From Acidobacteriaceae bacterium (lineage in GTDB: Bacteria; Acidobacteriota; Terriglobia; Terriglobales; Acidobacteriaceae): DNA of 64,000 nucleotides. Positions 1 to 64,000 of the stretch are shown here, piece after piece. The stretch lies in contig JASHNW010000100.1 in assembly GCA_030041435.1 (NCBI GenBank), positions 1-64,000 of the forward strand, in the 5' to 3' direction. The position numbers and the translations under genes are program-made. The notes under the pieces are model-generated. The model had not been told where the DNA came from. It did no database searches and saw only the letters and a list, made by a program, of their open reading frames with translations. Position 1 is the stretch's first letter, and every line of letters begins with the position of its first letter.

Positions 1-72
1 TCGGAAGCGATCGGGCGGGTGGTGTCGGGGAAGTACGAAGTGGTGGGGCGGCGCTACTTGCCCAAATCCTGA
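1..72 (+). CDS. C-terminal end of an unidentified protein (cut by window edge)
   Basis: Frame 1 is open from the first base to a TGA at 70-72 and encodes 23 residues ending GRRYLPKS. It overlaps the stop of the convergent membrane-protein gene by 19 bases, which is common for convergent pairs. The fragment is too short to assign a family. It may belong to the gene upstream of lipA, but nothing here proves a link. Confidence 0.4.
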   Translation, partial: SEAIGRVVSGKYEVVGRRYLPKS

Positions 73-479
73 TCCGGCCTGGCGCCTGCGATCGGGCCGG
101 CCTTCGGTGCCGGCGTCAGCGTGTACGCGAACAGCAGGCAGGCCGCCGTCGCGAACATCAAGCCCAGGTAAGGCGCAGCGATCAGCGTTTGCCCGCCCAG
201 CCGGAGCGAATCCGCAGTGGTGCAGGCAGCGCCCATGCACGCGCGCAAATGGATGAGAAACGCCGCGATATAGCCCCCGGTCAGAAGCAGCCACGCAGCG
301 ATGAGGCCGATGAGCGGCAATCGCAGGTAGAGGGCAAACGTCGCGATGGTGAGGGCGGGAAAGACGAACAGGACGGAATGAGAGGAAGCCACACCGCTGC
401 GCCACCACGCGAGGAGACCCCACGCGGAACTGGCAAGGCTCGCAAGGCCGGCAATCGTCAGCAACAGAATCTTCCGCAC
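54..479 (-). CDS. Small four-helix integral membrane protein of unknown function
   Basis: A 141-aa protein read leftward from a GTG start at 477-479. About four hydrophobic segments are visible (near residues 5-25, 35-55, 55-78 and 100-122), followed by a short polar tail rich in Pro, Ala and Gly. The loop before the last helix carries two cysteines (ACMGAAC). The gene diverges from lipA, whose ATG is 60 bases away, so the gap must hold both promoters. I do not recognise the family; small acidobacterial membrane proteins of this kind are usually annotated as hypothetical. Confidence 0.6.
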   Translation of the reverse strand: MRKILLLTIAGLASLASSAWGLLAWWRSGVASSHSVLFVFPALTIATFALYLRLPLIGLIAAWLLLTGGYIAAFLIHLRACMGAACTTADSLRLGGQTLIAAPYLGLMFATAACLLFAYTLTPAPKAGPIAGARPDQDLGK

Positions 480-539
480 GGTGCAGTTATACAGCGTCCG
501 GTCGGGCCACTCCGGGCTGATTCGCTAAAATAGAGATTC

Positions 540-1481
540 ATGGCTGCCGGCTCACCGCTCGTCTCTTCCGATCTTGTCCAGATCGATCTCGTGCCGAAGC
601 GCCCGGCGCCCAAACCGGAGTGGCTGCGGGCGCGCGCGCCCATGGGCGACAACTACCACGACCTGAAGAAGCTGGCGCGCAGCCTGAACCTGCACACGGT
701 GTGCGAGTCGGCCCAGTGCCCCAACATCGGCGAGTGCTGGCACCATAAGACCGCGACCTTCATGATGCTGGGCAACACCTGCACGCGGCGGTGCGGCTTC
801 TGCGCGGTTCCCAAGGGGCGTCCCGACGCGATCGATTTCGACGAGCCGCGGCGGGTAGCGGAGGCGGTCGCGCAGCTGGGGCTGAAATTCGCCGTCATCA
901 CCAGCGTCAATCGCGACGACGATATCGTGGGCGGAGCGCGCGCGTTCGTCATGGTGATCGAGGAGATCCGGCGCCAGGCGCCCGGCTGCCAGGTGGAAGT
1001 GCTGATTCCCGACTTCCAGGGCAACGAGGAAGCGATCCGCATGGTGGTGGAAGCGCGGCCGGAGATTCTGAACCACAACACCGAATCGGTGCCGCGGCTC
1101 TATCGAGTAGTTCGGTCGGGAGCTCGCTACGAGCGCACGCTGCGGCTGCTGGAGTATGCGAAGGAAATCGAGCCGAAGACGGTGACAAAATCCGGCGTGA
1201 TGGTCGGCCTCGGCGAGGAGATGGGCGAACTGCTGCAGGTTTATCGCGATCTGGCTGGCGTTGGTGTGAACGTACTGACCATCGGGCAGTATCTGCGGCC
1301 CTCGAAAGATCATCTGCCCATCGCGCGCTACTACACTCCGGACGAGTTCGCGTTCATGAAGCAGGAGGCGCTGGGGATGGGCTTCCGGCATGTCGAGTCC
1401 GGGCCGCTGGTGCGGTCTTCGTATCACGCGCACGAACAGGCGGACGCCGCTGAGTCGAACGGGGTGCGGGTGGTGATGTAA
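540..1481 (+). CDS. lipA: Lipoyl synthase
   Basis: A 313-aa radical-SAM enzyme that inserts two sulfurs into protein-bound octanoyl groups to make the lipoyl cofactor of 2-oxoacid dehydrogenases and the glycine cleavage system. Both iron-sulfur sites are visible: the auxiliary cluster cysteines C55, C60 and C66 (CESAQCPNIGEC) and the radical-SAM triad C81, C85 and C88 (CTRRCGFC). The RSSYHA motif near the C-terminus carries the serine that ligates the auxiliary cluster. Length is normal for LipA. The ATG at 540 gives a complete N-terminus. No lipB is seen beside it; one could lie left of the window. Confidence 0.96.
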   Translation: MAAGSPLVSSDLVQIDLVPKRPAPKPEWLRARAPMGDNYHDLKKLARSLNLHTVCESAQCPNIGECWHHKTATFMMLGNTCTRRCGFCAVPKGRPDAIDFDEPRRVAEAVAQLGLKFAVITSVNRDDDIVGGARAFVMVIEEIRRQAPGCQVEVLIPDFQGNEEAIRMVVEARPEILNHNTESVPRLYRVVRSGARYERTLRLLEYAKEIEPKTVTKSGVMVGLGEEMGELLQVYRDLAGVGVNVLTIGQYLRPSKDHLPIARYYTPDEFAFMKQEALGMGFRHVESGPLVRSSYHAHEQADAAESNGVRVVM

Positions 1482-1579
1482 TGTCAGGGCCGCACGCAGC
1501 GGTCCAGGAGCTGGCGCGGGTTCCTTTCCGGGCAGGTCGAGCATCTCCTCCTGTTTCTGTCTGACCGGATTGTTCCGAT

Positions 1580-1595
1580 AATGCATTTTTGCATT
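1580..1595. promoter_or_regulatory. Perfect inverted repeat upstream of the antitoxin gene (possible operator)
   Basis: The sequence AATGCA-TTTT-TGCATT is a perfect 6+4+6 inverted repeat ending 23 bases before the antitoxin ATG. AbrB/VapB-type antitoxins commonly repress their own operon by binding such palindromes, so autoregulation is likely. Binding is inferred, not shown. Confidence 0.5.
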
Positions 1596-1618
1596 ACAAT
1601 GGAACCGGAGGGCGATCC

Positions 1619-1870
1619 ATGGCGAAGCTGACGGTCACATCCCGGGGCCAGGTGACGTTCCGGAAAGAAGTGCTGCAGCACCTCGGCATCCGGCCCGGCG
1701 AGAAAATCGAGCTGGAACTGCTTCCCGGCGGCCGTGGAATCGTGAAAGCCGCTCGTCCCTCCGGCGGCATTGAGCGCATCTTCGGATTGCTGGCTGGGCG
1801 CTCCTCCAAGGTGGCCACCATTGACGAGATCAACGAGGCCATCGAAAAGGGATGGGCGGGCGAAAAGTGA
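1619..1870 (+). CDS. AbrB/MazE-fold antitoxin (VapB-like)
   Basis: An 83-aa protein whose N-terminus (MAKLTVTSRGQVTFRKEV) is a typical swapped-hairpin AbrB/SpoVT DNA-binding domain; the C-terminal half would bind the toxin. The ATG at 1619 is preferred over an in-frame ATG at 1589 because it has a purine-rich ribosome site (ggaaccggagg) and begins exactly at the domain. The stop TGA overlaps the GTG start of the PIN toxin as GTGA, so the two are translationally coupled. Together they form a type II toxin-antitoxin pair, likely autoregulated through the palindrome at 1580-1595. Confidence 0.85.
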   Translation: MAKLTVTSRGQVTFRKEVLQHLGIRPGEKIELELLPGGRGIVKAARPSGGIERIFGLLAGRSSKVATIDEINEAIEKGWAGEK

Positions 1871-2265
1871 AAATCACTGCGGATACCAACATCCTGCTTC
1901 GTGCTCTGGTGCGCGATGACGCAGCTCAGGCAAGGGCGGCCTCGCGAATCCTGCGCGAAGCCGCGCTCATCGCTCTGCCGCTCACCTGTCTGTGCGAACT
2001 GGCGTGGGTGCTGCGTCGGGTTTACGGATTGCAGCGGGACGAAATTCTCCTCGCTCTCGAGACCGTGCTGGAAGTTGAGAATGTCTCTGTGAATCGCGCT
2101 GCAGCGGACGCGGGAGTTGCCGCGTTGCGGGCCGGCGGCGATTTTGCCGACGGCGTAATTGCCTGGGACGGCGCCTGGCTGGGCGGCGAATCGTTTGTTT
2201 CCTTCGACAAGAGAGCTGTCAATGTTCTGAAGAAGCAGGGAATCGCAGCCCGCCTGCTCGAATAG
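1867..2265 (+). CDS. PIN-domain ribonuclease toxin (VapC-like)
   Basis: A 132-aa PIN-domain protein. The acidic residues expected for the metal-dependent RNase site are visible: D6 in ITADTN, the glutamate in CELAWVLRR, and the aspartates in GGDFADGVIAWDG, followed by the FVSFDKRAV strand. VapC toxins cleave tRNA or rRNA and are neutralised by the partner antitoxin. The start is the GTG at 1867, which overlaps the antitoxin stop by four bases. It shares little visible similarity with the other PIN protein at 12.6 kb, so the two systems look independent. Confidence 0.87.
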   Translation: MKITADTNILLRALVRDDAAQARAASRILREAALIALPLTCLCELAWVLRRVYGLQRDEILLALETVLEVENVSVNRAAADAGVAALRAGGDFADGVIAWDGAWLGGESFVSFDKRAVNVLKKQGIAARLLE

Positions 2266-2335
2266 AGAATGAATTGAAAGCAGCGCAGGCGCGTACAATA
2301 CCTGTTTTGAGCCTCCGTACAGAAGGACAACCATC

Positions 2336-2923
2336 ATGGCACCATCCGTAATGGCGGGCATCCCCGCACTCAAAGCCGACTACGCGCAGCTGCGCACGCG
2401 CATGGACAAAGCTGTGCAGGATTTTCAAACCAACCTCGGCTCGGTGCGCACCGGCCGCGCATCGATCCACATGCTCGACCAGGTGAAGGTGGACTACTAC
2501 GACACGCCGACGCCGCTGAACCAGGTGGCGCAGCTCACCACGCCCGATCCAAACCTGATCGTGATCCAGCCGTGGGACGTGAGCCTGATTGTCGAAATCG
2601 AAAAGGCGCTGCGCACGTCGGACCTGGGCTTCAATCCCAACAACGACGGCAAGATCGTGCGCGTGCCTGTGCCGCCGATGACCGAGGAGCGCCGGCGCGA
2701 GGTGGTGAAACACCTGCATCGCGTCCTCGAAGATCACCGGACGGCGGTGCGCAACATCCGGCGGGACGGCAACGAGCTGATCAAGAAGGCTTCGAAAGAC
2801 AAGAAGATTTCAGAAGACGAAGAGAAGCGATCGCTCGATGAGATTCAGAAGCTGACCGACGAAGAGATTAAAAAGATGGAAGAGATGGCAAAGAGGAAGG
2901 AAGTGGAAGTGATGCAGGTTTGA
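2336..2923 (+). CDS. frr: Ribosome recycling factor
   Basis: A 195-aa protein that, with EF-G, splits post-termination ribosomes. The conserved core is clear: SVRTGRASIHMLDQVKVDYY, TPLNQVAQLT, PWD, NNDGKIVRVPVPPMTEERRREVVK and the helical C-terminus. Family members are usually about 185 aa; the extra residues are at the N-terminus, and a start at the ATG at 2351 (MAGIPALKADY) is a plausible alternative. The usual partner pyrH is not adjacent. A strong terminator follows immediately. Confidence 0.97.
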   Translation: MAPSVMAGIPALKADYAQLRTRMDKAVQDFQTNLGSVRTGRASIHMLDQVKVDYYDTPTPLNQVAQLTTPDPNLIVIQPWDVSLIVEIEKALRTSDLGFNPNNDGKIVRVPVPPMTEERRREVVKHLHRVLEDHRTAVRNIRRDGNELIKKASKDKKISEDEEKRSLDEIQKLTDEEIKKMEEMAKRKEVEVMQV

Positions 2924-2944
2924 GCGCGCTGCCGCGCAGAGCGC

Positions 2945-2976
2945 AAAAAGGCCGTCCCATGCGGGACGGCCTTTTT
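2945..2976. terminator. Bidirectional Rho-independent terminator
   Basis: A perfect hairpin (ggccgtccc / gggacggcc, loop of four bases) is flanked by A5 on the left and T5 on the right. It can end frr transcripts rightward and transcripts of the convergent secreted-protein gene (stop at 3005) leftward. Confidence 0.93.
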
Positions 2977-3004
2977 ATCTGCGACCAGGAGTAGCGCTTC
3001 GCTG

Positions 3005-3667
3005 TTACACGCCGCTCGAAATGTTGCCGCTGTTGGCCGGGGCGATGCCGATTTGCAGGAAGGTTCCGGGTTGGAGCTTCAGGTTGCCGTCCTTCTTCGT
3101 AAAAGTGCCGGAGTTCTGAGCCTGCACACTGCTTTTGAGCGCAATGTGGTTCAGCACGCCGGACTCCTGATCGATCCTGGCCTGGCTGTCGACGTGTCTT
3201 GGGGCAGACCCTATCGTATCGACGCCGTACGCTGCCAGCGTGTCTGCGTCAGATGGAAATGCGCCGAGCAGGGTGACCTTCACCGGAATCTGCTTGCCGC
3301 CTTTCAACTGGGCGGTGGTGAAATCCAGAGTCAGCTGCGACGGGCTGCCGTTGGCGGAGGGTTCGACGCGTTCCACGGTTCCGATCAGTTCCGTCCCCCT
3401 GTCGAGCTTCAGGCCGTCTGCGGTTTTCACGGATCCATCGAGCTTCGCCCTGACCGTTTCACCCTGTTTTGCCGATTCGGTATCGATGGAGCCGACAAGC
3501 CGGGCGTTGACGCCGACCAGGCTCCACGCATGAGCCGAGGCAGACTGGGTGGAGGGATCCGACGCCTGCGCGTTTTGGTCCGCCTGGGCGGAGGCTGCAC
3601 CGGCAACCGCGAAAGACGCGAGCGCCAGGCCCATAGACAAATTTCGCAAGTATGCTGCAAATCGCAT
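3005..3667 (-). CDS. Secreted hypothetical protein, paralog of the next gene
   Basis: A 220-aa protein with a clear Sec signal peptide (MRFAAYLRNLSMGLALASFAVAGAASAQ, cleavage after AxA). The ATG at 3667 follows an aaggagta ribosome site; a TTG one codon upstream is less likely. The mature part has the pattern VGVNARLVGSIDTESAKQGETVRAKLDG...DRGTELIGTVERV, predicted to be mostly beta strands, and ends with GTFTKKDGNLKLQPGTFLQIGI. The same blocks recur in the 4109-4714 gene, so the two arose by tandem duplication. The fold resembles SLH/TrbI-like beta-barrel domains found in acidobacterial secreted proteins, but I assign no function. Confidence 0.82.
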   Translation of the reverse strand: MRFAAYLRNLSMGLALASFAVAGAASAQADQNAQASDPSTQSASAHAWSLVGVNARLVGSIDTESAKQGETVRAKLDGSVKTADGLKLDRGTELIGTVERVEPSANGSPSQLTLDFTTAQLKGGKQIPVKVTLLGAFPSDADTLAAYGVDTIGSAPRHVDSQARIDQESGVLNHIALKSSVQAQNSGTFTKKDGNLKLQPGTFLQIGIAPANSGNISSGV

Positions 3668-3860
3668 CAATGAACTACTCCTTTACATTTGGGAAAATTC
3701 GCGCTTCGAACGCGCGAGCGGAATACCTGGTTCCGCCTTCGGGACCGCTGCCGCGACGGGCAGCCATCCAACAGCATTTCTCCTGCGGAGCTCAGCGGGG
3801 GAGCATCCGGCCACCCGCACCGCGATCAGTTCCGTATGGAATGAAATGCCTGGGTCATCA

Positions 3861-3882
3861 CCATCCTCTGTATTGTTCGACG
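3861..3882 (-). promoter_or_regulatory. Conserved upstream element, copy 1
   Basis: Read leftward, the core is CGTCGAACAATACAGAGGAT, about 195 bases before the start of the 3005-3667 gene. It matches the element at 4944-4965 at 18 of 22 positions, while surrounding sequence has diverged. This suggests a shared promoter or operator; the sigma factor is unknown. Confidence 0.45.
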
Positions 3883-4040
3883 CTGCGCAACCCGATCGGT
3901 CGCAGAATCGAGGTAGTGGTGGAGAGTTTATTTATTTTCGTGCGTGCGCAACCAATGCGCGCGGCGATCATCGTGCTGCCGCCGAGGAGCCGCGTGCGAC
4001 GAGCGCCGGGGAACCAAAGTGGAGGCCCGGGCAAAAGAAA

Positions 4041-4062
4041 GGGCCGTCGCGCCGGACGGCCC
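4041..4062 (-). terminator. Rho-independent terminator of the second secreted paralog
   Basis: The stem gggccgtc / gacggccc is followed, when read leftward, by a T-rich tail (TTTCTTTT). It lies 47 bases beyond the stop of the 4109-4714 gene. Confidence 0.75.
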
Positions 4063-4108
4063 CACAATTCGCTCTCAGAGAGGATGGCACAAACAATTTG
4101 CCGATTTC

Positions 4109-4714
4109 TTACTCGGCTGCGCTGGTCGAGTTGCTGGTCGTCGCCGGCGCCACGCCCATCTGCAGATAGGTGCCCGCGGTCAGCTTGAAGTTTCCATCGG
4201 CTTTGGTAAAGGTGCCCGAGTTCGCGCTCTGCACAGCGGCAGTAAGCGCAACGCCGGGCAGTGCACCGGGCTCCTGATCGACGCTGTGGTCGGGGCCGAC
4301 GTGATTGGCCACCGTATCTATCGTCTGGTCAGCGTCAAGCGACTGCTCCCCCTCGCTGGAAGGGTAGGCGGCCAGCAGCGTCGCCTTCACCGGAATCTGT
4401 TTTCCATCTTTTAGCTGCGCCGTGCTGAACAGCACGCTCACGCTGGCGGGTCCGCCGTTGGCCGCCGCTTTTACATCGGTTACTTTGCCGAGCAGCTCCG
4501 TGCCCTTCGGGAGCTTCACCCCGTCAGCGGTTTTCAGAGTGCCGTCCAGCCTGACTGCGACCGTCTGCCCCTGGGTTGCGGTTCGCGAGTCGAGGGGCTG
4601 CACCAGTCTTGTGTTCACGCCCACCAGCGACTGCGCCGATGCTGCGCCGGCAGACACGAAGGAAGCCATCGCCAGGGCAAAGGACAAGTTCTTCAAAGAA
4701 AGTGTGAATCGCAT
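4109..4714 (-). CDS. Secreted hypothetical protein, paralog of the previous gene
   Basis: A 201-aa protein starting with MRFTLSLKNLSFALAMASFVSAGAASAQ, a Sec signal peptide very similar to that of the 3005-3667 product. The ATG at 4714 has a strong ribosome site (aaggagt), whereas the frame stays open upstream without one. The mature region repeats the paralog's blocks: VGVNTRLVQPLDSRTATQGQ, LKTADGVKLPKGTELLGKV, LKDGKQIPVKATLL and GTFTKADGNFKLTAGTYLQMG. The paralog carries a short insert after the signal peptide that is missing here. Likely periplasmic or cell-surface; function unknown. Confidence 0.85.
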   Translation of the reverse strand: MRFTLSLKNLSFALAMASFVSAGAASAQSLVGVNTRLVQPLDSRTATQGQTVAVRLDGTLKTADGVKLPKGTELLGKVTDVKAAANGGPASVSVLFSTAQLKDGKQIPVKATLLAAYPSSEGEQSLDADQTIDTVANHVGPDHSVDQEPGALPGVALTAAVQSANSGTFTKADGNFKLTAGTYLQMGVAPATTSNSTSAAE

Positions 4715-5037
4715 CAGATAACTCCTTGTACAGATAGGTCGCCCTGCCAGTTCGCAGCTTCGCCCGATTCCGACGAATGGCGCGCACACTACGGCCTTCA
4801 GCATCAGGGCCGCAATATGGCGGTTCATCCGGAGCGTTGACTGGGTAACGGCGCGGGCGCGCCAGCGGAAAACAACATGGTTCCGCCCCGCAGATCGCCT
4901 CCGATGCCCGGCAGAAAAAACGCCCGGAGGAGACGACCCAATACCACCCTCTGTAAGGTTCGACGTAAGGGAAGGCAAAATGGATTCAGAAAACCCCGCG
5001 CCTGTAACCAAACTTTAGCTTTCGGCGCGGCTGCGCG
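4715..5037. promoter_or_regulatory. Upstream region of the second secreted paralog
   Basis: This 323-base gap has no supported gene. It holds the conserved element at 4944-4965 and must contain the promoter of the 4109-4714 gene; the long distance to the start codon suggests a long 5' leader. Confidence 0.4.
4944..4965 (-). promoter_or_regulatory. Conserved upstream element, copy 2
   Basis: Read leftward the core is CGTCGAACCTTACAGAGGGT, about 230 bases before the start of the 4109-4714 gene, and it matches the copy at 3861-3882. See that entry. Confidence 0.45.
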
Positions 5038-5280
5038 TTACATCACGTAGGCGACGCGTTCCAGCTCCTGCTGCATGCACTCGATGGGGCAGGCGCTGCC
5101 TTCCAGCCGCGCTACGGCTTCGCGCACCATGACGGAGTCCACTCCATAGCCGCGGCCGGAGAGGAAGATAGTCACCAGCTCCGCCGCCTGGAAGGTGTCG
5201 AAGCCGGACCGGAGGAGTTCGGTGCGCAGACCTGCAAGCTCCGCCACCGGGAATTTCTCAATTCTGCTGTCGCTTGCCAT
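5038..5280 (-). CDS. Small cytosolic protein of unknown function
   Basis: An 80-aa protein (MASDSRIEKFPVAELAGL...) with no signal peptide or membrane segment. It is predicted to be mostly helical and carries two cysteines in ACPIEC. The ATG at 5280 is preceded by a ggagcg ribosome site. The GRGYGVDS stretch and acidic helices do not match a family I can name. It diverges from the small membrane-protein gene to its right. Confidence 0.6.
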   Translation of the reverse strand: MASDSRIEKFPVAELAGLRTELLRSGFDTFQAAELVTIFLSGRGYGVDSVMVREAVARLEGSACPIECMQQELERVAYVM

Positions 5281-5468
5281 GGTTCGCTCCGTTTCATCCA
5301 GCGCCTGTTGCGCCGGAACCGTACCGCTGTTTCAACCCCTCGTTCGTTTAGACACTGGTTTGCGGCGGAAGTGTCGCTTCCCGTTCCTCGATTCCCGCGG
5401 ATTTTTGTTGCATGCGCTGTGCCGTTCCATGCCACGACAAATTATTGTTGCGCCGTACACTGGATTGC

Positions 5469-5615
5469 ATGGCCGATTCCAACGATTCTCGCGATACGCA
5501 GGCAACCCGTGGCGGGCCTTCCTGGGGCCTGATGCTCCTGATCATGCTGCTGGCCATGCTTGCCGCTGTCGCCATCGCGTGGGCCTTCATCACCCCCGCG
5601 CTGCACCCTCACTGA
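5469..5615 (+). CDS. Very small single-pass membrane protein
   Basis: A 48-aa protein (MADSNDSRDTQATRGGPSW...) with a polar N-terminal tail and one strongly hydrophobic helix (LMLLIMLLAMLAAVAIAWAF) near the C-terminus. It may be a real tail-anchored small protein, since the hydrophobic pattern is unlikely by chance, but the ribosome site is weak. Function unknown. Confidence 0.45.
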   Translation: MADSNDSRDTQATRGGPSWGLMLLIMLLAMLAAVAIAWAFITPALHPH

Positions 5616-5720
5616 TACGCTGCGGCCTCGGCGCCGGTTCCGCATCTGCGGCGCCCCAGCCTTACAATCGCATCGGAAAGATTGGCTGCACGCCATGCGC
5701 GGTGTGCGGATTGGAGACAG

Positions 5721-6377
5721 ATGCTGCGCGTGGGTCTGACCGGCGGACTGGGCAGCGGCAAATCGACGGCTGCCGCGATGTTCCGCGAGCAGGGCATTCA
5801 CCTGCTCGAGGCCGATGCCATCGCGCGCAGCATGATGCAGCCCGGAGAAGCCGTGTATCGCGCCATCGTCGAACACTTCGGCCCTTCGGTCGTGCGCCCT
5901 GACGGCGCTCTCGATCGCGCGCGGCTCGCGGCGCTGGCCTTCGGGCAGGGCCGGCTCGCGGAACTGAACCGCATTGTGCATCCACCGGTGGTCGCCGAGC
6001 AGGAGCGCCGGACGCAGGAGATCTTCGCATCCCATCCGCAGGCAGTCGTGATGATCGAGTCGGCGCTCATCTTTGAAGCGGAGGCGTGGGGCACGGCGCC
6101 GGGATGGCGCCGGCGCTTCGACCGTGTGATTTTGATTCAGGCGCCCGACGATCTTAAAATCGAGCGCTTCCTCGCGCGCATTCTGCCTGCGGATGTCAGC
6201 TGCGAACAGCGAATGGCGGCGGAAGCCGATGCCCGGGCGCGCCTGGCTGCGCAACTGCCGGATGCCGAGAAGGCTGCGCGCTCCGACTATGTGATCGACA
6301 ACTCCGGCGCCCTGGATGCTACCCGGCGGCAGGTGGAGCGCATTGCCGCGGAACTCCGCGCCCAGGCCGGGGTTTGA
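5721..6377 (+). CDS. coaE: Dephospho-CoA kinase
   Basis: A 218-aa P-loop kinase that phosphorylates the 3' hydroxyl of dephospho-CoA, the last step of coenzyme A synthesis. The Walker A loop GLTGGLGSGKST lies at residues 5-16, and the family signature LEADAIAR (DAD/DxI type) follows. The lid region has RHxQD-like sequence (DVSCEQRMAAEADARAR), and the protein ends with an IDNSG strand typical of CoaE. The ATG at 5721 puts the P-loop at the usual distance from the N-terminus. Confidence 0.93.
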   Translation: MLRVGLTGGLGSGKSTAAAMFREQGIHLLEADAIARSMMQPGEAVYRAIVEHFGPSVVRPDGALDRARLAALAFGQGRLAELNRIVHPPVVAEQERRTQEIFASHPQAVVMIESALIFEAEAWGTAPGWRRRFDRVILIQAPDDLKIERFLARILPADVSCEQRMAAEADARARLAAQLPDAEKAARSDYVIDNSGALDATRRQVERIAAELRAQAGV

Positions 6378-6489
6378 ACATCCAGTCGATACAATGAGAA
6401 TTGCCGGAAGTTCCGCACTGCCGCCTGGCCCGCGCTCCGTTTCTGTGCCCATGCACGCGGCGATGCAGGAACTTTGAACGAAGAATCCT

Positions 6490-7629
6490 ATGACTTTCCG
6501 CAGACTTCTACTCGTTTTCCTCATCGTTGGAGGTTTCTGGTATTTCGTCACCCACGCCAACCTGCGCAACCTCAGCCTCGCAGACTCAAACCGGTCGGCG
6601 CTCACGCTCACCGAGGCCCAGGCGGCGCCGGAATATACCTCCTCCGAGCTGAACAACATCTCGATCTACAAGCGCGTGGTCCCTTCGGTCGTCAACATCA
6701 CCTCTACGACGGTGACGCTCGACTTCTTCTATGGCTTTGTGCCCGCCGAAGGGCAGGGTTCGGGATTCATCCTCGACAAGCAGGGTCACATCCTGACGAA
6801 TTACCACGTGATCGCCAATGCCAGGAACATCGAAGTCCAGACGCACGACAAGCATCGCTACTCCGCGCAGGTGATCGGCCGCGATAAGTACCACGACCTG
6901 GCGCTGCTGCAGATCAACGCGCCCAATCTAGTGCCCGCGGTGCTGGCCAGCTCGCGCGATCTCCAGGTGGGGCAGCAGGTCTACGCCATTGGGAATCCGT
7001 TTGGGCTGTCCGGGACGATGACGGAGGGAATCATCAGCGCCATCCGCTCGGTCAAAGGGCCCGAAGAGGCCCCCATCGAGAATGCGATCCAGACCGACGC
7101 CGCCATCAACCCCGGCAACTCCGGCGGCCCGCTGCTGAACTCGCATGGCGAGGTGATCGGAATCAATTCGATGATCGCCCAAAACGGGGCGGAACAGAAC
7201 GCCGGCATTGGATTCGCCATTCCGATCGATACGGCGAAGGCTGTGCTGGGAGACTTTCAGAAGTATGGGCACGCGCGGCGGCCGTCGCTGGGCATCAGCA
7301 CGCTGGCGATTGGGCCGGACCTGGCCGAACAGATGGGCCTGGCTGCCAGCTACGGTCTGCTGATCGAAAGCACCGTACCCGGCGGCGCGGCCGAACGCGC
7401 GGGCCTGCGCGGCGGCAACCAGACTGCCTATCTCGGCAACATGCAGATTTCCATCGGCGGCGACCTCATCGTCGGCGTCGACGGCCAGGAGATCACCAAC
7501 GCGCAGCAGCTCGCCGACATCATGGACCAGCACCAGCCTGGCGACACCGTGACGGTGACGTTCTACCGCGGGCGCAGGAAGATGACGGCGCGGGTGACAC
7601 TGGGCGAAGCGCACGACGAGACAGCCTGA
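6490..7629 (+). CDS. Membrane-anchored HtrA/DegP-type serine protease with PDZ domain
   Basis: A 379-aa trypsin-like protease. An uncleaved or signal-anchor helix is at residues 5-22, so the catalytic part lies in the periplasm. The triad is H106 (TNYHVI), D136 (YHDLAL) and S211 (NPGNSGGP). A single PDZ domain follows (about residues 280-375; ISIGGDLIVGVDGQEI). With one PDZ it resembles DegS/HtrA2 more than two-PDZ DegP. Likely role: quality control or signalling in envelope stress. It sits 10 bases upstream of the SDR gene and could be cotranscribed with it. Confidence 0.93.
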   Translation: MTFRRLLLVFLIVGGFWYFVTHANLRNLSLADSNRSALTLTEAQAAPEYTSSELNNISIYKRVVPSVVNITSTTVTLDFFYGFVPAEGQGSGFILDKQGHILTNYHVIANARNIEVQTHDKHRYSAQVIGRDKYHDLALLQINAPNLVPAVLASSRDLQVGQQVYAIGNPFGLSGTMTEGIISAIRSVKGPEEAPIENAIQTDAAINPGNSGGPLLNSHGEVIGINSMIAQNGAEQNAGIGFAIPIDTAKAVLGDFQKYGHARRPSLGISTLAIGPDLAEQMGLAASYGLLIESTVPGGAAERAGLRGGNQTAYLGNMQISIGGDLIVGVDGQEITNAQQLADIMDQHQPGDTVTVTFYRGRRKMTARVTLGEAHDETA

Positions 7630-7639
7630 GGGTCAAACC

Positions 7640-8584
7640 ATGAGCCAACCCACGTCGCGCTGGACGCCGGCACAGATTCCGCCGCAAAACGGCAAGCTTG
7701 CTTACATTACGGGCGCCAACAGCGGTATCGGATTTCACGCGGCGCTGGAGCTGGCTCGCGCCGGCTGCGCCGTCATCCTCGCATGCCGGGACCGCGGCAA
7801 AGCGGAGGCGGCGCGCACGCGCATCCTCTCCGACGTGCCTGCGGCCGAAGTCGAAGTGGCGCAGCTCGACCTGGCCAGCCTCGAATCGGTCCACGCCGCT
7901 GCTGAGACTTTTCTTGCCACGGGGCAGCGGCTCGATCTGCTTGTCAACAACGCCGGCGTCATGGCGCTGCCGGAGAGGCGCACGACGCGGGATGGCTACG
8001 AGATGCAGCTGGGCACCAACCACTTTGGGCACTTCGCGCTCACCGGGCTGCTGTTGCCCGCGCTGCTGCGCAAGGGACCGGCGCGCATCCTCACCGTCAG
8101 CTCCGGCGCCCACCGCGGGGCCACGATGGATTTCGCAGACCTCGAGTGGGAGCGGGGCTACAAGCCCTGGCCGGCTTACCGGCGCAGCAAGCTGGCGAAT
8201 CTGCTGTTCGGCTTCGAGCTGGAGCGGCGGCTTAAGAAGGCGCAGGCTCCGGCGATCAGCGTGGTGGTGCATCCGGGCGTCTCCAACACCAATCTCTTCG
8301 CCGCGGGGCCCGGACAGGGCGGCGGGCTGCAGGCGAAAATCATCCCGCCCCTCATTGCGCTTATCGCGCAGTCCGACGCGCAGGGCGCATGGCCCACGCT
8401 GTATGCAGCGACGATGCCGCAGATCCACGGCGGGCGTTACTATGGGCCGGATGGATGGCGCGAGATGCGCGGCTATCCGGTGGAAGTGCGAGCGGAGGCT
8501 CAGGCATACGACGAGGAACTGGCGGCGAAGCTGTGGGACGTATCAGAGAAACTGACAGGCGTGCGCTACACTTTCGCGGCGTAG
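7640..8584 (+). CDS. Short-chain dehydrogenase (retinol-dehydrogenase-like SDR)
   Basis: A 314-aa classical SDR. The nucleotide-binding motif TGANSGIG is near residue 25, NNAGVM follows, and the catalytic Ser-Tyr-Lys is seen as SSGAH...YRRSKLAN. The length and the YRRSKLAN / PGVSNTNLF context place it in the retinol-dehydrogenase/WW-oxidoreductase-like branch common in soil bacteria. It probably oxidises or reduces a lipophilic alcohol with NADP(H); the substrate is unknown. Confidence 0.88.
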   Translation: MSQPTSRWTPAQIPPQNGKLAYITGANSGIGFHAALELARAGCAVILACRDRGKAEAARTRILSDVPAAEVEVAQLDLASLESVHAAAETFLATGQRLDLLVNNAGVMALPERRTTRDGYEMQLGTNHFGHFALTGLLLPALLRKGPARILTVSSGAHRGATMDFADLEWERGYKPWPAYRRSKLANLLFGFELERRLKKAQAPAISVVVHPGVSNTNLFAAGPGQGGGLQAKIIPPLIALIAQSDAQGAWPTLYAATMPQIHGGRYYGPDGWREMRGYPVEVRAEAQAYDEELAAKLWDVSEKLTGVRYTFAA

Positions 8585-8608
8585 CGGCAGGCGCGCAACA
8601 CCGTGCGC

Positions 8609-8980
8609 CTACTTCATCCGCTGCCGCACTTCGGGCCGGATCAGGTAGAGGAACAGCATCAGGTTGATGAGGACCATCACGATCATCGATATATCGTGCG
8701 TCTTCAGCATGGCCAACATGCCGTAGACCGCGGAGAGCAGCACAGCAGCCAGGGTCAGCGCCCATCCCCAGCGGCGCAGCTTGAGCAGACCCTGACCCGC
8801 CGCGGCAAACGCCACGCAAAAGACCAGCGTCACAGGTGGAAGCGCGTGACGCGTCACGCCGATCAGCCCCCACAGGCACAGCACAAACATCCACAGGCTG
8901 ATGGCCGCGACGCCGGGCAGGGGCCGGCGTGCGTCCTGGCCGGGCGGCTGGGTTTCCGGCGAATCGATCTGCTGGCTCAT
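8609..8980 (-). CDS. Four-helix membrane protein beside a cytochrome c gene
   Basis: A 123-aa protein with a polar N-terminus and four hydrophobic segments (about residues 25-45, 48-65, 73-90 and 97-114). The ATG overlaps the stop of the cytochrome gene as ATGA, so the two are coupled. I do not recognise the family; the coupling suggests an accessory role to the cytochrome. Confidence 0.68.
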   Translation of the reverse strand: MSQQIDSPETQPPGQDARRPLPGVAAISLWMFVLCLWGLIGVTRHALPPVTLVFCVAFAAAGQGLLKLRRWGWALTLAAVLLSAVYGMLAMLKTHDISMIVMVLINLMLFLYLIRPEVRQRMK

Positions 8981-9339
8981 AAAGTATGAAGATAAGCCAG
9001 CAGCGCCTGCAGTTGCTGGTTGTCAAGCTGATTTCCGCAGCCCGGCATCATTCCGCGTCCGCGCACGATCACCTGCGTCACGCGGTCGTCGTTGGCCGGA
9101 GCTCCGCTGGGCAGATACTTTTTGCGATACATGGCGAAGAGGCTGGGACCATGGAGGTCGCCGGTCTTGTTCGCGTAGTGGCAGCTCGCGCAGTCCTGCT
9201 GGTAGACGGCGCGCCCCTGCACTTCCTGGGGGCTGAGTTCGCTGAGCGGCTTCGATGGCGCCAGCGACGGCCCGCAGCCGGCAACCATGAACAGCAACCC
9301 CAGACCCACACAGGAGAATGAAAGCGTATCTTTCCGCAT
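8977..9339 (-). CDS. Mono-haem cytochrome c lipoprotein
   Basis: A 120-aa protein with a lipoprotein signal (lipobox VAGC, C22), so it should be anchored in a membrane facing the periplasm. One haem-c site, C50-A-S-C53-H54, is present, and a methionine in GRGMMPGCG is the likely distal ligand. This is the small class I cytochrome c (cbb3-type subunit III-like) fold. It is followed, with a four-base overlap, by the small membrane protein. A telomere-like CCCTA repeat sits just upstream. Confidence 0.88.
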   Translation of the reverse strand: MRKDTLSFSCVGLGLLFMVAGCGPSLAPSKPLSELSPQEVQGRAVYQQDCASCHYANKTGDLHGPSLFAMYRKKYLPSGAPANDDRVTQVIVRGRGMMPGCGNQLDNQQLQALLAYLHTL

Positions 9340-9345
9340 CGCGAT

Positions 9346-9368
9346 CTATACCCTATACCCTAAACCCT
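9346..9368. repeat. Short telomere-like CCCTAAA/CCCTATA repeat
   Basis: Three degenerate units (ctataccctataccctaaa and following) fill most of the 32-base gap between the dacB-type stop and the cytochrome start. The same words recur at 31.0-31.2 kb and 36.56 kb. Confidence 0.75.
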
Positions 9369-9371
9369 CGA

Positions 9372-10946
9372 TCAGTTCGCGTCCGCAACGGCGGTCACAA
9401 TGCGGTCCATTGCATCGCGGGCGGCATCGCCGGACGGATCGTGGTCGTTGCAGAGTACGGAGATCACCAGCGTCTTCCCGCTTTTTGCGGTGAGATAGCC
9501 GCTCAGCGTGTTCACTTCCCCCAGCGTCCCTGTTTTCGCGTTCACGCGCCCGCGCATGTCGCCGCCGAAGCGGTCGGCGAGGGTTCCATCCACGCCGCCG
9601 ATGGGCAGGGTCGAGCGGTAGAGCTGGCCCCAGGGCTGATGCGCAGCGTAGACCAGCAGCGTGGTGGCTGCGCGCGGGGTGATGAGGTCGGCGGACGAGA
9701 GGCCGCAGCCGTCGAAGAAGACGAAGTCGCCGGGATCGACGCCGGCATTCATCAGGAATTGCCGCACCACGCGCGCTCCCTGCGCGATCGATCCGTCATC
9801 TCCCTCAAGGCGTCCGAGCAGCCGCAGGTAGAGCTCGGCGTGCAGGTTCTGGCTGACCTTGTTGGTCACCGTCACATCGTCTTCGAGAGGCGGCGAAACA
9901 TGCGTGGCCAGCACGCGCAAACCTGTGTCCGGAGGTGCGAAGGTTGGCATCGTCAGCGGGCGCAGCACAACCACCTGGTCGACTTCTTCGCGATAGTCCT
10001 CGGTGTCGACCGGCAAACGGTGCCACGCGCGCGCCGTACCGCTGACGGTGACGCCGCGGGCCAGCAGCATCTGGCGCAGGGCCGTTGCGGCGAACTCAGC
10101 GGGGTCCTCGATGGCCAGCCCCTCGTGCATGCCGTTGGGGGTGATGGCGCCATAGAGACGGATCGTGCGGCTACCCGGATCGCGATCGATGCCCGAATGC
10201 GCCGGCGCTCCGGGTGCGGCGAGGGTGAGTGAATTCTCGAGCGCATAGTACGGCACATCGGGATTCCAGGTCACGACGGTCGGGGTCGCCGGAGAGCCCT
10301 GTGCCGGAGTTACGTTCAGGTACACGACGTTGTCGTTGACCGTCAGCGCCGAGACGGGCGCGCCGTAGTCCCACTGCAGGTCGTCCCACGCCCAGTCGCC
10401 GCCGTACCGCTCCCAGGGAAACCACGAGTCGTCGCCGACGATGTCGCCGTCGATCCTGCGCACTCCACTCGCGACCACCTGGTCCGCCAGGCTCGCCAGC
10501 GCCTGCAACGGGGGATTCGGCCGCTCGGTTTTTCCGTCCCATGGATAGGCGCGACCAGACATGGTGGGATCTCCGGCGCCGAGCAGGCGCACGTCGCCAG
10601 CCAGCGTGCCATTCGCGTCGACGACTCCGGAAGTGACGACATTCGTGGTCCAGGTGGCGTTCGCCGGCAACAGCGCCAGCACAGCGGCTGTGGTGAACAG
10701 CTTTGCGTTCGAAGCCGGCTCAAACAACTGGCCGTCGTTGAGGGCGAATACCGTCCGGCCCTCGGGCGTCACCACAGAGATGCCCCAGTGGGCGCGCGCT
10801 ATGTCGGGCGCGGCGAGAATCGCCTGAATCTGCCGGTCGAGCGGGACGGCTTTGTGGGATCGCGCGGTTTTGCGGTGACCGGCCGCCGAGGCCGGGAGCA
10901 CAGCGAGGATGGCAACGAGCAGAAGGAGGCAGGAGCGTCTCATCAT
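9372..10946 (-). CDS. dacB: D-alanyl-D-alanine carboxypeptidase/endopeptidase (PBP4 family)
   Basis: A 524-aa peptidase S13 enzyme that trims or cuts peptidoglycan cross-links in the periplasm. A signal peptide spans residues 1-22. The three active-site motifs are present: SNAK at S79-K82, SQN in KVSQNLHAE, and KTG in [10 protein letters not shown]. The large insert between the first two motifs is typical for this family. E. coli DacB is about 477 aa, so the protein is somewhat longer. Divergent from folP. Confidence 0.94.
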
Positions 10947-11016
10947 TCAGAAGGTAATTGCGAGTTGGGGTTTTGGCGGGATCGCAATTTCTCTGGAGTG
11001 TAGCATCGTTTTCTGT

Positions 11017-11907
11017 ATGGCCTTCATCCGCCGGCCTCGCTCCCTCTGGCAGCTGCGCACACGAACCCTCAACCTGGGCGAGCGCACGCTGGTGATGGGG
11101 GTGCTCAACGTGACGCCGGATTCTTTCTCTGACGGCGGGCTGTATTTCGGGACTGGCGCCGCGGTGGAGCAGGCGCTCACGATGCTGGACCAGGGCGCAG
11201 ACATCATCGACATCGGAGGCGAATCGACGCGGCCCGGCGCGCAGCCGCCAGGAGCCCAGGAAGAACAGGATCGCGTGCTGCCAGTGATGAAGGCGGTGCT
11301 GCGCGAGCGCCCCGGCACGGTGATTTCAGCTGACACCTACAGGGCGAGCACCGCGGTAGCTGCGGTGGGCGCGGGCGCAGAGATCGTGAACGACGTGAGC
11401 GCCTTCACGTGGGATGCGGAGATGGCCAGCGCCTGCGCGCATTTGCGCTGCGGCGTGGTGCTGATGCACACGCGCGGACGCCCGGATGCCTGGCGTACGC
11501 AGCCGAGGCTGGCAGCGGAGGAGGTTGTCCCGCTTGTGAAGGAGGACCTGAGGCGGTCGCTCGATCACGCCTTTGCGGCAGGCGTGGAGCGCAGCCGCAT
11601 CGTTCTCGATCCCGGCTACGGGTTCGGCAAGGTATTCGACGACAACTATCCGCTGCTCGCCCATCTGGACGAACTGCTCGGTCTGGGCCAGCCACTGCTG
11701 GCCGGAGTATCGCGCAAGTCGTTTCTGGGAAGGACGGTGGGCGCGGCCATCGGGGTTGCCGATGTTCCGGCCGGGGAGCGCGGGAACGCCACGCTCGCCG
11801 GAACGGCTGCGGCGATTCTGGCCGGAGCGTCGATCGTGCGCGTCCATGAGGTGCGTCCGGCCGTCGAGGCTGCGAGCATCGCGGACGCGATTCTGGCTGC
11901 GCTCTGA
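11017..11907 (+). CDS. folP: Dihydropteroate synthase
   Basis: A 296-aa TIM-barrel enzyme that joins 6-hydroxymethyl-dihydropterin diphosphate and p-aminobenzoate in folate synthesis; it is the sulfonamide target. The family signatures NVTPDSFSDGG, DIGGESTRPGA, ND(V)SAF, DPGYGFGK, GVSRKSF and RVHEV are all visible. The ATG at 11017 (MAFIRRPR) places NVTPDSF at the expected position; the frame is open further upstream but runs into the dacB promoter side. Confidence 0.95.
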   Translation: MAFIRRPRSLWQLRTRTLNLGERTLVMGVLNVTPDSFSDGGLYFGTGAAVEQALTMLDQGADIIDIGGESTRPGAQPPGAQEEQDRVLPVMKAVLRERPGTVISADTYRASTAVAAVGAGAEIVNDVSAFTWDAEMASACAHLRCGVVLMHTRGRPDAWRTQPRLAAEEVVPLVKEDLRRSLDHAFAAGVERSRIVLDPGYGFGKVFDDNYPLLAHLDELLGLGQPLLAGVSRKSFLGRTVGAAIGVADVPAGERGNATLAGTAAAILAGASIVRVHEVRPAVEAASIADAILAAL

Positions 11908-11935
11908 GTCTGAGGCGGTCTGCCGTGGCCGCGCT

Positions 11936-12127
11936 TTAAGCGATCACGTTGAGGGCGCCGCCGCGGTCGTTGTCCTGGTCGGCGGGTTGCTTTTCCGCGC
12001 TTTCTTCCTGCTCTGACGCCTCGGCGCCGGCCTCGCTCTCAGGATCTTCGATGTTCTCGACAAACTTGCGGCGCCGGTTGGCGGTCTTCGGCCACGACGG
12101 AACGTTGTCGCGCCCTACGCCATTCAT
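11936..12127 (-). CDS. Small acidic-tailed hypothetical protein
   Basis: A possible 63-aa protein (MNGVGRDNVPSWPKTANRRR...) with a basic first half and a Glu/Gln/Asp-rich second half. It is convergent with folP. The biased composition looks like real coding sequence, but the start is uncertain because the frame is open further upstream. No family recognised. Confidence 0.35.
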   Translation of the reverse strand: MNGVGRDNVPSWPKTANRRRKFVENIEDPESEAGAEASEQEESAEKQPADQDNDRGGALNVIA

Positions 12128-12322
12128 CTGCGAAACTCGATCCACTTCCATCGCCGGAGCCCTTTTTGCACCACACACTCGTTGCTTCGGCGCGTTGACG
12201 GAGGGACTTGAGGCGGGGGCGCGCAATCGGGTTGCCACTCACCCGGGGCGTCCAAATCCGAATCACCCGATTGCGTCCCGCATCGAATTCCCACCCCCAC
12301 AGAAAGCGCATAAACTGATGCC

Positions 12323-12622
12323 ATGGCGAAGACAGACCCACAAATCGTCAGGGAGGTACTGGATCGCATGGGCGACCAAAGCAACGATGCAAAGGCCCGT
12401 GAGATCGCACGAGTGCTGGGGAGACGCATTCGCCAGCGCGTCCGTGATCGGGGCGCAGTTGCCGAGGGTGGTTCGGATCCCCGGCCGCAGCCCTGGCTGA
12501 AGCAGCCGATTCGCCCTCGAAGCTCCGCTTCCAATGGAACAGGAGGGCGACGCTATTCGCCCGTTCGCATTCAAGGCGAGCCGCTCTCTTCGACCATTTT
12601 GCGTGACAGAGGAACGTATTGA
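12323..12622 (+). CDS. Putative antitoxin paired with the downstream PIN toxin
   Basis: A 99-aa protein whose stop overlaps the TTG start of the PIN gene as TTGA, the arrangement expected for an antitoxin-toxin pair. The N-terminal 40 residues are predicted helical, and the tail EPLSSTILRDRGTY resembles the toxin-binding tails of Phd/YefM-type antitoxins. The middle is Arg/Pro rich and not family-like, so the sequence is divergent or the reading frame has been disturbed. Call rests mainly on position. Confidence 0.5.
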   Translation: MAKTDPQIVREVLDRMGDQSNDAKAREIARVLGRRIRQRVRDRGAVAEGGSDPRPQPWLKQPIRPRSSASNGTGGRRYSPVRIQGEPLSSTILRDRGTY

Positions 12623-13068
12623 CGTACTACTTCCTTGAGTCCAGCGCCTTCGCAAAGCTGTTTGTCCTGGAACAGGGTTCCGAGCCGCTGATCGAGTTGC
12701 TGGAAACAGTGGAGGACACGCGAAAGCTGGTTTCTTCTTTGGCATCGCTCGAGGTCCGTTCGGCGATCAGGCGGCGCGAAAGGGTGGGAGAAATCCTCCC
12801 CTCCGACGCCGGCCAGGCCCTGGACGGGCTGGAAGCGGAAAGCGTCCGGATTGTTGAGCAGCCTGTCAGTCCCGCAGTCATCGACGTGGCAAGGATGGTC
12901 CTCGACGGCCATCCGCTGCGCGCTCTCGACGCCTTGCATCTCGCAACCTCCATCGTTATGCGAAACACTTTGCAGGCATCGGACTTCTGTTTCGTCAGCG
13001 CCGACGATGCCCTGCTGAAGGCTGCCGATGCCGAACAGTTTCTGATCCTGAATCCCCTCAAAATGTAG
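12619..13068 (+). CDS. PIN-domain toxin (VapC-like), second copy
   Basis: A 149-aa PIN-domain protein starting at TTG 12619. Acidic site candidates are E7 in FLESSAF (position usually held by D in xxDSSxL), E45 in LEVRSAI, D96 in RALDALHLA and the DFCFVSADDALL block near residues 116-124. The first site residue being Glu rather than Asp is unusual but occurs in this subgroup (YxESSAxxKL). Predicted RNase toxin; partner is the overlapping upstream gene. Confidence 0.82.
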   Translation: MTYYFLESSAFAKLFVLEQGSEPLIELLETVEDTRKLVSSLASLEVRSAIRRRERVGEILPSDAGQALDGLEAESVRIVEQPVSPAVIDVARMVLDGHPLRALDALHLATSIVMRNTLQASDFCFVSADDALLKAADAEQFLILNPLKM

Positions 13069-13124
13069 CTCATCTCGTCCCGTCCCCCGCCGCGTATTCT
13101 TGAAATGAGCCACCAGATCCAGTC

Positions 13125-15113
13125 ATGGGCCGCATCCGCATTCTCTCCGACCAGGTCGCCAATCAGATCGCCGCCGGCGAGGTGGTCGACCGTCCCGCCT
13201 CCGTGGTGAAGGAGCTGCTGGAGAACGCCCTCGATGCCGGAGCCACGCGCATCCGCGTCGAGGTGGAAGCCGGTGGCCGGAGCCTCATCCGCATCGCCGA
13301 CGACGGGTGCGGCATGGTGCGCGACGACGCCCTGCTGGCATTCGAGCGGCACGCGACCTCGAAGATCCGCTCTTCCGACGACCTGCTCTCGATCGCGACG
13401 CTGGGCTTCCGCGGAGAGGCGCTGCCCTCCATCGCGTCGATTGCGCGCCTCGAGCTGGTGACACGCCCGCCGGACGTGCCCACCGGCACGCGCGTCGAAA
13501 TCGCCGGGGGCAAGGTGCTGGTTGTCGAAGACTCGGGCAGCCCGCAGGGGACGACGATTGCCGTCCGCGATCTCTTTTTCAATACGCCGGCCAGGCGCAA
13601 GTTTCTGCGCGCTGAGACGACGGAGCTGGCTCACGTGACGGCGCTGGTGACGCATTACGCCCTGGCCCATCCCGAGATTCACTTTGAGCTGCACTCCGCC
13701 ACGCATGCGCTGCTGACCGCTCCGCCGGTGCGCGAGGCTTCGGAGCGGATTTATCAGATCTTCGGGCGGGAGACGCTCGATCAACTGCTGCCGATGGCCG
13801 CCGAGCGCCGTTTCGACCATGCCGGCATCCCCGAACCGCCGCCGTGGCGGCGCGGCGAAGATTATCGGCCTCCCGATCCCGGCTCGCTGCGCGTCACCGG
13901 CTTTGTTTCGCGGCCGGCGCTGCAAAAGCTGAATCGCAATTCCATCTACATTTTCGTGAACCAGCGGCTCATTCGCGACCGGCTCATCCTGCACGCCGTC
14001 ACCGAGGCATACCGGAACATCATCCCGCCCACGTCGTTCCCGGTGATGCTGCTCTTTCTGGAGATGCCGCCGCACGAGGTCGACGTCAACGTGCATCCGG
14101 CCAAAACCGAGGTGCGTTTTCGCCAGCAGTCGCTGGTGCACGATTTCGTCCGCGAATCGATCCGCATGACGCTGATGAAGGCGCGTCCGGCGGCCAGCTT
14201 TCTCTCCGCGCTTACCGACAGCCCGCGCGCATCGTCCTCGCTGGTTCCGGCAGTCGGGGCAGAAGAGGAAGCGTTTGCGGAAGCCCCGGCCTCCGAACCG
14301 CCGCCGCAAAGCGGAGACGCATCTGCGTTCACGCTGGCGCCCCCCGAGCCGCGGCCGGACGAAGTGCCCCTGCCGTTTGCTGCGCCGGCCCACGGCGTGC
14401 GCCCTGGGGGAACGATGCCCGCCACCGCGATGGCGGCTGCCGCAAGCATCCAGCCCAGCGCCGGCTCCAATGGCCACGCCTGCTCCGAACAGGTTTTGCC
14501 GGAAGGCGGAGAACCCGCGCCCTCACTGCACTCTCTGGCTTCGCTGAAGCCTCTGGGCCAGCTGCGCGAGTCGTTCATTCTGGCCACCAACGACGAAGGC
14601 CTCTGGATCATCGATCAGCATGTCGCCCACGAGCGCGTACTCTTCGAGAAAATCCTGCGCGAGCGCCAGACGGAGCGGGTGGAGCGCCAGCGCCTGCTGA
14701 TGCCCATGCTCATCGACCTGCTGCCGCAGCAGATGGTGGTCTTTTCCACGCTCGCCGCGGAGCTGGAGCAAAACGGCTGCGAGGCGGAACCGTTCGGCCC
14801 CCACACCATCGCCATCAAAGCGGCGCCCGCAGGCCTGGGGGGGCACGAGCTGGAGCGCATGATCCACGAGGTGCTGGAACAGCCCGGCGCCTCTGCGCAG
14901 TCGGACAACCTCGAAACGGCGCGCACGCGCATTGCCGCCTCCATCGCCTGCCACGCTGCCATCAAGGTAAATATGCCGCTGGACCCGGCACGCATGGAGT
15001 GGCTGCTCCAGGAACTGGCGCGGACTGACCACCCGACCAGCTGCCCCCACGGCCGCCCGATTGCTTTACGATATTCATGGAAAGACATTCAGCGGGCATT
15101 CCAGCGAATCTAG
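13125..15113 (+). CDS. mutL: DNA mismatch repair protein MutL
   Basis: A 662-aa GHKL ATPase that couples MutS mismatch recognition to strand incision. The N-terminal ATPase motifs are clear: ENALDAGATRI, DDGCGM and FRGEALPSIAS. A Pro/Ala-rich linker covers about residues 370-470. The C-terminal domain has DQHVAHERVLFE near residue 497 and CPHGRP near 640, matching the zinc-dependent endonuclease motifs (DQHAxxExxxxE, CPHGRP) of MutL from bacteria that lack MutH. So it probably nicks DNA itself. mutS is not in the window. Confidence 0.96.
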   Translation: MGRIRILSDQVANQIAAGEVVDRPASVVKELLENALDAGATRIRVEVEAGGRSLIRIADDGCGMVRDDALLAFERHATSKIRSSDDLLSIATLGFRGEALPSIASIARLELVTRPPDVPTGTRVEIAGGKVLVVEDSGSPQGTTIAVRDLFFNTPARRKFLRAETTELAHVTALVTHYALAHPEIHFELHSATHALLTAPPVREASERIYQIFGRETLDQLLPMAAERRFDHAGIPEPPPWRRGEDYRPPDPGSLRVTGFVSRPALQKLNRNSIYIFVNQRLIRDRLILHAVTEAYRNIIPPTSFPVMLLFLEMPPHEVDVNVHPAKTEVRFRQQSLVHDFVRESIRMTLMKARPAASFLSALTDSPRASSSLVPAVGAEEEAFAEAPASEPPPQSGDASAFTLAPPEPRPDEVPLPFAAPAHGVRPGGTMPATAMAAAASIQPSAGSNGHACSEQVLPEGGEPAPSLHSLASLKPLGQLRESFILATNDEGLWIIDQHVAHERVLFEKILRERQTERVERQRLLMPMLIDLLPQQMVVFSTLAAELEQNGCEAEPFGPHTIAIKAAPAGLGGHELERMIHEVLEQPGASAQSDNLETARTRIAASIACHAAIKVNMPLDPARMEWLLQELARTDHPTSCPHGRPIALRYSWKDIQRAFQRI

Positions 15114-15155
15114 CGCCCGGCGCCACCCCGTCCCGCAACCGAAGCAGGCCCTTTT

Positions 15156-17144
15156 TTGAATCAGCAACAGTTACAAATCGCGCGTGCCGCGCTGTGGCAC
15201 CAGAACGCCGCGCCGCTCCTGACCCTCGACGATGCGGCTGCCTGGCTGGAAGAGACGGGCCTCTGCCTGTTTCTGCCCCGGCATGCGCAGTTGCCCGCGC
15301 CGGCGCCGTCGCTGGTCGAAGCCACGATGGGCGCACCCGGCATCGCGCCTTCGGCCGGCGCCATCGCCACGGCAATGGAACTGGCCGCGCGGCTGATCGA
15401 CGCCGGCCGCGCCATTCCGCTGAATCTGCTGGGAACCTTTTCCGAGCAGCCGGACTTTCTGATTACGCCCGAGGTTCTGCCCTGGGTTGCTGCTGTCCGC
15501 GGAGATCGCCAGTGGAAAGCCGCGCCCGGCAACCGCGCCGCGCCGATCGTGGTGCGCACGTGGGAGGCGCTGGAGCAGCAGAGCGCGCAGACCGCCGTAG
15601 AAATCCGCGAGGTCCTGGGCCGCGAGCTCACAGAAGCAGCGGTGCAGCGCGCGCTGATCGAGCTGTGGACCAGCCTGCGCGCCTTGCCGGTGTACACGCC
15701 CGGGGAACCGACGCGCTGGAGCCTCGTCAGGGATCGCTATGCGGCGCAGCTGGCTACCGGCGCTAACACCGCGCAGCCTACGGCTCTCTCCGCGCTCCTT
15801 TCGCTCTATCTGCGCTCCGCCGTTGCGGCCACGGCTGAGGAGGCGGAAATCTTCCTGTCGCCCCTGACCGCGCGGTCGCGCATCCGCGAAGTGCTGCACG
15901 GCATGACCGCCGCTCGACAGTTTGCGACCATGTCAGTCGCCTCGCAGACGCTGTTGTTCCTGGAAGGCTCGCTGCCGGAAACTGCGCCCGAGGCGGAGCC
16001 TGAAGCCGCTCCTGGGGCATCTGAACCCTCGCCTGTGCGGCCAGCGCGAGCTTTCCTACCTGCGCAGCGTCGATCCCAGGGAGGTTTTCCCAGCCAGCCG
16101 CGCAGCGAAGAACGAACCGGCCGTCCCCGGAATGCCCGGCCGCCTCGCCGCGAATTTCGCCCGGCGGCGCGCGCGCGCGACGCTGGATCTCGAGACGCAG
16201 CGGCCCGCGGCGACGCCCCGCGGCGCGAAGGCCAGCCGTCGCGACCCTTTGACAGGAAGCGGAGCTGGCAGCAGCGGGACAAGAAAATCCCTGCGCGGTT
16301 TCCCCGCACGCAGGGCGAGCGCGCAGGCATACCGCGTCCGGCGCAGGAAGACAGCCGCGGCACGCGGCCTGACAAGCGCGGCGTAAAGCCCTGGCAAAGG
16401 CGGGGAAACGGGGAATTCCGCAGCGAGAATCGCGAAGGCAGACGCCCGTTTCCGCCACGCGACAACCCAACCGAGCACCCACGCACCGAGCGCCCGCGCG
16501 GCGAAGGCCGTCCGTGGCAGCAGAAGAATCGTCCCGCCGGCGCACGTCGTCCTGAGAAGCAATCGCAACGTGGCGCCCGCCCGCCGTTCCAGCGCCGCGA
16601 CCGGCCCTCCGGGCAAGCGCGGGGGGATGAGCGCGGCCCTTCGGAGTTTCGTCCGCGCCGGGACTTTGGCGGCAAAATCTTCGATCGCTCCCGCAGCGGG
16701 GACCGTCCGCAGCGCGGCAAGGGTTTCGGGGAAGGCCGCTCGGCGCGCCCGGTCGCCGGCCGCGCTGCGAAAGAATTCCCCGGTAAGGCGCGTCCCTTCG
16801 ACGCGGCGCAGGGGGGAGAAGGCAAGCCCCGATCCGGCAAGCCGGCTTTTAACGGGCCCCAGGGACGGCGAGGACCCGGCAAGTTCGGGGCGGGAAAATT
16901 CGGGGCGGGGAAATTCGGGACCAGAAAGAGCGGCCCGGCGAAGTTTGGTCCGAAGAAATTCGGCTCCGCGAAATTCGGCCCGGCCCGGGGAACGCCTGAA
17001 GGGCCGCGCAAGGCCCCATCCGGTCCGTTAGGCCGGGGTGAATTCCGGCCCGGTCCAGGGCCCGGCAAAACTTTTCGTGCTCCGAAGGCCCGCGGCGAGC
17101 AAAAACCGCGCAAGAATCGCAGCCAGGACGAGAAACCCGAATGA
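15156..17144 (+). CDS. Basic Arg/Gly/Pro-rich protein with KFG repeats
   Basis: A 662-aa protein in two parts. Residues 1 to about 280 are a globular, helix-rich region resembling a winged-helix domain (RTWEALEQQSAQTAVEIREVL...ALIELWTSLRALPV); I cannot name the family with certainty. Residues 285-662 are disordered and strongly basic, with many RRP, RPF and RGE words and seven KFG units at about 576-611. Such tails often bind RNA or DNA. The start is probably the TTG at 15156, just after mutL, with no clear ribosome site. Its stop overlaps the cmk ATG (ATGA), so cmk is translationally coupled to it. Confidence 0.72.
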   Translation: MNQQQLQIARAALWHQNAAPLLTLDDAAAWLEETGLCLFLPRHAQLPAPAPSLVEATMGAPGIAPSAGAIATAMELAARLIDAGRAIPLNLLGTFSEQPDFLITPEVLPWVAAVRGDRQWKAAPGNRAAPIVVRTWEALEQQSAQTAVEIREVLGRELTEAAVQRALIELWTSLRALPVYTPGEPTRWSLVRDRYAAQLATGANTAQPTALSALLSLYLRSAVAATAEEAEIFLSPLTARSRIREVLHGMTAARQFATMSVASQTLLFLEGSLPETAPEAEPEAAPGASEPSPVRPARAFLPAQRRSQGGFPSQPRSEERTGRPRNARPPRREFRPAARARDAGSRDAAARGDAPRREGQPSRPFDRKRSWQQRDKKIPARFPRTQGERAGIPRPAQEDSRGTRPDKRGVKPWQRRGNGEFRSENREGRRPFPPRDNPTEHPRTERPRGEGRPWQQKNRPAGARRPEKQSQRGARPPFQRRDRPSGQARGDERGPSEFRPRRDFGGKIFDRSRSGDRPQRGKGFGEGRSARPVAGRAAKEFPGKARPFDAAQGGEGKPRSGKPAFNGPQGRRGPGKFGAGKFGAGKFGTRKSGPAKFGPKKFGSAKFGPARGTPEGPRKAPSGPLGRGEFRPGPGPGKTFRAPKARGEQKPRKNRSQDEKPE

Positions 17145-17863
17145 GCCGCGATCCCATCATCGCCATCGATGGCCCGGCCGGCGCCGGCAAGAGCACGGTG
17201 GCGCGTCATCTGGCGCAGCACTTCGGCCTGCTCTATCTCGAAACCGGCGCCATGTACCGCGCCTTTGCGCTCAAGGCGATTTTGTCCGATCACGACTTCG
17301 ACGACTCGGTCGCCCTCGAACGCCTTGCCCGCGACACAGAGATCAGACTGGAAGCCGACCGCGCAGGCAACCGCGTTTATCTGGATGGCGAGGACGTTAC
17401 GGAGCGGGTTCGCGACTCCGACGTTACGCAGGGAGCGTCGCGGGTGAGCGTTCACCCTGCGATCCGTAAGTGGCTGGTGGACCTGCAGCGCAATCTCGGC
17501 AGCAAAGGCGGCGTGGTGATGGAAGGGCGCGACATCGGGACGGTCGTCTTTCCGGATGCCGACGTCAAGGTCTTCCTCGATGCGTCGCCCGAGGCGCGGA
17601 GCCAGCGCCGCTACGAACAGAATGCTCAGAACGCTGCCGTTGCAGCCGGCGCGGGAGCGCCGCCATCGAACTCCGACCATGCCTCGATCTCTCAGGAACT
17701 CCGCGAGCGCGACCGGCGCGACCGGAATCGCGCCAACTCGCCGTTGCGCCCTGCGCCCGACGCGATCGTCATCGACTCCACCTCTCTGGGCCTGGACGAA
17801 GTGCTGACGCGCATTGAGGACCTGGTGCGGCCGCTATTTTTCACAGAAAAAGCCGCGAAGTAG
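17141..17863 (+). CDS. cmk: Cytidylate kinase
   Basis: A 240-aa P-loop kinase converting (d)CMP to (d)CDP. The P-loop GPAGAGKST is at residues 8-16, followed by LETGAMYRAFA, the CMP-binding inserted region, and GRDIGTVVFPDADVKVFLDASPEARSQRR, which is diagnostic. A short low-complexity insert (AAVAAGAGAPPSNSD) replaces the usual loop before the RD-RxxxP motif. The ATG overlaps the upstream stop by four bases. Confidence 0.96.
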   Translation: MSRDPIIAIDGPAGAGKSTVARHLAQHFGLLYLETGAMYRAFALKAILSDHDFDDSVALERLARDTEIRLEADRAGNRVYLDGEDVTERVRDSDVTQGASRVSVHPAIRKWLVDLQRNLGSKGGVVMEGRDIGTVVFPDADVKVFLDASPEARSQRRYEQNAQNAAVAAGAGAPPSNSDHASISQELRERDRRDRNRANSPLRPAPDAIVIDSTSLGLDEVLTRIEDLVRPLFFTEKAAK

Positions 17864-17892
17864 AGGCTCCTTTCACCTCTTTCTTCGCGGCT
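17851..17892. terminator. Hairpin between convergent genes, including the cmk stop
   Basis: The stem agccgcgaag / cttcgcggct (10 bp) encloses an inner agagg / cctct stem. A-rich and pyrimidine-rich flanks suit a bidirectional terminator for cmk and the convergent DUF4097 gene. The left arm lies within the last codons of cmk. Confidence 0.7.
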
Positions 17893-17910
17893 CGGCTTTC
17901 TCTTCGTCCC

Positions 17911-19506
17911 TTATTGCTGCTTCACCTCGGGCTTCACGCCAGCCGGGGCGCGAAAGTGCTTCGCTCCGGGTGCGGTCACCGCGGGCTGAGACTGATCCGA
18001 TGGCGTTGCGGCCAGCGTAGTATTCGTCCCTTTGCGCAGCTCCAGGTTCCCATGCTCCGTCTCCAGCTGGAGCTGAACTCCGCCGTGACCCACGGAGCCG
18101 CTCAGCGTCTGACGGCCGCCATCGGTGGCCATGTGCAGCGGGAAATCGGTCCGCACCGCTTCGTCGTCGCTCGTGCTGCCGGTGACGGTAAAGCTGGCAT
18201 CCTCAGGCATGGTCACGATGACGTTGCCGGTGTGATCGGTGACCTGGACGTTGCCCAGGGGCGAGGCCGTCACCAGATCCACGTCGCCGTCGCTGTCTTC
18301 AATGTGAGCGTCGCCGGCAACCTGAGTCAGGTCGATGTCTTTGGACTTGGCGATCACCCGCACCGGACCGGCAGCGCGGCTCACGCTCAGGTCGCTCTTG
18401 TCGAGCGTCAGCGATCCGTCAAGGCGCGGGATATCGAGCGTCGTCATGCTGGACTGATAGTGCACCGCGCCGCTCATCTGCTCCATGTGAATGTCGCCGT
18501 AGAAATCGCCGTCGATGGTGGCCGCTCCTTTGATCGCAGACAGCGTGATGTCATCGCCGTTGCCGTCCACCAGGACCTTGCCCTGCACGTTGTGCGCGGA
18601 AAAGTCTCCCTGGTCCATGTGACCCTGCGCGTCGCCGCTGATGTCCTCCAGCTTTACCTCGCCGTGGTCATCGGTCACCTGAATACCGTCGTTGAGGCCG
18701 TCGGCCGTCACGTCGCCATGCTCGGCGGTTACGGTGGCGTAGGAGGCAGCCGGCATCTCCACGGTCAGATCCACGCGCGCTCCGTCTTTCTCAGGGACGC
18801 TGACGACGGCGCCGCCCGAGGACGTCTCCACCTTCGGCTTCAGCTCGCCAAAGATTTTTCTGGCTTCGTCGTCCGAGGTCCGGTGCACCATTTCGTGCGC
18901 GCGAACATGCAGCTTGCCGTCGCTGGAGGGCGTAATGGTCACGTCGCCGCGCGGGTCGCTGATGCTCACCGAGGGCTTTGCCGCGGTCAGGACCTGATCG
19001 ATCTGTACGTCGTTGTCGTGCTCCGGGCCCATCCAGCTCCAGAAGTCGTTGCCGTTGTCTCCGGAGAACTCCCAGGCAAAGGGCCCTACCAGGTGGCCTT
19101 CGCGCGAGATCCATCCGAGACAGATGAGCAGTATCACGAGCCAAACCAGTCCGCCCAGGGGGCGCCGGCCTACCCAGGGGCTGTGCCAGTCGAGGAAATA
19201 CTCGCCCAGAAGCAGGGCGCCCAGGCCGATGAGCAGCATGGGCCACCAGTGCGCATACCAGGCCCAGAAATCGACGGCGTCCATGCGCCCGGTGGAGATG
19301 AGCAGAGCAATAATTCCGATGGCCAGCAGAACCACCGGGCCGATGAACGAAGGCCGATGAGCCCCTCGCCAGCAGGCACGGTAATACGCTCTCTGCGCCC
19401 GGGCCTGAGCCTTCCACTGGTCCCTCTGCGCCCGTGCCTGGGCTTTCATCTCCCGTGCCTGCCAGCGGGCATCCTGCGGCGAATACGGCGGAGGTGCGCT
19501 TCCCAT
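17911..19506 (-). CDS. DUF4097-type beta-helix protein with N-terminal membrane region
   Basis: A 531-aa protein, last gene of the sigma-factor operon. An Arg/Gln/Ala-rich N-terminus (residues 10-48) precedes three hydrophobic segments (about 55-72, 80-100 and 115-132). The rest is a long run of short beta-strand repeats (DVTADGLNDGIQVTDDHGEVKLEDISG...) as in DUF4097 adhesin-like domains, with an AKSKDIDLTQVAGDAHIED core. Likely membrane-anchored with the beta-helix outside the cytoplasm. The gene starts two bases after the previous stop. DUF4097 proteins often accompany LiaI/LiaF-like envelope-stress proteins. Confidence 0.85.
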   Translation of the reverse strand: MGSAPPPYSPQDARWQAREMKAQARAQRDQWKAQARAQRAYYRACWRGAHRPSFIGPVVLLAIGIIALLISTGRMDAVDFWAWYAHWWPMLLIGLGALLLGEYFLDWHSPWVGRRPLGGLVWLVILLICLGWISREGHLVGPFAWEFSGDNGNDFWSWMGPEHDNDVQIDQVLTAAKPSVSISDPRGDVTITPSSDGKLHVRAHEMVHRTSDDEARKIFGELKPKVETSSGGAVVSVPEKDGARVDLTVEMPAASYATVTAEHGDVTADGLNDGIQVTDDHGEVKLEDISGDAQGHMDQGDFSAHNVQGKVLVDGNGDDITLSAIKGAATIDGDFYGDIHMEQMSGAVHYQSSMTTLDIPRLDGSLTLDKSDLSVSRAAGPVRVIAKSKDIDLTQVAGDAHIEDSDGDVDLVTASPLGNVQVTDHTGNVIVTMPEDASFTVTGSTSDDEAVRTDFPLHMATDGGRQTLSGSVGHGGVQLQLETEHGNLELRKGTNTTLAATPSDQSQPAVTAPGAKHFRAPAGVKPEVKQQ

Positions 19507-19508
19507 AA

Positions 19509-19904
19509 TTACCTCCTGTCCTCACCCTCGGCCGGCACAATGGCCGTCGAGGAGTTCGATCCGCCCTGATTTCCCGCACCGGGTGCGGTCCCCGGCGGCG
19601 GCTGCCCCGCGGGATCGTAGTTCGCGGCCCCGTGCCCCGCGGGTCCGTACCCTGCAGCTCCGTAACCCGGCCAGGTTCCGTAGCCCGGCGGAGGGGGGTA
19701 TCCGGGAACCTGCCCTGGCGGCGGTGGCGGGTTTTGCGCCAGGATGGCGTTCTCCGCCAGCTTCAAGATCCCCCACGCGATGATGTAGAGGGGCCAGCTG
19801 TCGCCGTAGCCGATGTTTGTGTACTCGGCCAGGATTGCGGTGATTCCGAAGACCAGCAGGAAGATCGGGCCGCGCATTCTGCGTAAGAACAGGTATTGGT
19901 TCAT
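19509..19904 (-). CDS. Small LiaI/LiaF-like membrane protein with Pro/Gly/Tyr tail
   Basis: A 131-aa protein. Residues 1-60 hold two hydrophobic segments in the pattern RRMRGPIFLLVFGITAIL...SWPLYIIAWGILKLAEN, typical of the LiaI-LiaF transmembrane region. The tail is a disordered Pro/Gly/Tyr-rich stretch with PGYG-type repeats. The start overlaps the preceding stop (ATGA). Confidence 0.78.
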   Translation of the reverse strand: MNQYLFLRRMRGPIFLLVFGITAILAEYTNIGYGDSWPLYIIAWGILKLAENAILAQNPPPPPGQVPGYPPPPGYGTWPGYGAAGYGPAGHGAANYDPAGQPPPGTAPGAGNQGGSNSSTAIVPAEGEDRR

Positions 19905-21103
19905 TGCCCACCTCCCGGCCGATTCGCGTCAGCATCCTGCGGCGTTTCCGGCGGTTTCGGCGGTACGCGTGCTGCAAATCCAAAGCGGCCAGGACTGTTT
20001 CGCATGAGCAGCCAAATGGCGACAGCGACGATAATCAGCGGCCATCCATGACTCACCCATCCAAAGCTGAAAAACCCCATGGTATTGAAAAGAAACAGCA
20101 TGCCCAGCAGGATGAGCACGATCGCCCCGATCGGCTCGCGGCGTGCCCGCTCCAGCTCCATTTGCGGCGGAATGGGCGGCACGGGGGGGATCGGCGGGAC
20201 CCCGCCGGGCGGCACATAGCCGGGCTGGGCCCATGCGGCTGCAGGAGGCGGCGCGGCCCAGCCTCCCGCGGGAGGCGGAAACGGTGGCGTGAATCCGGAA
20301 GCCACCGGTCCTCCACCCCACGCAGCGGATCCCGGGGGGTAGGGCTGGGATGCCTGGGCAGCTTCGGCCACGATCCGCGTCCGCAACTGCTCGCCCCACT
20401 GGCCAGCCTGTTCGCCCCACTGATGTGCCTGCTGGCGGGCCTGCTCAGCCCAGTCGGCGTACGGATTCGCCTGCGTCCCGGTGGCGCCGGGGGTGGGCGG
20501 CGTGCCCGCCGGAGGGGCTGGCGGAGGAGGAACGGGAGGAGGAATCGGGCCCGTGTGTCCGCCAATCCGGTTCCCCAACTCGTTCAAACCAAAGGGGTCC
20601 GGCAGCGGCAGCCCATCGCGGCGGGCTTTCGCCGTCTGGTGGGCGTCAAAGACCTGGTAGAGAACCCAGAAGCCGATGAGCAGGCCGAAGAACCAGAAGC
20701 GGTCCGACATGCCCACGAGGACCACAAAGACCAGCACATGCACGATGGCCTTGATGTACTGGCCGTTGTACATGGCTCCCACGCCGGGGATAAACCCGAG
20801 AATGGTCGCTGTTCCGGGATTCGGGCCGGAGGGTGGCGGTGGAACCCAGCCCGGCGGGTACGCGCCCGGAGGCATAGAGCCGCTATAGGCCCCCGGCGCA
20901 CCCGGACCCGCAGCAGAACCTGGCGCTGCGCCGGCAGCAGGGCCGGTGCCCGCAACGGGCATTCCTGCCGTTCGGCCCGCCAGGCACTGGTCGCAGAAGA
21001 TGTTGCCCTGAACCGTGCGCGCGCAAGCCGAGCACAACCCTTTTCCGCAATTCTGGCAATAAGCGGTGACCGCCGCATCGGAGTGGTTAACGCAATAGTT
21101 CAT
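19901..21103 (-). CDS. B-box zinc-finger protein with LiaI-like membrane helices
   Basis: A 400-aa protein. The N-terminus has a B-box-like zinc site (C4, H7, then CQNCGKGLCSAC and FCDQC). A Pro/Gly-rich linker leads to helices near residues 120-155 (HVLVFVVLVGMSDRFWFFGLLIGFW), then another Pro-rich segment and a C-terminal pair of LiaI-like helices (IGAIVLILLGMLFLFNTMGFF, WPLIIVAVAIWLLM). B-box plus DUF5668-like proteins are typical of Acidobacteriota. The gene overlaps both neighbours by four bases, so it belongs to the sigma-factor operon. Confidence 0.82.
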   Translation of the reverse strand: MNYCVNHSDAAVTAYCQNCGKGLCSACARTVQGNIFCDQCLAGRTAGMPVAGTGPAAGAAPGSAAGPGAPGAYSGSMPPGAYPPGWVPPPPSGPNPGTATILGFIPGVGAMYNGQYIKAIVHVLVFVVLVGMSDRFWFFGLLIGFWVLYQVFDAHQTAKARRDGLPLPDPFGLNELGNRIGGHTGPIPPPVPPPPAPPAGTPPTPGATGTQANPYADWAEQARQQAHQWGEQAGQWGEQLRTRIVAEAAQASQPYPPGSAAWGGGPVASGFTPPFPPPAGGWAAPPPAAAWAQPGYVPPGGVPPIPPVPPIPPQMELERARREPIGAIVLILLGMLFLFNTMGFFSFGWVSHGWPLIIVAVAIWLLMRNSPGRFGFAARVPPKPPETPQDADANRPGGGQ

Positions 21104-21966
21104 GCCAGGCTCCTTCCCTCGTACCCGGCGGATTCAGTCACCCGCCGCGGCCCGGCCCTGTGAGTCCCCAGGGAAATCAAATGGTCAGCCTCTGTTCCTT
21201 CGTTGATGAATGAGCTCTGTGCTCTGAGCTGCGAATGCCGGTGGCTGACCGCTGACCGCTGCCCTGCGTTGAGCATCTCGCCCTGCACAGGACCCGGATT
21301 CAGCCACCCGTCCTTGTCGCTCCGTTTCGATGGCGCACTCTTCGCCGGAGCCGAAGGGGCCTGTTGGGCGTCGCGCCGCAGCTCCCGGACTTTTGACTCC
21401 AGCTGATAAACGAACCGCATGTTGTTGTAGAACCGCACCACCGACCCGCGCGCTCCGTAGAACTGGCGCGAGAGGGTGCTGCTGATGGTGGAAGGCCGCA
21501 AATCTGCCAGACGCAGGCTGGTCACCTTCACTCCCGCCATGTTGAGGGTGACCGCGATGGAGAAGAAGGCCATGGCCACCGTCATGAGCAGGCGAGTCTC
21601 GTGGAAGCTTCGCCGCATGGGCACTGCGATGGCCGCGGCGCCAACGCCCTGGCCGGCTCCGGCCAGCACCGGCACCGGGATGGCTCCGGCGCCTGCCGTC
21701 CTATCCAGAATTTTGCCGACCAGGCCGGCCGGAACCTCCGGTTCATTATGAAGATAGACCAGCCATTCCTGGCCCTGTTTCGCGTGGGCGAGCAGATCGG
21801 CGCAGCCGGCACAGCTGCCGCTGTGGGCATGGAACGCCGCCGCCTCGCGCGCGGGCAGCAGCCCGTCCAGCGCGTCGGCCAGCAGCGCCTCCCATTCTTC
21901 GCAGCGGAGTCCGCCGCCGCCCGGGGTGGCGTCCGGCATTTTCCCGAATTTGTTCTGCTCCGCCAT
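21100..21966 (-). CDS. Anti-sigma factor with zinc-finger domain
   Basis: A 288-aa protein. The N-terminus carries the anti-sigma zinc motif (H46...C51xxC54 in AFHAHSGSCAGCADLL). One hydrophobic segment (about residues 128-148, LLMTVAMAFFSIAVTLNMAGV) would place the rest in the periplasm. It lies two bases after the ECF sigma gene, so it is the cognate regulator. The last fifty residues include a stretch encoded by GGTCAGCG and CAGAGCACAGAGCTC repeat words (21212-21263), which look like a later in-frame insertion. Confidence 0.86.
   Translation of the reverse strand: MAEQNKFGKMPDATPGGGGLRCEEWEALLADALDGLLPAREAAAFHAHSGSCAGCADLLAHAKQGQEWLVYLHNEPEVPAGLVGKILDRTAGAGAIPVPVLAGAGQGVGAAAIAVPMRRSFHETRLLMTVAMAFFSIAVTLNMAGVKVTSLRLADLRPSTISSTLSRQFYGARGSVVRFYNNMRFVYQLESKVRELRRDAQQAPSAPAKSAPSKRSDKDGWLNPGPVQGEMLNAGQRSAVSHRHSQLRAQSSFINEGTEADHLISLGTHRAGPRRVTESAGYEGRSLA
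21212..21263. repeat. Repeat words inside the anti-sigma gene
   Basis: Two word families adjoin: a GAGCTCTGTGCTCTGAGCT block (21212-21230) and GGCTGACCGCTGACCGCTGC (21243-21263). The first also occurs within tgt (45971-46001), the second resembles repeats at 46.5, 47.5, 61.7 and 62.9 kb. Here they encode about residues 235-252 of the anti-sigma factor. Confidence 0.65.
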
Positions 21967-21968
21967 AC

Positions 21969-22772
21969 CTACACCACTTGCCCTTTATTACGCTCCAGCA
22001 AACGGGCCAGTTCCGCCCGGCCCCGGCTGATCCTCGACTTTACAGTACCTTCGGGGATGTGCAGCACCTGGGCGATCTCCTTGTAGTCCATGTCCTGCAG
22101 ATCGCGCAAGATGACTGCTTCCCGCAGCTCCGGCGAAATCTTGGTCAGAGCTTCCTGGACCATCTTCTCAATTTCTTTCTGCACTGCGCGGTCGTGCGGC
22201 GAGGCGCCGGTCTCGGCCAGACGTTGCGTCAGCGGCAACTCGTCCCCGTCGCCGTCCCAGCCCGCATCGATCGAATCCGTCACTCGCAGCGCCCGCGAGC
22301 GGCGGAAATGATCCACCAGCAGGTTGCGGGTCATGGTGGTCAGCCAGGTCTGGAACGTGCCGCGCGCCAGATCGAAGGCGGTCAGGTTCCCGTAGACCTT
22401 GAGGAACACTTCCTGGGTCAGATCTTCTGCATCCGTGGCGGAACCCGTAAAGCGGTAGCACAATCCGTACACACGTCTGTGATGCGCCTTCACCAGCTCA
22501 GTCCACGCGAACGAGTCCCCTTTCAGGCACCGCTCCACCAGGACCTGCCACTCGGCTTCCACAGGCTTCTCCAGGATTCTGTCCCCGCCCCGTTCGTGAA
22601 TCCGTTCCCCGGACTGCTCTTTTTTTTGCCAGCGCTCCGCCGGATTCGACTGCTGCCCCCCGGGTGTGCGAAGCTGGCCCGGCGGCGGCGTCTGACCGGA
22701 CCGGACTACCGTCCGGCTCGCTGGGAATCCCATCATTCCCAGGTTCCACGTCATGGCGCCCGCAAGGCTCAT
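21969..22772 (-). CDS. ECF-family RNA polymerase sigma factor
   Basis: A sigma-70 family protein of up to 267 aa. Region 2 (CLKGDSFAWTELVKAHHRRVYGLCYRFTGSATDAEDLTQEVFLKVY) and region 4 (ISPELREAVILRDLQDMDYKEIAQVLHIPEGTVKSRISRGRAEL) are complete and typical of the RpoE/SigW group. The start is uncertain: about 70 poorly conserved residues precede region 2, and the ATG at 22772 lacks a clear ribosome site. It heads the leftward operon: sigma, anti-sigma, B-box/LiaI-like protein, LiaI-like protein, DUF4097 protein. The set looks like an envelope-stress regulon that controls its own output genes. Confidence 0.9.
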   Translation of the reverse strand: MSLAGAMTWNLGMMGFPASRTVVRSGQTPPPGQLRTPGGQQSNPAERWQKKEQSGERIHERGGDRILEKPVEAEWQVLVERCLKGDSFAWTELVKAHHRRVYGLCYRFTGSATDAEDLTQEVFLKVYGNLTAFDLARGTFQTWLTTMTRNLLVDHFRRSRALRVTDSIDAGWDGDGDELPLTQRLAETGASPHDRAVQKEIEKMVQEALTKISPELREAVILRDLQDMDYKEIAQVLHIPEGTVKSRISRGRAELARLLERNKGQVV

Positions 22773-22915
22773 GGGCAATCATACGCAGACCGCCCCGCAG
22801 CGGTTCCGTACGGAGGATTTGCGGACACGCCAGTATACGGAAGGAGCTTTGACGCCACGCAGGAAATGCAGGTTTCCGCTCCGCGTCGCTTCCTGCTACC
22901 TTTTTTGTAGCTCCG

Positions 22916-23992
22916 ATGCCCTCCAGCGCCCCCGATCTCTCCGTTCGCGCCACCCGCTTTGTTCGAGCCTGCCTGCGCCAGCCGGTCGACCGCACCCCGG
23001 TGTGGTTTCTGCGCCAGGCAGGCCGCTACATGCGCGAGTATATGGAAGTGCGCCGCCACCATTCGCTGCTGGAGATCTGCAGGCGGCCGGAGCTGGCCGC
23101 CGAGGTCACCATCACCGCCGCCGAAAGGCTGGACGTGGACGCGGCCATCATTTTTGCCGACCTGCTGCTGCCGCTCGCATGCATGGGCCTGGATTTCGAA
23201 TTCCAGGCAGGGGAAGGACCCGTGATTCACAAGCCGCTGCGCGATGCAGCCGGCATTGAGGCATTGCAGACGACCCGAGCAAGCGAGCTGAGCTACGTTG
23301 CGGAAGCCATCCAGAGGGTGGTTTCCCATTTCCACGACCGCATTGGGATCATCGGGTTCTGCGGCGCCCCGTTTACCCTGGCCAGCTACATGATCGAGGG
23401 CGGGGGATCGCGGAACTATATCGAGACAAAGAAGATGATGTATCGCCAGCCCGGCCCCTGGCGGAAGCTGCTGGACAAGCTGTGCGTGGTTCTCCGCGAA
23501 TTTGCCGCGCAGCAGGTCGCCGCCGGCGCCGACGCGATCCAGATCTTCGACAGCTGGGCGGGTGCGCTGGCCGTCCCTGACTATCGCGAATTCGTCCTGC
23601 CGGCGACACGCGTGCTGGTGCGGGAGGTGCAGTCGCTGGGCGTTCCCGTGATCTACTTCGGCGTGGATACGGCCAGCCTGCTGCCCGCCATGCGCGAGAC
23701 CGGCGCGGACGTGCTGGGTCTCGACTGGCGCACGCCGCTCGACCAGGCGTGGCGCGGGCTGGACTACGCCTGCGCGGTGCAGGGCAACCTCGATCCGATT
23801 ACGCTGTTTGCCGAGCCGGAGCTGATCCGCACCAGGGTGCAGCAAATCCTCGATCAGGCGGCCGGGCGGCCGGGCCACATTTTCAATCTCGGCCACGGAA
23901 TCGTTCCCGGCACGCCGGTTGAAAACGTCCAGGCGGTGGTGCAGTTCGTCCGCGCCTATGCTCCGAAAGTACTGGAGCCGCATCGTGGCTGA
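22916..23992 (+). CDS. hemE: Uroporphyrinogen decarboxylase
   Basis: A 358-aa TIM-barrel enzyme that removes four carboxyl groups from uroporphyrinogen III to give coproporphyrinogen III. The signatures PVWFLRQAGRYMREY and GFCGAPFTLASYMIEG are present, with the catalytic aspartate in FADLL and the C-terminal FNLGHGIVPGTPVENV motif. Length is normal. hemH follows with an eight-base overlap, forming a haem operon. It diverges from the sigma-factor operon. Confidence 0.96.
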   Translation: MPSSAPDLSVRATRFVRACLRQPVDRTPVWFLRQAGRYMREYMEVRRHHSLLEICRRPELAAEVTITAAERLDVDAAIIFADLLLPLACMGLDFEFQAGEGPVIHKPLRDAAGIEALQTTRASELSYVAEAIQRVVSHFHDRIGIIGFCGAPFTLASYMIEGGGSRNYIETKKMMYRQPGPWRKLLDKLCVVLREFAAQQVAAGADAIQIFDSWAGALAVPDYREFVLPATRVLVREVQSLGVPVIYFGVDTASLLPAMRETGADVLGLDWRTPLDQAWRGLDYACAVQGNLDPITLFAEPELIRTRVQQILDQAAGRPGHIFNLGHGIVPGTPVENVQAVVQFVRAYAPKVLEPHRG

Positions 23993-24917
23993 CGCCGTCC
24001 TGCTGCTGGCCCATGGCACCCCCGACGTGGTGGGGGAAATCCCTGAATACCTGTCGCGGGTGACCGGTGGACGGCCGCTGCCGCAGGAAGTGATCGAAGA
24101 AGTGAGCCATCGCTTCGCCCGGATCGGCGGAAGCCCGCTCACCCGGCTGACGCTCGAACAGGGCCACCTGCTCGAGGAGGAATTGCGTCGACCGGTCTAT
24201 GTGGGCATGCGCAACTGGAAGCCTTATATTGCCGACGTGGTCCGCAGGATGCGCGACGACGGCATAACGCGCGCGGTCGTGATCTGCCTCGCTCCACAAA
24301 ACTCGCGAACCAGCGTGGGGCTCTATCGCCGGGCGGTGTTTGCCGCCGCGGAAAATGAGCTGGAGCTGCGCTTTGTGGAAGACTGGGCGGGCCACCCGCT
24401 GCTCGCCGACGCCTTCGCCGAACGGCTGCGAGCGCTGCGGGAGCCGTTTGTGACAGAGATCGGGACGCCGATTCCGGTCCTGTTCACCGCTCACAGCGTC
24501 CCTTGCCGCACGGTGATGGCTGCTCCGCAACCCGATCACCATCTGCCGCCGGAACCCGCCGATCCCTATCCGATCGAGGCAAAACTCACCGCATCGCTGG
24601 TGGCCACGCGGATTCGCGGGCTCTCGGAGCAGGACTGGTTCTTCGCCTTCCAGAGCCAGGGGATGTCCGGCGGTCCATGGATTGGGCCGACCGTCGAGGA
24701 CACACTGACGGCGCTGCGCAAGCAGGGAGCGACCAGCCTGATCATCCAGCCCATCGGCTTTCTTTGCGATCACGTGGAGATTCTCTACGACATCGACGTC
24801 GGCTTTCGGGACTTCGGCGCTAACCTGGGCATAACCATCCGGCGCCCGGAGTCGCTGAACGGCTCGCGCCTGCTGACGCTGGCGCTTGCCGATCTCGCCC
24901 GCCGCGGCCTCACCTAG
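23985..24917 (+). CDS. hemH: Ferrochelatase
   Basis: A 310-aa enzyme that inserts iron into the porphyrin ring at the end of haem (or coproporphyrin) synthesis. The N-terminal VLLLAHGTP strand, the iron-site histidine in VLFTAHSVP and the FAFQSQGMSGGPWIGPTVEDTL block are family hallmarks, as is FLCDHVEILYDID. The GTG at 23985 overlaps the hemE stop and places VLLLAHGTP correctly. No HemY/HemG-type oxidase is adjacent, so whether the proto- or coproporphyrin-dependent route is used cannot be told from here. Confidence 0.93.
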   Translation: MADAVLLLAHGTPDVVGEIPEYLSRVTGGRPLPQEVIEEVSHRFARIGGSPLTRLTLEQGHLLEEELRRPVYVGMRNWKPYIADVVRRMRDDGITRAVVICLAPQNSRTSVGLYRRAVFAAAENELELRFVEDWAGHPLLADAFAERLRALREPFVTEIGTPIPVLFTAHSVPCRTVMAAPQPDHHLPPEPADPYPIEAKLTASLVATRIRGLSEQDWFFAFQSQGMSGGPWIGPTVEDTLTALRKQGATSLIIQPIGFLCDHVEILYDIDVGFRDFGANLGITIRRPESLNGSRLLTLALADLARRGLT

Positions 24918-24985
24918 CCGGAGGGCGCGGCCTTCAGCGTCGCCGCCTTTCCCGCGGCCGCGCATCTGAGTATGCTGAGAGCGCA

Positions 24986-25732
24986 ATGAAGACCTGGCAA
25001 AAAGCTGCCCTGCTGATCCTCATCCCCATTGCCCTGCTCGCCTTCGGCATCTGGCGCATCAACGTGGCGCGCAATCGGCCCGTGGCCGTGCCGCCGCGGG
25101 CACAGGAGCGGCCGCTGACGCAGGACGAGATGGTGCAGCCTCGCCAGCTGTTTATCGACGACCTGAAGTCGGCGCGCGACCTGATCGGCAAGCCGGTGTG
25201 GATCCACGCCGGCTACGAGCTGGACTACTACCCGTATACCGCGCACCACGTCGAGTTCGCGCACAAAGCCGGCGTGCTGCCCAGCGCGCAGCGGCTCGAC
25301 GTCGTCGATATCGTCCTGCAAAAGGTCCCTGCCAGCGTCGCGAACCGCATTGCACACGGCGATAAGCAGGCCTTCGCTGTATTCACCATGCCCGGCGACA
25401 GCCAACAGTACGCTACCGCCATCGGCTACATCCAGGGAACGGACTCGACGTATTACTGCGACAAAATCTTCTACTACGACGATCCACGGCAGATGTACAA
25501 CTTCTGGCCTGTGAACGTCTGGCAGGCAATCGATCAGCATCGACCCATCACCGGCATGAACGAGCTGCAGACAACTATGGCGGTGGGCGTGATGCAGCAG
25601 TCGGACTCGTCCGACTACGGCAACCGCACCGTCTATTACGACGCCGGCCCCGCGCGCTGGGCGGTGACGTTCCAGAACGACAAGGCGACCCAGGTGCAGC
25701 AGCAATCCAGCAGCCCGGCAACGGGAAAATAG
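24986..25732 (+). CDS. Membrane-anchored periplasmic protein of unknown function
   Basis: A 248-aa protein with an N-terminal signal-anchor (residues 5-23). The rest is soluble, with notable aromatic stretches (YELDYYPYTAHHVEFAHKAG, YYCDKIFYYDDPRQMYNFW). One cysteine only. I do not recognise the family. It is convergent with the RHH-domain gene. Confidence 0.7.
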   Translation: MKTWQKAALLILIPIALLAFGIWRINVARNRPVAVPPRAQERPLTQDEMVQPRQLFIDDLKSARDLIGKPVWIHAGYELDYYPYTAHHVEFAHKAGVLPSAQRLDVVDIVLQKVPASVANRIAHGDKQAFAVFTMPGDSQQYATAIGYIQGTDSTYYCDKIFYYDDPRQMYNFWPVNVWQAIDQHRPITGMNELQTTMAVGVMQQSDSSDYGNRTVYYDAGPARWAVTFQNDKATQVQQQSSSPATGK

Positions 25733-25742
25733 TGGATGCGAT

Positions 25743-25768
25743 GGCGCGCGCAGATCGCGCGTCCCTTT
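25743..25768. terminator. Possible hairpin between convergent genes
   Basis: A cgcgcg / cgcgcg stem with a five-base loop is followed by ccctttaa on the right. The T-run is weak, so this is only a possible terminator for the 24986-25732 gene. Confidence 0.3.
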
Positions 25769-26648
25769 AAGCACGCTCCGCGAATCGCACCGGCGACGAC
25801 AGGAATCGGTTGCGAAGCAGGGTAATCCAGTCGCCGAAGCTGCTCTTTACCGGCGCGGAGACTGCGGGGCTGAACTGAGCCGCCGTCTTCGGCTGTTCCG
25901 GCCCGCGGTACTGGTTTCGCCGCGCCTCGGCCTGTGCCGGTTCCGTTTGCAGAGCGCGCCGGCGCAGGTACTCAGACACCGTTACGCCCGCCCTGGCCGC
26001 GCACTGCTGGAGCTTGTGCTCCTCCGCATCAGACAGCCGCACCGACACGCGCTGGCTGCGGTCCAGCCTGTTCGATTTCGTGGGCGCAGGGGTCGATTTC
26101 CGCTGCACGCTCTTCGCCAAGACGTGGCGAAAATCCGTCTGCGTGGCCTGGTGCGGCGCGGCTCTCTGAGAACCTGGCTTCCTGGCCGCGGCCGCGACCG
26201 GTGGAGCGGTCTTCGCTGTTCGCTTTTTTGCCGTGGAGGGGTCCGATTTCTTCTTCGCCGCCGGCGTGGACTGCTGCAGGCCGCGCGTCGCCGCAGCCGA
26301 TGTGGATTTTGGCGCTGTGTCTGCAGGAACAGCCGCCAGTCTGCGCGGCGCGGCGGATGTCTTTTTCGGCAAAGCACGGTGGGGTGTGTCCGCCTCTGCC
26401 GGCTTCGGCGCAGCGGCGGACACGGACAGTTTGACGGGAACGGCTGCAGTTGGCTCCACGGGAGTCACGGCTGCCGCGGCGGACTGCGGTGCGCGGCGGC
26501 CGCGCAGCCGGCCCATGGCCTCTTCATAAGGAATCTCGCGCACGTCTTCCTCGAGCTCCCTGGGCCGGTTGCCGGTTTGCTTGCCTGTCCATGACTGGAA
26601 GCGGCTCAGAATGGTGTGAATGTCATCAGGATTGGATTCCCGCTGCAT
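25767..26648 (-). CDS. Ribbon-helix-helix domain protein with disordered basic region
   Basis: A 293-aa protein. The ATG at 26648 is chosen for its ideal ribosome site (ggagg, eight bases upstream). Residues about 80-190 are Ala/Pro/Lys-rich and disordered. Near residue 200 lies an RHH-type DNA-binding domain (RVSVRLSDAEEHKLQQCAARAGVTVSEYLRRRAL), similar to those of MobC and plasmid-partition regulators. It is not surrounded by mobilisation genes, so a chromosomal regulator or DNA-binding role is more likely. Target unknown. Confidence 0.7.
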   Translation of the reverse strand: MQRESNPDDIHTILSRFQSWTGKQTGNRPRELEEDVREIPYEEAMGRLRGRRAPQSAAAAVTPVEPTAAVPVKLSVSAAAPKPAEADTPHRALPKKTSAAPRRLAAVPADTAPKSTSAAATRGLQQSTPAAKKKSDPSTAKKRTAKTAPPVAAAARKPGSQRAAPHQATQTDFRHVLAKSVQRKSTPAPTKSNRLDRSQRVSVRLSDAEEHKLQQCAARAGVTVSEYLRRRALQTEPAQAEARRNQYRGPEQPKTAAQFSPAVSAPVKSSFGDWITLLRNRFLSSPVRFAERA

Positions 26649-26846
26649 GCGCAATTCCTCCATGAGCCGAGGGTAAGAGGAATGTCATCGGCACGAGCAG
26701 GAAAGCTAAGAATTCTCTCAGGGGCATTCCTGAAACAGACCGCGGCAGAACGCCCGCCCCGATTCGGGAACGACCAGCTCGAACAGGTTCGAGCAGGTAC
26801 CTGCCGGCACGGGGTCCTGTGCATGTCTCCCGGTCTGCTGTGCCGA

Positions 26847-29687
26847 TTAACCCGTATTGCGAAGCCCCGCGGCGATGCCGCTGATGGTGCCGGCGATGGC
26901 GCGGTTCACCTCGTCGGTGTCTTCGCCCGCGCGTTTGCGCCGCAGCAAATCCACCTGGATGAGGCTCATGGGGTCGACGTAGGGATTGCGCAGCAAAATA
27001 GAGCGCGCCAGCACCGGATTCGATTCGAGCAGATCCTTTTGTCCGGTCACCTCCAGCACGGCCTCGCGGGTGCGCTCGAATTCGGCTTGCAACAGGCCGA
27101 AGACGCGTTCGCGCAACGCGGCGTCCGGGACCAGCGAGGCGTAGAGCGACGCGATGCCGAGGTCCGCTTTCGCCAGCGCCATTTCCACGTTGCGCACCAC
27201 GTCGATGAAGAGCGGAAACTCGGCCATCATGTCGCGCAGCAGCCCCGCGCCGCCGGGCTTCTTCGCAAACTCGGCGAAGGCCGTGCCCACGCCGAACCAC
27301 GCGGGGACGAGCAGGCGGCTCTGCGTCCAGCCAAAGACCCAGGGAATGGCGCGCAGATTCTCGAAGCTCATCTGGCCGCGGCGGCGCGCCGGGCGCGACC
27401 CGATGCGCGCATGCTCCAGCTCGGCCACCGGTGTTGCCACCTCGAAGTAGTGCAGCACATCGGGATCGCCGATGATGTGGTCGCGATAGTACGCGAAGGA
27501 AATTTCCGACAGCTCCTCGAAAACGCTCTCCCACTCCGGCTGCAACACGCCGGAGTAGCGGCCGCCAGGCAGCAGCGCGTTGGGGCGCGCCAGGGCGTCG
27601 AGAGACGCCGCCACCATCAGCTCCAGATTGCGTTCCGCCAGCACCACGTCGGAATACTTCCAGTGCAGCACCTCGCCCTGCTCGGTGATGCGAATCTGGC
27701 CCTCGAACGCTCCGATCGGCTGCGCGTAAATGGCGCGATGTGTCGGGCCTCCTCCGCGCCCGACCGTGCCGCCGCGCCCGTGAAAGAGCCGGAGGCGCAC
27801 CCCACACTCGCGCGCCACCTCGTGCAGGGCGCGGTGGGCGCGGAAAATTTCCCAGGTGCTGGTCAGCATGCCACCGTCTTTGTTCGAATCGGAGTAGCCG
27901 AGCATCACCTCCTGGGTGTTGTCCCACGACGCCAGCAGCTTTTTGTAACTGTCTGAGTTCCATAAAGTGCGGCAAATCTCAGGAGCGTTGCGCAGATCTT
28001 CGATGGACTCGAAGAGCGGCACGGGCATCAGGCCCGGATCGCCACAACGCGGGCCATCGCCCCCGCCATGGCCGGCCACTTCCACGCCGCCCAGCCGCGC
28101 CAGCCACACGACGGCGGTGATGTCGTCGACGCAGGTCGCGCCGCTGACGACATATTGCCGGATCGCCTCCGGGCTGCATCCTGCTTTGATCTCCGCCACC
28201 ACACGCAGGGTCTCTATGACGTCGCGCGTCTCCGCACTGAGCGGGCCGGGCGCAGCAGCGCCGTTCTGCGCGCACCAGGCCGATGCCTCCTCGAGCGCCT
28301 TGCGGTGCACCTTCGCATGCTGCCGGATATCGAGCGTGTGCAGGTGCAGTCCGAAGGTGCGCACCATCAGCAGCAGGGGATCGATCAGCGTCTCGGCCAG
28401 GCGCAGCCCCTTGTTGGCAGCCAGGCTGCGGCGGACCACTTTCAGGTCTTCGAGCAAATCCGCCGCCGAGCAGTAGGGCGCCAGACCGGCGAGGGACGAC
28501 TCCGGCATTTGCGGGTCGTCCACCGTTTTTCCCGCTGTTTGGCGCAGACGCGCGCGGACGCACACCAAATAGCGGCGGTACATTTCAAACTCAAAGGTGG
28601 CCCCGAAGGCGGCATCCGCGCTCAGGTGCAGCTCCGCCTGAAAGTCCTTCAGGCGCGCGCGCAGCTCGTCGCTGACCGGCAGCTGCTGCGCCGACGTTGT
28701 GAGCAGATCGATGGTTTGCTGCAGACGCTCGTCGTAGTGGTTGAGCAGGCGCGCGCGCGCTGCGAGAATCGCCTGCCGCGTGACTTCGGGCGTGACAAAA
28801 GGATTGCCGTCGCGGTCCCCGCCGATCCACGAGCCAAAGCGCAGCAGCAGCGGCAGCTCCGACAGTTCAAGCTCCAGCCCGTATTCGCTCTTGAGCGCCG
28901 CCGCGACTTCTTCATAGAGCCCGGGCAGCGTCTCGAAGATCGACACGTCGTAGTAGTCGAGGCCCATGCGAACCTCGTCGGCCACGGCGGGCCGGCGGCT
29001 GCGCACCTCGTCGGTCTGCCACAGGGCGGTGATCTCCGCGGTGAGCGCCTCTTCGAGCGCAGTCAGCTCCTCGTCGGGAACGGGGATGCGATCGAGACGC
29101 TCCAGAAACTCGCCCATGCGGCGACGCTTCATCAGCACCGAGCTCCGCGCGATCTCGGTGGGATGCGCGGTGAAAACGGGCACCACCAGCACCTTGCTCA
29201 GCCACTTGAGCGCCTGGTCGGCGGAGATGCCTGCTTCGCGCATGGCGCGCAGCGTGCCGCGCAGCTCGCCGCGCTGCGCCTCGCGACGATCCACGTTGCC
29301 GCTGATCTGCAGCGAGAGGCGGCGGCGCTTGCGGTGATTGGTCTCCGCCAGGTTGATGAGCTCGAAGTAGAACGCGAAAGCGCGGCTGAGGCGATAGGCC
29401 TGGTCGACGGGCAGCGTGTTCACCGCGAGAACGGCCATCTGCATCAGGTCTTCGGCTTCGCGAAGGCGGCCTTTGCCCTGGGCCTCGCGCCGGCGGATTG
29501 CCGACTGCCGCAGCTCTTCCACTTTGTGGTAGAGCGCATCGCCCGCCTGCTCGCGGAGCACGCGCCCCAGCAGAAGGCCGAGCGAGCGGACATCGCGACG
29601 CAGGGGCGCTTCCTTGCGCTCCCCGGAGCGCGCTTCCAGCTCAGCGAGGCGCTCCTCCCAGCTTTCCGGTTTCCACAGAGGCGGCAT
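26847..29687 (-). CDS. ppc: Phosphoenolpyruvate carboxylase
   Basis: A 946-aa enzyme that carboxylates PEP with bicarbonate to oxaloacetate, refilling the TCA cycle. The catalytic histidine motif FTAHPTEI, GSWIGGDRDGNPFV, the SDSNKDGGMLTSTW block, the glycine-rich FHGRGGTVGRGGGPTHRAI loop and the terminal GLRNTG are all present. Length matches the bacterial family (about 880-960). It diverges from the GNAT gene. Confidence 0.97.
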   Translation of the reverse strand: MPPLWKPESWEERLAELEARSGERKEAPLRRDVRSLGLLLGRVLREQAGDALYHKVEELRQSAIRRREAQGKGRLREAEDLMQMAVLAVNTLPVDQAYRLSRAFAFYFELINLAETNHRKRRRLSLQISGNVDRREAQRGELRGTLRAMREAGISADQALKWLSKVLVVPVFTAHPTEIARSSVLMKRRRMGEFLERLDRIPVPDEELTALEEALTAEITALWQTDEVRSRRPAVADEVRMGLDYYDVSIFETLPGLYEEVAAALKSEYGLELELSELPLLLRFGSWIGGDRDGNPFVTPEVTRQAILAARARLLNHYDERLQQTIDLLTTSAQQLPVSDELRARLKDFQAELHLSADAAFGATFEFEMYRRYLVCVRARLRQTAGKTVDDPQMPESSLAGLAPYCSAADLLEDLKVVRRSLAANKGLRLAETLIDPLLLMVRTFGLHLHTLDIRQHAKVHRKALEEASAWCAQNGAAAPGPLSAETRDVIETLRVVAEIKAGCSPEAIRQYVVSGATCVDDITAVVWLARLGGVEVAGHGGGDGPRCGDPGLMPVPLFESIEDLRNAPEICRTLWNSDSYKKLLASWDNTQEVMLGYSDSNKDGGMLTSTWEIFRAHRALHEVARECGVRLRLFHGRGGTVGRGGGPTHRAIYAQPIGAFEGQIRITEQGEVLHWKYSDVVLAERNLELMVAASLDALARPNALLPGGRYSGVLQPEWESVFEELSEISFAYYRDHIIGDPDVLHYFEVATPVAELEHARIGSRPARRRGQMSFENLRAIPWVFGWTQSRLLVPAWFGVGTAFAEFAKKPGGAGLLRDMMAEFPLFIDVVRNVEMALAKADLGIASLYASLVPDAALRERVFGLLQAEFERTREAVLEVTGQKDLLESNPVLARSILLRNPYVDPMSLIQVDLLRRKRAGEDTDEVNRAIAGTISGIAAGLRNTG

Positions 29688-29753
29688 AATTTCGATTAAA
29701 GCATTTCTCCTGTCAATATGCCGGTCGTCCGGCTAGCCTGAGAATGTTTCGTC

Positions 29754-30221
29754 GTGTTATTCACACTCCGCATTGCCGAACCCCGCGACATTCCCGGCAT
29801 GGCCGCCATTCGCGCAGCCGAATGGGAGACGCAGGCTTATTGGGAGCAGCGTATTTCCGGCTACCTGGCGGGGACGCACAACCCGCAACGGGCGCTGCCC
29901 GAACGCGCCGCTTTCGTTGCTGAAGATGGTGGCGCGGTGGCTGGCTTCGTCGCCGGACACCGCACGCGGCGCTTCGACTGCGACGGCGAACTGGAATGGA
30001 TCAACGTTGCTGCGACGCATCGCGGGCAGGGAATCGCCGGGCAACTGTTTGCGCCGATGGCTGCGTGGTTCCTCGAGCAGCAGGCCTGGCGTGTCTGCGT
30101 GAACGTGACGCCGGAGAACACCGCGGCTCGCGCTCTCTACGGAAGGCTGGGCGCGGTTTCTTTCAAAGAATACTGGATGGTCTGGCCGGATATTCGCGCC
30201 TCGCTGCCGCGAGGTCGATGA
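29754..30221 (+). CDS. GNAT-family N-acetyltransferase
   Basis: A 155-aa acetyl-CoA-dependent acyltransferase. The core is visible: a first strand (LRIAEPRDIPGMAAI), the catalytic-face strand ELEWINVAATHRGQGIAGQLFAPM carrying the acetyl-CoA-binding RxxGxA pattern, and NVTPENTAARALYGRLGAV near the end. The start is a GTG at 29754. Substrate unknown. The next gene begins 32 bases later. Confidence 0.85.
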   Translation: MLFTLRIAEPRDIPGMAAIRAAEWETQAYWEQRISGYLAGTHNPQRALPERAAFVAEDGGAVAGFVAGHRTRRFDCDGELEWINVAATHRGQGIAGQLFAPMAAWFLEQQAWRVCVNVTPENTAARALYGRLGAVSFKEYWMVWPDIRASLPRGR

Positions 30222-30253
30222 AACGGGAAAGTTTGCGTTATCCTCCTGGAGTC

Positions 30254-31033
30254 ATGCGCAAACAAGTTTTCGCCATCGTTGCATTCGCGGGGCTGATCGC
30301 CGCTCCCGTGTTCGCACAGCAGTCGAGCAAAATGACCCCCGAAGAGACCGAGGTCTGGCAGCCCGTGCCGCCGATCGTCACGCCGGGCGCGACGGACGCG
30401 GATCCGCCGTCCGATGCCATCGTGCTCTTCGACGGAAAAGACGAGAGCCAGTGGGTGTCCGCCCAGGATCACACGCCGGCCGCATGGGTTGTTCACGACG
30501 GCATCCTCACCGTGAACAAGAAGGCCGGCAACATCGAAACCAGGCGGACGTTCGAGGACTATCAGCTGCACGTCGAGTTCCAGATTCCTGCGGACATCAC
30601 GGGCAGCGGGCAGGCGCGCGGCAACAGCGGCGTGTTCCTCGCATCGACGGGTCCGGGCGACGACGGGTACGAGCTGCAGGTGCTGGATTCGTACAACAAC
30701 ACCACGTATGTAAACGGACAGGCGGCCAGCATCTACAAGCAGAGCCCGCCACTGGTGAATCCGGCGCGCAAGCCGGGTGAGTGGCAGAGCTACGACGTAA
30801 TCTGGACCGCCCCGCGCTTCAACCCGGACGGTTCGCTGAAGTCTCCCGCGTACGTCACCGCCTTCTTCAACGGCGTGCTGGTGCAGAACCACTTTCAGCT
30901 GCAGGGGCAGACGCTGTATATCGGGAAGCCCTTCTACAAGGCGTACGATCGCGCGCCGATCAAGCTGCAGGCGCACGGAGACGCCAGCCAGCCCATCAGC
31001 TTCAGGAATATCTGGGTGCGGGAGCTGAAGTGA
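30254..31033 (+). CDS. Secreted 3-keto-disaccharide hydrolase domain (DUF1080) protein
   Basis: A 259-aa protein with a Sec signal peptide (MRKQVFAIVAFAGLIAAPVFAQ). The ATG at 30254 has a ctggag ribosome site; an ATG at 30218 that overlaps the GNAT stop is possible but has no signal logic. The mature domain (IVLFDGKDESQWVS...GNSGVFLASTG..DGYELQVLDSYNNTTY) is the concanavalin-like DUF1080 domain of enzymes acting on 3-keto-glycosides. It may work with the convergent Gfo/Idh/MocA oxidoreductase, since the two families are often found together in sugar-oxidation clusters. Confidence 0.88.
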   Translation: MRKQVFAIVAFAGLIAAPVFAQQSSKMTPEETEVWQPVPPIVTPGATDADPPSDAIVLFDGKDESQWVSAQDHTPAAWVVHDGILTVNKKAGNIETRRTFEDYQLHVEFQIPADITGSGQARGNSGVFLASTGPGDDGYELQVLDSYNNTTYVNGQAASIYKQSPPLVNPARKPGEWQSYDVIWTAPRFNPDGSLKSPAYVTAFFNGVLVQNHFQLQGQTLYIGKPFYKAYDRAPIKLQAHGDASQPISFRNIWVRELK

Positions 31034-31174
31034 GGCAGGGGATAGGGTTTAGGGTTTAGGGTTTGGGGTTTAGGGTTTAGGGTTTAGGGTTTAGGAGCGA
31101 CGCCGGGGTGCAAGCTCTACGACGATCTCAAGTGTCTTTCTCTATACCCTAATCCCTAAACCCTATCCCCTGCC
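31034..31174. repeat. TTTAGGG telomere-like array with 21-bp inverted-repeat ends
   Basis: The gap between two convergent genes begins with seven or more TTTAGGG-type units (31041-31095) and ends with CCCTAAA-type units (31143-31172). The outermost 21 bases at 31034-31054 are the exact reverse complement of 31154-31174. The right arm ends at the oxidoreductase stop codon. The G-rich strand could fold into a G-quadruplex and the arms into a long hairpin, so the element may serve as a bidirectional terminator. Confidence 0.9.
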
Positions 31175-31175
31175 G

Positions 31176-32552
31176 TTAACTCAGCTTCATCGCCACGGGA
31201 TCCCACTTCACAATCGCTTCGCGGTCATAGCTGAGATTGCTGAGCAGCGCCGCGCCCGCTGCGCGATAGCCGAAGACGGCATCCTCGACGACCGGCTGCC
31301 GCGAGCGAACCGAGGCAAAGAAGTTTTTCAGGTGGTCGTAGCTGTCGCTGTAGCCCTCCGGAACCACATAGCGGTCGACGCCCATGCGCGTGGGCGTGGT
31401 GGGCTCGGTGACGGGATACTTTTCCCGATACGCCTTGAGAATCTCCGCCTGCATGGCGGTGGTGAAGGTGCCGATCATCAGGCCGGGATCTTTCTCGCGC
31501 GGCACGCGGGTGACGGTTAGACCGTTCCAGCCGATCTCCATGGTGCCTTCCGAGCCGGTGAAGGTGAGGCCTTCGTTCTCCGCGCCGCCGCAAACGAAGT
31601 TGACGCGCAGGCTGAGGTTGAAGCCCTCGGGGTAATCGAAGAGGCCGAGCATCACGTCCGGCACATTGCGGCCGTCCTTCCAGTAGCGCAGGCCGCCGGT
31701 GGCCATGGCGCGGGTTGGGCCGTTGGCCCCGGTGATGAAGTGCGTTCCGCTGAAGAGGTGGACGAAGAGGTCGCCGGCGACACCGCTGCCGTAAGCCTTC
31801 CACTTGCGCCACTGGAAAAACTGTTCGCCGTTGAAGGGAATTTTGGGCGCGGTGCCGAGGAAGCGTACCCAGTCGCACGTTTCCAGCGAAGCATCCGGCG
31901 GAACGGTGTAGTCCCACGCGCCGACGGCGGAGTTGCGATCCCAGTGCGCGGTCACCATATTCAGTTCGCCGATGGTCCCCGCCGCCAGCAGCTCTTTGGC
32001 CTTGATGTAGATGATGTTGCTGACGCGCTGCGAGCCGATCTGCAGGATGCGGCCGGTAGAGCGCGAGGCCTCGATCATCTGCGGGCCGTCGCTGTAAAGG
32101 TGGATCATCGGCTTCTCGCAGTAGACGTCTTTGCCGGCGTGCATGGCGTCGATGGAGACCTGCTTGTGCCAGTGATCGGGTGTGCCGACGATGACGGCAT
32201 CGATGTCTTTGCGCGCGAGGATCTCGTTGTAGTCGCGCGTCGTCTGAATGTCCGCGCCCCACACTTCCTTCGCGTGAGCGAGGCGGCCGTCGTAGCAATC
32301 GGCGACGGCGACCAGTTTTACGCCCGGAACCTGCACCGCGGTCCGCGTGTCGAACTGGCCCTGACCGCCAGCGCCGATGAGCGCGATCTGGATGTGGTCG
32401 TTCGCGGCGATGGGTTGTTCGGGTTCCGTCTGCGCCGGCCGCAGCAGCATCCCTGGCTCACCCTGTTTTGCCAGCGCACGCAGCTGCGTGGCCAACACAG
32501 CTTCCGTCGTCGCGGTTCCCGCCAGCTTAAAAAAGCTTCTCCGATTCAGCAC
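31176..32552 (-). CDS. Tat-exported Gfo/Idh/MocA-family oxidoreductase
   Basis: A 458-aa NAD(P)-dependent sugar or polyol dehydrogenase. The GTG start at 32552 follows a ggggggaag ribosome site and gives a twin-arginine signal (NRRSFFKLAG), so the folded enzyme is exported with its cofactor. The Rossmann motif IALIGAGGQGQFDTR, the strand AVIVGTPDHWHKQVSIDAMHAGKDVYCEKPM with its EKP motif, and a family C-terminal domain follow. It diverges from the SDR gene. Confidence 0.88.
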   Translation of the reverse strand: MLNRRSFFKLAGTATTEAVLATQLRALAKQGEPGMLLRPAQTEPEQPIAANDHIQIALIGAGGQGQFDTRTAVQVPGVKLVAVADCYDGRLAHAKEVWGADIQTTRDYNEILARKDIDAVIVGTPDHWHKQVSIDAMHAGKDVYCEKPMIHLYSDGPQMIEASRSTGRILQIGSQRVSNIIYIKAKELLAAGTIGELNMVTAHWDRNSAVGAWDYTVPPDASLETCDWVRFLGTAPKIPFNGEQFFQWRKWKAYGSGVAGDLFVHLFSGTHFITGANGPTRAMATGGLRYWKDGRNVPDVMLGLFDYPEGFNLSLRVNFVCGGAENEGLTFTGSEGTMEIGWNGLTVTRVPREKDPGLMIGTFTTAMQAEILKAYREKYPVTEPTTPTRMGVDRYVVPEGYSDSYDHLKNFFASVRSRQPVVEDAVFGYRAAGAALLSNLSYDREAIVKWDPVAMKLS

Positions 32553-32680
32553 GTGCCGCTTCCCCCCTGAGAAAATGCCGATTTGCTGCCCCTGCCAACA
32601 TAAACTCTTTTGCAGCGCTTTGCCGAGCGATTGGCGCAGAGCGAAAAACAATTCGCTCCGCCCTGGACCGTGGCTCGCAG

Positions 32681-32698
32681 ATATCATCGATACGATAT
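32681..32698. promoter_or_regulatory. Near-palindrome at the start of the SDR gene
   Basis: The 18-base sequence ATATCATCGATACGATAT has symmetric outer arms (ATATCxT / AxGATAT) and overlaps the ATG at 32697. It resembles operators of GntR-family sugar-acid regulators. It may control the SDR gene or the divergent oxidoreductase gene, or both. Confidence 0.4.
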
Positions 32699-33473
32699 GC
32701 CGGATCGCGGCCTGTATGCGTCTTATCCGAGCCTGCGCTCTCGCGTGGTGGTGGTCACGGGAGGCGCGAGCGGCATTGGCGCAGCGATTGTAGAGGCTTT
32801 TGCCGCGCAGGCATCGCAGGTTGCGTTTCTTGATGTGCAGGCAGAAGCCGGCAGGCAGCTGGCCGCTCGCCTCGAGGCTGCGGGCGCGCCGGCGCCGCTC
32901 TTCGTGGAATGCGATCTGACCGACATCGCTGCGCTGCAAACGGCGGTTGCAGCTGTTATCGGGAAGCTCGGCACGGTCGACGTGCTCGTGAACAACGCGG
33001 GCAACGATACGCGGCACACGGTGGAGGAAGTCACGGCGGAGTTCTGGGACCGGTCCATCGCAGTGAACCTGAGGCACCAGTTCTTTATGGCGCAGGCGGT
33101 GTTGCCGGGCATGCGGAATGCCGGGCGCGGATCGATCGTGAATATGAGTTCGATCGCCTGGGTGATCCCGTCGACGAATGTGCCGGTGTACGTGACGGCG
33201 AAGGCGGGGATCGTGGGCATGACGCGCACCCTCGCGCGCGAAGTGGGTAAGGAGAATATCCGCGTGAACTGCATTCTGCCGGGTGCGATCCTGACCGAGC
33301 GGCAACAGCGGCTGTGGTTCACGCCCGCATACAAGGCCGAAGTGATGGCGGCGCAGGCGCTGAAGCGGTTCATCCTGCCCGAGGAAGTGGCGCGCCTCGT
33401 ATTGTTTCTCGCCGCCGACGACAGCGCAGCCATCACCGGCCAGAGCTGCGTCATCGACGGCGGATGGGTGTGA
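32697..33473 (+). CDS. Short-chain dehydrogenase (sugar-type SDR)
   Basis: A 258-aa classical SDR. VVVVTGGASGIG, NNAGND, the catalytic serine (MSSIAW) and YVTAKAGIVGMTRTLARE are present, followed by ILPGAILTERQ. The sequence looks like L-fucose/arabinose-type dehydrogenases, but the substrate cannot be fixed. The ATG at 32697 has no Shine-Dalgarno site, so a GTG at 32670 or a leaderless transcript is possible. Confidence 0.85.
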   Translation: MPDRGLYASYPSLRSRVVVVTGGASGIGAAIVEAFAAQASQVAFLDVQAEAGRQLAARLEAAGAPAPLFVECDLTDIAALQTAVAAVIGKLGTVDVLVNNAGNDTRHTVEEVTAEFWDRSIAVNLRHQFFMAQAVLPGMRNAGRGSIVNMSSIAWVIPSTNVPVYVTAKAGIVGMTRTLAREVGKENIRVNCILPGAILTERQQRLWFTPAYKAEVMAAQALKRFILPEEVARLVLFLAADDSAAITGQSCVIDGGWV

Positions 33474-33529
33474 GGGGAACCCGCGGCAGCAACAGCTTTG
33501 CACCGCGCCGTTCGCTACAATCTCCACCT

Positions 33530-34417
33530 ATGTTCGATCGCCGTTTTGTTCTGCTGCTCGCCCTCGCGCTGTGTGCGCCTGCGTTCCCCGCCCACGCCCA
33601 GCTTCGCGCTCAGATCGCCCGCATTGCAGCGCAGGCGCATGGCCGCGTCGGCGTGGCGTGCGCTTTGCCTGGCCGCCCGCTCGATTGCAATCTGCATGCC
33701 GGCGAGCCGCTTCCCATGCAGTCGGTCTACAAGCTGCCCATCTCCATGGCCATGCTGCACGCGGTGGAGCAGGGCCGCTTCACGCTGACCCAGACGATCC
33801 GCTTCCTGCCCTCGGACCTGATTGCGCCCGATCAGTACAGCCCGCTGCGCGACGCGCATCCGCACGGCAACGTCGATGTGCCGGTGCAGGAGCTGATGCA
33901 GCGGGCGCTGGTGGACAGCGACGGCGTGGCGTCGGACATCCTGATGCGGTCGCTGGGCGGTCCGGCAGCGGTGAATGCGTATGTGCGCAGCCTGGGCATC
34001 GACGGAATCGAGATTCACGACTCGGAGAAGACGCTGGGCCGCGACGTCAGCCTCGAAAATCGCGACACGGCTCAGCCCGGGGCGATGGTGGCGCTGCTGC
34101 GTCTGCTGGCGGACGGCTCGCCGCTGTCTCCGGAGCACACGCAACTGCTGCTGGGCTGGATGCGATCCACGCACACCGGCGATGGGCGGCTGAGAGCACA
34201 GCTGCCGCCGGGGACGGTGGTCGCGGACAAGACGGGCACCTCCGGCACGGCTCGCAACTATACGAACGCGACCAACGATGTGGGACTGATCAGGCTGCCC
34301 GATGGCCGCGCCCTGGCGGTCGCGGTGTTTGTGGCCGACTCGGCCGCGCCGGAAGCAGTGCGGGAGCGGGTGATTGCGGAGATCGGCAAAGCAGTTTGGG
34401 ACGCAGCGACGCAATGA
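33530..34417 (+). CDS. Class A beta-lactamase, PER/VEB-like subclass A2 pattern
   Basis: A 295-aa protein with a signal peptide (residues 1-23). The serine-enzyme motifs are S65-V-Y-K68, S130-D-G132 (SDN variant) and K234-T-G. In the omega loop the glutamate is E166 (DSEKTLGRDVSLENRDT) rather than in the ExELN context of TEM/SHV enzymes, which fits subclass A2 (PER, VEB, CfxA). Expected to hydrolyse penicillins and perhaps cephalosporins in the periplasm. No regulator is adjacent. Confidence 0.88.
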   Translation: MFDRRFVLLLALALCAPAFPAHAQLRAQIARIAAQAHGRVGVACALPGRPLDCNLHAGEPLPMQSVYKLPISMAMLHAVEQGRFTLTQTIRFLPSDLIAPDQYSPLRDAHPHGNVDVPVQELMQRALVDSDGVASDILMRSLGGPAAVNAYVRSLGIDGIEIHDSEKTLGRDVSLENRDTAQPGAMVALLRLLADGSPLSPEHTQLLLGWMRSTHTGDGRLRAQLPPGTVVADKTGTSGTARNYTNATNDVGLIRLPDGRALAVAVFVADSAAPEAVRERVIAEIGKAVWDAATQ

Positions 34418-34508
34418 GGCGACGCATGGTCGCCGCGGGCGCGGACTGCCGCAGCGAATCACGCTGGGCCTATTCCTGCCCGATGTATGGTCCGGGAGAG
34501 GAGAAATC

Positions 34509-35024
34509 TTATTCGATGATGGCGAGCACGTCGCCCGAGGCGACCGTGTCCCCGGCAACGACGCGCAGTTGAGTCACACGGCCGTCCTTCGGCGATTTCA
34601 GCTCGTTCTGCATCTTCATGGCCTCGATCACCAACACGCCCTGATGGGCAGAGACGGTGTCACCCACGTCCACCAGCACGCGCACCACGCGCCCCGGCAT
34701 GGAGGCCTTGAGAGTAACCGGCCCTTTGGCCCCGGCGGCGCGGCGCCGGCTGCGGAACGAGCGCGGATCTCCAGCCTGCCAGGGAATGCGCCGGTGACCG
34801 TGGTGGAGCGCTGCCTCAGCCGCGGCGGAATGCGAGAGGTTGGTGTCGAGCACCACGCGATGCGACTGGCCGGCGATGAGCAGAGAGAGAACGCCGGGGC
34901 GCAGCAGGCAGGTGTCGGCTTCAACAGGCTCGCCGTCGATCTGGATTTTCCATGCACCCGCGGCCTGCACGGAGTCGATTTCGACGTGGCGGATTCGGCC
35001 GTCGATTTCGAGGTCGAACTTCAT
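34509..35024 (-). CDS. Biotin carboxyl carrier protein
   Basis: A 171-aa protein whose C-terminal half is a biotinyl domain with the biotin-acceptor lysine K137 in EAMKM. The N-terminal half (MKFDLEIDGRIRHVEID...) is a beta-rich domain as in carriers of acyl-CoA carboxylases. The ATG at 35024 overlaps the stop of the biotin carboxylase gene (ATGA). No carboxyltransferase gene is adjacent, so the acyl-CoA substrate (acetyl-, propionyl- or methylcrotonyl-CoA) cannot be inferred. Confidence 0.9.
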   Translation of the reverse strand: MKFDLEIDGRIRHVEIDSVQAAGAWKIQIDGEPVEADTCLLRPGVLSLLIAGQSHRVVLDTNLSHSAAAEAALHHGHRRIPWQAGDPRSFRSRRRAAGAKGPVTLKASMPGRVVRVLVDVGDTVSAHQGVLVIEAMKMQNELKSPKDGRVTQLRVVAGDTVASGDVLAIIE

Positions 35025-36550
35025 GCGCGAGCCTTCCAGTGGGCGCCTCCGGCAGCTTCGCGGCGCGCGGCAGATTTCCAGCCTCCCCCGCAACTGGCGG
35101 CGGCGGCCATCGGGCTGGTGGCCGGCCTGGTGGCTTCAAAGACTGCTGCGGCGATGGCGGGAACATGCGCAGCGCCATCGTGAGCGGCCCCGTTTTGCGC
35201 GACCGGGCCGTCGGCGAGCAGGCGGTCAAGATAGCCGGTATCGATGTGGGCTGCGCTGAAATCCGGATCCCGGAGGATGCGGCGAAAGAGGCTGAGATTG
35301 GTGTCGATGCCTCCGATGACGTACTCGTCGAGAGCGCGCAGCATGCGGGCGACGGCCATTTGCCGCGTAGGCGCAAAAGCAACCAGTTTCGAGAGCATCG
35401 GGTCGTAATCCATGGGAACGACCCAGCCCTCGTAGATGCCGCAGTCTTCGCGGATGCCGGGCCCGCCGGGCTGCAGCAGGCGGGTGATGCGGCCGGGCGA
35501 GGGCATAAAGTTATTGTCCGGGTCCTCGGCATACACGCGGCACTCGATGGCGTGGCCGCGCAGATGGACATCGCGCTGCGCGAAGGGCAGCGGCTCCCCC
35601 TGGGCGATACGGATCTGCAGATGGACCAGATCGAGGCCGGTGACCACCTCGGTAACCGGATGTTCGACCTGCAGGCGAGTGTTCATCTCCAGGAAGTAGA
35701 AGTTCTGTTCGTCGTCGACGAGGTATTCGACGGTGCCGGCGTTGGTGTATCCGGCCGAGCGCGCCAGACGCACCGCGGCCTCACCCATGCGCCGGCGAAG
35801 ATCGGGGCTGACCACGGCGGAGGGCGCTTCTTCAATGACCTTCTGATGGCGGCGCTGGACGGAGCACTCGCGCTCGCCGAGGTAAACGTAGTGGCCGTGC
35901 TCGTCGGCCAGCACCTGGATCTCGATGTGGCGAGGGCGCTCGATGAGTTTCTCGAGATAGACCTCGCCGGAGCCGAAGGCCCGTTCGGCCTCGCTTTGGG
36001 CGGTGACAAACGCTTCGGGAAGATCTTCGGCGCGGGAGACGGCGCGCATGCCCTTGCCCCCGCCGCCGGCGGCCGCTTTGAGCATAACCGGATAGCCGAT
36101 GCCGGCGGCCACCGCGAGGGCTTCTTCGGGCGATGCGAGACCGTGCACGCATCCGGGCGTGCGCGGCATTCCAGCCTCATCGGCGGCCTGGCGGGCGCTG
36201 GTTTTGGAGCCCAGAGCGCGCATGGCGGCTGCAGGAGGCCCAATGAATTTGATTCCGGCTTCTTCGCAGGACTGGGCGAAATCCGCGTTTTCCGAGAGGA
36301 AGCCGTACCCGGGGTGGATGGCATCGGCGCCGGCGCGACGCGCTGCATCGAGGATAAGACCGCCGCGCAGATAGGATTCGACAGCCGGAGGCGGGCCAAG
36401 CCGGTACGCTTCGTCGGCTTCGAGCACGTGCAGTGCGGCGCGGTCGGCATCGGAAAAGACCGCAACCGTGGCCAGTCCGAGTTCGCGGCAGGCACGCACA
36501 ATGCGCAGGGCAATTTCGCCGCGGTTGGCAATGAGGATTTTGCGAAACAC
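35021..36550 (-). CDS. Biotin carboxylase subunit of an acyl-CoA carboxylase
   Basis: A 509-aa ATP-grasp enzyme that carboxylates biotin on the partner carrier. The N-terminal FRKILIANRGEIALRI, the glycine-rich KAAAGGGGKGM loop, and the EMNTRLQVEHPVTE and RVYAEDP motifs are visible. The C-terminus is longer than AccC (about 450 aa), ending in an Ala-rich tail, as in the A subunit of propionyl/methylcrotonyl carboxylases. The start is the GTG at 36550; the frame is open upstream through a telomere-like repeat, without a ribosome site. Confidence 0.92.
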   Translation of the reverse strand: MFRKILIANRGEIALRIVRACRELGLATVAVFSDADRAALHVLEADEAYRLGPPPAVESYLRGGLILDAARRAGADAIHPGYGFLSENADFAQSCEEAGIKFIGPPAAAMRALGSKTSARQAADEAGMPRTPGCVHGLASPEEALAVAAGIGYPVMLKAAAGGGGKGMRAVSRAEDLPEAFVTAQSEAERAFGSGEVYLEKLIERPRHIEIQVLADEHGHYVYLGERECSVQRRHQKVIEEAPSAVVSPDLRRRMGEAAVRLARSAGYTNAGTVEYLVDDEQNFYFLEMNTRLQVEHPVTEVVTGLDLVHLQIRIAQGEPLPFAQRDVHLRGHAIECRVYAEDPDNNFMPSPGRITRLLQPGGPGIREDCGIYEGWVVPMDYDPMLSKLVAFAPTRQMAVARMLRALDEYVIGGIDTNLSLFRRILRDPDFSAAHIDTGYLDRLLADGPVAQNGAAHDGAAHVPAIAAAVFEATRPATSPMAAAASCGGGWKSAARREAAGGAHWKARA

Positions 36551-36557
36551 GAAACTA

Positions 36558-36585
36558 CAGGGTATAGGGGATGGGGTATGGGGTG
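36558..36585. repeat. Short telomere-like GGGTATA repeat
   Basis: Four degenerate GGGTAT/GGGGAT units sit just upstream of the biotin carboxylase start, on the side of the terminator of the next operon. They use the same words as the arrays at 9.3 and 31.0-31.2 kb. Confidence 0.7.
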
Positions 36586-36589
36586 TCAA

Positions 36590-36622
36590 AAAACGCAAAA
36601 AGCCCTCGCCGCAGCGAGGGCT
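36590..36622 (-). terminator. Rho-independent terminator of the TonB operon
   Basis: Stem agccctcgc / gcgagggct (9 bp, loop cgca), and read leftward a T-rich tail (TTTTTGCGTTTTTTG). It closes the tonB-exbB-exbD-exbD-TPR operon 20 bases after the last stop. Confidence 0.9.
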
Positions 36623-36644
36623 CTTGCCGGGCCGATGAGGCGGG

Positions 36645-37466
36645 CTACTGCTGCATCACCACGCCGTTGACCTTTTCGTTGGCTTTCTCCTCGTTGGCCT
36701 TGCGGGCGCCCATGGCCTTGTGGACCCAGTCCTGCGCGTCGGCCAGATCGGCTTTGCGCTCCGCGTCGTTGCCGCACGACAGGTCGGCCTTGCGGCGGTC
36801 CATCAGGTTCAGGTACTGCATGGCGTCGTCGTAGTTAGGCCGATCGGTAACGGCATCCTGCAGGTACTTAATGCCTTCGCTGACGAGGTCGGTGTTTTGA
36901 TCCTGCAGGTCTTTGCAGGTTTTCTTCGGCATCTTGACATTGCCCTCGCCGTCATCCTGCATGTTGTCGGCGGCAAGCGCCTTGACCGCGTTCTTGTACG
37001 CCAGAGTCCAGTCGATGACGCCGACGGTGTAAGCCGCTTCAGCATCTTTCGGGTTGGCCACCAGCACTTTCAACTGCCACTGCTTGGCCTGGTCGAATTT
37101 GTTCAGATCGAAGTAGAGCGCGGCAATCTGCTTCATGCTGGTTACATCGTCGGGATGCTCGCGCAGCACCTCCAGGAACCCGTTGATCGCCATCTGAGCC
37201 GTTTTCTCGTTGTCCGGAGAGTCCAGATTGGGAACCACCTCGTTGGCATAGGCGGTGGCCAGGTAGAGGCGGGTCATGGGATAGGTGGGATCGAGATTGA
37301 CGGCCCTCTGGAAGTGGTCGATTGCTTCTTCGTATTTGGCCTGCTTGTAGGCCTGTACTCCCTTGTTGAGCTGATCGCGGGCCTCCAGGCGTTTGCAGCC
37401 GGTTGCAGAGGCCACCAGCGCGATTGTGGCGGCGGCCAGCACCGGTATACGTACGATTCGGTTCAT
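36645..37466 (-). CDS. TPR-repeat lipoprotein
   Basis: A 273-aa protein with a lipoprotein signal ending at ASATGC, and a strong ribosome site (aaggagaag) before the ATG at 37466. Several TPR-like helical pairs follow (LNKGVQAYKQAKYEEAIDHFQRAVNLDP, MKQIAALYFDLNKFDQAKQWQLKVLVANPKD). Probably an envelope scaffold protein. Last gene of the TonB-ExbBD operon. Confidence 0.87.
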   Translation of the reverse strand: MNRIVRIPVLAAATIALVASATGCKRLEARDQLNKGVQAYKQAKYEEAIDHFQRAVNLDPTYPMTRLYLATAYANEVVPNLDSPDNEKTAQMAINGFLEVLREHPDDVTSMKQIAALYFDLNKFDQAKQWQLKVLVANPKDAEAAYTVGVIDWTLAYKNAVKALAADNMQDDGEGNVKMPKKTCKDLQDQNTDLVSEGIKYLQDAVTDRPNYDDAMQYLNLMDRRKADLSCGNDAERKADLADAQDWVHKAMGARKANEEKANEKVNGVVMQQ

Positions 37467-37628
37467 GCTGTCTATCTTCTCCTTCAGCTCGCCGGGAGCC
37501 AAAAAGCCAGGTACTGAATTTGCTCGTGACAGTGATTGTACTTCGTCCGCAGCTTTCGGCAAGATGACCGGCGTGCAGCGAGGCGACAGAGTAAGCCCGG
37601 CCGTCACGCGCGGCCGGGCCGGCATCGG

Positions 37629-38063
37629 TCACTGCCCGGCGGCAATTTTGGGAGTGATGAGGCCGATGTGATCGACCCCCACTGCGTGCCCGATGTCAAT
37701 GACCGAGGCCACGTCCTGGAAATCCACGTTGGGATCGCCCTTGACGAACATCACCTTCTCCGCACGCGTGGAGTAGATCTGATTCAGCTCCGACTCCAGC
37801 CCGCTTTTCGGAAATGGCTTGTCGTTGATCATGTAGCTGGGTACGCCACCCGCGCCCGGCTGAATCTGCACGACGATGGTGCGGTCGTTGGGCTGCTGCT
37901 GGTTCGGATTCTTGGGAGGCTGGGGCACCAGCGCGTCGAGCCCGCGGGGAGTCACCGGCACGATCACCATAAAGATGATCAGGAGCACCAGCAGCACGTC
38001 GATGAGGGGCGTGACATTCGGGTTTGCATTCAGAGCGCCGCCGCCACCTAAATTCATTGCCAT
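37629..38063 (-). CDS. exbD: ExbD/TolR-family protein, second copy
   Basis: A 144-aa inner-membrane protein: a short cytosolic N-terminus (NANPNVTPLIDVLLVLLIIFMVIVP) with the conserved TM aspartate (D22), then a periplasmic domain ending KIAAGQ. With ExbB it uses the proton gradient to energise TonB. Ribosome site gaggaa. Confidence 0.92.
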   Translation of the reverse strand: MAMNLGGGGALNANPNVTPLIDVLLVLLIIFMVIVPVTPRGLDALVPQPPKNPNQQQPNDRTIVVQIQPGAGGVPSYMINDKPFPKSGLESELNQIYSTRAEKVMFVKGDPNVDFQDVASVIDIGHAVGVDHIGLITPKIAAGQ

Positions 38064-38100
38064 GGTTCAATTCCTCATTTCTTCCGTAATGGAGTGCGCA

Positions 38101-38556
38101 TCACTGGCCGCCGGCCGTGGGAGTCGTCATGTTGATCGGCTGCTGTTGTTCGGTCAGCATACCCACTTCCCCGACGCCCGAGGTGCGGACGGCGTCAATG
38201 GCATCCATCACGGTGCCGTAGTGAGCGCGTGCGTCGGCGCGGAAATAGACGATCTTGTCGGTCTTGTTCTGCAGCTCGTCGCTGACCTGAGAACCAAGAT
38301 TGGCCAGCGTGGTCTGGTTCTGGCCCAGGTAGATTCTGCTGTCGCGGGTGATGGCCACCACCACGGCGTCTTCCTTGTTGGCGTCGTCCATGGGGGTCGC
38401 GGTCGTGCTCTGGGCGAGATCGACGTTCACCTTGTTCTGCAGCATGGGGGTGATGACGATGAAGATGATCAGCAGCACCAGCATCACGTCGACCATGGGG
38501 GTGACGTTAATATCTGCGTTGACCTTTTTACCTTCGTCTCTGATTGCCAGTGCCAT
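38101..38556 (-). CDS. exbD: ExbD/TolR-family protein, first copy
   Basis: A 151-aa protein with the same layout (VNADINVTPMVDVMLVLLIIFIVITPMLQ, conserved aspartate in the helix) and a periplasmic domain with RADARAHYGTVMDAIDAVRTSG. The ATG at 38556 (MALAIRDEG) follows a ggag site; an ATG 30 bases upstream is also in frame. Two adjacent ExbD genes are common in TonB clusters of this phylum. Confidence 0.92.
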   Translation of the reverse strand: MALAIRDEGKKVNADINVTPMVDVMLVLLIIFIVITPMLQNKVNVDLAQSTTATPMDDANKEDAVVVAITRDSRIYLGQNQTTLANLGSQVSDELQNKTDKIVYFRADARAHYGTVMDAIDAVRTSGVGEVGMLTEQQQPINMTTPTAGGQ

Positions 38557-38703
38557 GTCTTGTACACTCCGTCGCTTTGGTTTCACATGGGAGAGCGGCG
38601 ATCAGGAGCCGGGAGTCAGGCTCAGGCCTGCTCCCGGTCAGTGGATTTCCGCCCATGCACACCCCGCCCGCCGGTTTCCGTCGCGCCGGGGTCCCCGCCA
38701 CGC

Positions 38704-39447
38704 TTACCGCCGGCTGCTCTGCTTGATGAAGTAGTCGATCAGCTCGCTGGAAGAGTTGTCCATCTCCACGTCAAAGGCTTCCACGCGGTTGGTAAAGTAG
38801 TTGAACAGCCACACCGCCGGGATGGCCACGAACAGGCCGAAGGCGGTAGTCACAAGAGCTTCAGAGATACCGCCGGCGACCGCGCCGATACCGGGGGTCT
38901 TCTGGGTGGCAATTTCCTGGAAGGCCTTGAGGATGCCGGCGACGGTTCCGAAGAGGCCCACAAAGGGGGCCGTGGAACCGATGGTCGCGAGGCTGCCCAG
39001 ACCTCTCTTCAGCTTGGCATGAACGATGGCCTCTGCCCGCTCGAGGGCGCGCTTGGAGGACTCGATCTGCTCGGTGCTCACCGCCCCGCCGCCGCCGTAG
39101 TTGCGGAACTCCTGCAGGCCGGCCGTGACCACCTCGGCAAGGTGCGACTTCTTGTTGCGATCCGCGACCTTCACCGCTTCATCCAGTTTGCCTTCCTTCA
39201 GCGCGCCGGCCACGCGGGGCGCAAACTCGCGCGATTGCTTGCGGGCAGCGTTGAAGTAGAGCCAGCGGTCGATCATAACGGCCAGGGACCAGATCGACAT
39301 GATGAACAGAACAAAGCACACGCCACGGGCAAGCCAGCCCATGTTGTTCCACAGGTCGATGGGGCTGAATCCGACGGTCTGGTTCTCCTGAAAGAAGCCG
39401 AGAGACGCCGGGTTTGCAATGAGTTGGTGGATCTGAGCGAGAATCAC
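38704..39447 (-). CDS. exbB: ExbB/TolQ/MotA-family proton channel
   Basis: A 247-aa protein with three transmembrane helices (about residues 35-58, 135-155, 180-205). The typical region LATIGSTAPFVGLFGTVAGILKAFQEI and GISEALVTTAFGLFVAIPAVWLFNYF are present. It forms the motor complex with the two ExbD proteins for the TonB gene just upstream. Confidence 0.93.
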   Translation of the reverse strand: MILAQIHQLIANPASLGFFQENQTVGFSPIDLWNNMGWLARGVCFVLFIMSIWSLAVMIDRWLYFNAARKQSREFAPRVAGALKEGKLDEAVKVADRNKKSHLAEVVTAGLQEFRNYGGGGAVSTEQIESSKRALERAEAIVHAKLKRGLGSLATIGSTAPFVGLFGTVAGILKAFQEIATQKTPGIGAVAGGISEALVTTAFGLFVAIPAVWLFNYFTNRVEAFDVEMDNSSSELIDYFIKQSSRR

Positions 39448-39589
39448 TGAATCTTTCCTCCTGAGGCGATTGCTGCCATGGATGCCGAAAAGCGCTGACG
39501 GAATACCTCTCCGCGAAAACGATGACGGGAGGCCGGAAGAGCGATGGCGAAGCCAGCCCGCGTCCGGCGAGGACGCGCGGGGCCGGCGA

Positions 39590-40318
39590 TCAGCCCCCGA
39601 GCGAGAATACTACGTTGACCTGAGTTTCAACCTCCACAGGCTCCCCGTTGAGCAGGTAGGGTTTGTAGCGCCAGCTGCGCACCGCTTCCATAGCGGAAGA
39701 CTGCAGCATAGGCGGGCCGCTGATGACATGCAGGTTTTCGATCGTTCCTTCCTTGGAAATCGTTGCCTGAAGAACCACAGTTCCCTGAATTCTTGCCGCT
39801 TTCGCAATGGCCGGATACTGGGGCATCTCCCCGCCAATCCGGTTGCCCTGCATGACACCGGAGGATACATTGACCTTCTTCGGCGGAGCAGCCTGCACTT
39901 TCGGCGCCGGACCGGTGCCCAGACCGCCCAGAATCCCGCCCATCACGCCGGAGCCGGAGCCGCCTTCCATGCCGGCCACGCCGATGCCGGCCGGCGGCGG
40001 CGCTGCCTCTTCCTTCACCATCTTAATGTCGTGGGGAATCTTGGTCGGGGCGGTTAGCTGGTTATTCAGCAGCTCGGAAACCACTCTCTGCACGTGCACA
40101 GCCGGCGGCGGGGGTGGCGGCGGAGGCGGAGGCGGAGGAGGCGCCACCAGCAGGGTCGTCATCATCGCTTTGGGGAGCGCCTCAGGATAGATGAGCGGAT
40201 ACAGGATCAGCGCGGCAAGCACCGAGCCATTCAGGAGTAAACCCACAATGGTGTAGTACTTGCTCTTCGTCTTGATCTTGTGGCCTGACTCGAGCAGGAT
40301 GTCTTCAAACATGGCCAT
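39590..40318 (-). CDS. tonB: TonB-family energy transducer
   Basis: A 242-aa protein with an N-terminal membrane helix (YYTIVGLLLNGSVLAALILYP), a proline tract of 13 residues (about residues 63-75) followed by AVHV, and a C-terminal TonB domain (YPAIAKAARIQGTVVLQATISKEGTI, WRYKPYLLNGEPVEVETQVNVVF). It links inner-membrane ExbB-ExbD to outer-membrane TonB-dependent transporters. First gene of the operon; ribosome site gaggt before the ATG at 40318. Confidence 0.93.
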   Translation of the reverse strand: MAMFEDILLESGHKIKTKSKYYTIVGLLLNGSVLAALILYPLIYPEALPKAMMTTLLVAPPPPPPPPPPPPPAVHVQRVVSELLNNQLTAPTKIPHDIKMVKEEAAPPPAGIGVAGMEGGSGSGVMGGILGGLGTGPAPKVQAAPPKKVNVSSGVMQGNRIGGEMPQYPAIAKAARIQGTVVLQATISKEGTIENLHVISGPPMLQSSAMEAVRSWRYKPYLLNGEPVEVETQVNVVFSLGG

Positions 40319-40586
40319 GGCCTACCTCGGACCTTTCAGTAGTTGACACAAGATTTAGACACCGCAGGGGTCCCATTCTGTTCCCGGCGATGCCGCTCCC
40401 TGGTTGGCGTATGGGCGGGGCAACCGGCGAACTGACCGCGCAGTTTCGATGCCACCCCAGCCGGCGACAAAGCCGGTTCTCGTTCTATAACACATTCGGA
40501 TGCGCGGATGAAGCCGTTCTCGCAGGCATGGCGTTCTTTTGCCCTGATTTGGATGCACAATTGCCCCGAATGCGGCGACCCGGTCA

Positions 40587-41789
40587 TCATACCCTGGCTT
40601 TCTTCGCTGCGGGGAGAACCGCTCCGCGGCCGCGTCGCGCCCGCCAGTCCTGGTAGGCCACCAGCATGGGGGAGGCCACAGCGATCGACGAGTAGGTGCC
40701 GATCAGGATCCCGATCACCAGGGCAAAGGAGAAGCCGCGCAGCACTTCGCCCCCGAAAAGGAACAGTGACAGGACGGTGAGGAAGGTGAGGCCGGAAGTC
40801 AGCACGGTTCGGCTCAGCGTCTGATTGATGCTGCGGTTCACCAGCGTTTCCAGCGGCTCGCGCCGGCTGAGGCGCAGGTTCTCCCGGATGCGGTCGAAGA
40901 CGACGATCGTGTCGTTCATCGAATAGCCGACCAGAGTGAGGATGGCGGCGATGACGGTAAGGGAGATCTCCTGGTTGACGAGAGAGAAGGCACCAACGGT
41001 GATGAGCGTGTCGTGGAAGCAGGCAACCACAGCGGCAACGCCGTAGATGAGCTCAAAACGGAACCAGAGATACACCAGCATCCCGGCCAGCGAATAGAGG
41101 GTGGCGAGTATGGCCTGCTTCTGCAGCTGCTTGCCGACCTGGGCGCCAACGATTTCGACGCTGCGCACGGAAAAGCCGGAAACGTAGGCTCCCTGCTCCA
41201 AAGCGGTCAGAACCGCGGGATCGATGGCGCCGCGCAGGTTGTCCACCGAGCCGATGATGCCGCTGTGCAGATCGTCGCGATAGTGCGCGACGACCGCAGC
41301 CTGCTGCTGGTAGCGCGCCTGCGCTTCATTGGTATCGCCCAGATGTTCGGGGTCCTTCTGTTCCAGCCAGACGGCCAGGGCATCGCTGCCCGCGTTGTCC
41401 AGATCGAGCTTGCCCTGGTTCTCCGGGCCGGCGGCGGAGTAGTTCTCGGTGAGGGTGTTGACGATGGCCGCGCGGCCCTGGTCCAGCGACGCCTCGCTGG
41501 TCTCATTGCGCGACAGGGTGATCAGCACTTCGTTGGGGCTGGTCACAATCCCCACAATGCGGGGATCCTGAATGCCGGCTTTATTGGCCGCTTCCCGAAT
41601 CCGGTCGATGTTCGGCTTTTCGGCGAACTTGACCCGTACCACGGTGCCGCCGCGGAAGTCGACGTCCAAAGGCAGATGATGCCAGAAGAAGAGAGAGATG
41701 AGGCCCGAGATGCTGAAGATGAGAGAGAAGCCGAGAAAATACCACTTCTTCCCCAGCCAGTCGATTCTTGGATTATGAAACAGTTCCAC
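40587..41789 (-). CDS. secF: Protein translocase subunit SecF
   Basis: A 400-aa protein of the SecDF complex, which uses the proton gradient to drive late stages of Sec export. Helices near residues 20-38 and in the C-terminal half are typical of RND-type SecF; the signatures GGTVVRVKF, YSMNDTIVVFDRIRENLR and NRSINQTLSRTVLTS are present. The gene starts 14 bases after secD. Compared with E. coli (323 aa) the periplasmic insert is longer. Confidence 0.93.
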   Translation of the reverse strand: MELFHNPRIDWLGKKWYFLGFSLIFSISGLISLFFWHHLPLDVDFRGGTVVRVKFAEKPNIDRIREAANKAGIQDPRIVGIVTSPNEVLITLSRNETSEASLDQGRAAIVNTLTENYSAAGPENQGKLDLDNAGSDALAVWLEQKDPEHLGDTNEAQARYQQQAAVVAHYRDDLHSGIIGSVDNLRGAIDPAVLTALEQGAYVSGFSVRSVEIVGAQVGKQLQKQAILATLYSLAGMLVYLWFRFELIYGVAAVVACFHDTLITVGAFSLVNQEISLTVIAAILTLVGYSMNDTIVVFDRIRENLRLSRREPLETLVNRSINQTLSRTVLTSGLTFLTVLSLFLFGGEVLRGFSFALVIGILIGTYSSIAVASPMLVAYQDWRARRGRGAVLPAAKKARV

Positions 41790-41803
41790 GGATTTCCGCC
41801 TGT

Positions 41804-43423
41804 TCAGATGGAGATGGGTTCGCCATGCAGTTTGCGGCTGAGATGGGCGTCAAAGATGACGCGCGATACAAATACAGCCGTAAAGAAATTGGCGATGAGA
41901 CCAAAAGTCAGAGTGACGGCAAAGCCTTTGACCGGGCCGGTGCCGAAGATAAACAGGATGGCCGCCGAAACGATGGTGGTCACGTGCGTGTCGATGATGG
42001 TGGTCAGCGCGTGGGAGAAACCCTGGTCGACGGCGGCTGCCGGAGACTTCCCGGCGCGCAGTTCCTCGCGAATGCGCTCGAAGATGAGCACGTTGGAGTC
42101 GACGCCCATGCCGATGGTGAGGATGACGCCGGCGATCCCCGGCAGGGTCAGGGTGGCGCCGCTGTAGCCCATGAATCCGAGCAGAATGACGAGGTTCAGG
42201 AACAGCGCCAGATCGGCGTTGATGCCCGCTCCGCGGTAATAGATGAGCATGAAGATCATGACCGCCAGCATGCCGGCGATGGAGGCCACCACGCCCTGAT
42301 GGATGGAGTCGGAACCCAGCGACGGGCCGACCGTGCTTTCCTGCAGGAAGTGGATGGAAGCGGGGAGAGCGCCGGTGCGCAGCAGCATGGAAAGGTCCTT
42401 CGCATACTGCTCGGTAATGCCGCCGCCGGCAATATTGCCCTGATCGCGAATCTCGCCCTTGATGACGGCCACTTCGCGGACCCGGTTATCGAGGACAATC
42501 GCCATATTCTTGCCGATGTTCGCTGAAGTGAACTTGGCAAACTTGTCGCCCGCCGCGCTGGTCAGGTAGAAGTCGACTTCCGGCTCGTTGGTATTGGGGT
42601 TGTGGCCCGGCTGAGCATCGCGAATGTCGGTGCCGCCCCAGATGGGTATCCGCTTCAGCTCGTACCACTCGCTGCCGCTGCCCTCGCTGGAGGCGCCAGG
42701 AATGCTCTGCAGCAGCTCCGCGTCCGGGGGCAGATACCCGCCGATGGTCTGCAGCGCCGTCTGCTTATCCGGCCACGGCCCTCCCATCACCTCATGCGTC
42801 TCCAGCCGCGCCGTGGACTGGATGACATCCTTGATGCGGCCCAGATCGTCGATGCCGGGCAGCTCGACGAGGATCTGGTAGCTGCCCAGCTGATAGGGTT
42901 CGATGGCGGGTTCCTTCACGCCGAAGGAGTCGACGCGCGTGGTGATGACGTCGATGGCCTTGTCGAGTGCATTCTGCTTGATCTGCGTGACCGCGGTGGG
43001 CTTCATGGTCAGCGTCCACGTTCCGTTCACGCCGGCGTTGATGTCGTAGTTGGAGCTGTACCGGGAATTCAGGATGCCGCTGACGTCGCTGATGTGGTCG
43101 CCGGAGACGCCGGAGATCTGGATGACTTCGGGATGATTCGGGTCGGGCTTGGAGACCGTGACTCCCGAAATGCCGTTCTGCTGCATGTCGGACTGGATGG
43201 CGCCCACATCGCTGTCGGTGGCCGTGCCCACGGCTTCATCCACCATGACCTGAAGCACGAGGTGCGTGCCGCCTTTGAGATCGAGGCCGAGATTGATGCG
43301 CTGCAGCAGCGCGTCCTTGAGTGCCGTCCCGGAAATGCCGTGCGGAAGCCCGAAGATGCCGTAGATCGAGATGGCGAGGAGACCGAGGATGACGATGGTC
43401 TTGGTGCGGAGATTCTTATTCAT
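41804..43423 (-). CDS. secD: Protein translocase subunit SecD
   Basis: A 539-aa membrane protein with a P1 head domain. The N-terminal LGLDLKGGTHLVLQV, the LLVELPGIDD strand, NIAGGGITEQYAKDLSMLLRTGALP, TVGPSLGSDSIHQGVVAS and the GMGVDSNVLIFERIREE motif are typical. Operon order yajC-secD-secF is the normal bacterial arrangement. Confidence 0.95.
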   Translation of the reverse strand: MNKNLRTKTIVILGLLAISIYGIFGLPHGISGTALKDALLQRINLGLDLKGGTHLVLQVMVDEAVGTATDSDVGAIQSDMQQNGISGVTVSKPDPNHPEVIQISGVSGDHISDVSGILNSRYSSNYDINAGVNGTWTLTMKPTAVTQIKQNALDKAIDVITTRVDSFGVKEPAIEPYQLGSYQILVELPGIDDLGRIKDVIQSTARLETHEVMGGPWPDKQTALQTIGGYLPPDAELLQSIPGASSEGSGSEWYELKRIPIWGGTDIRDAQPGHNPNTNEPEVDFYLTSAAGDKFAKFTSANIGKNMAIVLDNRVREVAVIKGEIRDQGNIAGGGITEQYAKDLSMLLRTGALPASIHFLQESTVGPSLGSDSIHQGVVASIAGMLAVMIFMLIYYRGAGINADLALFLNLVILLGFMGYSGATLTLPGIAGVILTIGMGVDSNVLIFERIREELRAGKSPAAAVDQGFSHALTTIIDTHVTTIVSAAILFIFGTGPVKGFAVTLTFGLIANFFTAVFVSRVIFDAHLSRKLHGEPISI

Positions 43424-43431
43424 GGGAGTGC

Positions 43432-43740
43432 CTACTTTGTTTCGTCCTGCGTCACCGAGGCGATGGCGCTCTTGGCCACTTCGATCCGGAGGTTGTCGGG
43501 AGGAATGCGCAGCTGAATCGTGTCTTCCTTAATGGAGAGGATCACACCCCGAATGCCGCCGGAAGTGGTGATGCGGTCGCCGGCCTTGAGATTGCCGAGC
43601 ATCTGCTGCCACTTTTTCTGCCGGCTCTGCTGCGGGCGGATGAGCAGGTAGTAGAAGACAACAATCATGAGCAGGATGGGCAGAAAAGAAGCGAATCCTG
43701 CGGGCAGGGCAAGAGGAGCAAACAAAGCGGTGACTGTCAA
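43432..43740 (-). CDS. yajC: Preprotein translocase subunit YajC
   Basis: A 102-aa protein with one membrane helix (LPILLMIVVFYYLLIRPQQ) and the conserved RPQQSRQKKWQQMLGNLKAGDRITTSGGIRG region. It starts at TTG 43740 with an aagga site. Eight bases separate it from secD. Confidence 0.92.
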   Translation of the reverse strand: MTVTALFAPLALPAGFASFLPILLMIVVFYYLLIRPQQSRQKKWQQMLGNLKAGDRITTSGGIRGVILSIKEDTIQLRIPPDNLRIEVAKSAIASVTQDETK

Positions 43741-44087
43741 CGCACGGTCCTTCTGGCCGGCTTAGCGGCGCAAGACGTAATCTTTCTCCACGGAAGGCCC
43801 CCAGGAGCACATGGTTTCGACGGCACGCCGCGCCCGGGGCCTGAATACCTGGAAACGGCTTCCCGGGGATGCACGCACACTGCGGTTCTCCACAGGGAAG
43901 CCTGACTCATAGAATCGCGTACCGCCGGGGGAGTGTCAAGGAAAACAGCCCGGATTCTTGCGCGCGCCGAAACCCAGGCCGCCGCCTGGGCCGGGGATTG
44001 CGGCGCTGCTTTCCACATCCCCCAGGCCGCCCCCGCGCCTACACTGGAAACTTCGCCGACAATATCAGGCGGGAGGGACGAGCGACG
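43741..44087. promoter_or_regulatory. Divergent intergenic region between yajC and tdk
   Basis: I see no supported gene in this 347-base gap. It must hold the promoters of the sec operon and tdk. Confidence 0.4.
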
Positions 44088-44762
44088 ATGGCGACCGCGC
44101 AAACGGCACGCATCCATCCGGGCACATGCGGGGGCACATACGGGGGCACATACTCGGGCACGTTGCCGGGACGCATTGAAGTGATTACCGGGCCAATGTT
44201 TTCAGGCAAATCGGAGGAGCTGATCCGGCGGCTGAAGCGGGCGCAGATTGCAAAGCGCCGCGTGGCCTGCTTCAAGCCCGATCTGGATGTCCGCTACAAC
44301 CGCACCGCGATTGCCTCGCACAGCGCGCAGACGCTGGATGCCGTGACCATTGCCAACGTGGAAGAGTTGAAAGCCGTGCTGCTGCCGAGGCTCGACGAAA
44401 TCGAGGTGGTCGGCGTCGACGAGGCGCAGTTTCTTGAGGCGTCGCTGGTCAAACTGGCCAACGAGCTGGTGCACCTGGGCAAGCGGGTGATTCTGGCCGG
44501 GCTCGACACAACCTTTACCGGCGAGCCGTTCCCCCCGATTCCCGAGTTGCTGGCGATTGCCGACGAAGTGGTGAAGCTGTCCGCCGTCTGCATGCAGTGC
44601 GGCGCGCCGGCGATCCACACGCAGCGCCTGGGCAGCAATCAGGCGCTGGTGGTGGTGGGCGCCGCGGGAGTGTACGAGGCGCGCTGCCGGGCATGCTTCC
44701 AGCCGTGGGTCGACGAGCATGCTACCGAACAGATGGCGCTTCCGGTGAGCGCGCGCGGTTGA
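44088..44762 (+). CDS. tdk: Thymidine kinase (type II)
   Basis: A 224-aa enzyme that phosphorylates thymidine in the salvage pathway. The P-loop GPMFSGKS, the Walker B DEAQF, the lasso motif with KLSAVC, and the zinc pairs CxxC (CMQCG and CRACF) are present. The N-terminal extension (about residues 12-27) is encoded by four 12-base tandem repeats, see separate entry. It is convergent with the cytochrome gene. Confidence 0.94.
   Translation: MATAQTARIHPGTCGGTYGGTYSGTLPGRIEVITGPMFSGKSEELIRRLKRAQIAKRRVACFKPDLDVRYNRTAIASHSAQTLDAVTIANVEELKAVLLPRLDEIEVVGVDEAQFLEASLVKLANELVHLGKRVILAGLDTTFTGEPFPPIPELLAIADEVVKLSAVCMQCGAPAIHTQRLGSNQALVVVGAAGVYEARCRACFQPWVDEHATEQMALPVSARG
44121..44168. repeat. Four 12-base tandem repeats at the 5' end of tdk
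   Basis: Four imperfect copies of GGCACATACGGG encode GTCG-GTYG-GTYS-GTLP just before the conserved thymidine kinase core. Copy number could vary without shifting the frame, since the unit is a multiple of three. Confidence 0.8.
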
Positions 44763-44770
44763 GGAGTGGC

Positions 44771-44793
44771 CCGGCGCGGCTGGCCCGCGCCGG
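44771..44793. terminator. GC-rich hairpin between convergent tdk and cytochrome genes
   Basis: Stem ccggcgcgg / ccgcgccgg (9 bp) with a five-base loop lies between two convergent stops. There is no T-run, so termination activity is uncertain. Confidence 0.45.
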
Positions 44794-44801
44794 CAAATCC
44801 G

Positions 44802-45263
44802 TTATTCGGCTGCGCCTGGCGTTGCCGGCGTGTTCGACATCTTGCGCAGATAGGTCACCATGTTCCAGATGACGTCCGGCTTGCAGCGATCTCCTTCGGG
44901 CGGCATGTTTTTGCCTTTGCCGTTTTGGATGATGTAGAAGATTTCGCCATCGCTCAGGTGAGCCAGGGAGTCGTGGAAATCGCTCAAGGCAAGCTTCTGG
45001 TCGGCAGCGACGTCGCCTTTACCGTCGCCGTTGGCGCCGTGGCACATGGCGCAGTCCCATCCGTAGAATTTCTTCGCGCGGTCCTGTAATTCAGGTGTGG
45101 GTTTCACCGGGTTGGGCTTACCGACAAATTCGGGGGGGATGGTGGACGTGGTCTGCGCCGCGGCGGGTGGGGTTTGCTCGGGCGGGGTGGACTGGGTCTG
45201 CTGAAAAAGCAGCGGCGCGCCGAGAAGGAAAAGCGCCGGAACCACTAGAAAAGGCTTCAACAT
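44802..45263 (-). CDS. Exported mono-haem cytochrome c
   Basis: A 153-aa protein with an N-terminal signal peptide (MLKPFLVVPALFLLGAPLLF) and a Pro/Thr/Gln-rich linker. The haem site CAMCH is near residue 71, and the likely distal methionine is in KNMPPEGDRC. Small periplasmic cytochrome c; electron-transfer partner unknown. Confidence 0.87.
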   Translation of the reverse strand: MLKPFLVVPALFLLGAPLLFQQTQSTPPEQTPPAAAQTTSTIPPEFVGKPNPVKPTPELQDRAKKFYGWDCAMCHGANGDGKGDVAADQKLALSDFHDSLAHLSDGEIFYIIQNGKGKNMPPEGDRCKPDVIWNMVTYLRKMSNTPATPGAAE

Positions 45264-45410
45264 GGCAGCCTCCCGATACTGCTTGTGGGGAAATCCCGGC
45301 ACCACTGTACGCCCGCAGGGGCATGATGGCACAGGAATTTCAGCGCGGCAGGATTATTAACGTAACGATCGCGGGCAGGCGCACCGCCGGCTCTCGTTAC
45401 AATCAGCCAG

Positions 45411-46556
45411 GTGTCCCTCACCTTTCAAATCCATCAGACCAATGGCCCGGCGCGGTGCGCCACCATGACCCTGCCCCATGGCGCCGTCGAGACGCCGGTC
45501 TTCATGCCTGTGGGCACGCAGGCGACGGTGAAGGCCGTGCCGCAACAGCTTCTCGAAGAGCTGGACGTCCGCATTCTGCTGGGCAACACCTATCACCTGT
45601 ATCTGCGGCCTGGGCACGAGGCGATCCGGCGCATGGGCGGCCTGCACCGCTTCATGAGCTGGGAGCGGCCCATCCTGACCGACTCGGGCGGCTTCCAGGT
45701 CTTCAGCCTGAGCGATTTGCGCAAGGTGACGGACGAGGGGGTTGCATTCCGGTCGCATATCGACGGGTCGTCGCACTTCTTCTCGCCGGAACATTCGATG
45801 GACGTGCAAATTGCCCTGGGGCCGGACATCGCGATGGCCTTCGACGAGTGCACGGAGTATCCGGCGGATCGGGCGCGCGCCCGGGCCTCGCTCGATGTGA
45901 CGCTGCGGTGGGCCAGGCGGAGCAAAGATCACTTCGAGGCGCACAAGCACGGCGCCCCCTGGGCGCAACCCAGAGCACAGAGCACAGAGCTCAGAGCTCA
46001 GGAACAGCCGGGCCACACCCCGAGCCTGTTCGGCATCGTGCAGGGGGGGATGTTCGCCGACTTGCGCCGCGAGTGTGCGGAGCGGCTGGTGGAGATGAAC
46101 TTCCCGGGCTACGCCATCGGGGGGCTGAGCGTGGGCGAGCCGCGCGAACTGACGCGGGAGATGATCGCGGCCACGCTGCCGCTGCTGCCCGTGGATAAGC
46201 CGCGCTACGTGATGGGCGTGGGGTATCCGGACGAAATTGCCGAGTATGCGCGCATGGGCGTCGACATGATGGACTGCGTTCTGCCCACGCGGGCCGCGCG
46301 CCACGGGCTGCTGTTCACGTCGGAGGGGCGGCTGAACATCAAGAATCGGCAGTATGCCGAGGACCAGGGCCCTGCCGATCCGAACTGCGGCTGTATGGTG
46401 TGCCGGCGGTACAGCCGCGCCTACCTGCGGCACCTGATGGCGGCGCAGGAGCCGCTGGCAGCGGTACTGAACACGCTGCACAACCTCGCGTTTTATTTGG
46501 AGACGATGCGGAAGGTGCGGGAGGAGATGGCGGGAGCGAGCGAGTCGGCAAGTTAG
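45411..46556 (+). CDS. tgt: Queuine tRNA-ribosyltransferase (tRNA-guanine transglycosylase)
   Basis: A 381-aa TIM-barrel enzyme that exchanges guanine-34 for preQ1 in tRNAs with a GUN anticodon. The start is the GTG at 45411. DSGGFQVFSL, GGLSVGEP, DMMDCVLPTR (catalytic aspartate) and the zinc cysteines of CGCMVCRRYSRAYLRHL are all visible. Around residues 187-198 a short insert (STELRAQ) is encoded by CAGAGCACAGAGCTC-type repeats. Its C-terminus (ASESAS) runs into the GTCAGCG-type repeat after the gene. Confidence 0.96.
   Translation: MSLTFQIHQTNGPARCATMTLPHGAVETPVFMPVGTQATVKAVPQQLLEELDVRILLGNTYHLYLRPGHEAIRRMGGLHRFMSWERPILTDSGGFQVFSLSDLRKVTDEGVAFRSHIDGSSHFFSPEHSMDVQIALGPDIAMAFDECTEYPADRARARASLDVTLRWARRSKDHFEAHKHGAPWAQPRAQSTELRAQEQPGHTPSLFGIVQGGMFADLRRECAERLVEMNFPGYAIGGLSVGEPRELTREMIAATLPLLPVDKPRYVMGVGYPDEIAEYARMGVDMMDCVLPTRAARHGLLFTSEGRLNIKNRQYAEDQGPADPNCGCMVCRRYSRAYLRHLMAAQEPLAAVLNTLHNLAFYLETMRKVREEMAGASESAS
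45971..46001. repeat. CAGAGCACAGAGCTC words inside tgt
   Basis: About 31 bases of nearly palindromic repeat inside tgt, read through in frame. The reverse-complement word also occurs in the anti-sigma gene (21212-21230). It adds roughly ten residues not expected in the TGT family. Confidence 0.7.
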
Positions 46557-46780
46557 CGGGTCAGCCAGTCAGCGTTGGCACGGGCAAACGGATGGGCAAA
46601 AGTCAGCGCGGAGCCAGGCCCGAGGGGAAGCTGCCTGCCCGACGACCTGTGGAGGCCGGGAAAAGCATTTTGACCGGCGATCGGCATGCGTTCCTCGCAG
46701 ACGTGCATGTCGCTTGTCGACAGTGACAGCCATCACCGCGCTGGCAGCCGCAACATGCTAGAGTTGCGCCCCGAATTTCG
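46541..46780 (+). repeat. Imperfect direct repeat, left copy
   Basis: Starting in the last codons of tgt, this region shares several blocks in the same order with 47455-47650: an AAGTTAGC...GTCAGCCAGTCAGCG block, a GCCTGCCCGACGAC block and a GAGTTGCGCCC block. It lies between tgt and the 46801-47403 gene. Confidence 0.55.
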
Positions 46781-46800
46781 AACCAGGGAAGGACGCTCCC

Positions 46801-47403
46801 ATGCGTAACACTGCTTTCAGTGGCGTCGCAGCGCATTGCCTCAGGGGAGCCTGCAACTTGCTCACAGGCCTGCTGCTCGCATCCGGCGCGATGGCGCTTC
46901 TCCTCACCGCACCCCTCGCGCCGGCACAGAATCCCAAAGGTCCCGCCGTGCTGCCCGCGCCGTCTCCCGGCAAAGCCATTGTTTGTATCTACCGCACGTA
47001 TAGATTCATGGGCTCCGCGGCGCACGACGAGATATTTGTCAACGACACGCATCTGGGCAAACTCCTGAACAGCGAATACATGTTCACGGAAGTGCAGGCG
47101 GGGACGGTCGTGATCGCCGGAGTCAACAAGATGTATTACGGAAGCGCGATCATGTCCGCCGGCGCGGCCCTGAACCAGGCGAGGCAGAAGGAGAACGAGC
47201 GGGCTCGTTTTGAGGCGGAGGCAGGCAGGACCTACTACTTCAGATGGACCTCCGATCCCATGGCCACCGGCATTAAGGTCACGCCGGTGGATCCCGATGT
47301 CGGAGCCAAAGAGATGCGCAAGCTTCATCCCTCCAAACCTCCGGACGACACGGACACGACGAAAACGGAAAACAAGGAGCAGGGGCAGTCTGCGCCGCAA
47401 TAG
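46801..47403 (+). CDS. Exported DUF2846-like protein
   Basis: A 200-aa protein with a long N-terminal hydrophobic signal (residues 18-42). The mature part resembles the DUF2846 fold (IVCIYRTYRFMGSAAHDEIFVNDTHLGKLLNSEYMFTEVQAGTVVI). A ggaagga ribosome site precedes the ATG. Secreted or membrane-associated; function unknown. The gene is flanked by imperfect direct repeats, which hints at insertion or duplication. Confidence 0.75.
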   Translation: MRNTAFSGVAAHCLRGACNLLTGLLLASGAMALLLTAPLAPAQNPKGPAVLPAPSPGKAIVCIYRTYRFMGSAAHDEIFVNDTHLGKLLNSEYMFTEVQAGTVVIAGVNKMYYGSAIMSAGAALNQARQKENERARFEAEAGRTYYFRWTSDPMATGIKVTPVDPDVGAKEMRKLHPSKPPDDTDTTKTENKEQGQSAPQ

Positions 47404-47454
47404 GCATCGATGCGGGCGCGCGGGTCCGGTAAAGATCCGGGAGGAGACCGCAGA

Positions 47455-47650
47455 ACCAGCGAATCAGCAAGTTAGCCAGTCAGCGAGAGCTGGACGGAAA
47501 CGTGATTGCCGAAAGTCGGCACCGCGGTATGCCCTGAAGGTTCGGCGCCTGCCCGACGACGTATCGACGTATCAGGGACGCGGAACAAGTTTGTGCTGCG
47601 GTCAGAACCCATCCGCTGCGCTTCGATCATGAGTTGCGCCCTGGGAACCG
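47455..47650 (+). repeat. Imperfect direct repeat, right copy
   Basis: Carries the same ordered blocks as 46541-46780: GAATCAGCAAGTTAGCCAGTCAGCG, GCCTGCCCGACGAC and GAGTTGCGCCC. The interval 47404-47674 shows no other gene. Confidence 0.55.
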
Positions 47651-47674
47651 CGTTGCCCATCTCTGCAGACGCCA

Positions 47675-48778
47675 TTAAATTCCCGACTGTTTGAACCGAT
47701 CCAGCCCTGCCCGCTGGGCATGTTCGGCAATTGCCGCATTGATGTCAAGAGCGAGCGCCAGCGCCGCCCTGCCATCCTCGCCGCTCACGCGCGGTTTCGA
47801 CCGCGTCCGCACACATTCCAAAAACGACTCGATCTCGAGGCGCAGCGGCTCGCCGGGCTCGACCCGAGGCTTCTCGATGCGCAGTCCGGGAAATCCCCCC
47901 GGCATGTTAGAAGATGAGCCCACCCTGTCCGCGACCGGCGTCGCGGACAAGGATGGGGCACCCCCGCCTGTACCAGAATCGGGCTTGGGTGGGGCGCCCG
48001 AGACGTCGATCACCAGAAGGTCCTGGCGGGCGTAGTCGATCGAGACATATTGATGCGGCTGAAAGAAGCGCAGCTTGCGGACGCGCTCGGTGCTGACGCG
48101 GCTGGCGGTGAAGTTGGCGACGCAGCCGGATTCGAATTCGACGCGAACGTTGGCGATGTCGACCTTCGGGGACAGAATCGGCAGGCCAACGGCATGGAGT
48201 GAGCGCACCGGCGAGCGAACGAGGGAGAGAACGATGTCGAGATCGTGGACCATCAGGTCGAGCACCACGTCGACGTCCAGCGAGCGGGGGCTGAAGACGC
48301 TGAGCCGATGCGCCTCGAAGAACATCGGGTGGTTCAGCACAGATTCGGTCGCGGTAACGGCCGGGTTGAACCGCTCCAGATGGCCGGTTTGCAGGATGCG
48401 CCCCTTTTGCGCCGCAAGCGAGAGGAGCTCCGTGGCTTCGGCCACGGTGGTGGCGATGGGCTTTTCGACGAGCACGTCGAGGCCGGCCGTGAGCAGCGCC
48501 TGAGCAACCTGGAAATGGCTGGAGGTGGGTGTGCAAACGGAGGCGGCGCCAAAGGAGACCTCGCCGCGTTCGCGAGCGGCCAGGCATTCAGCAACCGATG
48601 AGAAAACCGGGACGCCCCATTCGCCGGCGGCCGCGGCGCGCGCCCCATCCGGCTCGATAACAGCAGCCAGTCGCACCGCTGCGCCGTCGTTCTCGAGCGT
48701 GCGATAGACGCGGAGATGGTTACGGCCGAAAACCCCTGCGCCGCAGACCAGAATCCCGATTGGAGACGTGCTGGGCAA
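47675..48778 (-). CDS. Gfo/Idh/MocA-family dehydrogenase (cytosolic)
   Basis: A 367-aa NAD(P)-dependent enzyme without a signal peptide. ILVCGAGVFGRNH is the Rossmann motif, EKPIATTVAEA carries the EKP site lysine, and DLMVHDLDIVLSLV is family-typical. Residues about 258-295 (PPKPDSGTGGGAPS...) are an in-frame insertion caused by the palindromic repeat at 47926-47949. The start is uncertain: TTG 48778 fits the domain but has no ribosome site. Substrate unknown; similar enzymes often act on sugars or on UDP-sugar precursors. Confidence 0.82.
   Translation of the reverse strand: MPSTSPIGILVCGAGVFGRNHLRVYRTLENDGAAVRLAAVIEPDGARAAAAGEWGVPVFSSVAECLAARERGEVSFGAASVCTPTSSHFQVAQALLTAGLDVLVEKPIATTVAEATELLSLAAQKGRILQTGHLERFNPAVTATESVLNHPMFFEAHRLSVFSPRSLDVDVVLDLMVHDLDIVLSLVRSPVRSLHAVGLPILSPKVDIANVRVEFESGCVANFTASRVSTERVRKLRFFQPHQYVSIDYARQDLLVIDVSGAPPKPDSGTGGGAPSLSATPVADRVGSSSNMPGGFPGLRIEKPRVEPGEPLRLEIESFLECVRTRSKPRVSGEDGRAALALALDINAAIAEHAQRAGLDRFKQSGI
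47926..47949. repeat. Palindromic mini-repeat inside the dehydrogenase gene
   Basis: A perfect 10-bp hairpin (tgtccgcgac / gtcgcggaca, loop cggc) flanked by CCCACCC on the left and GGATGGGGCACCCC on the right. It looks like a dispersed palindromic element that inserted in frame and is translated into about 30 extra residues. Confidence 0.7.
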
Positions 48779-48795
48779 CGATTTTGTGCCGGCGC

Positions 48796-49014
48796 TTACG
48801 CCGGCTTTCCTTCCACAACGCGCAGGCAGCGCGCGTAGAGCTCCAGCAGCTGCGTCACCTGCTCCTCGGGTTTGGGAGCGCTGGCGGCCACAAAGCCGGT
48901 GGATGGGGTGCTGGCGCGTCCGACGCCGGCCGAGGCAGCCACAAACTTCAGAAGATCGAGCGCGATGTCCTCATTGCGCCGAGCGCCATTGCCTGAGGCG
49001 GGGACCTGATCCAT
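48796..49014 (-). CDS. Small protein of unknown function
   Basis: A 72-aa protein (MDQVPASGNGARRNEDIALD...) with a helical C-terminus (PEEQVTQLLELYARCLRVVE). The ATG at 49014 has a gagaggg ribosome site. It is 57 bases downstream of the S24-like regulator gene and in the same direction, so the two may be cotranscribed. No family recognised. Confidence 0.6.
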   Translation of the reverse strand: MDQVPASGNGARRNEDIALDLLKFVAASAGVGRASTPSTGFVAASAPKPEEQVTQLLELYARCLRVVEGKPA

Positions 49015-49071
49015 AAAAAACCCTCTCAGGGGGATGCTATCAAAGGGTCGCCCGCAACACACGGAGCCCGC

Positions 49072-49785
49072 TCACAGCTCGGCAATGCAGAAACACACAC
49101 GCCCCACCAGCAGGTCGGAGGGAGATTCCTGAGCGGCCAGCTCCAGCAGCTCGACCGGATATTCGACGGAGCGCGGCCGCAGGATGAGGCGGCTGGCTTC
49201 GAACGACACGTGGCGAAAAACCATCTGCGATCCGACGCGCACGCCGTACAGGTTGGGATGGGGGGGCTTCCACACGGCGAGCGAGTTGTAATGGCGGTCG
49301 ATGACCGCAATGGCGCCGATGCGCAGCAGAGGGTCCATCGAGAGGGCCTGCGCGGCTGTGACCCGTACGGCGACAAAGCGCTCCCAGCTGCGGCGGCTGA
49401 CGGCCCGGCGCGCCGGAAACCGGGCCAGCGTGCCGCCGGGCAGGTGGATGCTGTGCGCGACCGCCCGGTGGGAAACGACAGGCGCGGTCATGGCCACTGT
49501 CTGCGAAACGATGGGAACGATATCCATGGATTCTTTTTGATTTCCTTCCGGGGGAGGGAAATCGAAGCGGTCGGAGACGGCCAGGTCCTCGATGCTGAGG
49601 GCCTGCGCCATCAGGATACGATCCAGCGCCGGCATGCTGAGGCGCCGCCGCCGGTGCAGAAAATTCGAGATGTGCGCCTGAGCCAGGCCGGTTTGGCGAG
49701 CGAGCAGCGCTGTCGAGAGAACCCCAAGGTCGATGCGGCGCCAGGTCTCGAGGCGCAGGCGCTCGTGTAACTCGAGAAATTTCAT
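49072..49785 (-). CDS. XRE-type regulator with S24/LexA-like C-terminal domain
   Basis: A 237-aa protein. Residues 1-60 form a helix-turn-helix (TALLARQTGLAQAHISNFLHRRRRL). The C-terminal part has a peptidase S24-like block: ALSMDPLLRIGAIAVIDRHYNS, where the SMDP serine would be the nucleophile, then YGVRVGSQMVFRHV where the catalytic lysine would be expected but arginine/histidine are seen. So self-cleavage may be lost. It sits at the left side of the phage block and could be a repressor, or an ordinary chromosomal regulator. Confidence 0.75.
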   Translation of the reverse strand: MKFLELHERLRLETWRRIDLGVLSTALLARQTGLAQAHISNFLHRRRRLSMPALDRILMAQALSIEDLAVSDRFDFPPPEGNQKESMDIVPIVSQTVAMTAPVVSHRAVAHSIHLPGGTLARFPARRAVSRRSWERFVAVRVTAAQALSMDPLLRIGAIAVIDRHYNSLAVWKPPHPNLYGVRVGSQMVFRHVSFEASRLILRPRSVEYPVELLELAAQESPSDLLVGRVCFCIAEL

Positions 49786-50207
49786 CCGTGTGAAGTTTTC
49801 AACGAGCTATACACCCGTTACCTCAGCGTTTGCAGAATGAATCGCGATTTCGCGAATTCTTCAGGAACCGCAAGGCACATCGGTAATCAGGTGCGTTACG
49901 GCGCAGGAATCGCACTCGCGGCAATTGACCCTGCTCCTTCGCAGATTTAGTGTCGGACTACTTTCGCCAGGAAGACATACAACTTTGCGTGGAGATCGTG
50001 CGAGCCAGACGCCGGCTGCGCGCAAATGCCGAGTCCCCCTGGTCATTTTCAGGCCGAAGGATCGCTGACCATCTGCTCCTTTCCCAAATCGACAACAACC
50101 AAGGGCCGAGGCCGCGGAGGCAAGAAAAGCGGCGGAGCCTTTCCCTCCCCCGGCGGAGCCCGGAGCAATCGAACTCCCGGCGCCGCTTTCCCTCTGGAGA
50201 AGCCATC
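49786..50207. promoter_or_regulatory. Divergent region left of the zinc-ribbon gene
   Basis: This 422-base gap shows no convincing gene. The frame of the zinc-ribbon gene is open upstream to 49950, but without family-like sequence. It should hold promoters for the regulator (leftward) and the zinc-ribbon/sigma-like pair (rightward). Confidence 0.4.
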
Positions 50208-50405
50208 ATGTATTTCCGTATATTTCTTAAAGTTTGCGAAGGGTGCGGTATTCTCTGGTTCCGCACTCAGGACTGCCTTGATGTCTACTGCCCCGCGTGC
50301 GCGGTACGCATGCGAGCTCTTCCTCCGGGAAGACCGTCGCGCCGCTACGGACGCCGCAAGCGGCACGCCTGTTCCGGGCAAATCAACGGCGGAGGCGCCG
50401 CATGA
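50208..50405 (+). CDS. Small zinc-ribbon protein
   Basis: A 65-aa protein with two CxxC knuckles (CEGCG and CPAC) that could bind one zinc, and a basic tail. Ribosome site ggagaa. Its stop overlaps the ATG of the sigma-like gene (ATGA). Possibly a transcription-related partner of it. Confidence 0.6.
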   Translation: MYFRIFLKVCEGCGILWFRTQDCLDVYCPACAVRMRALPPGRPSRRYGRRKRHACSGQINGGGAA

Positions 50406-50884
50406 GCGCCGCCCTCGCCATGCCCTGCGTCCTTCCCGAGGCACAAGCGGTTGCCCAGCCGGATTTGCCGGTTTACCGGCCCAAACCCATCGACGGCCTT
50501 GCGTTTTATCGCAAGCATTCGACGGCTTTGCTGCAGCGTTACATGCGTGCCTCCATGGAGCTCGGCCGGACACCGTGCCTGCTGGGGAATTTGGTCTTCC
50601 GGGGACGCGTGTCCAGTTACCGCATGACGAGTTTTGAAGACATCGTCATTTTCGTGCTGGACGTGGAGAAATGTCTGAAGCGGCTGGACCGCAGTTCTCA
50701 GGAGGTTGTCGCCCACGTGGCGCTCGAGTGTTACACGGTCGAGGAGACGGCCGGAATTACCGGAGAAAGCGAGCGGTCTGCGGCAAGAATCTACGCGGAA
50801 GCGATGGATCGGCTGACACAGCTTTTTCTCGATTTTGGCCTCCTGGACCCAAATGTGGAAAATTTGTCAAGTGGTGAGGCCTGA
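50402..50884 (+). CDS. Sigma-region-4-like helix-turn-helix protein
   Basis: A 160-aa protein. Its C-terminal half (LDRSSQEVVAHVALECYTVEETAGITGESERSAARIYAEAMDRL) resembles sigma-70 region 4, with a helix-turn-helix at VEETAGITGESERSAARIY. Region 2 is not visible, so it is unlikely to be a full sigma factor. Together with the zinc-ribbon protein and the upstream regulator it may control the phage block, but that is inference from position. Confidence 0.65.
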   Translation: MSAALAMPCVLPEAQAVAQPDLPVYRPKPIDGLAFYRKHSTALLQRYMRASMELGRTPCLLGNLVFRGRVSSYRMTSFEDIVIFVLDVEKCLKRLDRSSQEVVAHVALECYTVEETAGITGESERSAARIYAEAMDRLTQLFLDFGLLDPNVENLSSGEA

Positions 50885-50995
50885 AACCAAAGTAATGGCC
50901 CAACAAAACAAAAGGCTTGCGCGACAGAAAACCGCAAAAAGTTTGGCAGGGTTGACCGCTGAACTTGGTATTCTGAACTTATAGAGTAAAAAAAG

Positions 50996-51025
50996 AAAAA
51001 GGGACGCCTGAGGGCGTCCCTTTTT
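50996..51025 (+). terminator. Rho-independent terminator before the phage structural genes
   Basis: Stem gggacgcc / ggcgtccc with a tgag loop, flanked by A5 and T5. It separates the regulator-like pair from the structural genes. The remaining 220-base gap up to 51105 shows nothing else. Confidence 0.92.
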
Positions 51026-51104
51026 ATTGCTCCCGGCAGGCTCCTGGTCAGCCGCCGGTGACCGCATCCAGAGAATATCCAGGCCGAAAACGGGAATGAG
51101 GATT

Positions 51105-54100
51105 ATGCAGAACAAAAGCTGCGAAAAGCGGACTCGCGCGCTCGTGCGCGCAGGCCGGGCCGCGCTGGCCGTGTTGGCTGCGGTGACGGCCATTCTTCCC
51201 CTGCGCGCTGCGGCGCAAATCAACACCACCACCGTCCAGGGCACCGTGTATCGCGCCGACGGCACGCCTGCGAGCGGAACCATGATTGTGAGCTGGCCTG
51301 CCTTCACAACGCCGCAGAATCAGGCGGTGGCGGCGGGAAGCCTGAATACGGCGATCGGCGCCAACGGATTTGTCAGCGTGAACCTGATGCCGAATGCAGA
51401 AGCGCTGCCGGTGGGGACCTACTACACGGTCGTCTACCACCTGAGCGACGGAACCGTAAACAAGGAATACTGGGTAGTTCCGCAGACGGCGACCGCGGCC
51501 ATCGCAGCGGTGCGGGCGGAACTGGAACCCTCCACCGTCGCGGTCCAGCCGGTCTCCGCTGCTTATGTACAAAGCGCGATTACGGCGGCAGGCAGCAGCT
51601 ATCTCCCTCTCGCGGGCGGCACGCTGACCGGACCGCTGACGCTCAACAGCGACCCCACCACGCAGAACCAGGCGGCGACCAAGCATTATGCGGATCAACT
51701 GTCGGCGGCGGCGCTGCCGCTGGCGGATCTGGTTGCCGGCCAGGGCGACTCGCGCACCTCCGCAACGAATGCGGCCAGTGTGGCCATGACGCATTACCTT
51801 GCCGGGCACGTGTGCGCGGATGACTACCTCTGGAGCGACACGGCGCATGGCGGTACCGACATCGGAGCGGCGATCAATGCGGCGGTGCAGGCTTCCTCGC
51901 TGACCGTGCAGACGGAGATCGATCTGTGCACCATGGGGACCTACAGCGTCTTCACCCCCATCGTCATCGACCGGCCGGTCGCCTTCAACATGACCGGATC
52001 GCGCCTGGTCGCGCAGCCGTCGCTTTCTTCGGCGCCGATCGCCATCGGCAACGCCACGCTCACCGCCGGCAGCACCACGGTGACCGTGAGCGGAGGGCTC
52101 CCGGCGGGATTGGCTGCCGGCATGCGCGTGGGAGGCGTGGGGACCGAGGCCGCCAATTACATCGTCTGCGTTTATCCGACTGCGCCATGCACCGCGCCCA
52201 ACACCTTTCAAATGGCGTTGCCGGCCGAACTCGACGTGAGCGGGAACATGACCGTGGGCTCAACCGCGGTATCCGGACTGAACACCGTCCGCGGTCTCGC
52301 GGCTGGCCAGTACCTCGAATGGCAGGGAACGCCGGGAAACTATTCCGCGCCCGTGGCCATCGCTGCCATCAGCGCCTCCGGCGCAACCCAGAGCCTGACT
52401 CTGGCCTCCGCGCCGGCGACCGTGGGAAACAACCCCAGCACCCTCACCGTCGCTGCCGGCAGCCAGTGGACCGCAAACCTCACCGCGGTAAAAGTCACCT
52501 ATGTCATGAACTGGATCATGGCTCCTTACGCCTTGACAAACTCTGAAGGCCAGCAGGTGGGCGGCCTGATGCGCGGCGTGGAGATTACCGAATCCACATG
52601 GCCCTTTGGGGGTTCCCTGCCTGGCGTTGGCGGCATCCTGGTAGCGGGTTGGGACCGCCTGGACATCGAAGCGAACATCGACGGCATGGATGGCCCAGGC
52701 ATCACGTTCGGTGGAACCGGACTGACCGCCTACGGCTCCGACACCAGCAACAGCGAAGTACGCGAAGCCCACTACTGGGGGCTGCAGGTATGGGATTGCG
52801 GCGACGCCGCTACCCGCAGCGGGGAAATCGAGATCATGACGCCGCCGGGCTCGGTGGATGAAGATAACCAGCTCGGCTTCTTCGGCGGCATGGCGATTTT
52901 CCCCGCCGCCAATGGAGTCGTCGTCGGAAGCTATGTGCCCGGAGCGACGGCCGGAAACGGTCCGCGGCTGGTGTGGTTCATGGACAATTTCCAGCTGGAA
53001 GGCGGCAACCATTATCCGCCCGGCCAGAACATCCCCTCGCCTTTCGATTTGCTCTACATACAGAACGGCCACAACATCTGGTTTGTGGGCGGTGAAATCT
53101 CCAGCCCCGGCTACGGAAAATCTGCCGTCAAATGTCTTGGCTGCAATAAGACTTTCGTCGATGACAGCCTCGTCTCGGCAACCGGCAAACAAATTGCCTA
53201 TACGGTTTCTGCAACCGCCGGTTCGCCCACGCTCACCTATGTCAACGGCGGCGGCGGCTCTTTCGATGCCACCGGCAACTGGGATGGGGTGGGAGTCAGG
53301 CTGGTGGACGGCGCGTCCTGCACCTCGGGCTCCCCGTGTTATGCCTGGCTGGCTCCCGCCGCATCCGTCAATGCCACCGGCACGCAGTTAACCCTCACCG
53401 GCAACACGCCCACCGCCACCAGCGCCTCGGTGCAGATGACCATCGGCTGGGGCGGCATGGCGAACCTCGACATTGCCTGGCCGGGCGTCACCCAGTTTCA
53501 GGCGTGGGGCGACTCCTGGAACGACGGCGAAGCCAGCACCCAGGCCCTGCTGGGAGAGACCGGGGCCCCGCCGTATCCCGGCTATTTCGTCAGCTCGCTG
53601 CTGACCGCAGAGGACGGAAAAATCAGCGCCTCCGGGCTGCCCCTGAGCGCGGCTTCCCTGAGCGGGGCCAGAATCAACGGCGAGTTCACCGTGGACGGCG
53701 TGACCTACACCACCCTGAACGCCGCATGGAGCGCTGCGCTGGCCCAGGCAACCGCTACCGGACAGAACCAGACCGTGCGCCTCGGCCCGGGGACCTATCC
53801 CGTGACCGCGACCCTGACGGAGCCGGCGAATGGCGCCTGCGTCAGCCTGATCGGCTCTGCCGGCACCACGGTGACCGCGGACAGCACGCAGATTGCGACC
53901 ATGCTGACGGTCCCCGCTTCGCTCGGCGGCGATGTGCTGTTTCTCGGCAATGCCGCGCAGGGGCAGGGCTGCACGTTGAAGGACCTCGACATCCTCGCCG
54001 CCGGCAACGCGACGCACGGCTTCGAGCTGCAGTGGTTCCGCGGCGCGCTGATCGACAACGTCGCCGTGAACGACACCACCGCCGAGGGCATCCTGCTGGG

Positions 54101-55889
54101 CGAGGAGAACACCGCGTCCGGCCACCAGGCCAATGCCCTGCTGCGCAACGTCACGGTCAGCTATTCGAGCGGCGCATTTGCGCCCGCCAACCGCCCCGCC
54201 TGGGGCATTCACCTGCAAAAAACCGCGATGGACAGCCATCTGGACGACATCGTGGTGCGCAACGCGCTCACTGCGGCGGTCTACAACGAGGGAACCGGCA
54301 ACACCGGCTATCTCATCCACGGCTTCGGCTATCCCTATACCTGCACGACCGGGCCCTGCGCCAACAACACATCGTCGGGATCGGCAGCGAACGCGTCGTA
54401 CGCGACGAACTACGTCATCTACGACACCGGCGGCTCCGGCAGCGTGTGGACCGACACCTACGCGGACAGCCCAGCCGTAGCCGGCTTCTACATCGGCGCC
54501 AACGGGATCGCGATTCACGGCGGGCACATTCAGTGGCCCGACCTGACCAGCTTTCCGGCGGCCAATCTCGCCTATGTCGCATCCGGCGTGAGCAACAACC
54601 TGCTCATCGCCGATGTGGATTGCCTCGAGATGAACAGCGGCGTGAACTGGATCACCTATGCGGGGGCCTCGGGCAATCCGCCCACCTTCTCGAGCGTGCA
54701 CCATCTCACCGGCTGCGGCAATTACTATCAGGCGCTGGAGCCGGCCGAAGTCACCGGCTTCTCCAGCGGCGGGGCAAACATCAACGACCCCAGCGGCGCA
54801 GTGCCGCGCGTCTGGTCCACGCCCATCGCGGCGGCATCCAGTTACCCGGCTTACTCGGCGCAGCTGTACACCGGCTACCAGGGCGACGCGTTTCAGGCGC
54901 ACTTCTCCGGTGTCGCTCCGTTTTTCAATGTCACCTGGCAGGGGACGATCCGGTCGAGCGGCGGCATCGCCCTCGGCACCATCATCAATACCGGGTCCAC
55001 GCTCACCCTGACGGCGGCCAACAAGAATGTGATCGCCAACGCAGCCAGCGGTCCGCAGACCCTTACCCTGCCCAGCTGCTACACGCCGCTGCCGGACCAG
55101 GCATCGCCGGCGGGGCTGGAGTTCACCATCGTCAAATCGGACACATCGTCGAACACGGTGACTCTGCAAACCACCAGCTCGCAGCTCATCTACAGCCGGG
55201 GGACAGGGGCCGCGACGCTGGTGCTCTCCTCGCCCACGACGCAGACACTGGTCTGCGGACCGGACTACAACTGGTATGCTTCCGAATCCGGTTCCGGTGT
55301 GTCGACCTTCAACGGACGCACTGGCGCGGTCACACCGGCGTCCGGCGATTACACCTTCAGCCAGTTGAGCGGTCAGGCGACGAATGCGCAGCTGCCGTCG
55401 ACGCTGACCGCGCCCACCACAGGCAACGCAGCGACGGCCACGGCGCTGGCGGCGACGCCGTCGCAATGCGCCACGGGCTATTACGCCACCGGCATCGCGG
55501 CCGGCGGCGCCGCGAACTGCCTGCAGTCCTGGCACTTCACCTGGTACGGCTACTTCGGAGGAACCTTCGGCACATCCACGAACAATTCCCTGGGAGCGAT
55601 CTGGTCGCCGACCGCGGCCATTACCATGACGCGCCTGGATATTGCCGTGGGCACGGCGCCCGCCGGCTGCACGACGTATCCCGTGGTGGGGATTTACGAC
55701 AGCACCTCGGCTGCGTGGCTCAGGACGGTCACCCTCGCGTCGGGAACATACAGCTATCGCAACGCGGTCAGCGGCGTGTCGATCGCGGCCGCGCACAATC
55801 TGTCCATGGGCGTGCAGACGGCGGGCGCGGGCTGCACGACGAGCCCGGCCTCCGCGCAGCTGACGATGGAATACACGATGAACCAGTGA
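51105..55889 (+). CDS. Secreted beta-helix/tail-fibre-like protein with signal peptide
   Basis: A 1594-aa protein. The ATG at 51105 follows an aatgaggatt ribosome site. The N-terminus has a clear signal peptide (AGRAALAVLAAVTAILPLRAAAQ). After it comes a TLTGPLTLNSDPTTQNQAATKHYAD block like phage tail fibres, long stretches of right-handed beta-helix repeats (about residues 320-1150), and near the C-terminus FNGRTGAVTPASGDYTFSQL, another tail-fibre signature. A genuine virion fibre should not need a signal peptide, so this may be a secreted surface protein built from phage parts. Confidence 0.75.
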   Translation: MQNKSCEKRTRALVRAGRAALAVLAAVTAILPLRAAAQINTTTVQGTVYRADGTPASGTMIVSWPAFTTPQNQAVAAGSLNTAIGANGFVSVNLMPNAEALPVGTYYTVVYHLSDGTVNKEYWVVPQTATAAIAAVRAELEPSTVAVQPVSAAYVQSAITAAGSSYLPLAGGTLTGPLTLNSDPTTQNQAATKHYADQLSAAALPLADLVAGQGDSRTSATNAASVAMTHYLAGHVCADDYLWSDTAHGGTDIGAAINAAVQASSLTVQTEIDLCTMGTYSVFTPIVIDRPVAFNMTGSRLVAQPSLSSAPIAIGNATLTAGSTTVTVSGGLPAGLAAGMRVGGVGTEAANYIVCVYPTAPCTAPNTFQMALPAELDVSGNMTVGSTAVSGLNTVRGLAAGQYLEWQGTPGNYSAPVAIAAISASGATQSLTLASAPATVGNNPSTLTVAAGSQWTANLTAVKVTYVMNWIMAPYALTNSEGQQVGGLMRGVEITESTWPFGGSLPGVGGILVAGWDRLDIEANIDGMDGPGITFGGTGLTAYGSDTSNSEVREAHYWGLQVWDCGDAATRSGEIEIMTPPGSVDEDNQLGFFGGMAIFPAANGVVVGSYVPGATAGNGPRLVWFMDNFQLEGGNHYPPGQNIPSPFDLLYIQNGHNIWFVGGEISSPGYGKSAVKCLGCNKTFVDDSLVSATGKQIAYTVSATAGSPTLTYVNGGGGSFDATGNWDGVGVRLVDGASCTSGSPCYAWLAPAASVNATGTQLTLTGNTPTATSASVQMTIGWGGMANLDIAWPGVTQFQAWGDSWNDGEASTQALLGETGAPPYPGYFVSSLLTAEDGKISASGLPLSAASLSGARINGEFTVDGVTYTTLNAAWSAALAQATATGQNQTVRLGPGTYPVTATLTEPANGACVSLIGSAGTTVTADSTQIATMLTVPASLGGDVLFLGNAAQGQGCTLKDLDILAAGNATHGFELQWFRGALIDNVAVNDTTAEGILLGEENTASGHQANALLRNVTVSYSSGAFAPANRPAWGIHLQKTAMDSHLDDIVVRNALTAAVYNEGTGNTGYLIHGFGYPYTCTTGPCANNTSSGSAANASYATNYVIYDTGGSGSVWTDTYADSPAVAGFYIGANGIAIHGGHIQWPDLTSFPAANLAYVASGVSNNLLIADVDCLEMNSGVNWITYAGASGNPPTFSSVHHLTGCGNYYQALEPAEVTGFSSGGANINDPSGAVPRVWSTPIAAASSYPAYSAQLYTGYQGDAFQAHFSGVAPFFNVTWQGTIRSSGGIALGTIINTGSTLTLTAANKNVIANAASGPQTLTLPSCYTPLPDQASPAGLEFTIVKSDTSSNTVTLQTTSSQLIYSRGTGAATLVLSSPTTQTLVCGPDYNWYASESGSGVSTFNGRTGAVTPASGDYTFSQLSGQATNAQLPSTLTAPTTGNAATATALAATPSQCATGYYATGIAAGGAANCLQSWHFTWYGYFGGTFGTSTNNSLGAIWSPTAAITMTRLDIAVGTAPAGCTTYPVVGIYDSTSAAWLRTVTLASGTYSYRNAVSGVSIAAAHNLSMGVQTAGAGCTTSPASAQLTMEYTMNQ

Positions 55890-55897
55890 GCGAGGCC

Positions 55898-57397
55898 ATG
55901 AGTTGCGACCTCGGGAAAGGCACTCGGGACGACCTCGTCCGCATCGGCAAGGAGATCGACGATCCCGCCGGAAACGCTCTGGCCTGGACGGAGAAACTCC
56001 TGCACATCAGAAACCGGCTGGGGCAGCTTGTAGCCCTGGCCCCGAACAAGGCGCAAAGGAAATACGCCGACGACTCGCAGGGGAAGCAGAGAAACATCGT
56101 TCTGAAGGCGCGCCAGATGGGCATCACGACGTGGATCGCGGGGCAGTTCTTCCTGCGCACCATCACCCACCCCGGCACGGTAACCGTGCAGGTGGCGCAT
56201 ACGCAGGAGGCCGCTGAGCAGATCTTCCGCATCGTGCACCGTTTTCTGGCGAACCTGCCGGAAACGCTGCGCGATGGCGCGCTGAAGTCGGCACGGGTCA
56301 GCGCGCGGCGGCTCATCATTCCGGAGCTGGACAGCGAGTATCTGGTGGAGACGGCGGGCGATCGCAATGCCGGACGAGGGATGACGATCACCAACCTGCA
56401 CTGCACGGAGCTGGCGCGCTGGCCGGGCGATCCGGAGGAAACGCTGTACGGGCTGATGGCGACGCTGTCGCCCGCCGGCAGGCTGGCTATGGAGTCGACG
56501 CCGAACGGCGCGTGGGGCTGTTTCTGGAAGGAGTGGCAGAACGCGGAGAAGACCAACACGGTGCAGCATTTCTTTCCGTGGTGGATGGAAGATGCCTACC
56601 AGGGAGAGCCGGCCGCCGCGGAGACGCTGAACGAACGGGAACGCCTGCTGATGGAGAAACACGGCCTGAGCCTGGAGCAAATCGGCTACCGGCGACAGAT
56701 CCTGGAGAACTTCCGCAGGCTGGCGCGGCAGGAGTACGCCGAAGATTCCGACGAGTGCTTCTTCGCCTCCGGCTCCTGTTATTTCGACGCGGAGACCATC
56801 GACCGGCGGCTGCCCGAACTCGATGAACCATTCGAGAAGCGCAAGCGGGGCAACGTGCACATCTGGATGCCGCCGCAGGCGGAGAAGCAGTATCTGGTGG
56901 CCGTCGACCCGGCGGGCGGCGGAACGGCGGGCGACTATACGGCCATGCAGGTGGTTGAGATGGGGGAAGCCTGGCAGTGCGCGGAGCTGCAGGCGCACCT
57001 GTCGCCTTCGGAAGCCGCGCAGGAGGCGGCAAAGCTGGCTCGGGAGTACAACGGCGCGGTGGTGGCGGTGGAGCGCAACAGTATGGGGCTGACGGTGCTG
57101 ACCTGCCTCGAAAACAATCAGCACTATAAGAACCTCTGGCAGGACGAGGACAGGATGGACGGCTTTCGCACCACGACATCGTCGCGCGACCGGATTCTGA
57201 GCCGCCTCTACGCGTTTCTGGACGAGGAATCGATAAAGCTCCGGAGCGAGCGGCTGCTGCGGGAGTGCCGCAGCTTTGTGCGTCGCGAGAACGGGCGCGT
57301 GGAGGCCAGGGCCGGCGAGCATGACGATCTGGTGCTGGCCATGGCCATCGCCCTCGAGGCGCGGGCTTGGCAGCTGGGGCGCAGGCGGGTGGCGTAG
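55898..57397 (+). CDS. terL: Phage terminase large subunit
   Basis: A 499-aa packaging motor. The ATPase Walker A is KARQMGITT (residues 70-78), with a Walker B candidate in TNLHCTELARW (about 165-175). The nuclease domain has the first aspartate at D337 (VAVDPAGGG) and the last at EHDDLVLA (about 474-479). The start could instead be a GTG at 55886 that overlaps the previous stop. No small subunit gene is adjacent. The kinase gene follows 24 bases later. Confidence 0.93.
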   Translation: MSCDLGKGTRDDLVRIGKEIDDPAGNALAWTEKLLHIRNRLGQLVALAPNKAQRKYADDSQGKQRNIVLKARQMGITTWIAGQFFLRTITHPGTVTVQVAHTQEAAEQIFRIVHRFLANLPETLRDGALKSARVSARRLIIPELDSEYLVETAGDRNAGRGMTITNLHCTELARWPGDPEETLYGLMATLSPAGRLAMESTPNGAWGCFWKEWQNAEKTNTVQHFFPWWMEDAYQGEPAAAETLNERERLLMEKHGLSLEQIGYRRQILENFRRLARQEYAEDSDECFFASGSCYFDAETIDRRLPELDEPFEKRKRGNVHIWMPPQAEKQYLVAVDPAGGGTAGDYTAMQVVEMGEAWQCAELQAHLSPSEAAQEAAKLAREYNGAVVAVERNSMGLTVLTCLENNQHYKNLWQDEDRMDGFRTTTSSRDRILSRLYAFLDEESIKLRSERLLRECRSFVRRENGRVEARAGEHDDLVLAMAIALEARAWQLGRRRVA

Positions 57398-57420
57398 CAT
57401 GGTTGGATTCGGAGGGCGGC

Positions 57421-58293
57421 GTGGCGGTTCAGGCGGTCCAGCAGATCAGAAAAATGCGCGGCGGAGCGCAGAGCCATCTCATGCTGGGCGCCGACGGCAA
57501 CGCCTGGGTGGTGAAGTTCCAGAACAACCCCCAGCATCTGCGCGTGCTGCCCAACGAGCTGCTGGGAACGCGGCTGGGGGCGCTGATCGGGCTGACCGTG
57601 CCGCAGTGCGACGTGATCGAGGTGACGCCGTGGCTCATCGAGCGCACCGCGGAGCTGGAGATGGACCTGGGCCAGCGCCGGGAGCGCTGCCGCGCCGGGC
57701 TGCAGTTCGGGTCGCAGCTGGTGGGCGGCCTGATGCCGGGGCACGTGGCCGATTACCTGCCCGAGGAGCAGCTGCTGGAGGTGCGCAACCTGCGCGAATT
57801 CTCGGGAGCCCTGGCGCTCGATAAGTGGACCTGCAACGCCAACGGGCGGCAGGCTCTGTTTTATCGAAAGGGCAGGGAGAAGCGGTACGGCGCGACCTTC
57901 ATCGACCAGGGATTCTGCTTCAATGCCGGAGACTGGCGCTTCGTCGACGCGCCGCTGCGGGGCGTCTACGCGCGCAACACGGTGTATCGCGAAGTGACCG
58001 GCTGGGACAGCTTCGAGCCGTGGCTGAGCCGCATCGAGCGAGTCGAAGCGGAGAAGGTGTGGGCCATCGCCGAGACGATTCCGCCGGAGTGGTACGAAGG
58101 AGACGTGGCCGTGCTGGAGCAGCTGGTGGAGCGGCTGATGGAACGCCGCTCGCGAGTGCGGGAGTGGATCACCGCGTTTCGGGAGTCGTCGCGGCAGCCG
58201 TTTCCAAACTGGAACCGCGCCGCCGCAAAAGCTGCAACGGGCCTTTTCGAGGCGCCTCCGTGGGACGATAGTATGCCTGGAAGGCTTATGTAA
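57421..58293 (+). CDS. HipA-like kinase
   Basis: A 290-aa protein kinase-like protein starting at GTG 57421 with a ggaggg site. Candidate kinase residues: K32 in VVKF, E46 in NELLG, D134 in LDKW, N139 in NANG and D162 in IDQG; the last three match the catalytic aspartate, asparagine and metal aspartate of HipA-fold kinases. The usual HipA N-terminal domain and HipB partner are absent. HipA-type kinases phosphorylate tRNA-synthetases or other proteins and arrest growth; here the neighbour is a DUF3037 protein, a known companion. Confidence 0.8.
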   Translation: MAVQAVQQIRKMRGGAQSHLMLGADGNAWVVKFQNNPQHLRVLPNELLGTRLGALIGLTVPQCDVIEVTPWLIERTAELEMDLGQRRERCRAGLQFGSQLVGGLMPGHVADYLPEEQLLEVRNLREFSGALALDKWTCNANGRQALFYRKGREKRYGATFIDQGFCFNAGDWRFVDAPLRGVYARNTVYREVTGWDSFEPWLSRIERVEAEKVWAIAETIPPEWYEGDVAVLEQLVERLMERRSRVREWITAFRESSRQPFPNWNRAAAKAATGLFEAPPWDDSMPGRLM

Positions 58294-58314
58294 CGGAAGG
58301 ATGACGAAGCCAGC

Positions 58315-59151
58315 GTGACGGAGCATCGACAATGCGAGTTCTTCCTGGTGCGCTACGTGCCGGACCCGGTGAAGAACGAATTCGTGAACATCGGGGTGGG
58401 GCTGCGCGCGGCCGAGCAGCCCGGCGGCACACAGCTCCGCTTCACGAAAGACTGGGGGCGGGTGCGCTGCGTCGATCCCGACGCCGACATCGAGATGCTG
58501 GAGGCGATGGAGACGGAGATGCGGCGGCGGCTGGCCGAGCCCGGCGCGGATCACCCGCCCCTGATGAATACCATGGAGGATTCATTCTCGCATCTGTTAC
58601 AAATTACGGAGCCCAAAGCCTGCCTGGCCGAAAACATGGCCGCGCAGATGGATCAGCTGATGCGCCTCTACGTGGAGCCGCGCAAAGAGAAGGCGCGCCA
58701 AACGCTGAGCGGGCGCCAGGCCCTGCTGCGCAGCATGAGGACGCAGTTCGAACACGCGCGGGTGTGGGACCTGATGCGCCGGCGGATCGCCGCCGCTGCG
58801 TACACGCGCCCCGGCGATCCTCTGAAGATCGACTGCGGCTACCGCCCCAACGGAACGGTGCGGATGTTCCATGCGGTTTCGCTGCACACCGACGTGGAGC
58901 TGGCCAAGGTGCTGGCCTTCAGCGCGCCCGCTCTGCGCTCCGGCGTGGAACGGCTGGAGAAAGCCGAGCTGGAGCTGACGGCCATTGTGGAGCCGCTCCG
59001 CGACCCCAGGGGCGAAGTGAGCACCGACGAGGAGCGCATGGAGCAGTACCGCTTCGGGGTCGAAACCATGGAGGCGCAGCAGATTCGCGTGCTCACGGTC
59101 AGCGACCTGGAGCGCGTGGCGGAAACAGCGCGCCGCGAGTTGCGGGTGTAA
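58315..59151 (+). CDS. DUF3037-family protein
   Basis: A 278-aa protein starting at GTG 58315, 21 bases after the kinase. The N-terminus (HRQCEFFLVRYVPDPVKNEFVNIGVGL) is the DUF3037 domain; the rest is helix-rich with no catalytic motif I can see. In other bacteria DUF3037 genes lie next to HipA-like kinase genes, so it is likely a partner or modulator (perhaps antitoxin-like). Role otherwise unknown. Confidence 0.85.
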   Translation: MTEHRQCEFFLVRYVPDPVKNEFVNIGVGLRAAEQPGGTQLRFTKDWGRVRCVDPDADIEMLEAMETEMRRRLAEPGADHPPLMNTMEDSFSHLLQITEPKACLAENMAAQMDQLMRLYVEPRKEKARQTLSGRQALLRSMRTQFEHARVWDLMRRRIAAAAYTRPGDPLKIDCGYRPNGTVRMFHAVSLHTDVELAKVLAFSAPALRSGVERLEKAELELTAIVEPLRDPRGEVSTDEERMEQYRFGVETMEAQQIRVLTVSDLERVAETARRELRV

Positions 59152-59155
59152 GAGG

Positions 59156-59243
59156 AGCTGGGAGCTGGGAGCCGGTAGCTGGGAGCTAAGAGTTAAAAGC
59201 TACCAGCTACCAGCTACCAGCTACCGGCTCCCAGCTCCCAGCT
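59156..59243. repeat. Inverted AGCTGGGAGC/AGCTACC repeat
   Basis: The 25 bases at 59156-59180 are the exact reverse complement of 59219-59243; the middle holds AGCTACC units. This array lies directly after the DUF3037 gene. Family of words not shared with the genes around it. Confidence 0.9.
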
Positions 59244-59260
59244 AGCGGCTAACAGCGCAG

Positions 59261-59287
59261 GGGCATGGCCAAATGCCATGCCCTTTT
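59261..59287 (+). terminator. Rho-independent terminator before the portal gene
   Basis: Stem gggcatggc / gccatgccc (9 bp, loop caaat) followed by TTTTCATTT. It ends the terminase-kinase-DUF3037 transcript and separates it from the portal gene. Confidence 0.88.
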
Positions 59288-59320
59288 CATTTGGGATTCA
59301 GCGGAAGGAGCCAACACGAC

Positions 59321-60595
59321 GTGAACATCAAAGAGCATTGGAAGCAGGCGCTGGCGCTGCTGGGGGCGGGGCGCAAAGAGCAGACGGCACAGCGAAGGAC
59401 CGTGGCGCTGCCGGCGATTCTGTCGCCGTACGCGTTCCCGGCCCGGGCGCTGCCCAAGCCCACCCCGGCCAATCTGCGCAAGTTTGCGGAGACGCCGGTG
59501 GTGCGCCGCGCCATCAACCTCATCAAGGACCGCGTGGCCGCCATGGACTGGCAGGTGCGCCTGAAGCGCGATCACGATGCGGATAAGGTGGCCTTCGCGG
59601 CCAAGCGCGCGCGCATCCTGCGCCGCTCGCTGGAATTTCCCAACCCGTCGGACTCGTTCCGCACCCTTATCGAGCAGGCCATCGAGGACGCCCTGGTGGG
59701 CGGCTTCGGCGCCATCGAGATGGAGCTGACCGGCGACGCGGCGCGGCCCTTCGAGCTGTGGCCGGTGGACGGCGCGACCATCCGCATCGACCCGAAGTGG
59801 GATGGCAGCCCGGACGCCATACGCTTTGCCCAGGCCACCGGCCTGGCCGGCTCGGACTCCCTCGTCCCGCTCGCGGACAACCAGCTGATCTACGTGCGCA
59901 TGAATCCGCGCAGCCACACCCCCTTCGGCCTGGGGCCGCTGGAAGTCGCCTTCGACACCGTGAACGCCTTCCTGAGCGCGCACCATTTCGCGGGCAAGCT
60001 GGCCAGCAACGCGGTGGTGCAGTACGCGCTGTGGCTGAACGAGACCACGCCGGCGCAGCACGAGCGGCTCATCCGCTGGTGGCAGGACGAGATCGAGGGC
60101 ACCGGCCGCGTGCCGCTGCTGAGCACGGAGCAGAAACCCGAAGTGCTGCGCTTTGCCGCAGGCACCGACGCCGACCTGCGCCTCACCTGGCAGGAATTTC
60201 TCATCCGCATGGTGGCCAATGCATTCTCGCTGCCGCCCATGCTGCTGGGCCTCGAGCAGGATGTGAACCGCTCCACCGCCGGGGAGCTGCGCGACGAAGC
60301 TTTCCACTCGGCCATTGTGCCCCTGGCGCGGCTGATCGCGGAGCACCTGACGCGCGACCTCTTCGCCAAGCGCCTTGGCTGGCCGGAGTTCGAGTTCGTC
60401 TTCAACGATCTCGACGCGACCGACGAGATGGAGGAGGTCGAGATGCAGACCGCGCTGCTGGCCGCCGGCGTGCTCACGGTAAACGAAGTGCGCGCCATGC
60501 GCGGGTTGGCGCCGCTGCCGGCGGAGACCCTCGCAACCGAGAAAAAGGAGGACAACGACACCATCACGCTGACCAACCAGGAAACCGAAGCATGA
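59321..60595 (+). CDS. Phage portal protein (HK97 type)
   Basis: A 424-aa protein with the portal family pattern (RRAINLIKDRVAAMDWQVRLK, FPNPSDSFRTLIEQAIEDALVGGFGAIEM, PPMLLGLEQDVNRSTAGELRDEAF). It forms the dodecameric ring through which DNA enters the capsid. The GTG at 59321 has an aaggag site. It overlaps the next gene start. Confidence 0.92.
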   Translation: MNIKEHWKQALALLGAGRKEQTAQRRTVALPAILSPYAFPARALPKPTPANLRKFAETPVVRRAINLIKDRVAAMDWQVRLKRDHDADKVAFAAKRARILRRSLEFPNPSDSFRTLIEQAIEDALVGGFGAIEMELTGDAARPFELWPVDGATIRIDPKWDGSPDAIRFAQATGLAGSDSLVPLADNQLIYVRMNPRSHTPFGLGPLEVAFDTVNAFLSAHHFAGKLASNAVVQYALWLNETTPAQHERLIRWWQDEIEGTGRVPLLSTEQKPEVLRFAAGTDADLRLTWQEFLIRMVANAFSLPPMLLGLEQDVNRSTAGELRDEAFHSAIVPLARLIAEHLTRDLFAKRLGWPEFEFVFNDLDATDEMEEVEMQTALLAAGVLTVNEVRAMRGLAPLPAETLATEKKEDNDTITLTNQETEA

Positions 60596-60606
60596 CAGGA
60601 GAGCAA

Positions 60607-61269
60607 ATGAAACTGGAAGCCATGGCAGTCATGCTGCCGGAAGTGGCGGACCATCCCAATCGCGCGCCCTTTACCGGCGTGCTGACGCTGGTGGACGAGC
60701 CGAGCACCAAGCCGCCGTCGGGAGCGCGCGGGCATCGCGTGGTGCTGACCCGGCGGGCCGCGCTCGTCGCGCTGCCCTCCCTGCTGGGGATGGCGGTGGA
60801 CTACGCGCCCTCGTGGGATGGCCACGATGCGCGGCGCAAGTGCGGCATCATCACCCAGGCCGACGTCGAGGGCGCGCGCCTGCGCGTTGCCGGCTATCTC
60901 TACGCGAAAGATTTTCCCGAGGTAGAGCGGCAGATGCGGCAATGCGTGCCCGGCTCGATGGGCATGAGCTGGGAGCTGGCCGACGCCCACGTGGAAGACA
61001 TGCGCGCGGAGATCTGGACGCTGACGCGCGCCACCTTCACCGGCGCGGCCATCCTGCTGCGCGACAAGGCGGCCTACAGGAATACGTCGTTCGAGCTGGC
61101 GCCCACGCGCTGCCGCACGATGGCTGCCTGCACCGCCTCTGCCAGCCACACCCACAGAAATTTCCGGCGAGCCGCCGATGCGGCCGGCCGGACAACCGAC
61201 AGAAGAAAGGAACAGACATGGAAAGCCAGACAGGCGAATTCCAGGCAGGCGAGCCGCTCGGCTCGCTGA
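60607..61269 (+). CDS. Prohead-protease-like protein
   Basis: A protein of 220 aa from ATG 60607 (acaggagagc site), or 225 aa from ATG 60592. The pattern is S78-like: DYAPSWDGHDARRK (possible catalytic His), ARLRVAGYLYAKDFPE, PGSMGMSWELADAHVED (possible catalytic Ser) and WTLTRATFTGAAIL. It would trim the scaffold during capsid maturation. The 3' end overlaps the coiled-coil gene by 52 bases in another frame. The family call is moderate. Confidence 0.6.
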   Translation: MKLEAMAVMLPEVADHPNRAPFTGVLTLVDEPSTKPPSGARGHRVVLTRRAALVALPSLLGMAVDYAPSWDGHDARRKCGIITQADVEGARLRVAGYLYAKDFPEVERQMRQCVPGSMGMSWELADAHVEDMRAEIWTLTRATFTGAAILLRDKAAYRNTSFELAPTRCRTMAACTASASHTHRNFRRAADAAGRTTDRRKEQTWKARQANSRQASRSAR

Positions 61270-61673
61270 GCCAGAGCATGGAGCGCATGGCGACGAGGCT
61301 GGAAGCCGCGGCCACGCTCTTCGAGCGCACCGTGGCCATGCTGGAGGAGCGCGAAGGCGAAGTGCGGAAGATGGTGGCTGCCGTCGAGACCGGCCGCGAA
61401 GCCGAGCTCGAAAGAAAGCTCGAGGCCGCGGAGCAGCAGATCGCGGAGCTGCGCGCGCAGATCGAAGCCAACACCGCAACCGGCGCAGAAGCCCAGGTGA
61501 GGTCGGCGCGCCGGACGGTGCCGGCCTCCACCGCGCAGTTCCTCGCCAAGCAGGGCATCAGCACGCTCGAGCAGGTGGAGGCGGGCACGCTGGATGCGGC
61601 GCTGAACGGGCTCAGCCTCGAGCAGCGCATCGCGGTGAAGGCGCAGCTGCTGCGCGCCGGCGTGGTCGGCTGA
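61218..61673 (+). CDS. Coiled-coil protein, likely capsid scaffold
   Basis: A 151-aa protein, mostly coiled coil (MATRLEAAATLFERTVAMLEEREGEVRKMVAAVE...). The ATG at 61218 has an aaagga site and lies inside the 3' end of the protease-like gene. Its position before the capsid gene fits a scaffolding protein. Confidence 0.65.
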   Translation: MESQTGEFQAGEPLGSLSQSMERMATRLEAAATLFERTVAMLEEREGEVRKMVAAVETGREAELERKLEAAEQQIAELRAQIEANTATGAEAQVRSARRTVPASTAQFLAKQGISTLEQVEAGTLDAALNGLSLEQRIAVKAQLLRAGVVG

Positions 61674-61689
61674 AGACCGAGCGAAACAC

Positions 61690-61758
61690 CGGTCAGCGAA
61701 ACGCCGGTCAGCGCGAAGTACGGCCGGCGAAGAGACGGTCAGCAGGACAGAGGTCAGC
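61690..61758. repeat. GGTCAGCG-type repeats before the capsid gene
   Basis: Several CCGGTCAGCG / ACGGTCAGC / AGGTCAGCC words follow the coiled-coil gene. The last of them is the left arm of the terminator at 61752. Related words lie at 62.9 kb, 46.5 kb, 47.5 kb and 21.2 kb. Confidence 0.6.
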
Positions 61759-61776
61759 CGTGGGCTGGCCTTTTTT
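61752..61776 (+). terminator. Rho-independent terminator between scaffold and capsid genes
   Basis: Stem ggtcagcc / ggctggcc (one G-T pair, loop gtg) followed by T6. It could reduce read-through into the capsid gene or end the upstream transcript, which implies a separate capsid promoter. Confidence 0.75.
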
Positions 61777-61830
61777 GCTGAGCACTTCATCGCTGGCCGC
61801 TTCATCAGCTTTTCAACCTGAAAGGACATC

Positions 61831-62799
61831 ATGACAGCCAATTTCCTCGACATTCACGCCGCAGCCGACTACATCGGGCCCGGCGCGATTGAAGTTCCCC
61901 TTTACCAGACCGAGATCCTCGACATCGTGCGCCGCCGCAACCTCTTCGGGCAGCGCATCAGGCAGGTCCCGGCCACCGGGCATCCGTCGCGCTACTTCGA
62001 GCAGACGGCGATTCCCAACCCTTCCACGGCCGGCTTCGTCGACCCGCGCAACATCGTCGCGCCGGTTGTGTCGCCCACCCGCGTCGAGCGCAGCGTGCCG
62101 CTCAAGGCCATCGTCGCGCAGCTGAACTACAACCTTTTCGACATGGAGCTGGGCTCGCAGCAGAAACAGTTTGCTTATCTGCAGGCGAAGGACCTGGTGG
62201 ACACCATCGAAGGCGTGATGCTCACCCACGATGTCGCGCTGTGGAACGGCAATGACACCTCGCTGAGCACGCCGGCCACCATGCAGTACTTCGGCGCAGC
62301 CGGACAGATCGCCGCGGGCGGCAACACCACCACCATCGGCACCACCGCCTGCATCACCGACGGGCTCAAGTCGACCATCGCGCAGATGGTGGCCAACACC
62401 AGCTACGCCGTGCGGCCGACCGCCATCTACGCCAACCCGGTGCTGCTCGATCTGATCGACCGCGAGATGAAGGCCGAGTTCAACGTGGTCCTGAACACGA
62501 AGGAGATCGCCGCCGGATTCACGGTGAAGACCCTCACCACGCAGGCCGGCGAGCTGCCGCTGATTCCGGACTGGTCGCTCGCGTACACCGGCACGCCGGG
62601 CAGCGGCAATGCCGTTTTGCCGGCATACATCGTCACCGAAGACCTGATCGAGTACCACTGGCTCAGCGATCCCAACCCGCGCGTCTTCCAGCTCGGCGTT
62701 CCCGGGTCTCTGGCCTCGCAGTATGTGGTCGTGAAGTTCGGCGCGCCGGTCGTCAAGGGCGCGAACTACGCCCATTACCAGGTGCTCGTCGACCGGTAG
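61831..62799 (+). CDS. Phage major capsid protein
   Basis: A 322-aa protein. The N-terminus lacks the extended delta domain of HK97 precursors, in line with a separate scaffold gene. The pattern (IEVPLYQTEILDIVRRRNLFGQRI, YFEQTAIPNP, IYANPVLLDLIDREMKAEF, VTEDLIEYHWLSDPNPRVFQLG) is typical of HK97-fold capsid proteins. Ribosome site aaagga. Confidence 0.87.
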   Translation: MTANFLDIHAAADYIGPGAIEVPLYQTEILDIVRRRNLFGQRIRQVPATGHPSRYFEQTAIPNPSTAGFVDPRNIVAPVVSPTRVERSVPLKAIVAQLNYNLFDMELGSQQKQFAYLQAKDLVDTIEGVMLTHDVALWNGNDTSLSTPATMQYFGAAGQIAAGGNTTTIGTTACITDGLKSTIAQMVANTSYAVRPTAIYANPVLLDLIDREMKAEFNVVLNTKEIAAGFTVKTLTTQAGELPLIPDWSLAYTGTPGSGNAVLPAYIVTEDLIEYHWLSDPNPRVFQLGVPGSLASQYVVVKFGAPVVKGANYAHYQVLVDR

Positions 62800-62814
62800 A
62801 TCGCCTGACAGGAG

Positions 62815-62840
62815 GGGCCGGCTCGAACCTGAGCCGGCCC
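62815..62840. terminator. GC-rich hairpin after the capsid gene
   Basis: Perfect 10-bp stem gggccggctc / gagccggccc with a six-base loop (gaacct), 16 bases after the capsid stop. There is no T-run, so it may stabilise the mRNA end or be part of a weak terminator. Confidence 0.5.
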
Positions 62841-62880
62841 TGCCGCTGCAGGCAGCGGCCGGCAAACAGCAGTCAGCAGC

Positions 62881-63000
62881 TGGCTGGTAGCTGGAAGTGG
62901 GTAGCTCGGAAACGCTCCCCGCTCCTGGCTACCGGCTACTGGCTGTCTTTCGCCGGCCGCTTCATCGCTGACCGTTTCATCCCTGACCGCTTTCTTGTGG
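62881..63000. repeat. GGTAGCTGG / GCTGACCG words before the connector gene
   Basis: The gap after the capsid gene holds TGGCTGGTAGCTGG, CTACCGGCTACTGGCTG and CGCTGACCGTTT / CCCTGACCGCTTT words. They combine the word families of the 59.2 kb array and of the GGTCAGCG repeats. Confidence 0.55.
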
Positions 63001-63007
63001 AGACCTT

Positions 63008-63634
63008 ATGGCTTGTTATCTGCAGCCCAGCCAATACCAGACGTATGGGCTCGATCCCAGCGTCACCGGCGACTGGATCACGGCCGCTTCGTCGATCATC
63101 GACACGCACTGCCGGCGCATCAGTCTCAACCCCACGCAGTACACGGAGCGGCTGCGCCTGGTGGAAGGATCGCAGACCGCGCGGCTGAGCTATCTGCCGC
63201 TCGTGCCCATCGCTCCGGCCACGCTGCCGTTTGTGTCCATCCAGGCGCGCTACGCCAAACCGCGGCGCGGGCAAACCGCATACCCCATCCAGCAGGAAGT
63301 GCTGTGGGCCTTCTCGCTGCCCGGCGCGTGGACCACCGTCGATCCCACCACCGTGGATTTTGTAGCGGACACCGGTGAGCTCGTCTTCCCGCTGAACATT
63401 CTCGGCCTGCCCTACAACGAGGTCGAAGTGACCTACACAGCCGGGCTGGCCACGCTGCCCGACGCCGTACTGTGCGCGTGCGCGCAGATTGTGAAGAACG
63501 CCCAGGCCACGCCCGGCCTCAACGTGAAGTCGTCGAAGGTGGACACGCTGCAGATGCAGTATTTTTCCGGCGCGCTGCTCGACGCCACGGTGCAGTCGCT
63601 GCTGAAACCGTGGGTTGCGGCGAGGATGGGCTGA
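63008..63634 (+). CDS. Phage head-tail connector (gp6-like)
   Basis: A 208-aa protein with the connector pattern (YLQPSQYQTYGLDPSVTGDWITAASSIIDTHCRR, ARYAKPRRGQ, NEVEVTYTAGLATLPDAVLCACAQIV). It joins portal and tail. The next gene begins two bases after its stop. Confidence 0.78.
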   Translation: MACYLQPSQYQTYGLDPSVTGDWITAASSIIDTHCRRISLNPTQYTERLRLVEGSQTARLSYLPLVPIAPATLPFVSIQARYAKPRRGQTAYPIQQEVLWAFSLPGAWTTVDPTTVDFVADTGELVFPLNILGLPYNEVEVTYTAGLATLPDAVLCACAQIVKNAQATPGLNVKSSKVDTLQMQYFSGALLDATVQSLLKPWVAARMG

Positions 63635-63636
63635 CC

Positions 63637-64000
63637 ATGGCCGACCTGAGTACACAGAATTGTTGCGCCATCGGCCAGCGCGTGGCCACCGCCCTGCTCC
63701 GCACCGGCGGCGGGACCACCGCCTGCCTGCAGATGCCGCCGTCAACGGGCGATTCGAGCAATGCCGGCCAGCTCGGCCTCGATGCTCCGGGCTTCCTCTC
63801 TTTGCCCCTTGCACCGGTCGTCTTTCGCAAGGCGCGCGTCGCGATGCAGGATGGACAACTGCCCAAATACGAGCTGCTGATCTCCGCCGACGCGGTCGCC
63901 GCACAGGTGACCGGGCAGAACCTCAGCTCCGCGCAGGCGCTGTTTTCCATGGCCAGCGGCGTGGTCGTCGCCGGCAAGCTCTTCCTGATCGAAGCGATTT
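63637..64000 (+). CDS. Phage structural protein, truncated by window edge
   Basis: The frame from ATG 63637 stays open to the last base (121 codons visible: MADLSTQNCCAIGQRVATAL...). Its position after the connector and the sequence KARVAMQDGQLPKYELLISADAVAAQVTGQ suggest a head-tail completion or tail protein. The right end lies outside the window. Confidence 0.6.
   Translation, partial: MADLSTQNCCAIGQRVATALLRTGGGTTACLQMPPSTGDSSNAGQLGLDAPGFLSLPLAPVVFRKARVAMQDGQLPKYELLISADAVAAQVTGQNLSSAQALFSMASGVVVAGKLFLIEAI

Follow-up and report, generated by a model that had tools for sequence, protein, structure and literature searches.

Our analysis of a 64,000-nucleotide stretch of Acidobacteriaceae DNA (hereafter the window) suggests that two adjacent genes, encoding a HipA-like kinase and a DUF3037 protein, form a pair of HipAD type, toxin/antitoxin-like and probably directed against phages, that lies in a vertically inherited, phage-derived locus resembling a gene transfer agent (GTA), and that is able to outlive this locus; we put the probability of this reading at roughly 0.6. 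Extrapolating from published relatives, the compact HipA-fold kinase would stop growth, the DUF3037 partner would hold the kinase off, and the most likely trigger for its release would be infection by a phage or some other stress. The pair is built into a particle locus that has a terminase, a portal, a gene in the capsid position, an adaptor, and CI-like and weakly matched sigma-like regulators. This locus, which has no recognised integrase, would be not a prophage but a GTA-like element that has been domesticated, and its particle is presumably still made.

The kinase gene (57421..58293, plus strand; 290 aa) begins with GTG and is open throughout in the window. The ORF finder gave a longer ORF starting at a TTG at 57367; we consider this start less likely, since nine of 11 viral loci have a TTG or GTG codon at the position of the GTG at 57421. 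The protein matches Pfam HipA_2 over residues 10-86 only, scoring 33.3 bits (E 4e-8) where the curated threshold is 27. Among 138 aligned kinase rows, a number that includes duplicates (the kinase-tree count is 133 rows, 126 of them different), K32 is kept in 137, E46 in 135 (two D, one gap), and D134, N139 and D162 in all 138; two loci, L021 and L032, were removed from a kinase alignment (A3) because the matched stretch overran a stop codon. We take K32, D134, N139 and D162 to have catalytic roles. The predicted model of the kinase (pLDDT 74.9 overall, below 50 for residues 164-184) has its best structural matches among the CtkA, PI4K-II, Fam20, HipA and HipT kinases: CtkA with Z 13.2, rmsd 4.3 and 210 aligned residues, PI4K II alpha with Z 13.1, HipA with Z 10.6, rmsd 4.0 and 199 aligned, and HipT with Z 10.4, rmsd 4.2 and 202 aligned. 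Foldseek alone gave E values no better than 1.5e-3. The first-pass annotation had described a HipA-fold kinase with plausible catalytic residues and had proposed superposition on HipA as a check; the family match, the conserved residues and the fold alignments all bear this description out, and the superposition yields a kinase fold. The dN/dS ratio of the kinase is 0.05-0.21 in six of seven pairs, with the remaining pair saturated and synonymous sites partly saturated; values well under 1 argue against the element being a relic in genomes that have all of it.

The partner gene (58315..59151, plus strand; 278 aa) is likewise open and matches Pfam DUF3037 with E 2e-20, as the earlier reading of the sequence had proposed. 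Pfam scans of the partner returned no helix-turn-helix (HTH) family and, at E 1, no DUF1829. The second half of its predicted model aligns mostly with PD-(D/E)XK proteins at a borderline level, for example with BstEII (Z 8.5, rmsd 3.9, 128 aligned); the PD-(D/E)XK label of several of these structural matches is our own assumption. We considered and rejected the idea that the DUF3037 protein is an active nuclease: given that a Z of 8 is borderline and that inspection by eye of the DUF3037 alignment (A1) revealed no conserved catalytic lysine, we do not claim nuclease activity. PHROGs places the two proteins of the pair in phrog_3162 and phrog_5137, both of unknown function. Between the DUF3037 gene and the portal gene lies a large inverted repeat (59156..59243), an 88-base hairpin made of seven-base AGCTGGG units and their complement (AGCTGGG/AGCTACC), much larger than the next hairpin. 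That next hairpin, on the plus strand, is terminator-like: a terminator had been reported to close the pair at 59261-59287, and a terminator-like hairpin is indeed present, at 59259-59285, in a region where 11 such sites in 12.3 kb compare with 8.9 +/- 3.0 in shuffled sequence, such that a single site is weak alone. The fold energy of the 156 bases containing both hairpins has a z of -9.5 against shuffles.

By its sequence the pair is a HipAD/PDC-M66-type module. PADLOC, which lists PDC-M66 as a candidate defence system, matched the two adjacent genes of the window to PDC-M66A (3.9e-7, 27.5 bits) and PDC-M66B (3.2e-9, 34.7 bits), modest scores for models with no curated cut-off shown, and matched all eight proteins of four stand-alone pairs to PDC-M66 as well. 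Pairs of a HipA-like kinase and a DUF3037 protein have been reported as anti-phage in the accessible portions of two papers (PMC12548924, PMC13092281): in DS-6/HipAD, changing a predicted kinase residue led to loss of defence (PMC13092281), and in Retron-Sda1, deletion of the HipA kinase abolished defence and deletion of the DUF3037 gene was toxic (PMC12548924). The window pair resembles PDC-M66/DS-6 in having two genes, in matching both PADLOC models and in its conserved kinase residues, but differs in sitting within a largely vertically inherited phage particle locus. DS-6B, according to the available text, has a DUF1829 domain (PMC13092281), unlike the window partner; since the Retron-Sda1 partner is described by DUF3037 (PMC12548924), DUF1829 may not be a defining part. 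The Retron-Sda1 pair has the same two domains but, as far as that text describes it, adjoins a retron rather than phage genes (PMC12548924). The HipA-HipB and HipT-HipS toxin-antitoxin systems share the kinase fold; however, Pfam finds neither the HipA N-terminal domain in the window kinase nor an HTH in its partner. A canonical HipAB was rejected, since the partner is a DUF3037 protein and Pfam found no HTH partner. Given that the relatives act in defence or growth arrest, this is the likeliest use of the pair, and the suggestion of a growth-control or defence role gains from the PDC-M66A/B matches, from tests of the same domain pair elsewhere as described in the available text (PMC12548924, PMC13092281), and from the alignment with CtkA, HipA and HipT.

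The pair was described as lying between the large terminase and the portal, all in one direction, with gaps of 24 and 21 bases. The order and the 21-base gap between kinase and DUF3037 genes hold, but 23 bases, not 24, separate the kinase from the end of the terminase ORF at 57397. The large terminase (55898..57397, plus strand; 499 aa) matches Terminase_6C with E 8.7e-8, and the portal (59321..60595, plus strand; 424 aa) matches Phage_portal with E 1.1e-53; PHROGs agrees on both. All further genes downstream are also on the plus strand. A conserved gene following the portal (60607..61269, start codon chosen by eye) is in the head-protease position and is so named by position only, having no Pfam match and a weak PHROG match to 'portal protein' (E 0.003). 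It is followed by a coiled-coil, scaffold-like gene with a weak PHROG match only (61218..61673), a gene in the major-capsid position, assigned by position only and with no family match (61831..62799), a head-tail adaptor recognised by PHROGs (63008..63634), and a conserved 146 aa gene that runs past the end of the window (63637..63999). The capsid-position gene is the best conserved of the element, with 73-95% identity in seven neighbourhoods. Upstream of the terminase, also on the plus strand, are a long protein that is fibre-like by position only, with no family match and an uncertain true start (51027..55889), a sigma-70 region-4-like regulator with a weak match below the Pfam cut-off (50297..50881), and a conserved small ORF with no family match (49950..50402). 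Two features on the minus strand complete the left side: a Cro/CI-type HTH regulator (49075..49785; HTH_26, 23.5 bits, cut-off 22) and, identified by neighbourhood comparison and family scan, a left neighbour in which a Gfo/Idh/MocA oxidoreductase is accompanied by an 88 aa ORF (47678..49062). No integrase or replication family was found by Pfam or PHROGs among the scanned element genes, many of which match no family, and in one genome (G006) the element spans ~19 kb that, by coordinates, has no room for another large gene. We found no promoter-like site ahead of the pair in the window; together with the 23-base gap behind the terminase, this means that expression of the pair would be tied to that of the particle genes. 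ARAGORN called a tRNA-Pro (cgg) at 59758-59843 on the minus strand, antisense within the portal gene, which is probably a false positive.

The chromosomal site of the element was compared using 60-kb stretches around it in six genomes and a further stretch of 40 kb, with 54 regions in all. The element sits between the oxidoreductase and genes that Pfam identifies as PurE-PurK and/or 2-oxoacid acyltransferase, lipoyl ligase/LipB-type and Lpd-type. The left anchor was found in all seven particle-bearing regions that reach it (as the small ORF only in G085), and the right-hand anchors are the same in 38 of the 54 regions; eight regions are cut short, and eight are long enough but lack the anchor at the expected place. 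In one genome (G126) the acyltransferase is ~250 kb away from the element. Distances for the genes of the element follow those for rpoB: across 44 genomes, the Mantel r is 0.78 for the kinase, 0.77 for DUF3037, 0.82 for the portal and 0.78 for the capsid-position gene, and tree-distance r spans 0.67-0.84 for six genes that also include the terminase and the gene after the portal. Corresponding values are 0.84 for the adaptor (43 genomes) and 0.85 for the gene labelled E4 (40 genomes), and the largest r among 999 permutations was 0.15-0.26. The tree comparison excluded genomes G103 and G082, whose kinase is broken or truncated. Between one and three strongly supported splits that conflict with rpoB occur in every one of the six fully sampled gene trees; with the eight of 54 regions that lack the right anchor, these leave room for some transfer or rearrangement. 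In a midpoint-rooted rpoB tree of 60 genomes, the two clades that the deepest split separates both include genomes with the element. On these comparisons and on its copy number, the particle locus is inherited mostly vertically, mostly in single copy and mostly at one chromosomal site.

The distribution of the element points in the same direction. In the window's genus, where all candidates were scored, 12 of 12 genomes have the portal and 11 have the main kinase, the twelfth genome being 81% complete. A survey of 150 genomes of the family returned a portal match in 90, strong in 88 (weak matches in G064 and G143 were excluded), with a strong portal missing in 62; a kinase match was found in 109, with none in 41, so that kinases away from a portal are common. 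The kinase lies within 4.5 kb of the strong portal in 80 of the 88 genomes (one kinase is frameshifted, one truncated and two cut by contig ends). In six others the contig breaks off at the portal, and two have no adjacent kinase (G043, and G019, where it is on another contig), such that the kinase is beside the portal in 80 of the 82 genomes whose contigs permit the check. The portal has a single match in 82 of the 90 genomes and two in eight, from the best 12 candidates per genome; six of these eight represent complementary pieces, one (G084) has overlapping matches and one (G153) a weak second match. A search of 399 genomes of the class, in which the best four candidates per genome were scored, returned matches in at least 91, with strong ones in Acidobacteriaceae plus three genomes from a second family (f7). 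In two of these three, the order terminase-kinase-DUF3037-portal and that of the genes after it are as in the window's family; in the third, kinase and DUF3037 genes are accompanied by a portal split over two frames, and no terminase was found beside them. This near-fixed slot, shared with a second family, suggests that the pair has been kept in place since before the Acidobacteriaceae diversified. A search by gene order returned only genomes of the same family among the matches listed.

Some elements depart from the usual arrangement. In one f7 locus (L327), E3 and E4, which are adjacent in G006, are separated by an additional gene of 420 aa (14635-15897); by eye, this gene looks like a short tape-measure gene. 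Three genomes of one genus (G044, G107 and G138) lack the capsid-position gene, the adaptor and their neighbours at the usual place, and in a rearranged element (L135) these genes lie upstream of the terminase. At another locus (L031, 3876-5556), two DUF3037 matches follow one kinase, the first covering residues 1-138 only (tblastn).

Relatives of the kinase are encoded in 436 stretches of the genome collection. Among the best 80 of these 436, 57 have the full gene order, 12 a partial order (eight of them at contig ends) and 11 neither terminase nor portal, and all but two are acidobacterial by record title, one of the two being Rhodanobacteraceae. A terminase and/or portal gene thus adjoins the kinase in 69 of these best 80 loci, contrary to the possibility that the pair occurs only in ordinary chromosomal contexts. 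In viral contigs, the kinase as query detected 11 loci, every one with the order terminase-kinase-DUF3037-portal; with the portal as query there were 21 loci, many of them on contigs also found by the kinase, and 18 of the 21 have the pair. In the other three (L025, L026 and L029) the pair is absent and the terminase directly adjoins the portal; L026 was removed from the portal alignment (A2) because its matched stretch overran a stop codon. An alignment-based second kinase scan gave 23 loci, 22 of them on contigs already found; the new one (L169), whose kinase has 48% identity, has no terminase, DUF3037 or portal match. Neither kinase nor DUF3037 was found in any of 35 loci with portals of <=42% identity (L038-L073 minus L046; several end at contig edges), suggesting that the pair marks one lineage. 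A tblastn search of the phages collection with both proteins gave no match at E 0.01, and a single-sequence scan of viral contigs returned no DUF3037 relatives; here the pair was located via the kinase and the portal.

These data bear on the earlier proposal that the pair is cargo of a prophage. Under this proposal an ordinary, active temperate prophage would carry the pair for superinfection exclusion, as might be expected from its terminase, portal, adaptor and CI-like regulator, and from the fact that IMG/VR classes contigs with this gene order as viral. Temperate prophages are characterised by sporadic distribution and varying sites; here the distribution is broad and the site mostly one, with eight of 54 regions lacking the usual right anchor. 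The phage genes track rpoB and are found throughout the window's genus, the pair is present almost everywhere in the element, and no integrase or replication family was recognised, though many of the scanned genes match nothing. HK97-type capsids (PF05065), used as a control, are far more scattered, occurring in 30 of the 150 family genomes. Distribution, chromosomal site and gene trees led us to reject prophage cargo: the pair is unlikely to be a random passenger of a prophage, and an active prophage is a highly improbable explanation. The IMG/VR contigs that have the pair may be free phages or pieces of chromosome. None of ten such records includes the 2-oxoacid gene, although the records may be trimmed fragments, and one of 55.8 kb (G269) has both halves of the element with at least 20 kb that do not match it.

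Vertical inheritance of particle genes is a trait of GTAs, and the correlations with rpoB reveal it here. We propose that the locus may be a GTA, a domesticated particle of another kind or a relic in slow decay. GTAs are virus-derived, vertically inherited viriforms with terminase and portal genes (PMC9953437), as the locus described here seems to be; the available text of that paper places GTA genes at several separate loci, and here the particle genes form one. The GTA hosts tabulated there are alphaproteobacteria and spirochaetes (PMC9953437), and our literature search, in the text accessible to it, found no description of a GTA in Acidobacteria or Acidobacteriaceae. Eichorst et al. (2018; PMC5900883) reported 35 putative prophages across 19 of 24 acidobacterial genomes, which are likewise phage regions in this phylum, but the available portion of that paper has no account of a single inherited element or of the kinase pair. 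More tentatively, and at less than even odds, the locus could be an undescribed GTA-like viriform of Acidobacteriaceae, and of at least three f7 genomes, with a built-in HipAD pair linking defence or growth arrest to particle production. The focus thereby shifts away from a single prophage and towards an element that is widespread in a family of soil bacteria. Should these Acidobacteriota make the particles, they would have an inherited DNA-transfer or particle system.

The pair also occurs without the particle. At least four genera have it at the same site with no particle genes (G137 and G156 from one genus, G068 and G120 from another, G203, and G060), and in three further loci (L138, L143 and L148) it lies beside the left anchor, again without particle genes. 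Conversely, eight genomes (G195, G190, G105, G181, G039, G079, G092 and G059) have other remnants of the element, with the pair not seen in the stretch. One genome (G040) retains the kinase and has no DUF3037 match. Four (G055, G124, G115 and G026) have the acyltransferase only, and G070, a 3.6 kb contig, has a fibre fragment in addition. We conclude that the pair can outlive the particle and can also vanish with it. That it occurs where particle genes are absent speaks for an independent unit with a use of its own. The active site is complete in all 18 stand-alone kinase rows, which include two duplicates and one element split over two contigs (L145). In the kinase tree, from which L090, L093, L145 and G103 were omitted (duplicates of G genomes, a split locus and a broken gene), stand-alone kinases appear in several places among particle-linked ones, requiring at least ten changes, five of them forced by starred branches.

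Two further explanations can be weighed against these patterns. The kinase, co-transcribed with the terminase, could control the particle programme by arresting the producing cell or by phosphorylating a particle or host protein, with DUF3037 setting the timing. The near-fixed slot between terminase and portal in two families, the 23-base spacing in the window and the conserved active site are consistent with such a role, which we nonetheless consider unlikely, since the pair is found by itself in four or more genera, is missing or broken where particle genes stay (G043; G103, where the kinase is frameshifted; three of 21 viral loci), and has relatives that are stand-alone defence systems in the available text (PMC12548924). 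Alternatively, a pair that is hard to lose could have stabilised the element in the chromosome as an addiction module, with single pairs being relics left after deletion of the surrounding particle genes. Sites where particle genes are missing on both sides of the pair fit this idea, as does the toxicity of DUF3037 loss in a relative, as far as that report describes it (PMC12548924). However, the pair was not seen in the eight particle-less genomes with other remnants, and the intact active sites of stand-alone kinases are as expected under continued use; we therefore regard addiction as quite improbable, although it is compatible with defence. If the pair is a HipAD-type defence module, as we favour, the genomes that have pair and particle, particle only, pair only or neither provide a natural series suited to testing its role. 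One genus that lacks the particle seems to have gained extra copies of the stand-alone kinase, with nine kinase matches in G142 and seven in G115, some of them fragments.
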